A DNA stretch of 64,000 nt, taken from Chrysomallon squamiferum (Eukaryota; Mollusca; Gastropoda; Neomphalida; Peltospiridae). Location: the NCBI GenBank assembly GCA_012295275.1, contig CM022665.1:34801522-34865521 (forward strand). The letters run 5' to 3'. The notes below the pieces were generated by a model. That model made no database searches, was not told the DNA's origin, and saw only the letters and a list, made by a program, of their open reading frames with translations. The translations under genes and the position numbers were made by a program. Below, piece by piece: positions 1 through 64,000 of this stretch. The stretch's first letter is position 1. Each line of letters opens with the position of its first letter.

Positions 1-889
1 ACACTCACACAAGTTCATCCATGTCTACCACAAATAATTAATACTAGAATGTGGGAAGAAAGTGTTTTAATAGGTGAGTGGAAATTTATTCCATTTGTTA
101 CCTTAAGTGTAAATGTATTTTGAATGGAATTATTATATTATATAAGAATTACAAGTCACTGTACACACTATAGTGCTATTTTAAAAATATACAAAACTTA
201 TTACTCGTGTTTTTCATTTTATTATTATCTTTCACTGGTGCTCTGGGAAATTTTTATAGGTAATTCCATAACCAGTTCATCTTTTTCTTCTTGAATAAAT
301 CCCACTGTCTACTGTTATCATTACTATTTGTGTCAATGATGAAATGCTGCATAAAGAAGTGTTGTATTAAATTGTACAATTAGGTAAATTCACTGTACCA
401 GTGTTCAAGTAATTTGCAAAATCAATATTATAATTTTCATAATTATTCTGAAACAGAAGAAAAAATTGTGATTTCCCGATTTTTCCAAAAATAAATTATA
501 TATCAACTATCACTATTTTTCTTACCTTTGAAATGAAGGACAGTAATTTGTGAATATTTGTGATCTCAAATATCAAAAGTAAAGATGGATAAAAATATAG
601 TCATTATTAACAACTCAGTTTGTGCCATAAATGATCAGTCAATGTTATTTTTACCTTTAACGAAATTAGAAACTATACACTTAGGCACAGGTTAAAGCAT
701 TGAAAACAACTGATTAAGCAAACTATTTATAAAGTCTTCAATTTAAGTTTTTTTCTTTTACTGATATGAAGATAAGATGTAGAAATTATTAGATGATTAT
801 ATACATCCTTTTTTCTTTGTGAGTTCATTTTTTTTCAGTAAAAAAAGAATTATCACAAGCCAACAGTAAATTATTTAGGATGAAACAGA

Positions 890-1410
890 AAAACAGTATG
901 TTTGTTTGGGATAGACTATATGGAAATTAGTTTCTCTATAACTTCCTTCACAATATATATTTTCTATGGCAATATATTTCAGAGATAAACAGAAACTATT
1001 TTCTATACTGTTATTTTTCTCTTTGTGCAATATATTTCATAGTAGTACAGACACTAATTTCTATACAAGCTTTTTTTTTTTACATGCAATACATTTCACT
1101 GTAATATAGAAGTATGGAAACTAGTTTTGACACTTTCCACATAAGCTCTTCCTGTGTGCAGTCTACTTCATGATGATACAAGCAGTTTTTATTTATATGC
1201 TTTATACGGAAACTAACTTCTGTATTTCACAATTTGATTTTCTATGTGCAATATATTTCATAATGATACTATAATGTAGAAACTTTTAATACTTTCTTTA
1301 CAAGCTGTTTTTATTTTTTAGCAATATGTCACTGCTACACAAGGGTATGAAAACTAGTTTCTGTACTTTATCCACAAACTGTATTCTGTGTTCAGTATAT
1401 TTTAAAGTTA
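890..1410. repeat. Diverged tandem repeat, about 60-85 bp period
   Basis: Seven degenerate copies of a unit built on gcaatatatttca, followed by a variable spacer, 'gaaactaatttctata' and a pyrimidine run, can be seen at about 969, 1027, 1085, 1161, 1248, 1321 and 1393. Spacing drifts from 58 to 87 bp, so it is an old minisatellite inside the ERCC2 intron. Confidence 0.55.
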
Positions 1411-3941
1411 CCTAAGCAATAAGTACAATCTGGTTGTATTTGTATTAATATATTGTGAGATAAAACTGGGATTATTAATCTAAAAATATATGGGTACATC
1501 TGCCATAACAAAATAGAAAACATACTTTAAATAATTTTTTGATCTTATAGAAAACATACTTTTAAATTATTTTTGATCTTGTAAAATGTCATATGAAAGT
1601 TGTTTTTATTACACACTTGTCCTTTCCATAAATTTGATCACTGTGATATCGTTTGAATGTTGGATAAACAGGATGATCTTTTGTGTGTGTGTATGTGTGT
1701 GTGTTTGAGTTTTGTAGAAGTTGCAGTATTCTGTGCCAGTTCCATATTTACTTTTCATTGCATGTACTGTATTGGATGTTTTTTTATTTCTTGGTGTTTT
1801 TTCCTCTTTTTATTTTAATTTTTTTATTTGTAAACTTATTTTTTTATATATTTTTCACCACAATCTTGCTCTATTATACTGTAAACAAAAGTGGTAATCA
1901 AAAGAAACCCGTTTTGTCAATTTTTATATTTCAGAAAAACACTAATTAGGATATCTGTAGAATGAAATACGTCTTGAAATATCTGAACAAATAATACATT
2001 AATAGCTCAGATTGACAGAATTATTTCAATCAGTTATTAAAGATTTTAGAAAATGCAATTGTACATATTTACACTAAAAAATATATAATGGAAAGTGACT
2101 GATATGATTTTATGAAAATTGTATAAAAAAGAGAAATCCTGCATGTTAATCATTGTGTATATAAATACTGTTTGGTGGTTTTAATATAAATATTTAATTC
2201 TCTTTGGCTGTGATATTATATGCATAACATCATCTTGTTAAATGTTGATATTATTGTTCTTTTTTTTTTCTCTTTTTTTAAATATTTCATCAGAAATGTA
2301 TTGTATAATAAATGCTGCCATTTTGATTCTGAATTTGTCCAGAAAGGCAGCATAACATTTTCAGTTTATCTGTTCTTTTGGTTGTTGAGTCAAATAATCA
2401 CAAAAACTTAAATTATGAGATTCTACAAAATTTATTATTTTTGATTGTTACAAATAAAATATATTTTTTGTCTGTCCCACAGAATCTACTAACTTTAAGT
2501 GAAAATTTACTAAAAATGTTTTTTAACTTACTGGATCTTGCCACATAAGTATGATGTGTATCTTAAAACAGCAACTGTGTGTTTTTCTTTGATGGCAATT
2601 TTTCTTTGTTGAAGATGAATGGATCTAATATTCTTTTCAAGTTTGTTTTTACTATCCTATGCTGTATGTAAAATATTAGTTAAAATTTAATTGTTATTTA
2701 TATTTACATTTTTAAAAATTCTTCAAAAGATTACACACAATTTGCTGGACAAAATTTTTAACAAACCATTCAGATTTTTGTAATCTACAATACATGTTAT
2801 CCTTGAAAAAAATTCATAATCACATACACTAATCTTAAAACATAGAAAAAATAATTTGTTGTCTTTTAATGGGTTTTTAAAAAATATATTTCAAAGTGTT
2901 TGTGGGTTGCAAAACATTCCATGATTAATTCAGTATTTTAACAGAAAATCGATTATTTTACTTCATTGCAGTTTTGTCTTTACCTTTACTTTTGTTCAGC
3001 AAATTAGACTATTCTAGTACAAATATATATTTTTCAGGACGTTTTTGTTGTGAAATTACTGCATTTACAGTAACATTTCATATTTATACATTTTCTTTTT
3101 TTTTTAAATTCCTATTGATGATTCAAATTTTTGGTTCAATATTTATCTTTATTTTTCTTGTAACATTTCCTTATTTCCCTTTTTCCTGTATGATGCAGTC
3201 ATTGATTGCCCCTTTTTATTTTTATTTTAAAAATATATTTCAAACAATGTGTGTCATTTGCAAAAACAATTAGCTCTGATAAATTTCACTTCGTATTTCT
3301 ATTTCATTCTTAGTTTTCTACAATAAGCATGACTGTTGATTTGACTGTATATTAAATAACTTGACCTAACAAAAACAATTTTTCAATTTTCTTTTGTTGG
3401 CTTTTTGAAGTCTTTAGAAGCTAATTTTATTGTCTTTTTTTGTAATTGTTTGATGTGCTACAACCTCAGTTGTATTTGAAAAAATTTATTATTTTATGTA
3501 TATTTGATGTTTAGTTGGGGGGGAAAAAAAATGATATGTTTGTTAATGAATAGTCCAGCAGAAAACACACACATAGAGACACAACACAATGTGTTGAACA
3601 TTGCTGGAGCTATTTTTTACCAGTTGTATATATAAACATCATTTGTTGAAATTTATAGTGCAATATGTCCATTTTCACATTTTCCATTTCCATTATCTCA
3701 TTTATATTGTTGGTTTCTTTGTTCAGATCTTGTGCGCTCCATTTTGTACAATATTTCTTTTTGTTTGTTTGGTTGGTTCGTTTGACAAACATGTTTTGGT
3801 TTTCACAATAATGTGATACATGTAACAGTGCAGAACCAAGCTATATAAAAATATGTATTTGTATAACCACATTCCATTTGTACAAAAGATGCATCAAGAC
3901 ATCATCATCATCATCGTCTCAATGAACTCATATATTATACA

Positions 3942-4340
3942 TTAACCCTTTTAGTGCCATAATCAATACAACTTCATATTGTCCAAAAAAACAACTTAAA
4001 AAATTAAACATTACAGTGTTGTAACTTATATAATATTTACATTTATTTTAAGTTTTTATTTCAAGAAAAAAAATTTAAAAATACATACATACATTTTCTT
4101 ATACTGTTTTAACCAGTCACCAGTATCCAGTATCTTGTCACATTGGTATTATGTTTTGTCTTTTTCTTTTCTTTTTTCTGTTATGTCTTGTATGTCAATT
4201 TTAACTTATCATGTACTTTATTTTATTATCAATTATTTAAGCATTTTTTTTTAGTAAACAACAAATTGTTTTTTCCTTCTATATGTATAGCAATATTTCT
4301 TATTTCTTCTTTGCCATACTGGTGGCACTAAAAGGGTTAA
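3942..4340. mobile_element. piggyBac-type MITE with perfect 18-bp TIRs
   Basis: The left end ttaacccttttagtgcca (3942-3959) is the exact reverse complement of the right end (4323-4340). The outermost four bases on both sides are TTAA, the target-site signature of piggyBac transposons. The CCCTTT..GTGCC type of terminus is familiar from that superfamily. The 399-bp interior is AT-rich and has no transposase, so it is a non-autonomous copy. The perfect TIRs suggest it is not very old. Confidence 0.75.
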
Positions 4341-4656
4341 ATTGGCTCATTTCTTAATTCATTAGTGCTGGATATTAAATCTGTGATCAATATATTTCTT
4401 CTTGTTTTTATTTCAGTTTTAATTTTTCTCTCAATACTATATAACAGTAACAACAGCATCTCAGAGATTATTTAACTTGATACAGAGACAAAAAAAAAGA
4501 GAGAAAAAATACATGAAAAAATTATAAATAATAATACATTTTTTAGTAATATTGCCCATATCATTTTCTTCCCTTTATATTTGGATTTAGCATATCTTAA
4601 AACCTTGAAATTTAATACATAAATATTTGATAAAATTTCAGCATTACGCTTCTTAC

Positions 4657-7600
4657 CTGTTCATACCATGAAGCAACAATTGTTTCCTATATAAAAAAAA
4701 AAATAATAATAATAACTTTTAATTAAAAATAAGTTATTCCTCATAAAACAGTGTAAATCATGTGCTTTTTTTTAAAATTATTAAAACTATCTAATATCAG
4801 TCCAACATTTTTTTTTTTTATCCTAAACAAAATTGGCGAAAAAGAGAAGACTGAAATACAAAATTTATCATATTTGTGGTTTCCATCATACACAAGCATT
4901 CATTGATTTAGAACAATAAATAAATAAGACATCTCTTTACCATGTATATATAGCTGGTGAAGAAACAAGCTATCCCATCAGGCACCACTGCTGACATGTC
5001 AACTAAAAGGTTTCCATAGTTTCGTATAACAGCTGAAATAAAAAAGAACAAACACTTATATGCTTTGCTTACAAAATGTCATTTCATATACAATGAAATA
5101 ATAAAAAAATATGTCAAACTGTTACTCCAGGTTAAATGAAAATGCATAGCTTTTTCTGAAAAATAAGCAACAAATTAATTATAAAGGTGAAAAAGACAAT
5201 GATTTTGCATTACATACCAACATCTTCTCTGGTTTCAAATTTAGAACTCATGGCTACTTGATCATTTCCTTTGCTCACAATCTGAAAATATCCAAACATT
5301 TATTTATGATGATGGAGACATATACAACCAACCAGTTGGGGCTTCATGCTGTTTTTTCTTTTGGTGAAACAGTTGAATTTTGCTAGATACTGTTTAATCT
5401 TTTGGTGACTCGAAGTATATTATTGCTTAAAATATATAGTACCTATATGAATAATACAACAAAAAAAACACATTATGAACAGTTTTGTCACAATTTGAAA
5501 AAAATTAATTAAAATAAAATAAATAAATAAATTATAATATTTAAATTTACCATCGGACAAAGACATGTTCTTGCTAGTGTCATGGTAAAGGATGCCATGG
5601 TAACAGGTCTAAAATCTAGAATTTTAGGATACATGTCCAGTGGTGAAAGTGTCTGAAAAGTAATGAATGAATAGTTTAGTTTTAGCAAAATTTGAACAGT
5701 TTTGTAATGAAGCATATATGGAAAAAGAGGGAGAGTTCTTTAAATATTCATAAAGTTTTTTTTTTTTTGTTTTTTTTTTAAATTTTTTATCTGCTTGAAA
5801 ATTAATTTAAAAAAATTAGTTTTGAATAATAAAAAAAAAATACAGTATAAAACTTTCATTATTGTTTTTAACCAAAGAATGCTTTCTTTTTTTGATATCA
5901 TATAAGAAAGAAAAAATACCATTTTTAAATTTCAAAACACTCCCACACACTCAAACACATACACAAAAACAATCGTATGCATTCATAGATATGTTCACAG
6001 AGCTAAACCAATTTCAATAACAAATTCCAATGATGAATGAAATTTGAAAATGATAATTTAAACTCACTCCTGATGTAATAACCACTGTTTGGAACCTGTC
6101 AAATACTGGTTTTATTGCAATGGAGGCATCCATACAGCTGAAGTAGAGGACTGGGTTGCTGATGGTAGGAGTACGATCATCAAATGGTTCAATGATCAAA
6201 ACAAATCCTGAAAATATATTAAATCTTTTTCCTTGAGATAAGAACTTACTAAGATATTAATTATTTGCTTGCAGTCAAATCTCATACCTTTTTATTATTA
6301 TTATTTTTTAATCTTCATATTAAATAGCAATTTTTATCATCTCAAGAAAATTACTTTTAAGAAAAATTAATAAAATATTCTACACTATGATTAAAAAAAT
6401 AAAAATAAAATAAAAACAAAAATAAAAATCAATAAATCAATAATAAGAATACTAAGTTCTAATAATACAACAAACTTTCTTACACTCTACTAAAGTAAAT
6501 TTAACATTATAAAATTACATCTTAGAACCTTAATGAATGTAAAGGACAGCTATGCTGAAATTATGTTTGGAAATAAAAGAGTTTTCTTTAATCTTCTCAA
6601 ATAAGCTTTATTTCTTGCATTATCTTAAATAATAAATAAATAAAATACCTTTGGCATATGTACTGACAAGTGTGGCAAAATTTGAAACAAGGGTAAGCGC
6701 TGACATGTCATGAAGATCTGTGAGTTGAAGAGTTCGCAACAATGATCTCAACCTCTCAGCACAGAATCTGAGAAATTAAACCAAAAATTATTAAAATTAC
6801 CACATGCTATATGCTGAAGTCTTGAGTTGAGTTCAATGAAATAAAAATGTATAATAATTTATATTGGCAATAATTTAAGTAATGACAGATACTCAAAATT
6901 ATAATTTATATTTGTATTAATTTACATTTAATTTTTATCTTCTTTTCATTATACTGACACATCACAAACTTAAATCAACAACAAACATGTATTTAAAATA
7001 AAAAAGGAAATAGCAATAGTTATTTTTAAAATTACAATGCACTAATCCTATTTATTTTAATTATTCAGAAAGCACAAATAAATATGTTACTATTTCTATT
7101 GAAAATTAGATGCGATAGTAATCTTGTGACTACAGTTAAAGAACAAAAGTTAACAAAAATTACCTCAGTGGTTTTCGTTCTATGCAGACTTTTTGAGAAC
7201 AGTCTTTTAGAAAAGATGGAGGACTTTCAGATACAACATGATGTACTCGCATACGTGTTTTTAGGTATTCCAGGAAACGTCTAATAAATCCAAGAAAATG
7301 TTCGGCAGTTCTAATGTTGCCTGGTACAGCCTCTGTGAGAAACAATATAAAGACACAGTGAAATATTGTCAGTCACTCTGTTTTTTTAAACAATAATACT
7401 GTGAAATAATTTAAATCAGTAACAAGATATCATGAATCATGTAATATAAAATTTTGTACAAAGAAAACAACAGGATAACAGATAAATGTGCAAATATCAG
7501 GGTTGTGATCTAAACATAACCAATATGAAACATACCATATGATTTCAAACAATTATAAACATTTGTAATATCAGCATATCATACAGGGTAGTGATTTTAC

Positions 7601-10600
7601 AGTATATTTTCATATACAAAGATAAATAACTATACTGAAAAATCATCCTTTGAAAAAATACTATTCCGATCAGCTTATTACAAAGATATATGTATGATGA
7701 CCAAATGAAAAACAGATCTATAAACACATTAAATACTGTATGGAGACTGGGGTATGTGTACTCAGACAGTAAATGACAAGAAATGACAGGTATCTAAAAA
7801 GAGTTGTCAGACTGTACAGGTTAATTAGAACCATCTGATTTACCTTGCAGGACTTCATCTGGCAAAACTGCAAAATACAAAACTCTATTTACAAACCTTA
7901 AGAATGAATAACAAAATCTGTAAAATGTGAAATACGAAAACATATATTATTTCAATAATTTTGCCATCAAAATTATATTTATTTTTTTATTTTATATTTT
8001 TTCAAACATTCAGATTATTTCTAATCGGGATTTTTAATCATTTTGCGAGTGTCTGAATTGAAGAATATTTTCTGAGAACTCTTCTTATGCCTTATTTTAC
8101 ATAGAATAGTATTATAATTACTATCTGAAAGAAAATAAGACACTGAAAGTAAACTTTAAAAATCTTAGGTCTGCAAGGCATCATATGTACCAGTAATTCT
8201 TTCTCATTCGACACCTTTAACTCAGACAGAAAAACTGTAACACTGAAAATTAAAAATGTTGAAGTACAATGACCTGGGCTGGCAAGCACCACATCAGTTT
8301 CCCTGGCAATATTAGCATCTTTGAGTCCTTCCACAAGTCTCTGATATTCCTCTTTCAACTTGTCAGCATCATGGTCCTTGATTCTTAAACATACAGAGAA
8401 ATATTTAAACAAAAGAATGAACTCATTGATATTTATAAACCCCTCAGTAATGCTTTTTAATCTGGACAGTGCTGCACAATAACTGGTTTATCAAAAGCAA
8501 CAACGAATCTATAGGAAGGAGATTATAAAAATCCCCTACTGCTAAATGATCAAAGTAGTCCATGTTACATAATAATAATATTAAAATGTTATATGAAATA
8601 AAATTAATTTATTAACACATATATTTAAGTACACTAACAAAAAGAAAAAAGTAATTTAATTAACCTTTTAATTTTTAATATTGAAAAAACAATTCAAATT
8701 ATTTTACAAAATGTATTATCATTTTTTATTTTTAATGGATATGATAATATAGGTTTGGCATTTTAAAAGGAGAAGATGAATTTAAAATAGTTACTTTCAG
8801 ATTTCCGTAATATTTAATATGTAATAGCGTATGAACAAGTTCACAGTAAAAGAAAGAAGAAAAGAGAATGAAAAATTCAAAAAGTTAAAAAAAAATAAAT
8901 GCAAAGAAAACAAAAACATGCTTTTCAATGTGCTTATCCAAACGGTCAATATTTTGGCTACACTTGTCCAGTGTTTTTCTAGTCATCCTCACACTCATGG
9001 ACTCTATACACACATTATCTGACAAAGATAAACAGAACAGTATTTTTTAAATATAACTTTATAAATGTAAATAACAAAATCTTTTACTGTTATAGTTTTA
9101 ATATTTATAATCAATTAAAAATAGTATGATAAACCTAGATTTATAAATATATAATGTGAATTATCTTAACATCTGTCAAACCTAATTATGAATACTTTGT
9201 CATGAACACAGCAAGTTAATACAATTTTATCAAATCAAAATAAATAAGAAAAATACATAATAGTTTCCGTAAGTCATTGTCTACATTTGAGTATTCCTAT
9301 TAAATACACTGTACCATTTAGTTTCTACATTTTTCAAATCACCATCAAATAAAAATTATTTGTGTGATTAATAGCTGTGAATTTGAGACTTGGCCAATTG
9401 GTTATATAAATTAATAAGAATAATGTACATTGTTCTACTGGTATTATTATTATTATTTTTTTTTTATCAAGAACAAAATTTTTTATTATGTAAATCTCAC
9501 CAATATTATGAGCCTCATCAAACACAACTACTGATGTTTTAGACAATTCTTTAGAAACCATCTCAGCTATTTTAGGATCAAGCAGATAGTAGTAACTGTA
9601 GACAATAATATTTGCATGAGACAACTGAAAAATAAAACAATATGTCTTAATTCTAAAATTGTAATATATTACATCATCAACAGATTAGAAATATGTTGAT
9701 GATTATTATTTTATTATTATATTCTTTTAATTATCAGTATAAAGCTTTCGGATTTAGCCATTTCACCTGGAGTAATTACTAAAAAATAAATAAAATACAA
9801 ATTACTGCAGATCACACATCAAAAATGGAGATTTTATTCTGAAAGGAAATCAAGCAAAATATAGAAAAGAGATGCTATCAAAACATCTCTTTCTCTCTAC
9901 ATCAATTTCCAAAATTTAAACACAAATATACAAGATTCTTCTAACTTAAACCTATTGATATGATTAAGTGCAGCTGTAGTGTCCCATTGCTGGACAAAAG
10001 CCTCAGCATGTTGTTCCCACATCTTCCTGTCTATGACTATAACAATTGTGAATAATGACAACAAGGGTAACTTATACATACAGCATATCTTGCTAGAAAA
10101 TATGGACACCAGCCTTTTCTCATTCCAAAATCCTTCAGTTCATCCTTGAAAATAATAACAAAAAAATTAATTCTAATCGTATAATGTGAAACACTGAAGA
10201 CATTAGTTTTCACAACGTGAGCATTTTATGAACATGGATTTAAAACAAGACTTTTATCATATGAAACTTAAAATATTGATTTAAAACAATAATTTTACTA
10301 AATGAAACTTATACCAAGGACTTAAAGCATTTATTTTATTACATGAAATTTATAACATGGTTTATAAATTATTTAATTACACAGAAAGAAGTTTCTTTAC
10401 TTTCAGTACACAATTGTTGATGTTGTATTAATTTCTGAAAATTAATCCTGGGAATATTGCCTACAGATTTAATTTGAAATGATTGAAATATAAATTTTTT
10501 AAATAAACTTACTAATCCATAAATACCAGGTTCAAGAGGAATTTCTCTTCCAAATGCATCAAAATCCTGAGAGAAAAAAAAGAAGAAAAGAAAACAATTG

Positions 10601-13600
10601 AATAGTTGGACAAAATCAAATATATTAAACATATAATGCTTGTATCAGAATTGAACAGACATATATTAAATTTACACATTACACTTGCACAATAATATTT
10701 ATATAGGGCATGGGTCTTTGTGTCTAAAATATATATAGATTAAAGATCTCTTATCTGAAATGCTTGGGGCTGGAAGTATAGTCTTAGAATAAGATCTAAG
10801 TCAAAACATGAAACCTGTTTACATTTTATAGACAGCTTATACAGATAGTCTACAAGTATTTTTTATACAACATGTTTAATAATTTTATACATGAAATAAA
10901 GTTTATTTATGTTAAACAAAGTCAAAACTTTAAGATATCATTATATCAGATTCTCAAAAAATAGTTTAGGTTATTGGAGATTTTTGGATTTCAGGATTTT
11001 GGATAAGGAATCCACAGCCAGTATATATAAATATATATATGCACACAGATATAGCTGGGCCAGCCTTAGATTTCTGTCTTATAACATATATATAGTCTTT
11101 ACATGCTGCTTATGAAATACTTACTTCGTAGTATTTGCACACAGGTATGGATGAGTCAGTTTTATGTCGTTGTCTTATAAATGAGGCTGTTAGTTCATGA
11201 CATCGTCCATCAACAGTCCTCCCATCCTGATCCTGAGCTACCTAGAGACGCAAAATAAATAATAAAAAAACTTTAAAAAAACAACTTTGTCAATCTAAGT
11301 AATAATGTCATAATATTTAAAAATTGTTATTTTTTGCTATAAATATACCACATAGTGCACAAAAACCTTGTATTTTACTTGTCATTTGAAATAAAAAGAA
11401 ACTTTTATTGTCATAAGCTGCTGCAATATGTATGTATTCACATGATAGAACGACTACTGTCTGCTTCCTTTATTTTAATTTTTTTTCTATCATTTATTCA
11501 AAATATGACACTTTATATTTTAAATAAAGAAGATAAGAAGATATCTAAACACCCAAAAAGACTTTTTTTTTTTTTTTCTTTTTTTTTTAAATACTGAAAA
11601 TTAAAGTTTTATTATAAAATAGTGATTATTTCAATCAAATACCTGTTGGTTGATACAAAGATTTTTGCGAGAACTCAAAGCCAATCCAATGACGTTAGGA
11701 AACTCTCCAGTTTCTTTCTGATAGTACAACACCAAGAATCGCAACTCTTCAACAACCTAAATGAAAAAAAAAAAGGTATATATATCAGTCATAAATAAAC
11801 ATACTATTACAAGTACTTTGAAAAATGCATTTATTTTCACAAGCACATGCATACTTTATTATGTATGGACATTTAAAAATCATTTAACTCAAATGCTCAA
11901 ATAAGTCAAACTCCACTGTACATTTTAAAACTTTACACTGACAAACCTTTTCAAGTTCAGGAACAGTTCTTGAACAGTAAATTAGTTTTGTGACTTGAAG
12001 TGGGTAAGCCTGTAAAATAAAGAATCATCAATAAAACACAGTGTACAAATATGTAATTTTTGTATTACCAAGTATTTCTATAGACAATAGCAACAAAGAA
12101 TTTCCTTATTAAATCAGCTGTTATTAAGTCAAGCATCTTACTTCAATTTATTTAATAAACTACATAAAACAGCTGAGCACTTCTAAACAAAAACCTCCAA
12201 TTAAAAACTGTATTTTACTATATAAAAGACTAGAAAATATTTCTAAATCTTCTCTTCCACTTACATGTATTAAAAATGTCTGACATGGAATGATTTTTTT
12301 TCAAAATGTATCTACAGCTATTTGTAACAGGTCAGCACAAGCATATCAATCCTGTACTATATCATATAATATTTTTAAAAATAAAATATAAAAATTAGAT
12401 CATTCTTACTCTCATGTATGCCATGATAAGAGATAATAATGAGATGGTTTTTCCAGTTCCAGATGGCATTTCCAGTGCACAGTGTCCCTTAAATTAATAA
12501 TAAAAATAGTAAAGAATAGTAAAAAAAATAATCTTATGTAATGTAAGATTTTCTTTATATTATTATTTAATTTTGTTTTCTTTTTAAGATTATAGTACTA
12601 ATATTGATATATTCTGAAAGAGCAGCATTATAATCCAATCAAAATCATAAAATCAGCCAGTTATTTTTCTGCTAAATTCTTCATTACCTTAGCATCAATA
12701 GACCGCTTAAGTTCCAGCATATACAAGTATTGCTCTGGATATATGTATTCATAAGGAAAATAAACCAGCAAGCCATCTACATTCACTCTGCAAAACAGAA
12801 CAGTATTAGTACATTTATTTATTTTTTAAAAGAAGAATAAAATGAATAATGGCTTATGTGCTACAGGCTTTTATCTGGTTTTTTTAATTTATAGATCTTA
12901 TTTATTTTTGTAGCTTGCCTGTTTTTGCCGTTATCAATTAAAGACCTATACATACACACACACACACACACATACATGAAAGATATGTACAAACATTTAA
13001 AATTATAATTAGATTAATTAAATTTTAATGTATTTAGCTGGTATGTCTTCTGAACAGATAAGTAAATAACACAATCTTTTTTATGTAATGAATTATTACA
13101 TATTTATAATATTGTTATAATTTATGAGCAATGAATGTTTTTGTTATGAGTATGGAGTATACAGTATTGTGATAAAGATTGTAAGAGTGGTGTATATATG
13201 TGAACATATTTTTTCACTTAATTATTAATATAAGTATAAATTCAAAGTATTTCTATAATTTAATGGGAATTAATATTTCAGTCATTGTTATCATGTATAA
13301 TGATAACAATGTTCCTGCAGTGTACATGTATGCATTTACTGTTCGTTATTAATGCTGCTATAATACTAGTAGGTCAAGTAGCTGGATTCGAAACTTATTT
13401 ACAAAAATTGTAAAATACATCTTTAAATTTAAATTATCAGCTTATATTACTGATCATCTTAAATTATTTAAGGTCATTAATCTTATGAACCAGTAGTTCA
13501 AGGTGTGTTTCAAACTGTCGTGACACTATCAGTATCACTAATACTGTGACTACTGACCGAGTGTGTGTTTGACAGATTCTGTGATTATAAATTTATCATT

Positions 13601-13679
13601 TGTGAACTGGGATACGCAGCTGAGTTTAAACAATCATAATTTAAAAACAAAGTTTGAATGCCTGTTTTGCATACTTCAT
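4657..13679 (-). CDS. ERCC2: ERCC2/XPD DNA helicase of TFIIH (partial, C-terminal exons outside window)
   Basis: This is the 5'-3' DNA helicase subunit of TFIIH, used in nucleotide excision repair and transcription initiation. Exons in order of translation: 13679-13675 (inferred), 12787-12688, 12487-12410, 12009-11947, 11756-11643, 11241-11125, 10566-10513, 10144-10082, 9624-9501, 9018-8922, 8383-8274, 7867-7844, 7332-7164, 6767-6649, 6207-6068, 5652-5551, 5281-5218, 5032-4941, 4686-4657. They join in phase to 555 codons. Residue numbering matches human XPD: Walker A PSGTGKT near 42-48, the four Fe-S cluster cysteines at 116, 134, 155 and 190, and DEAH at 234-237. Later motifs seen are [24 protein letters not shown] and [17 protein letters not shown]. 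Roughly the last 205-210 residues (helicase domain 2) lie past the left edge. Exon 10 seems to use a GC donor and exon 12 is a 24-nt microexon. Identity is certain; the ATGAA first exon is a deduction from splice phase. Confidence 0.96.
9945..10040 (-). mobile_element. Non-LTR retrotransposon 3'-end fragment
   Basis: Read on the minus strand this piece encodes [18 protein letters not shown], resembling the extreme C-terminus of LINE reverse transcriptases (D-R-x-x-W followed by a WDT-like end). On the plus strand it carries the cccattgctggacaaa-gcctc motif that I recall from many RTE/L2-like LINE 3' ends and their SINEs. It lies in ERCC2 intron 8, just beyond the exon at 10082-10144. Family assignment is from memory. 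Confidence 0.45.
10736..11022. mobile_element. Tigger/pogo-like MITE (MARNA-type layout)
   Basis: The ends agattaaagatctcttatc and, inverted, ggataaggaatcc..cagccagta are degenerate TIRs flanked by TA. The interior contains 'ttaataattttatacatgaaataaagttt' split over 10878-10903 and then repeated 'ggatttcaggattttggat' near the right end. This is the layout of short Tc1/mariner Tigger-type MITEs that I know from vertebrates. It lies in the ERCC2 intron between the exons at 10513-10566 and 11125-11241. Confidence 0.5.
13284..13311. repeat. Short perfect inverted repeat in ERCC2 intron 1
   Basis: The arms cattgttatcat and atgataacaatg (12 bp each) are separated by five bases. It could form a small hairpin; no function is evident. 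Confidence 0.5.
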
Positions 13680-14238
13680 AATTATTTTTTTCTGGTGCCG
13701 GAAAACGAATGACAGACAAACACAACCTATCACACACACAATAAACGTTTGTTGACAACATATAACGGAAACATGTGCTTTATCATAGCCATAGTAAACA
13801 CCGACTCTAACAGAAAGCAACCAAATGTACTCCTTCAGAGGTTCAGTCCTTAAGCATAATATAGGTTATTAAAATCCATAAGGTCCTAAAAATTAAACTT
13901 TCTTCTTGTTAACTGATGGTAATTTATATCGGAAAGAAAGAGCCCACTTTACAGTTCATATAATTATTTATTAATTTTAGATCCTTATATACCAGTACAT
14001 TTACATTTTGAGTTACACAGTAGTAACTAAATAAGTTGACAATTAAAAATATGTACATTTTAGTTAATGAAGATTACTAATATATAAGGTTCTTTAATAT
14101 TTATTTTATTTGTTTCTTTATTTTCATTTTTATTTGTTGCTTGTTATTTCAGATGGCAGTAATTAATGTGTCCTCAAATAAACTAAAATTATTTTATGTC
14201 ACGCTTTCGTCTAATGATGAACCAGTCAACAAACAAAG
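13680..14238. promoter_or_regulatory. Probable bidirectional promoter between ERCC2 and PEX6
   Basis: The inferred ERCC2 start codon (13679) and the PEX6 start codon (14239) are divergent and only 559 bp apart, so both promoters must share this stretch unless 5' untranslated exons reach further. A CCGGAA (ETS-type) hexamer lies at about 13698-13703, just upstream of the ERCC2 ATG. A likely 3' splice site (pyrimidine run then ag at 14151-14152) implies that PEX6 has a non-coding first exon to its left. No TATA box is convincing in this AT-rich DNA. Confidence 0.4.
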
Positions 14239-27469
<13,231 letters not shown>

Positions 27470-28334
27470 AGCATCATTTTATAAATAATAATATTTATTA
27501 AAATGTACCACTGTGAACCAGTGTCAAGAAAGTTAAAAAGTATTATACTTTTATCAAGACTTTTGTGGAATTTAATGTCTTAATAATCTAAGGATATTCT
27601 TAATGTGATCTACCAGAAGTACAGAATTCTCATCAGATGTCATAGAAAAAAGTTAGTCAATATTAGAGCCTTGAAATGATATCTGGATCATAGCATCCAA
27701 GCATGGCGTGATTATTAAATATAATTATATATATTTAAGTTTCATGTCAATCTATAGAATATACAATTAATTTTTAATTAGCTGTTTGAAAGTAGTAGAT
27801 AAAGATCACTCGACTAAAATGTCTAGATGGTGTGGATTAATAAATTATTAAATATTTTTAATTGACTGTATTTTTTAATTTGTTTATTTATTAATGGAGA
27901 TTTTGGGGTACCTATAATGGTATAAACAAAAAAATCAAGATCGTTTTTTATATTTCCACATTATCGTTTTATTTGTACAGAACACCTTTGCTAACAATAA
28001 AACAAACTAATAATACAACAAACGTTTTAATATGCACAGAGAAATATTCTTGATTCATTGAAGTCACCCAGAAATACTTGGACGAAGACTAATAGCCAAA
28101 CTGAGTAAACTCTTTACAAAGGTGTTGTATTTAATAGTCTTTGGAATTCAATCAGGTGTCAAAAATTAACATAAATAGTATATGAAATAAAATCGTAAGA
28201 TCGTACACAGTAAGCAGTAAAATTGTGCGGTATTATTTTACCAATTGCAAATAAATAATATTTATCTATGGTGTATATTTGTTATTGTCAAAAATATATT
28301 GGTTTTCAATATTGTAATTGGAAAGATCTAATTA
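27470..28334. other. PEX6 3' flank, no gene seen
   Basis: AT-rich 3' region. An aataaa-type polyadenylation motif occurs at about 27,838 and another near 27,996; I cannot tell which is used. No coding sequence or RNA gene is recognisable. Confidence 0.5.
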
Positions 28335-28489
28335 CTTCTCTGCCGGTGTCCCCCTCATTAGTCAGAACCCCATTTGTCAGACACCCAGATAATCTCTAGC
28401 CGATTACCTATGTGAATAATGGGCATGGCTAACAAAAATAACAGAACTATAAGTCTGCATAACATAACGCATAATTTAATAATTGACAT

Positions 28490-28662
28490 TGTCTAGAGCT
28501 CAGCACCATAAGTTCGTATAACAGAATTTATAGCTAAATACAGTTAAAATAAGTTAATACAGTCTAGAGCACAGCACAGGAAGTTTGCATAACAGAATTT
28601 ACAGTTAAATACGGTTAAAATAAGTTAATACAGTCTAGATCACAGCACTATAAATTCGCATA
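28490..28662. repeat. 71-bp tandem repeat inside the MULE remnant
   Basis: The word tctaga(g/t)c(t/a)cagcac recurs at 28492, 28563 and 28634, exactly 71 bp apart, giving about two and a half copies of a unit that ends in gttaaaataagttaatacag. It sits between the left inverted repeat and the transposase remnant and may be subterminal repeat DNA of the element. Confidence 0.7.
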
Positions 28663-28713
28663 AGTTCGTGATGGCGGTGAATATAGACCACATTTCGTTG
28701 TCAACAGTTCAGT

Positions 28714-28985
28714 TCAGCCCACCTTAACCAGTTTCGCCAATGCGTCCAGGAACTGAAGACCGGTCTTAGCTCCTTGAGCAAGCTGATCCTTGGGGTGGCT
28801 GAGGCGGTTGTTGATCTCCCTGTAGGCTCGCTTGCGGGAGGGGGGAGCGGCACCGAAGTTCAGCTGAGCGAGTTTTGCCTTCTCTGCCTTCTCGATCTTC
28901 TTGAGAATGTTCACCAGGCGGTATATGTTCGGGTGGCGATGACACGGTGACCCATTCAACTGGCTGTGGAACCCTTCTTTCTTCA
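28714..28985 (-). pseudogene. C-terminal fragment of a MULE transposase
   Basis: About 90 residues remain, beginning KKEGFHSQLNGS and continuing HPNIYRLVNILKK, then RKRAYREINNRL. This pattern (an EGFH-x-x-L/I-N motif, HP(N/S)I(Y/W) and a Lys/Glu-rich helix) is the C-terminal tail typical of MULE transposases that I know from invertebrate genomes. The zinc-binding and catalytic DDE domains that should precede it are absent, and the upstream 90 bp of open frame has no family resemblance. It is therefore inactive. The stop is the natural C-terminus. Confidence 0.65.
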
Positions 28986-29240
28986 GCAGATGTACTGTCA
29001 GTGAAACAATGTATTTATTTAATATTGAAACATTAAATGTACAGCTGACTAATACATTCTCACTCCAATGCAAGAGTTACCATCAATTAAACAGTGATAT
29101 ACCAAGCTCATTGGGCTATCCCATTATAGCAATAGTGATGCCAACCAATCAAACTAATTACAGTCTCACAAACTGTCTAACAGATTGGTGTCTGATAAAT
29201 GGGATTCTGACAAATGGGGTGGAACCTCTCTGACATGTCA

Positions 29241-30081
29241 TAAATCCGTGTTTTAGTCGAACGATTTGTTTTTAAAAATATCAGATTTGTAGTTAAGCTC
29301 TTTTAATACTGGGTAAAATCAGTAGCCAAACTAGTAATATTCAAGAAACTCTACTTCATAGGTATTGCATTCTGTGATGTAAATAGGAAGCCGAGGAACC
29401 AAACTGTGTGGTAAAAGGTGTTGGTCATAATTTTATCGAAAAACAGGTGTCAAGTTGTTACTCATGCGAAATCTATTTTTAAAAAATAATAATAATATAT
29501 ATTTTTTAAAATTAGTGATGCATATATTATTAGACGCTATCTGTTTAAATTTAAATTTAAATATTCTCGAAATAATCAGCACAAAAATGATCCCCTTATT
29601 TTGAGCCGACCGATTTTTAAAAATAAATTTTAAACTAAAAACATTTCAGTTCGAAAGTTAAACTTCCATTAAATGATGTGTCCCTTTTCTGAAATCGTGG
29701 ATGCTTTCCTATTATTATTTATTTATTTATTTATTTATTTGTGTATTTATTTAATTATTCAGTTTCAAAATTATTATTTTATTTTATTTATTATCCCCGT
29801 TATCATCATTATTGTCATTATTATAAGCCAAGCTATATTGATAATGATTAACAAGCGACATTCAAAACACCATTAAAATTTATTGTCGACACCATCCATG
29901 TTCAAGCCTTTGGTGCAGATGTTGATTGTACATACATTATATAAAATGAATGGCAAATTTCACACCACGTGTAATCACCTAAAAAATCCACGTCTGAAAT
30001 TACTTTATTATTTCTAATATATATATATATATATTAGCTAAAAAGATTGTATTTATTTAGAGACGTAAGTAAGATTTCAAA
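29241..30081. other. Flank of the Kunitz cluster, no gene seen
   Basis: AT-rich with (ATTT)n and (TATA)n tracts (29,705-29,755 and 30,016-30,037). It contains the presumptive promoter of the Kunitz gene that starts at 30082, but no clear element can be named. Confidence 0.4.
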
Positions 30082-30216
30082 ATGAATTTTAGACTTGTTT
30101 TCTTTATAATCAGTGTTACGTTGACTGCTGTGATCAGCGAAAAGAGAGAAGTAAATGAAAGTCTAACAATGGAAGAAAGTAAGTGTTTTTATTAATTATT
30201 TATAGAATTAATGACA

Positions 30217-30253
<37 letters not shown>

Positions 30254-30269
30254 CAACAACAACAAGAAA

Positions 30270-30301
<32 letters not shown>

Positions 30302-31142
30302 AAAATATTCGTCAAGAACAACAAACAAAAATAATAAAAAATGATAATGACGGTGTAAAGGTCATTAATAAGTTTTATTTATCTATTTATTGTGCGTGTT
30401 ATTAGGTACATCCAGTGTTGTGATCTAAAAATTGCTTTTTATTTATTTTCAAATCTTTCTTTTTTTTAAATGTTATTATTTTTGAATCTTGGAAAAGTTC
30501 TGTCTGTAGCAGAGCACCAGAAATGCACCTTAATAAAATATAAAACTGATATTTGGCCTCTAATTTTGTTTTTCTCTTTGAATTTTTAATTTTTAATTAT
30601 ATTATTTTATTTTATTATGTAAATGAAGTCTTGAACATATTATTTGAAACAAACATAAAGTGAATTTTGTCCTTTTAAAACCGTTCTCGTAACCATACCT
30701 CTTTAGTCGTCGTTATCATCACCATTATTATTTCTCTTCTCCAACCAATGCTTTACACCCATTTAATCAAAGGCTAATTGCACATAAAAGATCCCTTGCT
30801 TCTAAACGAGAATGAATAGCTTAACAAGTAGCAGAAGTGAGTTTTACCTCTATTAACTATGTAAACTGTAGCTATATTTAGATGTAATAACGAAGATTAA
30901 ATAACACATTGTTAAACAAAACTCCTTGTTCTCTTATTTCAGTCTGTAACTTGCCCTTACAACCAGGAGACTGTGGGCTGGAAATTCCACGCTGGTATTA
31001 CGATAGTGAATCGGGGGAATGCAAAGAGTACATGTACTCAGGTTGCAAAGGCAATTCCAATAACTTCGACGACTATGCAGCCTGCGAACGTACCTGCATC
31101 ACGAAAACCTTTAGAAGAGGATCATTTGATGGAGAACTCTAG
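30082..31142 (+). CDS. Secreted single-domain Kunitz protein, P1 Gly
   Basis: Two coding exons, 30082-30178 and 30943-31142, join in phase 1 to give 98 residues. Exon 1 encodes a signal peptide (MNFRLVFFIISVTLTAVIS) and a short charged linker. Exon 2 starts two bases before the first Kunitz cysteine. All six cysteines have family spacing and the YSGCKGNSNNF core is present. Kunitz/BPTI domains normally block serine proteases through the residue after Cys2 (P1). Here it is Gly (GDC-G), so strong trypsin inhibition is unlikely and another target or role is possible. An aataaa signal lies at 31229-31234. A SINE fragment and an (AAT)n tract occupy the intron. Confidence 0.88.
30775..30870 (+). 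mobile_element. SINE fragment (molluscan-type core)
   Basis: The sequence cacataaaagatcccttgct followed by tctaaacgagaatgaatagc and gtgagttttacctct matches, with small differences, the middle of the molluscan SINE I recall (GCACATAAAAGATCCCTTGC, then TAATCGAAAAGAGTAGCC and GCGGGTTTCCTCT). It lies in the intron of the Kunitz gene. The 5' tRNA-related head is not recognisable. Confidence 0.55.
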
Positions 31143-31465
31143 TTAGCTTTATCAACTTGGGCTAACATCATGAGAAAACTTCACGATTCTCTTGTACACT
31201 CTTCGTTTATCAAATATAATTATTTAAAAATAAATAACAATTAAAAAACATTCATCTGGGTAAGAAATTTTATTAACATTTCATCGATCTGAACACATTG
31301 TGATAGTCACAAATACAGTAGAGGTAATAAGTAATACTCGTTCATTTAGATTGTTATAAATTAGAATTATTTCCAGTGTTCAGTAAAAATAAAACAACAC
31401 TTAAAACTGATTCAAATACAAATTTTTATTCGCATCACTCTGTAGTTTTCTTATTATTATAGTCA

Positions 31466-31509
<44 letters not shown>

Positions 31510-31878
31510 GTTATTATTATTATTGTAGTTTCTTCCTTCAAAGTTTTTATTTATTTATTTGTTTGTTTGTTTGTTTGTTTGTTTTGTTTGTTTAAATATA
31601 TTTTTTAATATATTCTGTTTAAGATATCACTTCCCAATATTCGATACTAGTTGTAAATTTTTAATTTAACAAAAAAAAAAAAAAAAAAAAAGTAAGAAAA
31701 TCTATTCCATACTAACAGAAGAGAAAACGAATAAACCAAAGGACCGATTGATTTAACCTCGCAATACGTGACTTGCATCACTGATTTCTTTACAGTGTTC
31801 TTATAGATTTCCTTTAGATACACTTACGCCATATTGATTTTAATATGTCAGCACAATAAAAACCGTAAATGATTTCTC
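31143..31878. other. Convergent intergenic region with (ATT)n tract
   Basis: It lies between two convergent Kunitz genes. It holds an (ATT)n tract at about 31,464-31,525, a (TTTG)n tract at 31,558-31,590 and a poly-A run at 31,671-31,691. No coding sequence is seen. Confidence 0.6.
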
Positions 31879-33876
31879 TTAGTAAAGATATTTGCAAGAG
31901 AAAGGTACGATTATTGTTAAAAGCAGACCACTGTACATCTTTCTGATATTTGGTGATCCGACATTTCTACCGCCCCGTGGGTCGACATTTCTTGGTTTGC
32001 AGGCCGCCTCACACTCCTCCTTTGTTTTGAAGTTGTTGCTGTTGCCACCGCATCCCCCGTAGATAAATTTCTCACAGCTTTCGAGCTGAGTGTTCCAGCA
32101 GTAACTGGGTATATACCCCAAGCACCTCCCTGTGTCTGGTGGAGCGGAACATACTGCATAACCAAAACAAATTCGTTTCGTTATTTATTAATCATATTTC
32201 ACCAGCTGGTACTGCTTACTGCTGTTAGAAATGTTACTACTATTACCATCTCTACTACTATTATTACTACAAATAATAATAATAATAATAATAATAATGC
32301 CGATGATGATTATTATATTGGTCATGATATACAGCATTTAAAATTACTGACTTGAACATATTCGTATCAAAATGGATGTGTTTTTATAAATTAGTAGAAT
32401 ACCATTCAGTGTAATGTAATGAAATATGATATGGTATTATATTAATATAATAAAAAGATAAATCCATAAACATTGAAACAATTAGATCTACGTTTTTCAG
32501 TTCTCTTTTTAAACAGAAATAACACAAACAACAAAGAATTTTAAATAAACAATCTGGATGACTTTTAATTCTCGATGAAAGATTTATAAAATCCAAGATT
32601 AACTTACTGTTTGTATTTCTTATTCTTCCATAGTTCACATGACTTACATCTTGGTTACTGTTTGCACGGGGTTTTCTGATGCTTGCAGAAAACCGGAGCT
32701 TTTTGTCCTTTTGGATGCCATTGCATTTGGGGCTAAGATAGGAATTAACAAAGGACTGTTTTTCTGCTTTTACATTTAATGGCTCGGGTTTTGGTTGATC
32801 TTTAAATGAGTCGTGCTCGACACGTCGATCTGAAGTTCTGTGATCAGCGTACGATTTGTCTGGCAAGTCCATGTCAATATACGGTTCTACCGGATTTTTA
32901 TCTTTTCGAGCTGTGTCTTTATGGTTGATATACAGCGTGGGTTTGTCAAAAACGTCCGGTAAACCTATGTCATTGTACGGTTTTTCTGGTTTTTTCTTTG
33001 GAAGTCTATCACTGATGTCAGGTGCACCCGATTAAGTAATCGGTTGATGCGAGTTTCCTTGTTTCTTCATTTTGGGATTGTTTAAGCCATATAAAGTGTC
33101 TGGTAAATCTGGTAAGCCAATGTCAGTGTGTGGTTTCTCTGGTCTATCAGCCTCTTTAATTCTAGGCTCGATGTCAGGGGTGGAATCGTCCAGAAGAACC
33201 GGTACATCGGCATCTTTGTGTGGTTTTTCTGGTTTCTTCGTTTCTGGAACGCTGTGAGACTTGGAATGGTCAGAGCCTATCGGAAAACCTATGTCGATAT
33301 ACGGTTTTGCTTCGTCATTTTTCTTTGCTTGACATTTAGCAAGGCATTCTTCTTCTGACAGGAAGCGGTTATCATTACCAGCACATCCACCGTATATAAA
33401 TATTTCACACTGTTCAGTAACCGGATCCCAGAAAAACACAGGAATATATGCTCGACACGGTCCACTAACAGGCTTTAAAGAACAAGCTGTTATAATTATA
33501 TGATATTTTATATGGTAACATAAAATATTTTAAAATAACAATTTTTATATATATAAATATAAAATAAATAAATAAATAATAATAATAATAATAAATGAAA
33601 AAAATTAAACAAAAATTATCATCAGCTATAAAAATAAAATAAAAATTAATATATATATTTTTTATTGTATTTTTTTTTTTTTTTACACAGATACACTTTA
33701 TTTATTGAAAAGTAATAAGTGAAAATATTAAAAGGAAAGACTAATTAATAATAAAATAATAAATTACATAATTAACAATACTTACAGTCAGCCAATTGTC
33801 TGAACTGAACAACATTGTGCTGTTCACTTTTGTTTAATAATGCCATGAGAATTATTAAGCCAACGAATACACCCAT
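31879..33876 (-). CDS. Two-domain Kunitz protein gene with in-frame TAA in the linker
   Basis: Three exons join in phase 1: 33876-33786 (signal peptide MGVFVGLIILMALLNKS), 33486-32608 and 32153-31879. Exon 2 begins with a complete Kunitz domain whose P1 is Arg (GPC-R), typical of trypsin-class inhibitors. A hydrophilic linker follows with about five copies of a (K/E)P(H/Y)xD(I/M)xLPD-type motif. Exon 3 holds a second Kunitz domain with P1 Leu and an extra cysteine (SYCW), then a basic stretch and a short hydrophobic tail. Codon 182 (33034-33032) is TAA. The same frame and the same repeat continue for 424 bases beyond it to a good donor, and the phases match exon 3. As it stands, translation would stop after 181 residues with one domain. 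Either this allele is truncated, the stop is a sequence error, or the second domain is a relic under decay. Confidence 0.82.
33541..33690. repeat. AT-rich simple repeat in Kunitz gene intron
   Basis: (TA)n, (AAAT)n and (AAT)n tracts followed by a poly-T run fill the intron between the signal exon and the first Kunitz exon of the two-domain gene. Confidence 0.7.
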
Positions 33877-34119
33877 GTCGAATTACATTAACACCTGATC
33901 CTCTTTGTTAAAATTTCAGACGACTGAACTGCCTAACGAGTCATAAACAGGTAAGAATGAGAAAGCAGCGACAATAAAGTAATAAATATGTGTGAATACA
34001 GTTACACCCGTTATTAAGTTGACGTCTATAGTTAGAAACACCGTGCAGTAAATTTTAATATTCGCTTACTTCAAGATAAGACGATTTTAAACAATGTTTC
34101 ATGAATCATAGGAAAGAGA

Positions 34120-34290
34120 GAGAATGAATAAATGATTTTTTAACGACAGCCCAGCACACACGCGCACGCACACACACAAATAATAATATTAGTAATCATC
34201 GACTATTGGGTAGAAAAGAGAAAGACAGAGAGACAGACACACACATAAAGAATAAATGATTGTTTAACGATATCCAAGCACAAAGTAATA
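34120..34290 (-). mobile_element. Two SINE tail-like copies 125 bp apart
   Basis: The sequence gaataaatgattttttaacg then acagcccagcacac (from 34132) recurs as gaataaatgattgtttaacg then atatccaagcacaa (from 34250). Both resemble the reverse-strand tail of the molluscan SINE (AAATGTTTTATTTAACGACG then CACTCAACAC). The stretch between them is purine and CA-rich simple DNA. The region 33,877-35,508 otherwise shows only AT-rich DNA, with a (TA)n at 34,396-34,418 and poly-T at 34,930-34,951. Confidence 0.45.
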
Positions 34291-35508
34291 ATAATAATAA
34301 TAATAGGTTATTACGTGAAAGAGAGAAAGAGACAGGCAGACAGAATGACAGACAAGAAAGATAGAGAAAAACAACACTAACGAGATTTCAGGCTTATATA
34401 TATATATATATATATATTTTAAACCCAGCGGATTTGCTTTCAGTATTTGTATGATCCTTAACAATATACATGACGCTGTATAACAGTAAATTAAAAACGT
34501 GCGTCTTTAAAAGGTTTCTTCCTGTAACATAGTCACATCTAGATAACAAACAAGTTGACCTGATTATGAAGACATGTTACTAACTGAAAGCCCGAAAATA
34601 TTTTAAAATTTATTTATTTATTATTTTATTATTATTAATTAATTTTTTTTTTGGTCACTTCATGACAAATAAATCACAGAGGGAGGGGAATTTTTGTTTG
34701 CTTTTAAGCTTCTCTGTTTGATGACATGAGTTTTGAATTTTACGAACGAAATGGAGACCATCTTGGTAAATGGTTGTAATTTTGGCTAGGGCATTTGTCT
34801 TTTTAGTGAACCGTGTTGAATATTTATGGATATTTCCATGCTTATATTATCATTTGAAGATTTTACATTGTTTGCTTAAGATAAAGGGTTATTAACTTTA
34901 ACTTTTACTGAATACAAATAAAAATAACATTTTTTTTTTTTTTTTTTTTTTAAACGCAAAACAAACCCACACACAACAAATATTTATCGTACTGTTGCTT
35001 TTAAATTTGCTTTTATATACCCGTTTGATTTTTACAAATAAATTTACATTCTTTCCTCAAACCTATTTCATTAACAAGATTAATATTTCTGTAGATTTAT
35101 ATTTAAAAACAAATGTTTCCAACATCTTAAGTGTAAATTTAGAAATCAATAATTATTTTAAATTAAAATAGTTCACAAGAATACATATAAATGTAAAAAT
35201 ATAAAAATTTATAAAAATGGAGTTTTTAATCCAATAAATATTACTAAAAATATATGTGTTTACTGAGTGCTATGGTTTTATCGCTTTTTATATATTTCAG
35301 CATTAAACAGACTCGACTTTTCTGGTATTCAGTGTAAGCATTTTAGCAATCTTTATTTCCATTGTTTAAAAATATTTATGTTCTACACAGCTTCGTGTAC
35401 TCGTAGAGGCATTTTTCTCAAACTGCTTCCGAAACCTTTAAAAAAACAGTAACATAACATATTTGTGCATTAAAACCAAGCATTTAACGTTTTGTATTCC
35501 AAGAGTTT

Positions 35509-36430
<922 letters not shown>

Positions 36431-37285
36431 TTTCTGAAGTACAAAACAATACATTATATATATGAGTATGTAAGTACATATAAGTAAAAAAGCAGCTTTA
36501 TGTCTTTATTCAAGTTAATTAAATCTGCCTGCCACAATGAACTGTTTACCGATAATTAATACAAATATTTTCTGTCATATTTCTTATTTCATAATTCTGA
36601 TACATCAATGATTTCCAAGAAGCGTATTTCGATTATGAATGTAATAAATATTCAGTAAATAAGAAAAATAAATTTTGATTGCATTAAATTGACAAATTAT
36701 TTATTTTTGTAATAACAGAGGGAAAAAACAAAAAGAAAATCACGGCAATGTAAACAAAGTGTATTTGTTTAATCATCTTTTTTTTTTTTTTATCACTTTG
36801 CAAATTTATTTATTTATTTTATTTATTATTTTATTTTATTTTGTTTATTTGTTAGTTAATTTAACACGTGTTTTGTTTATGACATCATACTACTTTTATG
36901 ACGTAATATTCGTTTGTTAATAGCTAAGCTCTTCGATATATTATTTTATACAATTATTATTTTGTGCGAAAAAAAAAATGTAATAAAAATATTTTCATAC
37001 ACTAGTTATTAAAAAGATCCACTAGTTTTAGTAACATGTAGACTTAAAAAAAAAAAAAAAAAAAAAAAGAAAAAGGTAAGCTTTGTTTTATTTTGCGTTT
37101 TCAAGCGATTGTATTTATTTATTTATTTATTTATTTATTGTGATTTAACACGAACATATAAAAATAAAATATGTATTGACGGTACAAGTAATAATAATAA
37201 TAACAAAAGAAATTAATAATAATATATGTAATAATGATAATAACAAAAAATAGCTGTAGCAATAACAACAATAATAGCAGCAATG

Positions 37286-37327
<42 letters not shown>

Positions 37328-37359
37328 GTAATATTTTTTTTTCTTTCTCAGGTACCACC
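36431..37359. other. Divergent intergenic region between two Kunitz genes
   Basis: AT-rich, with poly-A at 37,046-37,068, an (ATTT)n tract near 37,110-37,138 and (AAT)n at 37,280-37,325. It must hold the promoters of the divergent paralogues. A splice acceptor-like ctttctcag just before the ATG at 37360 suggests a 5'UTR intron. Confidence 0.45.
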
Positions 37360-38042
37360 ATGATAATCTTCCGTTGGTTTGTTGTGATGACAATTATTTT
37401 CCTATTACAAACATCTGGTGTCGATGCTGATCTTCCACAATGTAAATATATAATCTTTCCTTGATTTATAAAATCTTTATAATAACACGAGATTGAATAT
37501 TTTCTAGTGTCAAATTACAATTACAAAAAAATAATAATTTGAGTCTAATTGAGACATAATTGTAGGGATTAATTAGTTACCGTCTTAAGATATCAGCTTT
37601 ATCCTGCGAAGGTTAGAAAGCCATATTACAGCGAGGCTATGCCCAGCTGCATTCGACTTCCGACCCGAGCACGATAAAGACAGTAATCTTTTCTTTCTTT
37701 TTCTGTTGTTTTTATCATGCAGTCAAAAATGATTGACACTACAGACAGAGTTTATGTGAAAGATTCTTTAAATAGAGGTACAAAGGAACATCGTTCTGTA
37801 TTTTTTTCTAATATTAATATCGGAACTGAAATAATTTCCAGGAATCAGTACTGTTTTCTGTTTCAGTCTGTATGTATTCAAAGGACCCTGGACCCTGCGG
37901 CGAACACATCCCCAGATACTATTATAACGCTGACCTAGAACGCTGCAAGCACTTTTACTGGGGAGGATGCGGAGGGAATGACAACAAATTCCGAACAAAA
38001 CGAAAGTGCAAGAACATGTGCTATGAGGATTATGGAATTTGA
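37360..38042 (+). CDS. Secreted single-domain Kunitz protein, P1 Gly
   Basis: Exons 37360-37441 and 37867-38042 join in phase 1 to 85 residues. The signal peptide is MIIFRWFVVMTIIFLLQTSG, followed by VDADLPQ. The Kunitz domain has all six cysteines, RYYYNADLERCKHFYWGGC and an arginine/lysine-rich segment RTKRKCKNMC before a short acidic end. P1 after Cys2 is Gly. It is a close tandem paralogue of the next gene (39,172), which shares DLPQ, YYYNADL and KHFYWGGCGGN. An aataaa signal begins three bases after the stop codon, so the 3'UTR is very short. One copy of a dispersed 90-bp repeat lies in its intron. Confidence 0.9.
37563..37650 (+). repeat. Dispersed repeat, copy A
   Basis: Shares with 49,287-49,370 the order agggaataa(c/t)tagttac, (c/t)gtctta, cagctttatcctgcgaagg and ttcagcga(g/a)gctatg, in the same orientation. 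It lies in the intron of the Kunitz gene at 37.4 kb and is GC-richer than its surroundings. The family is unknown to me. Confidence 0.65.
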
Positions 38043-39171
38043 AAAATAAAGTTCTTAATACATTGTTTTCAATAACAATAATTATTAAAAAAATCCTAAA
38101 ACTATTTATTAATAATTATGTTTTAAATTTTTGTTTCGTTGTTTCAACAGATATTGTGTGATTGCTGGAAGAATTTAAGAAATAATAAAACATAAATAAT
38201 TATATGTATATTTTTTTGGCAATTATATTATTTTAAAACCATCTTATGTAATTTTCTTATAAGGATATAAAAATAAAATTAGAGATTCTGTCTTATTATT
38301 TCTGTGTGTGTGTGTGTATGTGTGTATGTGAGAGAGAAAGAAAGAGAGAGAGAAATATATAAATTATTTCGACTTACCATTTATAGTTTTGCTGGAAAGG
38401 GTTCCTTATTCATATTTTGAATTCAATATCGAAAGCCTTTGGTATGAATAGCTATTTCACTTTAATTATCAGTTGATGCAAATCATCATTAACTTTCTGG
38501 TTATTTATTTATTAATCTTGGAATGAAATAATTTAATTTAACTAAAATATTTTTTTACGATTAACCTACATTAATATAAAAATGATAAAAATAATCTAAG
38601 ATCCGAAACGTTGATGTCCTTTTTCTTGAATTTAAAAACATAGACGGATTTATAGTTCCATTATCACATCTCGCTATTATCTCTTTTTGATTCCATTGTG
38701 ACGTCATAATTATTTGTCTGATGGCAACGAAGGTATTAAGAAAATATTTCTCCGAAATTTAATCAGCTTACAACAAACAAACAAACAAAAAAAAAACATG
38801 TATTTCTAGAAATTTATTATTAAAAGGATTATATATACATTTAACATTGAAATCGAAAAGGTAAAGTATCGTATTATAACTATTATGATTCACCTCTAGT
38901 AAGAAAATAAATTTGGTCATGTAAAAGATACAAATACACGCAGACATATATTATTGCTATCTGTTATTTTTACAAATAACAGTATTACTATCGCTACTGC
39001 TACTACTGGTATTGCTGTTATTGCTAAAATTACTACTATATCTGATGATGATGAAGATGACGAAGAGGAAGATGATGATGATAAGGTTATAATGTTTTCT
39101 TAATAATTAATAACATAATGTTATCTAGAAAATTAAGTTGTTGTTATTGTTGTTTTTTCACAGTTATTATC
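38043..39171. other. Intergenic region between tandem Kunitz paralogues
   Basis: AT-rich with (TG)n and (GA)n at about 38,300-38,355 and a GAT/GAA-rich trinucleotide tract at 39,042-39,085. A tttttcacag acceptor-like site shortly before the next ATG (39172) mirrors the one before 37360. No gene is seen. Confidence 0.45.
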
Positions 39172-39412
39172 ATGACGATTGTCCAATGTTTTCTTGTTCT
39201 CATGATGTTTATTGGTCTGTTACCAAAATATGGTGTCGTTGGAGATCTTCCACAACGTAATCACATTTAAATAACTTCAATGTTTTCTTTTATAAATATT
39301 ATGTCAATTAAATGGCAATTTTCTAGATATTTAAGTAATAAATAAACAACTTCTAAACATTTTAGACTTTAAAAATATTTAATAGGTTTATTATCTATAT
39401 TGTATTCTTAAA

Positions 39413-39482
<70 letters not shown>

Positions 39483-39729
39483 GTGTGTGACGCGTGTGCA
39501 TGTAACTGACTCTGTTTAGTAATGATTATTTCTTTTTTTTGTATCCACTGTTACTCTTTCAGTTTGTCTATATTCAAGGGACGTAGGGCCATGCGAGGAG
39601 CAGATTTCGCGATATTACTACAACGCTGATCTAGGGAAGTGCAAACACTTTTATTGGGGTGGGTGCGGTGGAAACGCCAATAGATTCTTCACAAAACGAA
39701 AGTGCAAGAACACATGTTATGAGGATTAA
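39172..39729 (+). CDS. Secreted single-domain Kunitz protein, P1 Glu
   Basis: Exons 39172-39256 and 39563-39729 join in phase 1 to 83 residues. The signal peptide is MTIVQCFLVLMMFIGLLPK, followed by YGVVGDLPQ. The Kunitz domain keeps six cysteines, RYYYNADLGKCKHFYWGGC and FFTKRKCKNTC, and stops after CYED. The P1 residue after Cys2 is Glu (GPC-E), opposite in charge to that of a trypsin inhibitor. It is the tandem sister of the gene at 37,360; the difference at P1 is among the few changes in the first half of the domain. A (CT)n microsatellite (39415-39480) fills part of the intron. Confidence 0.9.
39415..39480. repeat. (TC)n microsatellite
   Basis: About 33 uninterrupted TC dinucleotides in the intron of the P1-Glu Kunitz gene. 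Confidence 0.95.
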
Positions 39730-42700
39730 AGATCAGAGTTCTAAATGAAGAGTTCTAAACTGTGTAAATGAAGAACTTGCATAAAAATATCAAATTTGAA
39801 AAACACTCGGCATTAATTATTCTAAAAGACACTGAAAAAAAAATATTATAATAAATAATTAAACAGTCCTGTTGATGATATTATTAAGATCTATTTAATT
39901 TTCAAGTCAAACAAGAAGCAAATGAATTATTATTGAAATTAACACATTCAGCAGTATTATAAAAGTAACCACACACACATAATATATACCCGTATGTAGC
40001 CTATTTATTTATATATGTATTAGCCACACATCAATCACTTATTAACTACCCACATATATAGATACTCTGATAAACACACACACACACTTAGAAATAGACA
40101 CACACACACATATACAGATTTATACATATATACTAAAGCATATTCACACATATGGGGAGATACGTTTACATACATACATATGAATACACGCGTATACATA
40201 TATATTAAAGTTTTATGGCCTGTTACTGATATTTACCAGGCACCAACCCTGTCTTCATACATACATATTCTACTTTTATATAATATAAAGACAGCTGTTT
40301 CGCTATTTATTTTATTCTATTATTTATTAAATGGTGAATTTATTTATGTATGGGAAGAGAAGGATGTGTGAATATGTGCTTGGGTCTTTTACATTTAATA
40401 TTCAGCATTATTTTAGATTTTTTTCTTTCTTTTTTTATAAATTTTAATTAATTAATTTATTTATTTATGTATTATTATTATTATTATTATTATGCAAACA
40501 TTTCAGCCAAAACATCGGAGCGAGTCTGGACATTTTGAAATAAAACATTTGTATAGGTCCCACCCACACAGTGAAATAAATAAAATAAAAAATTTTCAAA
40601 GTTTTATTTAAAAAAAAAAAAAAAAAAAAAAATTCATTTAAAGAAATATTTTAACTTCTTCATCTGTTTATTGTCGTCGATTTGATGATTATTTAAACAA
40701 AATATCGTAACGTAACGGATCCCAAAATTAGCGAATCTTTGGTTTTGTTGTGGATCTATGTGACGTCATACCATTGTAATTTGATAGTAAATTCAGTAAA
40801 TATTAAGGTAGTTTTAGCTTAATGAGATAAATATTTAAGCATACTAGTTAGAACAATGTAGAAGTGTTTTATTCTAGACTCTATCTTTTTTCCCCCCATC
40901 TAAATTCTAAAATAGGAAATTTTATCCAGTAGGTATGTCACAATCGACCGAAGTGCAGCGTTAAGCGATGGCCACGTCAGCGATCCGAGTACTGATTTGC
41001 AGATTAGAAGACATTGATGACACAGCCCACGTTTGTCTGGAGCCTCGTACTGGAATGTGTGTGTGTGTGTGTGTGGTTGTGTGTTTGTGTTTGGTGATTT
41101 TTTCGTGTATTTTAAACGAATTTAGATAATAAAATGCTGTTTTATCTTATTTGTTACTCTCGTTCTATTTAGTATATTCTGTGGGGGGTTTTGTGTTGTT
41201 GTTTCATTAGAGTTTTGTTGTTGTTGTTGTTGTTGTTGTTTTTGGTGCTTTTTATTACATAAAATATTAAAGTTTAAATAAATAGCGTTTATATATTCAT
41301 TTGTAAATTGGCATTGACCTTTTTTTTTAAATAAACTTTTTTTTTAAAATTAATATATTGATTTCTTATCTTTTTGTTTCTTTTTTCTTTCTTTCTTTAA
41401 ATTAATATATTAAACACATATAATATAATAAATTGATAATGATATATTTGAGATATACATCGAGTTCTTTTAATTTTATTCCTACATATTGTGTCAGATT
41501 TCTTTAAAAAAAAAAAAAAAGCTTTTTACCTTCACAACAGGGCACAGCGTGTCTTTTGTTGATTGATAACTACAACTCTGTTCATGAGGACCGTTGTCAA
41601 ACAAACACAGAGACATGTACTGAAAATGATAAACCTATATCGAAAACACTTAAAGTATCTACATAGTGAAAATATTAAAAGGATGAATAATTTTATAATT
41701 AAGACTTTTAAGGGTATTAAGCAAAGTATTTTGGTTGACTTCAGATAACCTTTCAGTAGCTGATGTACTTACTAATACTGCTGTATATAAATAAGTTTCA
41801 GGATTTGCGGTAATGATTACCATGAAGTTCATTTCTATTTTATTTACTTATGATGATTCCATTGATATATAATAAATATTAACACATCGGTAATTTGTAT
41901 AAGCAAACGCGTTAAAGTCACTCAATATCAGCCTGGCTGGGTATGGACTTATTCACGGGCAAAGGTCTGAGTTTCCTTTGAAATAAAGAAAGTGACTCAG
42001 GAATTAAAACTACAAGAAATCATAGTCATGTCCATAAATTAGACGTTAATGCTCTAATATTTTATATTAGTGTTGTGAATTCATATAGAGAACAAGAACC
42101 AAATGTTTTTTTTTGTTTTTGTTTTTTTAATATCGAAAATTGAGACATATTGGGTTGGCATGCTGGTCACATTCTTTCAGATCAAGAGAAACTTTCGATT
42201 TCTCCTGAATGGTGTTTATTAAAATCAAATACGTTTTACTATATCTGCAGTTTCTCACTGAATTTCTTTCTGTCTGCAGGGAATTTTAACCTTATTATTC
42301 ACGTCTTGCCTCGGTGGGGGGAAGCGGGGAGAGAAAAACAATGTTTTATCATGTTTCTTTAGAAATTTGTCACTGAATTTGTTTTCTACTTGTAATAACA
42401 TTTGAGAGGTACTTTTCTTTTTTCTAACCTTTTTATTTATTTATTTAATTGTTGTAGTTATTGTTATTGATATTGTTATTATTTATTAATTATTGTTATT
42501 ATTATTATTTATTTATTTATTTATTTATTCATTCATTTATTTATTTAGTTATTTATTATTATTATTATTTTTTAATTAATGTACATTTCGGAACACTTTT
42601 TTATGTTTTCTTATTTATTTTATTATTATTGTTACTATTTGCAAAGGTTTCCTGTTAAAGTGTGTTATTTTCCTGGGCTTTTTGTTTGTTTGTTTGTGGT

Positions 42701-43325
42701 TTTTATTTAAATCGTATTAAAAACGTCATAACGTTCTTAGATTTCATCATAAAGGTATAGGTACAACAGTAAAGTTAATTTCAAGATCTTTCCATTGATA
42801 TCAACAAAATTTGAATCGCTTCACTTTATAATATTTTGTCCCATACCTATATACAGAATATATCATGGTAAAGTAGCTATTTTATATATGACAAAGAACA
42901 CAATTTTTATTTTTATTATTATTATTATTAAAGATTGATTTATCTTTAGCTTGAGAACACAGGATATTTTTATTCCATAGTGTTGATAAGTATTTCTTCA
43001 TAAAAGTGCTTGTAAATATTATTTTACCTTCTCGAAGTAAAAACCAGGATTATTAAGAAATAAAGCTAACAATAGCTCTGTTTGCTTTTGTTTGGATTTT
43101 TTTCATTTGTTTTAGTTTTTGTTCTTTATTTTGTCAGTGAACTAGCAAGTCACAGTTTTTCAGATTTTAGTTTTTAATTTATTAGGATAAGTGTTTTCGC
43201 TTTTTTTTCAAAACACAAACCGTAACCGAAAAAATAAATAAATAAATATATAGTTAAATAAATTAATGAAATATCTATCTTGAATGTTATAATCGGTAGC
43301 TAACTGTTAAAAAATTTCTAATTAG
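39730..43325. other. Long gap with simple repeats and no certain gene
   Basis: It contains (CA)/(TA)-rich DNA at 39,970-40,200, poly-A at 40,611-40,631, (TG)n at 41,059-41,076, (GTT)n at 41,215-41,240 and (ATT)/(ATTT)n at 42,435-42,640. A GC-richer island at 40,935-41,060 has no recognisable content. A possible decayed signal-peptide exon (ATG at 41,813) may belong to the pseudogene that follows. Confidence 0.5.
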
Positions 43326-43509
43326 GCTGCTTGGGTCATTGCCTGGATCTTACACTCGTTTCTTCTTAGATAATAAAAAACGTGAGTGCACTGCTTTCAG
43401 GTATGGTGTTTGCGGTGGGAACACCAATAACTTACTGACAAAAAAAGGCTGTATGGATGTGTGTTTTTATCCAGCATCTCATCAATATCCACATCAAACT
43501 AAAGAATAA
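43326..43509 (+). pseudogene. Frameshifted Kunitz exon
   Basis: After an acceptor (ctaattag) the exon opens in the cluster's usual phase with Cys1 and Cys2 in one frame (CLGHC, with the Cys1-Cys2 spacing cut from 8 residues to 3). About 30 bases later that frame hits TAG. The +1-shifted frame, open from 43327 to the TAA at 43507-43509, carries FFLDNKKREC, YGVCGGNTNN and GCMDVC, that is Cys3 to Cys6 with normal spacing. Cys2 to Cys3 comes out at the family value of 15 residues if one base has been lost near 43,355-43,365. No intact signal exon was found upstream. It is therefore a dead member of the cluster rather than a working gene. Confidence 0.75.
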
Positions 43510-44147
43510 GTATGACGATAGGTTGTTAAAAACAAGGACCAACGAACTGTACTTTCATGTAAGACAACTTCTGCTTGCTGTGTTTTAAAATTCGTATCTC
43601 GAAATAAAGATCATCGTTATTATTAATATTATAATATAAATTAATTTTAATTTCAGATGACAATTTTTTTTTTTTTTTAATGTTTTAAAATGTTTATCTT
43701 AAAATAAAGATCGTTGTTGTTATTAATAATGTAATAAAATTAACTTTAATAATACATAACATACCTTCTGAATTTTAAATTTTTTTAAATGACTATCTTT
43801 AAATGAGGATCGTTGTTGTTACTGAAACTGAAATAGTATTATAATTAAGATTAGTAATAAAAGTACAGCTGTAATTATAGTTGACGTACATGAAGTAGTA
43901 GTAGTAATAGTAACGGTCGCGGTAGTAATAGTGGTAGAAATATTTTATTTTGTCTTGGAAATTGTAACCACTGCAGTGATGGAATCTCCTCTTTTCTTAA
44001 ATATATTGTTCACCATTTAATATACATTCTGTACGAAATATATGGTTACTGAACGTTGAGACAAAATTACTTTTCTTACTACAATATATTTTACTTTTAA
44101 ACGGTATGTTTAAATTTTACAATCCGGTATTTTGTAAAAACATTAGT
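43510..44147. other. Convergent gap between Kunitz pseudogene and minus-strand Kunitz exon
   Basis: Contains three diverged direct copies of 'atcttaaaataaagatcgttgttgttatta'-like sequence (split at about 43,594-43,620, 43,692-43,722 and 43,793-43,822), which is a local tandem duplication of about 100 bp. No coding sequence is seen. Confidence 0.5.
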
Positions 44148-44326
44148 TCATCCTATGGCCTTCAGAGGGGAGCAAACCTTAATGCATTCTTCAAATGTTT
44201 TGAAATTATTTGAGTTACCATCGCAACCACCGTAGATAAACTGCTCGCATTTCATTAAATAGACATCCCAGTAGAACCTGCGAAACAAACCTTTGCATGG
44301 TCCTGAATCATGCTTTTGGCTGCATA
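44148..44326 (-). CDS. Kunitz exon with trypsin-type P1 Lys (signal exon not placed)
   Basis: After a tctttgcag acceptor the exon begins in the cluster's usual phase (two bases before Cys1) and encodes a full Kunitz domain: GPC-K-GLFRRFYWD, CEQFIYGGCDGNSNNF, then CIKVC and a short tail ending TGA. P1 is Lys, the classical choice for trypsin/plasmin-type inhibition, and FIYGGC plus NSNNFKT match the second domain of the two-domain gene. A hydrophobic start (MFLLILLLILIKRG, 44754-44711) with a donor exists upstream, but it ends in phase 2 whereas this exon needs phase 1. The true 5' exon is therefore unknown. Confidence 0.75.
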
Positions 44327-45492
44327 CTGCAAAGACCAAATAAATAAATCAATAAAAATAATTAAGTAAACACATAAATAAGCTATGTTATTTAAATCGG
44401 AAAACGATAATGCAAATACTACTACAACAACTACTACTACTAATAATAATAATAAAATAATAATAATTTGTTGTTTTTAAAAAAAACATTTTCTCCAAAC
44501 ATAGCTATTTTATTTGCTATCAGTTTAATTATGTAGGGAATTTACAAGTGAAATTAAAATGTATTTATTAATTTTTAATTTTGTGTTATTTTATTTATTT
44601 ATTTATTTATTTATTTTTATAATCCTACTGCTACTCTTATTACAACTACTACTACCACCACCAGTGCTAAAACTACTGTTTAATTTTATTTTTACAATTT
44701 ATAACATTACCTTCCACGTTTTATGAGAATGAGCAGAAGAATCAATAAAAACATTTCCTCTCACAGTATTTTTGTTCCATCTGTTGGTCTTTACAGTAAA
44801 AGTGTTGTGTGTTCTTTCCCAGGCAAAAAAACCCTCCCACTGATAATAATGTGTACCAGTGTCCGATAGAAAGCTATCAAATGACTTATATTTTAGGATA
44901 CACTGATAATATTTGAAGACATACCAACTTGAACATCTTGGACATTTTCATTATTTTAGACTGCTAGACCGTAATTCTGTCAGAAATGATGTTAATTGCA
45001 TTGAACTATACGATCTTTTCCTTTTCTTCTTCTTCTCCCAACCCTAAACATCGAAAATCAGACAGTATTACGCGTTGCGTCATCCGAGACAGAACAAATA
45101 CGCTTCAATTTGTATTCACTCAGCTGCAAATACCCTCTACAGACCTAATGTAACTATCAAACAAAGTATTTGCAGACAGACCAAACGTAACTTCAACAAT
45201 AAAGATTTTATTTCCTGGTTTCAGGAGCTTTTCGTGGATATTACTGGTAAAACAATTCATTATATGTCAACATTAAAGAATGAAAAAAAGAAAGAAAAAA
45301 GATCTATAACGAAATTTAATATTCTTAGAGTACTTCCTGACACAGACTCACAAATGTACAGCACAAAAGGAAATATCATAATTAAATTCCGATAGAGGTT
45401 TTTTTTTTTAAATGATGATAGAAAAATGTTAGTCAAATAATTCTGAATGTACACCTTTCTTCTTACATTAAGGAATGAAAATGATTTCAAAG

Positions 45493-45495
<3 letters not shown>

Positions 45496-45583
<88 letters not shown>
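45496..45583. repeat. (GA)n microsatellite
   Basis: About 44 GA dinucleotides abutting the left end of the MITE at 45,585. Confidence 0.95.
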
Positions 45584-45584
<1 letters not shown>

Positions 45585-45585
<1 letters not shown>

Positions 45586-45884
45586 ATGGCCGTAACTACA
45601 TTGAGGCAAATGAGGCAAATGCCTCATACCGAAATTGGCGATATATATATATATTTTTTTTTATTTTTTTTAATTTATTTTATATAAAGATTCTATTTGA
45701 AAAATGTAAAATATAAATCTCAATTCCAGTAGAAATGATATCCACTGAATGAATTCGTGTATGTCTACGATTACAGTCTGAAGTCTACCGACATCGTTGC
45801 GATGAAAGACATAACTGACTTCAAAGACATCAGACATCAAACAGGTTTTTGCATCATTTCAAAAAGAGTCTTGTTACGGCCATG
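45585..45884. mobile_element. 300-bp MITE with 12-bp TIRs between two (GA)n tracts
   Basis: The ends catggccgtaac (45585-45596) and gttacggccatg (45873-45884) are perfect inverted repeats. Next to the left end is 'aggcaaatgaggcaaatgcc', a feature of hAT-like elements with GGCGTAGC-type ends that I recall. There is no coding capacity. Purine dinucleotide tracts flank it on both sides, as if it had inserted into, or seeded, a microsatellite. Confidence 0.6.
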
Positions 45885-45906
45885 TTTGTGTGTGTGTGTG
45901 TGTGTC

Positions 45907-45907
<1 letters not shown>

Positions 45908-45976
<69 letters not shown>
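45908..45976. repeat. (GA)n microsatellite
   Basis: About 34 GA dinucleotides following a short (GT)n tract just right of the MITE. Confidence 0.95.
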
Positions 45977-45979
<3 letters not shown>

Positions 45980-46986
45980 AATGTTTATGAACGATATTAT
46001 GATATATACGAAGCCGAACAATGCACAAAGCCGAAACGATGATCAAAATAATGTTTTCTGTTTCCAAATATAGTTTGTATCACACATAACATACAAATAA
46101 GAAAATGATCAAAGTGGAAAAATTAATTTACAAGTGCTTTTTATACATTCTCGTAAAATGTAACATACCTCGTTATCTTTGAATCATTTTTTTCCCCCAG
46201 TGACGTGCCGCCATTTGTTACAGACTTTACAAATAATATAAGTGTACTGTCAAAGCTCTCTTTCTACATAATATATATATAAAAAAACAACTAAATTATC
46301 ATTTAATCAAGAAGGACCAAAACGTGCAACATCGTGAATGCAATTTTGTTTTGTTTATTTTTATATTTTGTTTTTTTTTCATTTTTTATTTCTTCATAAT
46401 TTTCGTTGTGATTAAATCACATATAAAAAATATATCAAAAATTTTTCAAAAAGAAAAAGTAAAAGAGAGAGAAAGGACTTCTGACAAATGGGAAACCCCC
46501 TTTTGAGCATCATCAAAAACCTGAAAGGTTTCTACGCGCCGTGAATTGATAATCTCAACAATCCTGACAATAAATCCACACAAGATCGATATTATTTACA
46601 AGAAATTTTATTTCATCTGAATGTAGTACACCGTTGACAGGAAATCAACAGTTAACTGCTACGTCTGTATTTGAATTCGATCGGGTCATTACGTTTATTT
46701 TTATTTATTTTTTATTTATTTTTTTAATCAATAAAATTGATAATAATGTATTTATTTATTTATTATTATTATTATTATTATTTTTTTTTTTTTTCCCCGT
46801 CTACGATGCTTGATGTTTGTATAATAAAGGAATCATTCAGAAATTTCGAAATGAAAGTAGGGAAAGGTGGGGTTGGCAGAAAGGTCTTACAGAGAGTGGG
46901 TGGGTCGAAAGGGTTCGTTGAAATTATATTTATATGCTAAATTTACTTAAAATATATATATTTTTTTAAATTTAATTTCTTTTATC

Positions 46987-47052
46987 TTATTGATTCAAAT
47001 TTAATTTCTGACTGTATTCAATGAGTTTGTCACGTGAGTAATCGATGTTTTC
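46987..47052 (-). CDS. Possible small terminal exon
   Basis: A good acceptor (tttctttgtacag) is followed by 21 codons, ENIDYSRDKLIEYSQKLNLN and Q, then TAA. Composition is charged and not low-complexity. It would join in phase 0 to a weak donor (AATCCC|GTAGGA) at the end of the PAN-like gene 0.9 kb upstream, replacing its last two residues. It could also belong to an unseen gene. Evidence is only the splice site, the open frame and the phase match. Confidence 0.25.
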   Translation of the reverse strand, partial: ENIDYSRDKLIEYSQKLNLNQ

Positions 47053-47452
47053 CTGTACAAAGAAACAAAGGGGTTTCATTAGTACAATAGCTAACACAGA
47101 GAAACGAGTTAGAAAATACGTTATGGATCATCTTCTACGATATGCTGTCTTTATAAATGGAAAAAAAACCCTCTAAAACATTAAGGCAAATACTATCATA
47201 AATATATTTTATTTCAGCTTCTTATAATCCGAAATTATTACTATTAAAGCAGAATAAACTAAAGACGTCTTGCAAGTACCTAAAAAAACATAAATGTCTC
47301 TTATTATAATACATATTTCACACCAAACAGAATAATAGCTACAAAAATGTTATATTTGTTTTCACAAAAGATTTTATTTATTCCATATTATAATATCCTT
47401 TACTATGCTGCCTGGGCTTTAAAAAGAAATTAATAATTCACAATATTCATAT

Positions 47453-47456
47453 TTTG

Positions 47457-47503
<47 letters not shown>
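47453..47503. repeat. (AAT)n microsatellite
   Basis: About 14 AAT units between the candidate exon at 47.0 kb and the PAN-like gene. Confidence 0.9.
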
Positions 47504-47504
<1 letters not shown>

Positions 47505-47944
47505 TACTGGATCTTATTACATACCTTTCTAGGATTGTTCAAAACATGAAAATAATGTTGCACTATTATTGGATTTAACATTATTTAAACTGTAAATAAA
47601 TAAATGAATCATATTTAATTTCGCTAAAATCTTTTTCTTTCCTTCCTTTTTTATATCGTCTATTTATTTATATATTTATTTATTTATTTTTAAAAATCAA
47701 GGCAGAATTGTTCACTCCGAAACACAATTTAAGTAGTAACACAAACTGTTGTTCGACTGAAATATTTCTTTTCAGTCGTGATTTGCCGTTATATTATATA
47801 TTTGTACACTATCTTCACCACAGAAAAATAAAACAGAAGAAGAATGATGTAACGAAGGTGATGATGAACTACAACAAGAAAGGAAAAAAATGAGAAAGAA
47901 GCGATAGAAGAAGAGATAAAATATTAATCTCACACTATAAATCA

Positions 47945-48292
47945 TTATCCTACGGGATTGACATATACTGGGGGAATAGGTGGTACATTAGTAGCTATAT
48001 CAGATGCTTTTGCAAATCTTTCTTGATGCACAGCCCGGTATCCTTCAGTTCTGCTACTGTATTTATCCCAAAGACGACACAAAACCGTACTGTTGATGTC
48101 TGCAAACTCGGCCATCACACAAGTTAAGTCGCTGACGCAGTCTCTGGCGCAAGTGAGGATGCTGTCGACTTCTATGCCAGCAATGACTGTATTTGGCGTC
48201 TGCGATGGAGACTCCACAGTAAATTGAGCTGTTACAGAACCTTCTGGAATGGCGAAGGGTAAAAACACTAGGAACATAACCCAGTAAATCAT
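47945..48292 (-). CDS. Small secreted PAN/apple-like protein
   Basis: One exon encodes 115 residues. Translation likely starts at 48292: the upstream part of the open frame follows a ttattacag acceptor at about 48,348 and reads as 5'UTR. Residues 1-22 (MIYWVMFLVFLPFAIPEGSV) form a signal peptide. The mature part has four cysteines in the order TCARDC, LTCVMAEFAD, LCRLWD, followed by YRAVHQERF. This C-x3-C-x6-C pattern and the following strand resemble half of a PAN/apple domain, known for protein or carbohydrate binding. A Pro/Val-rich end (PPIPPVYVNP) precedes the stop. It lies between the Kunitz cluster and the repeat protein, both also secreted. The family call is a resemblance only. Confidence 0.65.
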   Translation of the reverse strand: MIYWVMFLVFLPFAIPEGSVTAQFTVESPSQTPNTVIAGIEVDSILTCARDCVSDLTCVMAEFADINSTVLCRLWDKYSSRTEGYRAVHQERFAKASDIATNVPPIPPVYVNPVG

Positions 48293-48701
48293 GGTTGCTC
48301 TACCAGGTGCAGTACGATCACCGTTTGATTTTTTTTTGTTCTTCTGATCTGTAATAAAATAAATTTGACATGGTGTTAATCGAATTACAATGTCAGGGAT
48401 AGCAAATACCATTTCCTTTTATCGTTGGCTATTTGTAATTCTTTTTCGCCTTCATCCTTGCTCTCTGTTTTAGTTACTCTCATTTTTCTCTTACTCTCTT
48501 TCTTTCTTTAAACTCTGTTTCCATCTATTTTTTCCCCTGTCGCTCTTTCATTATCTTTCATACTTCTTCTTTGTCCGTATCTATCACCGATCTCTTTATC
48601 TCTCTCTTATTCGTTTTTCCTTTCTGTCTGATTCTCTCCTTCTCACTGACCCTCTTAGTCTCACACAACTATCCATCATCATTTTGTTTCTTTTCTTATT
48701 T

Positions 48702-48827
<126 letters not shown>

Positions 48828-49286
48828 CTGTCTCTGTGTATTTTTGCTTCTTTCAAGAACCAAATAATCTCAGAAACAAATTAATTTCTATAACGGAAAC
48901 AAAATTCGTAGTTTTTCAAGTTTACGGGTATATATTATATTATTTTCAAACGTAAATACACAGATATTTATAGAACTATAAACTGCAAAATTTATTTTTA
49001 AGTCAGTCTATTAGAAATAAACGTTTCCAAAATCATTGTCCCAATCACTGTTTTAAAAGACTGTTAAAGTGTATATATAGCAGTGTAAATAAATAATCGT
49101 CAAAAAACTTCTTTACAATTACTAAGTGTTATTTTATCTGGCTAAAACAGTCGTTCACATTGTTAGTTACAAACTATGATCATAAAATAATAGATATTAA
49201 TACTGTTACAAAGCATATAAATACCATCATTTTATCCCTACACAACTGTGATCGTGACATCAACACACACGTGGCGGGCGTAACAT

Positions 49287-49370
49287 ATAGGGAATAACTA
49301 GTTACTGTCTTACCATATTCAGCTTTATCCTGCGAAGGAAAGAATGACCCAATTCAGCGAAGCTATGTCA
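49287..49370 (+). repeat. Dispersed repeat, copy B
   Basis: Second copy of the repeat at 37,563-37,650: agggaataactagttactgt, cttaccatattcagctttat, cctgcgaagg and attcagcgaagctatgt. Same orientation, 11.7 kb away. Confidence 0.65.
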
Positions 49371-51967
49371 ATCTGAACTGGACCATGCAAAAACTAAATG
49401 AAATCAATTGTTTTATTTCTCACCGCTTTCGAGTTTAATAGATTCAGGCATATTGATTTCGTTATCACTATACATCAAAACAAAATAGTTCTTAAATAAC
49501 AACGATTTATTATTATTATTATTATTATTATTTATTTATTTATTTTTTAATGAAAATTGTTTTCAAAGTGGCCTTTTTAAGATCCGAACGTTTGTAAATA
49601 ATAAATAATTTATCGAAATACTCTTCCCTCCCCAAAAATGTCTCTTGCCACCACGTACAGTGACTGCAGGATATATATAGGAAAAACATATTTGGAAATA
49701 TGGCGGAATATATATAGAACTTTCTTCGTATCACAAAAAATACATTTTATAATAATATTTAATAGATAGTTTCCATTTTTTTTTTTTTTTTTGTTGTTGT
49801 TGTTGTTGTTTGTTTGCCTTTTGGGGGGAGGGGTTGTTGCTGTTGTTTTGTTTGTTGGTCTTTATTTATTATTGATAATAATTTTTAAAAAAGAAGTAGA
49901 GAAACAAAACTGTTACTATCATATAAAATTTTGCAGTAATATCTAAAAATTAAAAATATAAATGTGCAGACAGCTGGTTTTATATATAATATAAAACTTT
50001 ACGAATGCATACACAAACATATGCAAATAACATACAGGCATATAAAAGCACTCTTCAGAGATCTCTATTTCTATCTATTTATCTCTCCTCACTCCTTCAA
50101 ACATCGTATTCCTGAATTTCCGGTAGTTTACATAGTTTACGTGTTTTTAAATAAGAAAAATGTATTTATAAATGACAAATATTGTATAAAAAAACAAAAT
50201 AAAAGAGAATGTAAAGAAATAAATTGTTTTTGTAAGTGTATTTATCTTGGAGATCAGACAAATTATTTTAACGTCTTTGGCTGGAGTTACAGCCTTTATC
50301 GACTCCATCAGCTTCAGTATGGTACATATCGTAGAAGTACTATGCTCATTCTGTATTATTTTTTTTTACTATCAGTATCATTATCATCATTATAATCATC
50401 ATCATTCCTAGACGTTGCAAATCACATAATTATATTTAACTTTAAACCAAATATAAAGTCAATTACAGTAAATTTAAAAGAAAATAATCACACATTCATT
50501 TAAAAACGTTTTAAGAAAAAAAAATTGAGAAATAAAAACAATTACCTGTGATTTGTTCTTAAACTCTTCGAATTTATTAAAGGTTTTTTCTTTCTTTTTC
50601 ACTTTTTTGTTGTTGGTGTTGTTTATATATATTTTTTTTTAATCCTAACTCTTCAGACTTTGACCCGCCAGTAATGACTGTTGTATGAAAAGTAGATTAC
50701 AGCTTATGCTAAGAAGGTCAGTCTTGACACTGATTAGAAGTGCAATCTGAAATATTTGCACATGATAAACATCGGTGAGTGACGGGGATATTGATATTCT
50801 ATATTCTGTTTATAGGTACAGAGCTTGTGGGTCCAGTATGAGAAGTAGTTTTGTGTTGGAGGATAGGATTTAATGATAAGAAGTTTATCGCTTAGGAAAT
50901 CCACAAGTTTGAACGTACTTTATGGATGAATTTGTAAAATGTTGAATTTCTGAATGGACATAAACACCAATGAAATTTGTCTGTGTGGTATTCATTAAAT
51001 GATATAAAATTTAAAAGATATTTATAATTAATAAATGGCACATATATTATATATTATGTAAAAATATTCTATTTCATATTTTATATATACTGTTCATCAT
51101 TACTATTGTTGTTTTCCTGTTTTATCACCAGCACAGTTATCATCATTATTGTGAATTATTTCTTTATTACACTATGACGAATAATAAAAGCAATAAAAAC
51201 ATAAACAAAAAATCAGTAACAGCAATAATGTTTTCTTAAACTGTGTGTGTCTGTGTGTGTCTGCATTAAGAACAAGTATTTAAAACAGATTTAATAACTG
51301 GAACGGAAATTCAATTTACTTACTAATTTATATACTTGTTTACCTGTCTAAAACAACAACAAGAATAAAATAATAATAATAGTAATTGTTTGTGCGTTCG
51401 TGCGTGCGTGTTGTTTAAAACAACCGAGATGATGTATTAAATGAAAAATGAAAAATTATTTTCAATTTTTTTTTCTTCTACAACCATGCGAAGAAATCAC
51501 AAACTTTAAAAAGAAAAATTAGTAATGATAATAATGGTAATAACAATAATGATGAGGAAGATGACAACTGCGTATAAACGCAAAACAAGCAAATACAGTT
51601 TATAATAATAAAATAAATAAATAATATATTTATTTTTTATCAGTATTATCTTGGCACAGTGAAATTGGAAAAAGTGGTAACTGATTCTTATATTCTTCTT
51701 TTTCTTCTTCTTCTTCTTATTATTATTTTCACAATGTAATACTTTTCTCAAAGTTTTCTGACTCTTTTTCGTGCACGAACAAACAGTTGCTACGTTAGAC
51801 GTAGTAAATAAAACTGATTAAAATTATTATTTTTTGATATATGTAGTTTGATATTTTCTTGTGGGCTGGACGATCATTTTTAATATTGAATGTCGTGGTA
51901 ATATCAAAATGTAAACAGCATATACGTTATCGAATTTCAACCCACAAACTGTTGAATACATTTTACA

Positions 51968-52015
<48 letters not shown>

Positions 52016-52093
52016 AAAATGCAGGCATTATTGGAAATACAAATTAAAATTCTGTGACTGAGACAAATTTTCAAGAGTAACTATAAATCTATT
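49371..52093. other. Gene-poor AT-rich region
   Basis: Holds (TTA)n tracts (49,508-49,532 and 51,967-52,014), poly-T with (GTT)n at 49,779-49,811 and CTT/ATT repeats at 51,700-51,725. An open frame at 49,964-50,395 is of ordinary AT-rich composition with no family resemblance. No gene can be supported. Confidence 0.5.
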
Positions 52094-52265
52094 ATAATAC
52101 AGGCCATGATAATGAATGCTTTTCTTGCCAAGATTTAATATATTGATTGTCATTGGACGATATTCGACCTATTTCCACCAATAATACAGTCCGTCATAAT
52201 CAAGATTTGCTAGCCATACTTTGATATATTGATTGCCACAGGCTGATGTTCGCTGGTAGATCCTT
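52094..52265. repeat. Diverged 86-bp direct duplication
   Basis: Two head-to-tail copies start with ataataca(g)... at 52094 and 52180 and share the landmark tatattgattg(t/c)ca plus gat(a/g)ttcg at matching offsets (one-base shift). They are clearly related but substituted. Confidence 0.6.
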
Positions 52266-52494
52266 CAATCGCCGTATAGCTGTGACAAGAAAATGCTCTT
52301 TCGCTGTATCGATCCAAGGTTAGATATGATGCTTCTTATGGCTGCGTTTTATTAAGCTGGTTTCCAAATAACAATATACATTTTAATTTTAACTGTGGCT
52401 TTGATACATATACAGTTTGTGGTTTGTGTGTGTGCATGCGTGTTGTTCAAAACAACTGAGATGATATATGTTTTTTCCCGACGCTATTTTATAT

Positions 52495-52751
52495 AGTTCG
52501 AGCGCACGTGCGTTGTCCTCACCAGACCGGAACTACTCTTTCAAGCCGCGTGGCGTTCATTCACTCGCCGCATTGTTTACGTGTCGAGTCGCCACAGTCG
52601 TGTATCGTCAGTTTTCTTTATGTTTTTAATTTTAAAATGTTCATGACTAATTATTAACGTATTTAGATGCCTTGGTACCAGAAAAACGTGAAATCCAGAA
52701 ATCCGGAATGCCTCAGGCCCCAAGGAGTCCGGATAATTGGTCCGGTACCTG
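52495..52751 (-). mobile_element. pogo/Tigger-like transposon end
   Basis: Read on the minus strand from 52,751: caggtaccggaccaattatc then cggactcc, followed by repeated tccgga/ctggattt words, which is the style of pogo/jerky-type termini. Behind it lies a GC- and CpG-rich stretch (52,495-52,600) unlike the surrounding AT-rich DNA. The opposite end was not found, so this is a partial element or the classification is wrong. Confidence 0.4.
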
Positions 52752-52978
52752 TACAGTTTATCTGATACTCAGTTAAATAATTGAAAGAAAAATTCCATAA
52801 TTTTCAATGAATTTACTTTATTTAATGAAAACAAATATAAGTACAAAACGAATGTTTTCTTACTACTGTTTATTTGTTATAAATCACGTAATTCAAATTA
52901 TTAGTATCATTGATACAAAGTGGCGATAAAATCCTCAGCACCACACAGTCAGACTGAAGTTACTTCTTATCTGAAATA

Positions 52979-52994
52979 ATAATAATAATAATAA

Positions 52995-53025
<31 letters not shown>

Positions 53026-53029
53026 AATG
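52979..53029. repeat. (AAT)n(AAG)n microsatellite
   Basis: AAT repeats pass directly into AAG repeats. A poly-Ser/poly-Tyr open frame across it on the minus strand is an artefact. Confidence 0.9.
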
Positions 53030-53656
53030 ATTATAATAAACACTATGCATTATGATGCTGATAATGGTGATGTGGGTACTGCTGCTGCTGATGACCACAG
53101 TGGTTGTAAAATGATAAAGATGATTATACATTTTTATAGACGAAAAGTGAACAGGCAAATATTTGGGAGAAAACTAAAGGCTTCATTAATCTAAAATATA
53201 ATAGTCACAAGTAAATTACTGGACGGGATAACAAATTGGTTGTAATATATATGAATGGGTGGATGGACGTATGTATGTAGGCATGTATGCATGCAATAGC
53301 TTTAAACAAGAAAGTCTACTTTAAATGATTTTAAAATGATATTGAGGAATTGCTAAAATTAACGATCAAATACTAATAACTGACAGCAGAAAACAATAAT
53401 AAAGAATATGTAAAGGATATTTTAAATTTTATTTTGCTTTTCATGATAATTATTTTATTATTTTATTAGGTGCTTATGGAATATGGTCTGCTGTTGTAAA
53501 GAAAAGCAAAATTATTTTGTTTATATACAGATCCATCACAATACCTTCATAATAAATAATTAAAAAATGTAGTTAATAAAAGTAGCTTACAATTAATATT
53601 ATGTACAAAAGAAATAGAAAACCTACCAACTGTTTTCTTATCAATGAAGCAGTCTC

Positions 53657-56600
53657 CTACTCGACAAGAGATTGAGAAGATGAGAACGAGTCGAGTTTGT
53701 CTCGCTTGTCGTCATCCAAAGACTGAGAAGATGAGAACGAGTCGAGTTTGTCTCGCTTGTCGTCATCCAGAAACTGAGAAGACGAGAACGAGTCACTGAT
53801 TTCTCTCTTGTCGTCATCCAGAGACTGAGAAGAGGAGAACGAGTCGAGTTTGTCCCTCTTGTCGTCGTCCAGAGATTGAGAAGATGAGAAAGAGTCGAGT
53901 TTATCTCGCTTGTCGTCATCCAAAGACTGAGAAGATGAGAACGAGTCGAGTTTGTCTCGCTTGTCGTCATCCAGAGACTGAGAAGACGAAAACGAATCAA
54001 GTTTGTCTCGTTTGTCGTCATCCAAAGACTGAGAAGATGAGAACGAGTCAAGTTTGTCTCGCTTGTCGTCATCCAAAGACTGAGAAGATGAGAACGAATC
54101 AAGTTTGTCTCGCTTGTCGTCATCCAAAGACTGAGAAGATGAGAACGAGTCCAGTTTGTCTCGCTTGTCGTCCTCCAAAGACTGAGAAGATGAGAACGAG
54201 TCCAGTTTGTCTCGCTTGTCGTCATCCAAAGACTGAGAAGATGAGAACGAGTCGAGTTTGTCCCTCTTGTCGTCGTCCAGAGATTGAGAAGATGAGAAAG
54301 AGTCGAGTTTGTCTCGCTTGTCGTCATCCAGAGACTGAGAAGATGAGAACGAGTCACTGATTTCTCTCTTGTCGTCATCCAGAGACTGAGAAGATGAGAA
54401 CGAGTCAAGTTTGTCTCGCTTGTCATCATCCAGAGACTGAGAAGATGAGAACGAGTCGAGTTTGTCCCTCTTGTCGTCGTCCAGAGATTGAGAAGATGAG
54501 AAAGAGTCGAGTTTGTCTCGCTTGTCGTCATCCAGAGACTGAGAAGACGAAAACGAGTCAAGTTTGTCTCGCTTGTCGTCATCCAAAGACTGAGAAGATG
54601 AGAACGAGTCCAGTTTGTCTCGCTTGTCGTCATCCAAAGACTGAGAAGATGAGAACGAGTCAAGTTTGTCTCGCTTGTCGTCATCCAAAGACTGAGAAGA
54701 TGAGAACGAATCAAGTTTGTCTCGCTTGTCGTCATCCAAAGACTGAGAAGATGAGAACGAGTCAAGTTTGTCTCGCTTGTCGTCATCCAAAGACTGAGAA
54801 GATGAGAACGAGTCAAGTTTGTCTCGCTTGTCGTCATCCAAAGACTGAGAAGATGAGAACGAGTCGAGTTTGTCCCTCTTGTCGTCGTCCAGAGATTGAG
54901 AAGATGAGAAAGAGTCGAGTTTGTCTCGCTTGTCGTCATCCAGAGACTGAGAAGATGAGAAAGAGTCGAGTTTGTCCCTCTTGTCGTCATCCAGAGACTG
55001 AGAAGACGAAAACGAGTCAAGTTTGTCTCGCTTGTCGTCATCCAGAGACTGAGAAGATGAGAAAGAGTCGAGTTTGTCCCTCTTGTCGTCGTCCAGAGAT
55101 TGAGAAGATGAGAAAGAGTCGAGTTTGTCTCGCTTGTCGTCATCCAGAGACTGAGAAGATGAGAAAGAGTCGAGTTTGTCCCTCTTGTCGTCATCCAGAG
55201 ACTGAGAAGACGAAAACGAGTCAAGTTTGTCTCGCTTGTCGTCATCCAAAGACTGAGAAGACGAGAACGAGTCACTGATTTCTCTCTTGTCATCATCTAG
55301 AGACTGAGAAGATGAGAACGAGTCACTGATTTCTCTCTTGTCGTCATCCAGAGACTGAGAAGATGAGAACGAGTCAAGTTTGTCTCGCTTGTCATCATCC
55401 AGAGACTGAGAAGATGAGAACGAGTCGAGTTTGTCCCTCTTGTCGTCGTCCAGAGATTGAGAAGATGAGAAAGAGTCGAGTTTATCTCGCTTGTCGTCAT
55501 CCAAAGACTGAGAAGATGAGAACGAGTCACTGATTTCTCGCTTGTCATCATCCAGAGACTGAGAAGATGAGAACGAGTCAAGTTTGTCCCTCTTGTCATC
55601 ATCCAGAGACTGAGAAGATGAGAACGAGTCGAGTTTGTCCCTCTTGTCGTCGTCCAGAGATTGAGAAGATGAGAAAGAATCGAGTTTGTCTCGCTTGTCG
55701 TCATCCAGAGACTGAGAAGACGAAAACGAGTCAAGTTTGTCTCGCTTGTCGTCATCCAAAGACTGAGAAGATGAGAACGAGTCAAGTTTGTCTCGCTTGT
55801 CGTCATCCAAAGACTGAGAAGATGAGAACGAGTCAAGTTTGTCTCGCTTGTCGTCATCCAAAGACTGAGAAGATGAGAACGAGTCGAGTTTGTCTCGCTT
55901 GTCGTCATCCAAAGACTGAGAAGACGAGAACGAGTCACTGATTTCTCTCTTGTCATCATCTAGAGACTGAGAAGATGAGAACGAGTCACTGATTTCTCTC
56001 TTGTCGTCATCCAGAGACTGAGAAGATGAGAACGAGTCAAGTTTGTCTCGCTTGTCATCATCCAGAGACTGAGAAGATGAGAACGAGTCGAGTTTGTCCC
56101 TCTTGTCGTCGTCCAGAGATTGAGAAGATAAGAAAGAATCGAGTTTATCTCGCTTGTCGTCATCCAAAGACTGAGAAGATGAGAACGAGTCAAGTTTGTC
56201 TCGCTTGTCGTCATCCAAAGAATGAGAAGACGAGAACGAGTCACTGATTTCTCGCTTGTCATCATCCAGAGACTGAGAAGATGAGAACGAGTCAAGTTTG
56301 TCCCTCTTGTCATCATCCAGAGACTGAGAAGATGAGAACGAGTCGAGTTTGTCCCTCTTGTCGTCGTCCAGAGATTGAGAAGATGAGAAAGAGTCCAGTT
56401 TGTCTCGCTTGTCGTCATCCAGAGACTGAGAAGACGAAAACGAGTCAAGTTTGTCTCGCTTGTCGTCATCCAGAGACTGAGAAGACGAAAACGAGTCCAG
56501 TTTGTCTCGCTTGTCGTCATCCAAAGACTGAGAAGACGAGAACGAGTCACTGATTTCTCTCTTGTCATCATCTAGAGACTGAGAAGATGAGAACGAGTCA

Positions 56601-57174
56601 CTGATTTCTCTCTTGTCGTCATCCAGAGACTGAGAAGATGAGAACGAGTCAAGTTTGTCTCGCTTGTCATCATCCAGAGACTGAGAAGATGAGAACGAGT
56701 CGAGTTTGTCCCTCTTGTCGTCGTCCAGAGATTGAGAAGATGAGAACGAGTCGAGTTTGTCTCGCTTGTGGTCATCCAAAGACTGAGAAGATGAAATGAA
56801 GTAGAGTTTGTCTCGCTTGTTGTCGTCTGGTAAACAGATTCATTGTTGTAAACAGAAACAAAATGAATTAATAATATTTTTGACAAGTAACAGTGAATAC
56901 GTGTTTAAAGAAAATCATAGGATTCTGACAAAAAATTAATTTAGAAATTACTTTCAAATTTTCTTAAATTATCTCAGCAAAACATATTGGCAATTTATTC
57001 AGATTCTTCTCTAAAAAGACTAACTGTTTGAAAAGAAATTGTTTTTTACATACCAGAAAGAGGGACATTTTCGTACGTTTCTTCCCTCTTCTGCATCATA
57101 AAACCATTGTTAAGCGATTTTCCGAATGCAAAACCAACAAGGGCAAATCCTAAGGTTAGTAGTAGAAAGTTCAT
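53657..57174 (-). CDS. Secreted 17-residue-repeat protein, about 62 KR-bounded units
   Basis: Exon 1 (57174-57054) encodes a signal peptide, MNFLLLTLGFALVGFAFG, then a short region with a dibasic site (MMQKREETYENVPLS). It joins in phase 1 to exon 2 (56826-53657), giving 1,096 residues ending SLVE and TAG. Exon 2 is almost wholly tandem 51-bp units encoding KRDKLDSFSSSQSLDDD. Ten units carry the variant KREISDSF. Few other changes are seen (one SSSH, one FLSS, one EDDK, a divergent first unit DDNKRDKLYFISSSQ). There is no stop or indel over 3.1 kb, so the frame is under selection or the expansion is recent. Each unit has five or six Ser and net charge about -2 to -3. SLDDD is a good acidophilic-kinase context. 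Every unit carries Lys-Arg, the classical proprotein-convertase site. Either an acidic structural or calcium-binding secreted protein or a multi-copy peptide precursor fits. I know no homologue. Confidence 0.85.
53660..56826. repeat. 51-bp coding tandem array with higher-order structure
   Basis: About 62 units. The variant unit encoding EIS shows on the plus strand as cactgatttct at about 53,793, 54,354, 55,274, 55,325, 55,528, 55,937, 55,988, 56,242, 56,548 and 56,599. Three adjacent pairs are spaced 663 and 611 bp (13 and 12 units). A rare word catcatctagagactgag recurs at about 55,287, 55,950 and 56,562 with the same spacing, so blocks of 12-13 units were themselves duplicated. Confidence 0.92.
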
Positions 57175-57639
57175 AGTGCAGTAACAAGTTCTTTCGTTTT
57201 TCGAAGCAATAGCGTATAAACTGTGATTTGTTTTGACAAATGTTATTCCTTTTATAGGCAAGCATCCCTTGGCTGAGAAATAAGTAGCAAAATATTTTCA
57301 TATTTCCACTAAGCCGCACTGTGATATCTTTTTATTAACTGACCAACAGCTAGGAGGGCAGCTTGAAATTACTTTATTGCAATAAATCAGGTACTAGTTA
57401 ACAGGTGTTACACGACTAAAACAAAATATTCTCGTTTTTGAACATTTTAATTATTTACCGAAGTACCAGTTTTGTTGCTTAAAATTTCTTTTGAAAATGA
57501 TGATTGCAAATAAAGGACATACTTCTAAAAGTCTATTTTTAATTAAATAAATTTTGAAAAGGTACATCATATTACAATTTAATTAACATGCCTCTAAAAA
57601 AACATTTAAAAAAAAAAAAAAAGTAATTATAACGAATCT

Positions 57640-57642
<3 letters not shown>

Positions 57643-57718
<76 letters not shown>
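57643..57718. repeat. (GA)n microsatellite
   Basis: About 38 AG dinucleotides, 0.5 kb upstream of the repeat-protein start codon. Confidence 0.95.
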
Positions 57719-57722
<4 letters not shown>

Positions 57723-57879
57723 CTTATTTATATCACTAAATTTCATTCAAAAGCCTATGAAATCATTCATCCTCAATCATTTCTAATTACACATTATGTC
57801 ACATATAGTTTTGATTACTAGAGAGACTTTCTTTATCATATTAGACATAATCTAGGAGAATTCGATTAAATATATTAAT

Positions 57880-57925
57880 AATGTGCTAAGGATGTGTTTA
57901 AATAAAACATTTCTCCCTTCATTTT
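57880..57925 (+). mobile_element. SINE tail fragment
   Basis: The sequence atgtgctaaggatgtgttta then aataaaacatttctcccttc resembles the 3' tail of the molluscan SINE I recall (ATGTGTTGAGTGCGTCGTTA then AATAAAACATTTCCTTCC). Confidence 0.5.
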
Positions 57926-58181
57926 TCATCTGCGATAAATAATTTAATTTTAAAATACACCAGACATAAACAAATACACATTTGGTCATACCCAAACACA
58001 TACACACAGTCGTACACGTTAAAAAAAGAAGGGAAAAAATCAGTGAATCGTTTTAATATCATTTTACTGGAAATTTATATGCAAATCCATCATTATTTTC
58101 TGGCAGTTTGTGTATCAGGATCGCTTCTTATGTCTTTTCCTACCTAGAGGTAATTTGTGCTCCATAATTGATCCTCTAAAG

Positions 58182-58436
58182 CACTGGTTTTCAACCTTTT
58201 TATACCGTGACTCCTTATGAGCAACTCAATATGACTTATGACCCCCTTTAAAAAATTTGATTCAATAATATCTAGGGTTACCATATTTTCATCAACAAAA
58301 GACAGTACAAAAGGAATCTATATTCAATATGACCTATCTACACGTTTTTATTTATTCCTCCTTCCAAGTCAAGCTGAAAAAAGCTAAAACATACCCTCCT
58401 CAAGAACGATCAAGAAAAAAGGCTTGAAAACCTATG
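58182..58436. mobile_element. hAT-like MITE, 255 bp
   Basis: The left end cactggttttcaacctttt and the reverse complement of the right end, cataggttttcaagcc, match at 12 of 16 positions. The left flank continues with ccgtgactcc..tatgacccc, the hAT terminus style (CAGTGGTTCTCAACC). Eight-base flanks ctctaaag and ctgtaaac agree at six positions, as expected for an old hAT 8-bp duplication. Confidence 0.65.
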
Positions 58437-58470
58437 CTGTAAACAATAATTATTACTATATTGTTATGTT

Positions 58471-58475
<5 letters not shown>

Positions 58476-58547
<72 letters not shown>
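58476..58547. repeat. (CT)n microsatellite
   Basis: About 36 CT dinucleotides 40 bp right of the hAT-like MITE. Confidence 0.95.
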
Positions 58548-58550
<3 letters not shown>

Positions 58551-59427
58551 ATGTGTCTCTGTGAAATAATTCTATTGACGTTGTAAAATAAATTAAATGA
58601 TATTTAAACAAAAACACCTAGGGGTTGTTGCTTAATTTATAAAATCCGCGATAAAATGCTAGCATGTGGTTATCTGAGATAAAATTTAACTGGCATGTGA
58701 CAGAAATAAACGAAAACGGTTATCAGATATCCAGTGTTAATCGAAAACATAAATGCAACTGTCTCGAATCCCTGTGTATATATAAGTTTTGTAAACAGAT
58801 GTTATACGTTAACTCTACTACCAAGCGAATAACGAAGAGACATTTAGAAACTATTGTTACAATGCAGTTGAGAAAATCCTTATGATTTTATCGCAGTTTG
58901 TTTATATTTTAATGAATATGTTTTTTGTTATTATTAATTAATAGTTTAGAAGAAAATAATTCCTAAAATACATCGCCGCAAAGCTAGATTTAATAGACAA
59001 AATAATATTGTAATTAGGTATGTCTATACGTTCATCTGTGTGTGTGTGTGTGTTTTCAATTCCTATATTGTTTCTATTATATGACTGACTTTTCCCGATG
59101 TTTGATACATAGGTCTAATTATTTAATATTTATAAAGACAAATGATGCAGATTTATTCAGTTTTGTTATTTGTGTTTCTTTTCTTCCATTTTTATTTTGT
59201 TGTTTTTCCTTCTTCCTTTTTTCATTAATGGCAGATATAACTGACAGTCTTTAATTACATTACTGACTGAAACTGACTGTTAATTAACGTTAATATTTAT
59301 TTTTCTAAAATCTAGTTGTATCATTGTAATGAAATATAATTTATTGTTTTTCTTGGAAGTAAAACTAAAACATATATTTATTTTCTCATTATAATTATAA
59401 AAACTCTCAGTAGAAATATCCAATAAT

Positions 59428-59460
<33 letters not shown>

Positions 59461-59595
59461 AATAATAATAATAATAATAATAAAGTAAAAGTATTCATTA
59501 GTACTTCACTATTTGTTTGAATGACTACAGTTTTGCAGGTCTGTCTAAATCTGTCATGTAAATGTTATCAGCTATTAAAAAATAAATTACAATGC

Positions 59596-59662
<67 letters not shown>

Positions 59663-60430
59663 TATTTATTTATTTTATTTTATTTTATTTTATTTTGTTT
59701 TATTTATTTATTTGTTTTTTGTGGGGTTTGTTAAAGGAAAAAGGAAAAAGGGAAAATAAAAATAAAAATTAATGCATGAACTATTTGCCTGTATTAATTA
59801 CATTCAAAACTGTAGCTTAATATTTTATTATTGTTTTTGTTATTTGTATTTTCTTTATTTTTTATTATTATTATTTTTTTATTTTTTTATTTATTATAAT
59901 TATTTATTTATCTATTCTTTTATTAGGGATGATGAACGAGTGTACTGAAAAAAATATTTGAAAAGATAATTTTCCTTTCATTTGAGAAAATTACTAAATA
60001 ATATCTTAGATATCCTGAGAAGAAATTGTTTCTTTCTTTCTTTTTTTTCTTTTTCTTTTTTTAAATTCTGTTGTGTTTTCATCGTTATATATTGAACGAC
60101 ATATTTTTTCATGTTTTATTAACGCTGTTGTTATTTGTGTTTGTGTGCGTTCGTGCGTATGTGATGACTAATAAAAAGTTCAGGAAAGATACCCATGGCT
60201 CCTGTCCAGATGATGAGATAACCTTGTTACAGAAACAAGCAGAGAAAAATCAACAACACAACGATCGATAAAAGTGACAGATTTGTTTTATAAAAATTGT
60301 TTGTATTCAGTTGCTGCTGTTTCGTTTTCCTTATTATAACTTTTTAATAACCAACTTCAAAATGAATTAAAAAGCAAACACTGAACAAGGTTTTTTTTAT
60401 TGTCATCGGTTATTATTATTATTATCATCA

Positions 60431-60503
<73 letters not shown>

Positions 60504-61119
60504 GTAGGTTCGTTATAATTACTTTTTTTTAAATGTATTATTATTATTATTTATTTATTTATTTATTTTTCTCTGTTTCTCTTTTATTTATTATTATTAT
60601 TTTTTACTTTTTTTTAGTAGATTCATTATAATTACTTTTTAAAAAATGTATTATTATAGAAAGTAACTGATTGAAAACCTAGCCACAATCTTTTTCTTTT
60701 TTTAAAATGTGTTTAAAAATGTTTCCGTTGGTCTCGTCCCATCTGTTCCATGTGTATTTAGACTAACTCAAATAGTTGCTTATAAAATATATGTTGATGT
60801 GCCGACACACACACACACACTTATTTGTATAATATATTTAAATCAAAACTTAAGAACGTCATATAAATATAAAACTGTTTATTATGGATAAAAACAGTTA
60901 GAGAGCAGAGAGGTCGAACAGTCTCGTTGTCTCCAAAGTTCTAGTAGATTTTTGTCTGAAGATCGATGAAAACCTCTGCAGTTTCCCGTCCGACACCATT
61001 CAAAGAAAACTGGCATGTAAGAATCGGCTCAAACATTCACATAGAATTTTATTTTTGTATATAGGCACATATATTTAATTATATATATAATAATAATAAT
61101 AGAGAGGACCATCCCGTTA
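58548..61119. other. Gene-poor region with simple repeats
   Basis: Holds (AAC)n(AAT)n at 59,428-59,483, (ATT)n at 59,597-59,661, (CT)n at 60,437-60,500 and further ATT/TTTA tracts. Open frames at 58,664-58,885 and 60,071-60,271 are of mixed composition but have no start, splice or family support strong enough to call a gene. Confidence 0.45.
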
Positions 61120-61127
61120 TACTAATC

Positions 61128-62094
61128 CAGTGATTCTCAAAGAGACGTGGTTAGGTGTGCCCCACGAAATTCTAGGAAGAAGGTAGATATTTGTGATGAT
61201 AAAAAAGGGATTATGTTAAAAGCGGAAAGATATCTAGTAAGAAATAGCCTGTTGCCCGGAAGAAGATTTTATACACGTTGTACACTCGTTCGAAACGAGT
61301 TCTGGCTGATGAGCAAGCGCGGTTGCTCAAGGTTGCGCAGTAGTTTACCAGTGACAGTATGAGTGATAGGGTGTGCAAGTGTGATAAATAGCCAAAGTTT
61401 TCTTGTGACACATATTCCTATGACTGTCACAGTCTCTACCCATCTAAAACTTTAATACTTTATGGAATTTTAGCCTATTGTAATGTTACATTTGTTAAAA
61501 GCAAACGATTGATAAAAGTTTTCCCTCACTGCACAATGCACACAATTAAAAATATAGTCTTTGTTTTTTTTTTTTTTTTTGACATTTTAACAGTCCATTG
61601 CTTTGTATTCATATTACAATATTTTTGAAGAAATTGCCAAGACACGTCAGGCTCTTATTTCTCATCAGCACAAAATAGATAATGAATAAAGATATATGCT
61701 CACACAAGGGCGGTAACTCTAAATAGATCAGTGAACATCTCTCATGCAAGGGCGGTAGCTCTAAATATATATCAGTGAACATCTCTCGCATGAGGGCGGT
61801 AACTAAATGTATCAGTTAACATCTCTCACAGAAGAAAAAACAAACGGTACAGATCCCAGACGAGAACCGTTTATACGCGAAATGAGGAAGAATCTGACAT
61901 AGATGTAGACAGCGAGGATAGACAACCTCAGCAGCATGCTCCGCAACCGATTCAGCCGCAATATCCTTCTTTCAGTTATTTCTGTATTTTTTTACATTTT
62001 GTATTATATTTCTTAGCATTTTATGTGTAGTGTGCCCGCAATTTTTTGTAAGGCTTCGAGTGTGCCCGGACTTCAAAAAGTTTGAGAACCACTG
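61128..62094. mobile_element. Non-autonomous hAT element, 967 bp, with TIRs and 8-bp target duplication
   Basis: Left end cagtgattctcaaa (61128-61141) and right end tttgagaaccactg (62081-62094) are inverted repeats differing at one position. Flanks tactaatc (61120-61127) and cactaatc (62095-62102) form an 8-bp duplication with one mismatch, the hAT signature. Near-terminal gtgtgcccc (left) and gtgtgcccgga (right) extend the pattern. No transposase frame remains. A 45-bp tandem repeat lies inside. Confidence 0.82.
61700..61829. repeat. Three tandem units of about 45 bp inside the hAT element
   Basis: The words gggcggtaactctaaata, atcagtgaacatctctc and (g)catgag/caagggcggta recur three times (about 61,708, 61,750 and 61,795). 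Unit length drifts from about 40 to 47 bp. Confidence 0.7.
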
Positions 62095-62102
62095 CACTAA
62101 TC

Positions 62103-63595
62103 AATTAGATGGGGCGAAATCGTGGCGAGTCCTATGCAAATGACGTCACAAGTACATAAACGAGAAAAAAGCGGCGATCTCGATTTTTTAGAAACTGACT
62201 CCATCGTATTTTATTTTGATATTCTAAAAAATAAATATGTAGAACCTCGAAATAATCCTTAAGAATCCTCAAAATCTGTCCTCATCGGTGAAATAAATTA
62301 CTTTTTTTTTTTTTTTTTTTTTAAATTTGCTATACATGTACTAGGGTATTGAATGTATATTTACGTAAGGTACGCATACATACATACGATAGTATCGATG
62401 TATGTATGTATAATGGCTGTACACGGCCTTTCAAATATCACAACTGACCGAAGTTCACGCTCCATTTTAGTTATATCAGTGAAAAAGGATCAAGGTTAGA
62501 AAATGTGTTTTTGACATGTTTTAAAAACGTGTGGTGCAAACTAAATTACAATATGAACTTTTAAAAAAATGTTTCTCTCAATTGCAGCTTCAAAACAAAA
62601 GCTACAAATACATAAACAAAAACAGCAAAATAAAACAATTTTATTTATGTAGAACAGCAATGTACATATATAAATGTACAATAAACATATCATTAATTGG
62701 AAAAAAAAAAATTTAGAACAATTTATTTGTTATTCAAATTCCTAATGTATTATTAAAATAAAACTATATTTAAACATGCATTCATCCAAATTTACTACAG
62801 TAAAAAACGTCCCAGCTTTTAAAAAGGAAGTGGAATTTGTTGTTTCATAGGTGCTTGTATCAAAACTTTATCTTTACAATTATATATATATATATATATA
62901 CACACACACCCAGACACATATTTTTTTTTTTCGATTTGCTTGTTTCTTGAAGTCTTTGATTTCAAAACTATTCAAAATCATATTAAAGATATAAAAGCAA
63001 TTAAAATAACTTTAAGAAATAATAGCGAAATAACAACAAATTCTTTCTTTATAGCTCAGTTATAAATCTGTTACTTTATGAAGTCTATTTTTTGTTTTAT
63101 GTTAAGTTAATTTTGTTATTAAATTAATCTTCATGGAATAGTAATATAGTTTTAAATATAAGTGACTCTGTAAACATTAATATAAAATTAAAGTTTTCTA
63201 TATTAACATTTAATTAAAAAATAACTTTTCTCTTTGCATAAGACCGATTTAAACTAAATTACTAAATATGATTTAGTCCAATTTAATAAAATATTAAGAT
63301 AGATCAAAATACTTAATCATTTTTAAAAGTTAATTTGTTTACCAAAAATGTTACAAATGTTCTAGTTGCACTATGATGTAATACATATTCCAGCAGCATG
63401 ATATAACGAACATGATAATAATACATTTATAAAATTAGTGTAAAAATTCATTTACTATTTTGCACTCTGTTATTTAACAAAGTTAATTTATTTTCTCTTC
63501 AGTAACTAACAAGATTATATATAAATGTCTAAGAATTTATAACAATCTCAAATATGACTAAATGGATGAACCATGTAACTATAACAGTTTCTAGT
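62103..63595. other. AT-rich 3' flank of the RNASEH2B-like gene
   Basis: Contains poly-T at 62,303-62,322, (TA)n at 62,881-62,900 and short TACA tracts. For the gene on the minus strand, an AATAAA (tttatt at 63,487-63,492 on the plus strand) lies about 100 bases past the stop codon and is a plausible polyadenylation signal. Confidence 0.45.
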
Positions 63596-63670
63596 TTAAA
63601 AATGTTTCTTGTCTTGTTTAACTGGTGTTCGGAAATATGAGGTGATTGACTTCATTCCCTTCAGTGGAGC
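63596..63670 (-). CDS. RNASEH2B: Last exon of RNASEH2B-like gene (PIP-box tail)
   Basis: After a tttgtttcag acceptor, 24 codons and TAA encode a basic tail containing LKGMKSITSYF followed by RTPVKQDKKHF. RNASEH2B is the scaffold subunit of the RNase H2 complex, which removes ribonucleotides from DNA. Its extreme C-terminus carries a PCNA-binding PIP box, MKSIDTFF in human. Here MKSITSYF has the same Met-Lys-Ser-Ile start, aromatic pair and distance to the C-terminus, followed by Lys-rich residues. The rest of the gene would lie beyond the right edge, and 63,671-64,000 would be its last intron. Other PIP-box proteins remain possible because only 24 residues are visible. Confidence 0.6.
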   Translation of the reverse strand, partial: APLKGMKSITSYFRTPVKQDKKHF

Positions 63671-64000
63671 CTGAAACAAACAGATCAGACTATATTATGC
63701 TTTTGTTTTTGAAAGTGTTTATTAATTATTAACTTTCCTTTCAGGTATTCTTAAATTGTGAAAGCATTTTTTAAAAATCTAAAGGGTAATATGTAAAATA
63801 ATTAAAGGTATTCATTTTGTAACTATGTGCAGAAATTCTAACATATTGAAAACATTATTATGTTTATCTCTTTTTTTGTCACCAGTTGTATTTGTAAATA
63901 AAATTTATGCAATGTGTATGTGTGTGAATGAATTTATAGCCCCAGGTATAACACTATCATAATATGTTATTTGAAAAGTGATATGACATTAATTTTTTCT

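Follow-up and report, generated by a model that had tools for sequence, protein, structure and literature searches.

Cleavage by prohormone convertases, followed by trimming by carboxypeptidase E/D-type enzymes, is established for secreted precursors that hold many copies of a peptide. A Lys-Arg (KR) pair in the non-repeat N-terminal part and a last peptide with no KR after it are both usual in such precursors. Many signalling peptides end in an amidation Gly or have a hydrophobic or aromatic C-terminus. Repeats of matrix proteins usually allow exchanges between Asp and Glu or between Ser and Thr, as well as changes in length.

The number of copies in a single precursor can be large, with 28 in the Aplysia FMRFamide precursor (PMC4208409) and 50 in the Stylophora GPRGamide precursor (PMC7523074), according to the available parts of these reports. 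Members of the pedal peptide/orcokinin (PP/OK) family are described, in the available part of the source, as having three conserved hydrophobic positions, two of which are near the C-terminus (PMC5814872). The available part of a report on Chrysomallon, a vent snail whose hard parts are infused with iron, states that the ratio of low-complexity-repeat genes is higher in the mantle than in the whole genome (PMC7142155). Here we describe a gene from Chrysomallon squamiferum whose predicted product consists largely of KR-bounded 17-residue units, and compare it with these systems.

A two-exon gene with an array of 62 KR-bounded units

In a 64-kb stretch of DNA (the window), the gene and all window features whose coordinates are given below are on the minus strand; the joined frame of the gene encodes 1096 aa. 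Exon 1 (57054..57174) contributes 121 nt of coding sequence from the ATG and ends in phase 1. The predicted intron (56827..57053; 227 bp, GTATGT...CCAG, GT-AG) splits an Asp codon as G|AC, and the repeat exon, exon 2 (53657..56826), is an open frame with TAG at its end. At the acceptor the pyrimidine tract is weak (10/19), and the site fails the simple filter applied in the comparison of intron phases described below. Upstream, a TATA box, CCTATAAAAGG, is found at 57248..57258, with the T of TATA at 57256, 82 bp 5' of the ATG; CCTATAAAAGG is present as a single copy across both strands of the window, and TATAAAAG occurs 12 times on the two strands, with ~0.0075 occurrences expected per 80 bp of one strand. 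A putative start site, TCACAG (A at 57224), lies ~32 bp 3' of the TATA box as judged by eye. Downstream of the stop, the first AATAAA is at 53462..53467, 189 nt away, and further copies begin at 53459 and 53433, all of these being matches to the signal only. Rfam and tRNA scans of the window gave no matches, and stretches of the seven smallest contigs of the assembly, scanned for mitochondrial-genome tRNAs with the bacterial code, gave none either.

The protein begins with a predicted signal peptide, MNFLLLTLGFALVGFAFG (57174-57121), assigned by hydropathy and with its cleavage site judged by eye; high hydropathy, measured in 13-residue windows, is confined to the N-terminus of the 1096-aa protein. 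The first KR (57090-57085) falls within the non-repeat N-terminal segment encoded by exon 1, and by our reading of the sequence is followed by a 13-residue spacer peptide, EETYENVPLSDDN, that starts in exon 1 and runs on into exon 2. The array itself (53660..56818) comprises 62 units in this assembly, on which the copy number depends: 61 have 17 residues, being KR plus a 15-mer, and the last has 16 (KRDKLDSFSSSQSLVE). Tandem Repeats Finder (TRF) counts 61.9 copies of a 51-bp unit and 0% indels. The units consist of 48 copies of KRDKLDSFSSSQSLDDD, eight of KREISDSFSSSQSLDDD and four that depart from one or other of these at a single residue; the remaining two are the first, which is diverged, and the last, which ends in SLVE-stop. 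Two of the four one-residue variants are, like the eight copies of KREISDSFSSSQSLDDD, of the EIS type, bringing that type to 10 of 62 units. The preliminary description had proposed a signal-peptide exon joined in phase 1 to an in-frame 51-bp array of about 62 KR-bounded, 17-residue units with an EIS variant; the exons are where it placed them, and each of these points holds, the last unit being one residue short.

The whole protein contains 63 KR pairs and no KK, RR or RK, and from the second pair on the spacing is exactly 17 residues at 61 of 61 steps. KR is present in every unit, with its Arg encoded in the 61 full units by CGA (39), AGG (14) or AGA (8), and the last peptide reaches the stop with no KR after it. 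These 61 units comprise 27 distinct DNA sequences and seven distinct peptides. Since the same stretch of four units is found, without any difference, three times over, we infer that the array grew by block duplication or conversion; exact repeats within it extend up to 248 bp.

Without its signal peptide the protein has a pI of 4.2 and a net charge of ~-132. Computed monoisotopic masses are 1657.70 for the main 15-mer, DKLDSFSSSQSLDDD, and 1630.65 for the EIS form EISDSFSSSQSLDDD, with 2+ ions at 829.86 and 816.33, respectively; the uncut protein has ~122 kDa. An AlphaFold2 model of 198 array residues, built from the single sequence without an alignment, showed no fold (mean pLDDT 51, pTM 0.13). 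Such disorder is compatible with a precursor and with a matrix protein alike. The preliminary description had also placed Ser directly before Asp-Asp, as a favoured context for acidophilic kinases. That placement was mistaken: the sequence reads Ser-Leu-Asp-Asp-Asp, and no Ser immediately precedes Asp-Asp. The kinase argument is left with a single CK2-type S-x-x-D site in each consensus unit, and with 61 S-x-x-D/E over the protein as a whole; S-x-E occurs there a single time, and the case that the sequence makes for phosphorylation is thus weaker than first proposed, a modest one.

Recurrent variation between units outside the EIS block preserves the peptide

Because 51 is divisible by 3 and a unit that is open once tends to stay open, an open frame is weak evidence of coding in an array of this kind, and other frames of the array are likewise open across long stretches. 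We therefore rely on the variation between units. Among units 2-61, 19 single-base variants are present in at least three units. Five of these make up the EIS block, always occur jointly in the same 10 units, and represent a genuine replacement of three residues. The remaining 14 of 14 are synonymous in the KR frame, compared with 26% expected (P ~6e-9). When the same 19 variants are read in the other five frames, 1, 1, 4, 11 and 1 are synonymous, and in the frame with 11 the consensus unit contains a stop. Lowering the threshold to at least two units gives 14 synonymous variants and five that are not, these five again being the EIS block; the variants confined to a single unit (n = 6) include two that are synonymous and four that are not. 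This pattern is strong evidence that the 62-unit array codes for protein, and the peptide sequence is strongly constrained, within this single gene of one species. Several other positions in the repeat are conserved at least as well as KR, and the conservation of KR is therefore insufficient by itself to prove cleavage.

The gene occurs once among the candidates scored in its own genome

Searches of a protein database with a 434-aa query (the signal exon plus the first units) and with the 1055-aa protein of exon 2 gave no hits, at E <= 0.001 and E <= 10, among 8000 scored candidates for each. A control query, an artificial tandem of the Aplysia pedal peptide, found one precursor in the same database; as animal coverage there is thin, the blank is weak and says little about other gastropods. 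Correction for composition may mask repetitive hits in a search of this type. Exon 2 and a 79-residue N-terminal piece matched nothing in Pfam at E <= 10, and a single PDB match, with E = 9, was taken as chance. A pattern scan matched 80 prokaryote-contig and 15 viral-contig stretches, none of which was confirmed. Four fragments of the unit were not found in literature text, the unit is named in no listed title, and the available part of the literature on Chrysomallon and neuropeptides was unrelated.

Within the 404.6-Mb assembly of its own genome (15 contigs of 16.7-49.2 Mb plus seven under 40 kb), the unit matched 32 times at E <= 0.001 and the first 62 residues of the protein 36 times at E <= 10, in every case at this locus, among the best-scoring candidates. 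The gene was thus found once in its own genome among the candidates scored. The earlier statement that no described family has this unit survives the protein, Pfam, PDB, contig and literature searches, in which animals are thinly covered, and judging by its sequence the peptide appears to fall in no family that we recognised.

A pedal-peptide precursor encoded in this genome shares the unit length

Querying the Chrysomallon genome with pedal-peptide units gave 19 matches at E <= 1 and led to a precursor of pedal peptides on C10 (frame from C10:7656489); weak matches were seen on C7, C15 and C9. The precursor has 23 units of the type SFDSINGHSGLSGFA with dibasic boundaries, each of the 22 steps between them measuring exactly 17 residues, and its variants in at least two units comprise 16 that are synonymous and five that are not. 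Three more multi-copy precursors lie on C10 and C2, with the peptides PFDSLGGMNVHGGF (FCAP-like), QFDSIDSGSNFRRFG and PFDSLASGLIG (LASGL-like), for which repeat matches numbered 12, 11 and 11, respectively; we assigned the FCAP-like and LASGL-like names by resemblance. The same genome also contains a cluster of haemocyanin domains of a type typical of molluscs, with 27 matches there and none in 14 control genomes, which supports a mollusc origin.

The 62-unit gene shares with the PP/OK family its multiple dibasic-bounded peptides of ~15 residues, in 17-residue units as in the gene on C10. A terminal Phe or C-terminal Gly-Phe is absent in 62 of 62 units, which end in Leu-Asp-Asp-Asp or a near variant. 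The Leu of this ending could fill the other conserved hydrophobic position. On a profile made from 11 pedal peptides, the 15-mer in its DKL form scores 2.0, a value reached by 36% of shuffles (41% for the EIS form), and the score of the N-terminal half alone is reached by 27% of shuffles, whereas the three other precursors of this genome, represented by one peptide each, give scores of 9.3-14.7. Mean BLOSUM scores were likewise unexceptional by shuffling (P = 0.22 for DKL and 0.37 for EIS). The intron before the repeat exon is in phase 1, compared with 0, 0, 0 and 2 in the pedal-peptide gene and the three related precursors, whose acceptors were inferred from sequence. A hint in the other direction is a hydrophobic-Asp-Ser-hydrophobic motif, LDSF, found in 51 of 62 units and absent from the 10 EIS units and the first unit; a motif of this kind is present in 5.4% of shuffles of the 15-mer, and within the first three start positions in 1.4%. 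Membership in the PP/OK family was dropped, as the tests of profile, C-terminus and intron phase were all against it.

Discussion

The build of this gene is the same as that of the pedal-peptide gene of the same genome, and on that ground we read it as probably encoding a multi-copy peptide prohormone cut at KR. The features expected of such a precursor are a hydrophobic N-terminal signal, seen here by hydropathy; repeated peptides with dibasic bounds, here 62 units and 63 KR; and a constrained peptide, to which the synonymy of every recurrent variant outside the EIS block attests within one gene. Also in favour are the KR retained in every unit despite three Arg codons, the KR of the N-terminal segment, the last peptide that ends at the stop, the three other KR-bounded precursors of this genome and the high copy numbers known from FMRFamide and GPRGamide. 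By analogy with the pedal-peptide precursor, the product would most likely act as a neuropeptide or other secreted signal. Against a signalling peptide, the amidation Gly is absent and the C-terminus is neither hydrophobic nor aromatic. The weak acceptor and the three-residue EIS replacement also count against a precursor.

Processing would follow the usual course. The signal peptide is predicted to direct the protein into the secretory pathway, where subtilisin-like prohormone convertases would cut after each KR and a carboxypeptidase E/D-type enzyme would then strip the basic pair. Up to 48 identical copies of DKLDSFSSSQSLDDD, eight of EISDSFSSSQSLDDD, a few one-off variants and the terminal DKLDSFSSSQSLVE would be released, each ending in a free acid; DSFSSSQSLDDD is the core common to the two forms, DKL and EIS. 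Asp-Asp-Asp-Lys, which we take to be enterokinase-like, was considered as a cut site and set aside. Unequal exchange or conversion, acting on single 51-bp units and on blocks of them, may have enlarged the array while selection kept the peptide sequence. We infer each of the remaining steps (transcription, splicing, cleavage, release and action on a receptor) from the DNA.

The preliminary description had left the choice between a peptide precursor and an uncut matrix protein. The precursor has since gained from the architecture shared with the pedal-peptide gene and from the constraint on the sequence, and the main rival, which we consider unlikely, is an uncut, acidic, low-complexity secreted protein rich in Ser and Asp that would form part of the shell, the scales, the mucus or the periostracum. 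It might carry one phosphate per unit and would bind calcium or metal ions, with KR as charge spacers. The low pI and large negative charge, the single CK2-type site of each consensus unit and the lack of a fold in the AlphaFold2 model are all consistent with such a protein, as is the enrichment of low-complexity-repeat genes in the Chrysomallon mantle, so far as the available part of the report goes (PMC7142155). A matrix protein would not readily account for the absence of indels, for residues kept almost exactly despite many synonymous changes, or for a KR pattern and 17-residue period that match those of the pedal-peptide precursor. Richness in Ser and Asp is nevertheless in keeping with a matrix protein. 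That the precursor is cut in the same way but yields a bulk secreted acidic peptide with a non-neural role, in mineral or metal handling, defence, symbiont tissue or reproduction, strikes us as decidedly unlikely; the very high copy number, the strongly acidic product and its source, a vent snail with hard parts that contain iron (available part of PMC7142155), speak for it, but the sequence points to no particular tissue.

Two further explanations bear on ancestry and on the assembly. The peptide could be a strongly diverged PP/OK paralogue in which LDSF corresponds to an FDSI or LDSV start and the Gly-Phe end has become Asp-Asp-Asp, as the frequency of LDSF and the unit length shared with the genome's pedal peptide would suggest; we hold this to be highly improbable given the profile and BLOSUM scores, the lack of Gly-Phe in every unit, the loss of the first hydrophobic residue in EIS units and the difference in intron phase. 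It is scarcely credible that the locus is an assembly artefact or a non-coding minisatellite that is open by chance. A 51-bp tandem array with such long exact repeats may have a copy number that is misassembled or varies between animals, but the diversity of its DNA units, the purely synonymous recurrent variation outside the EIS block, and an intact signal-peptide exon and TATA box all argue against that explanation.

If the peptide is released from a prohormone, as we favour, the gene would rank with the precursors richest in copies of a single peptide (48 identical copies, versus 28 and 50 in the available parts of the reports on FMRFamide and GPRGamide), its ligand would match no family found in these searches, and the scaly-foot snail would have a candidate lineage-specific signal or secretion that is open to direct testing. 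That two precursors of one genome share a 51-bp architecture and have dissimilar peptides shows how the copies of such a unit can multiply with no change in the peptide. A bolder proposal, which we regard as rather unlikely, is that the gene founds a new peptide family, confined to this species or to the vent (neomphaline) gastropods. The 62-unit precursor would then supply a tissue with large amounts of an acidic 15-mer that may be phosphorylated. This peptide would either have a receptor of its own or be secreted in bulk to handle mineral or metal, in connection with the iron-infused hard parts or with the gland that bears the symbionts.

Among known systems, the molluscan RLCD shell matrix proteins resemble the product in being secreted (here by prediction), repetitive and of low complexity, in this case acidic, as far as the available part of the source describes them (PMC7142155). 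They differ from it in that the 62-unit protein has Lys-Arg at every unit boundary, a constant unit length and no Pfam match at E <= 10. The Aplysia FMRFamide and Stylophora GPRGamide precursors also hold dozens of identical copies in one precursor, but, in the available parts of their reports, the peptides are short, amidated and unrelated in sequence to the 15-mer. Closer to hand, the PFDSLGGMNVHGGF, QFDSIDSGSNFRRFG and PFDSLASGLIG precursors have tandem peptides separated mostly by KR, like those of the 62-unit gene, although the peptides differ and those of QFDSIDSGSNFRRFG and PFDSLASGLIG carry an amidation Gly before KR. The pedal-peptide gene on C10 has 23 units rather than 62 and uses KK and RR as well as KR; pedal peptides have a C-terminal Gly-Phe and a Pro/Ser-Phe-Asp-Ser start, both missing from the 15-mer, which ends in acidic residues and follows an intron of different phase. 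In common with the gene on C10, the 62-unit gene has a 51-bp, 17-residue unit with dibasic bounds and no amidation Gly, present in many near-identical copies that lie in one exon behind an inferred acceptor and whose recurrent variants are mostly synonymous.

Other genes in the window

The window with the precursor gene also carries an inhibitor cluster, in which domain matches place Kunitz/BPTI domains in seven open frames on both strands, spread over 30891-44348 (30891-31139, 37830-38039, 39526-39726 and 43300-43506 on the forward strand; 31882-32184, 33035-33529 and 44151-44348 on the reverse strand). A further open frame at 47945-48412 (-) matched PAN-like domains weakly, with E-values of 0.006 and 0.019 that both fell short of the cut-off. 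A domain match also identified an exon with an HBB domain, familiar from XPD/ERCC2-type helicases, at 7163-7372 (-). Judging from its sequence, 14239-16189 (+) is probably a PEX6 gene: a domain-family search with 14239-15612 (+) found no family, 15839-16189 (+) gave a fourth-domain match (E 0.037) below the cut-off, and AAA-like open frames were seen by eye downstream. At 0.54, third-position GC of the precursor gene (53657-56826) is higher than that of the pedal-peptide exon (0.47) or the PEX6-like exon (0.31).

Repeated domains and multi-copy precursors elsewhere in the genome

On contig C6, 27 haemocyanin beta-sandwich domain matches, two of them with internal stops, cluster within 70 kb (G000:C6:24882028-24951449). 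The pedal-peptide precursor on contig C10 (L041, frame from G000:C10:7656489) has 23 units. A second frame (L039, frame from G000:C10:7689128), lying some 32 kb downstream of it, is a near-copy of the final eight units and C-terminus of the first. Three more KR-bounded multi-copy precursors (L044, L045 and L046) encode the peptides PFDSLGGMNVHGGF, QFDSIDSGSNFRRFG and PFDSLASGLIG, the latter two with an amidation Gly. Because Phe-Asp-Ser is common to the pedal peptide and all three of these peptides, their sequences hint at a single superfamily.
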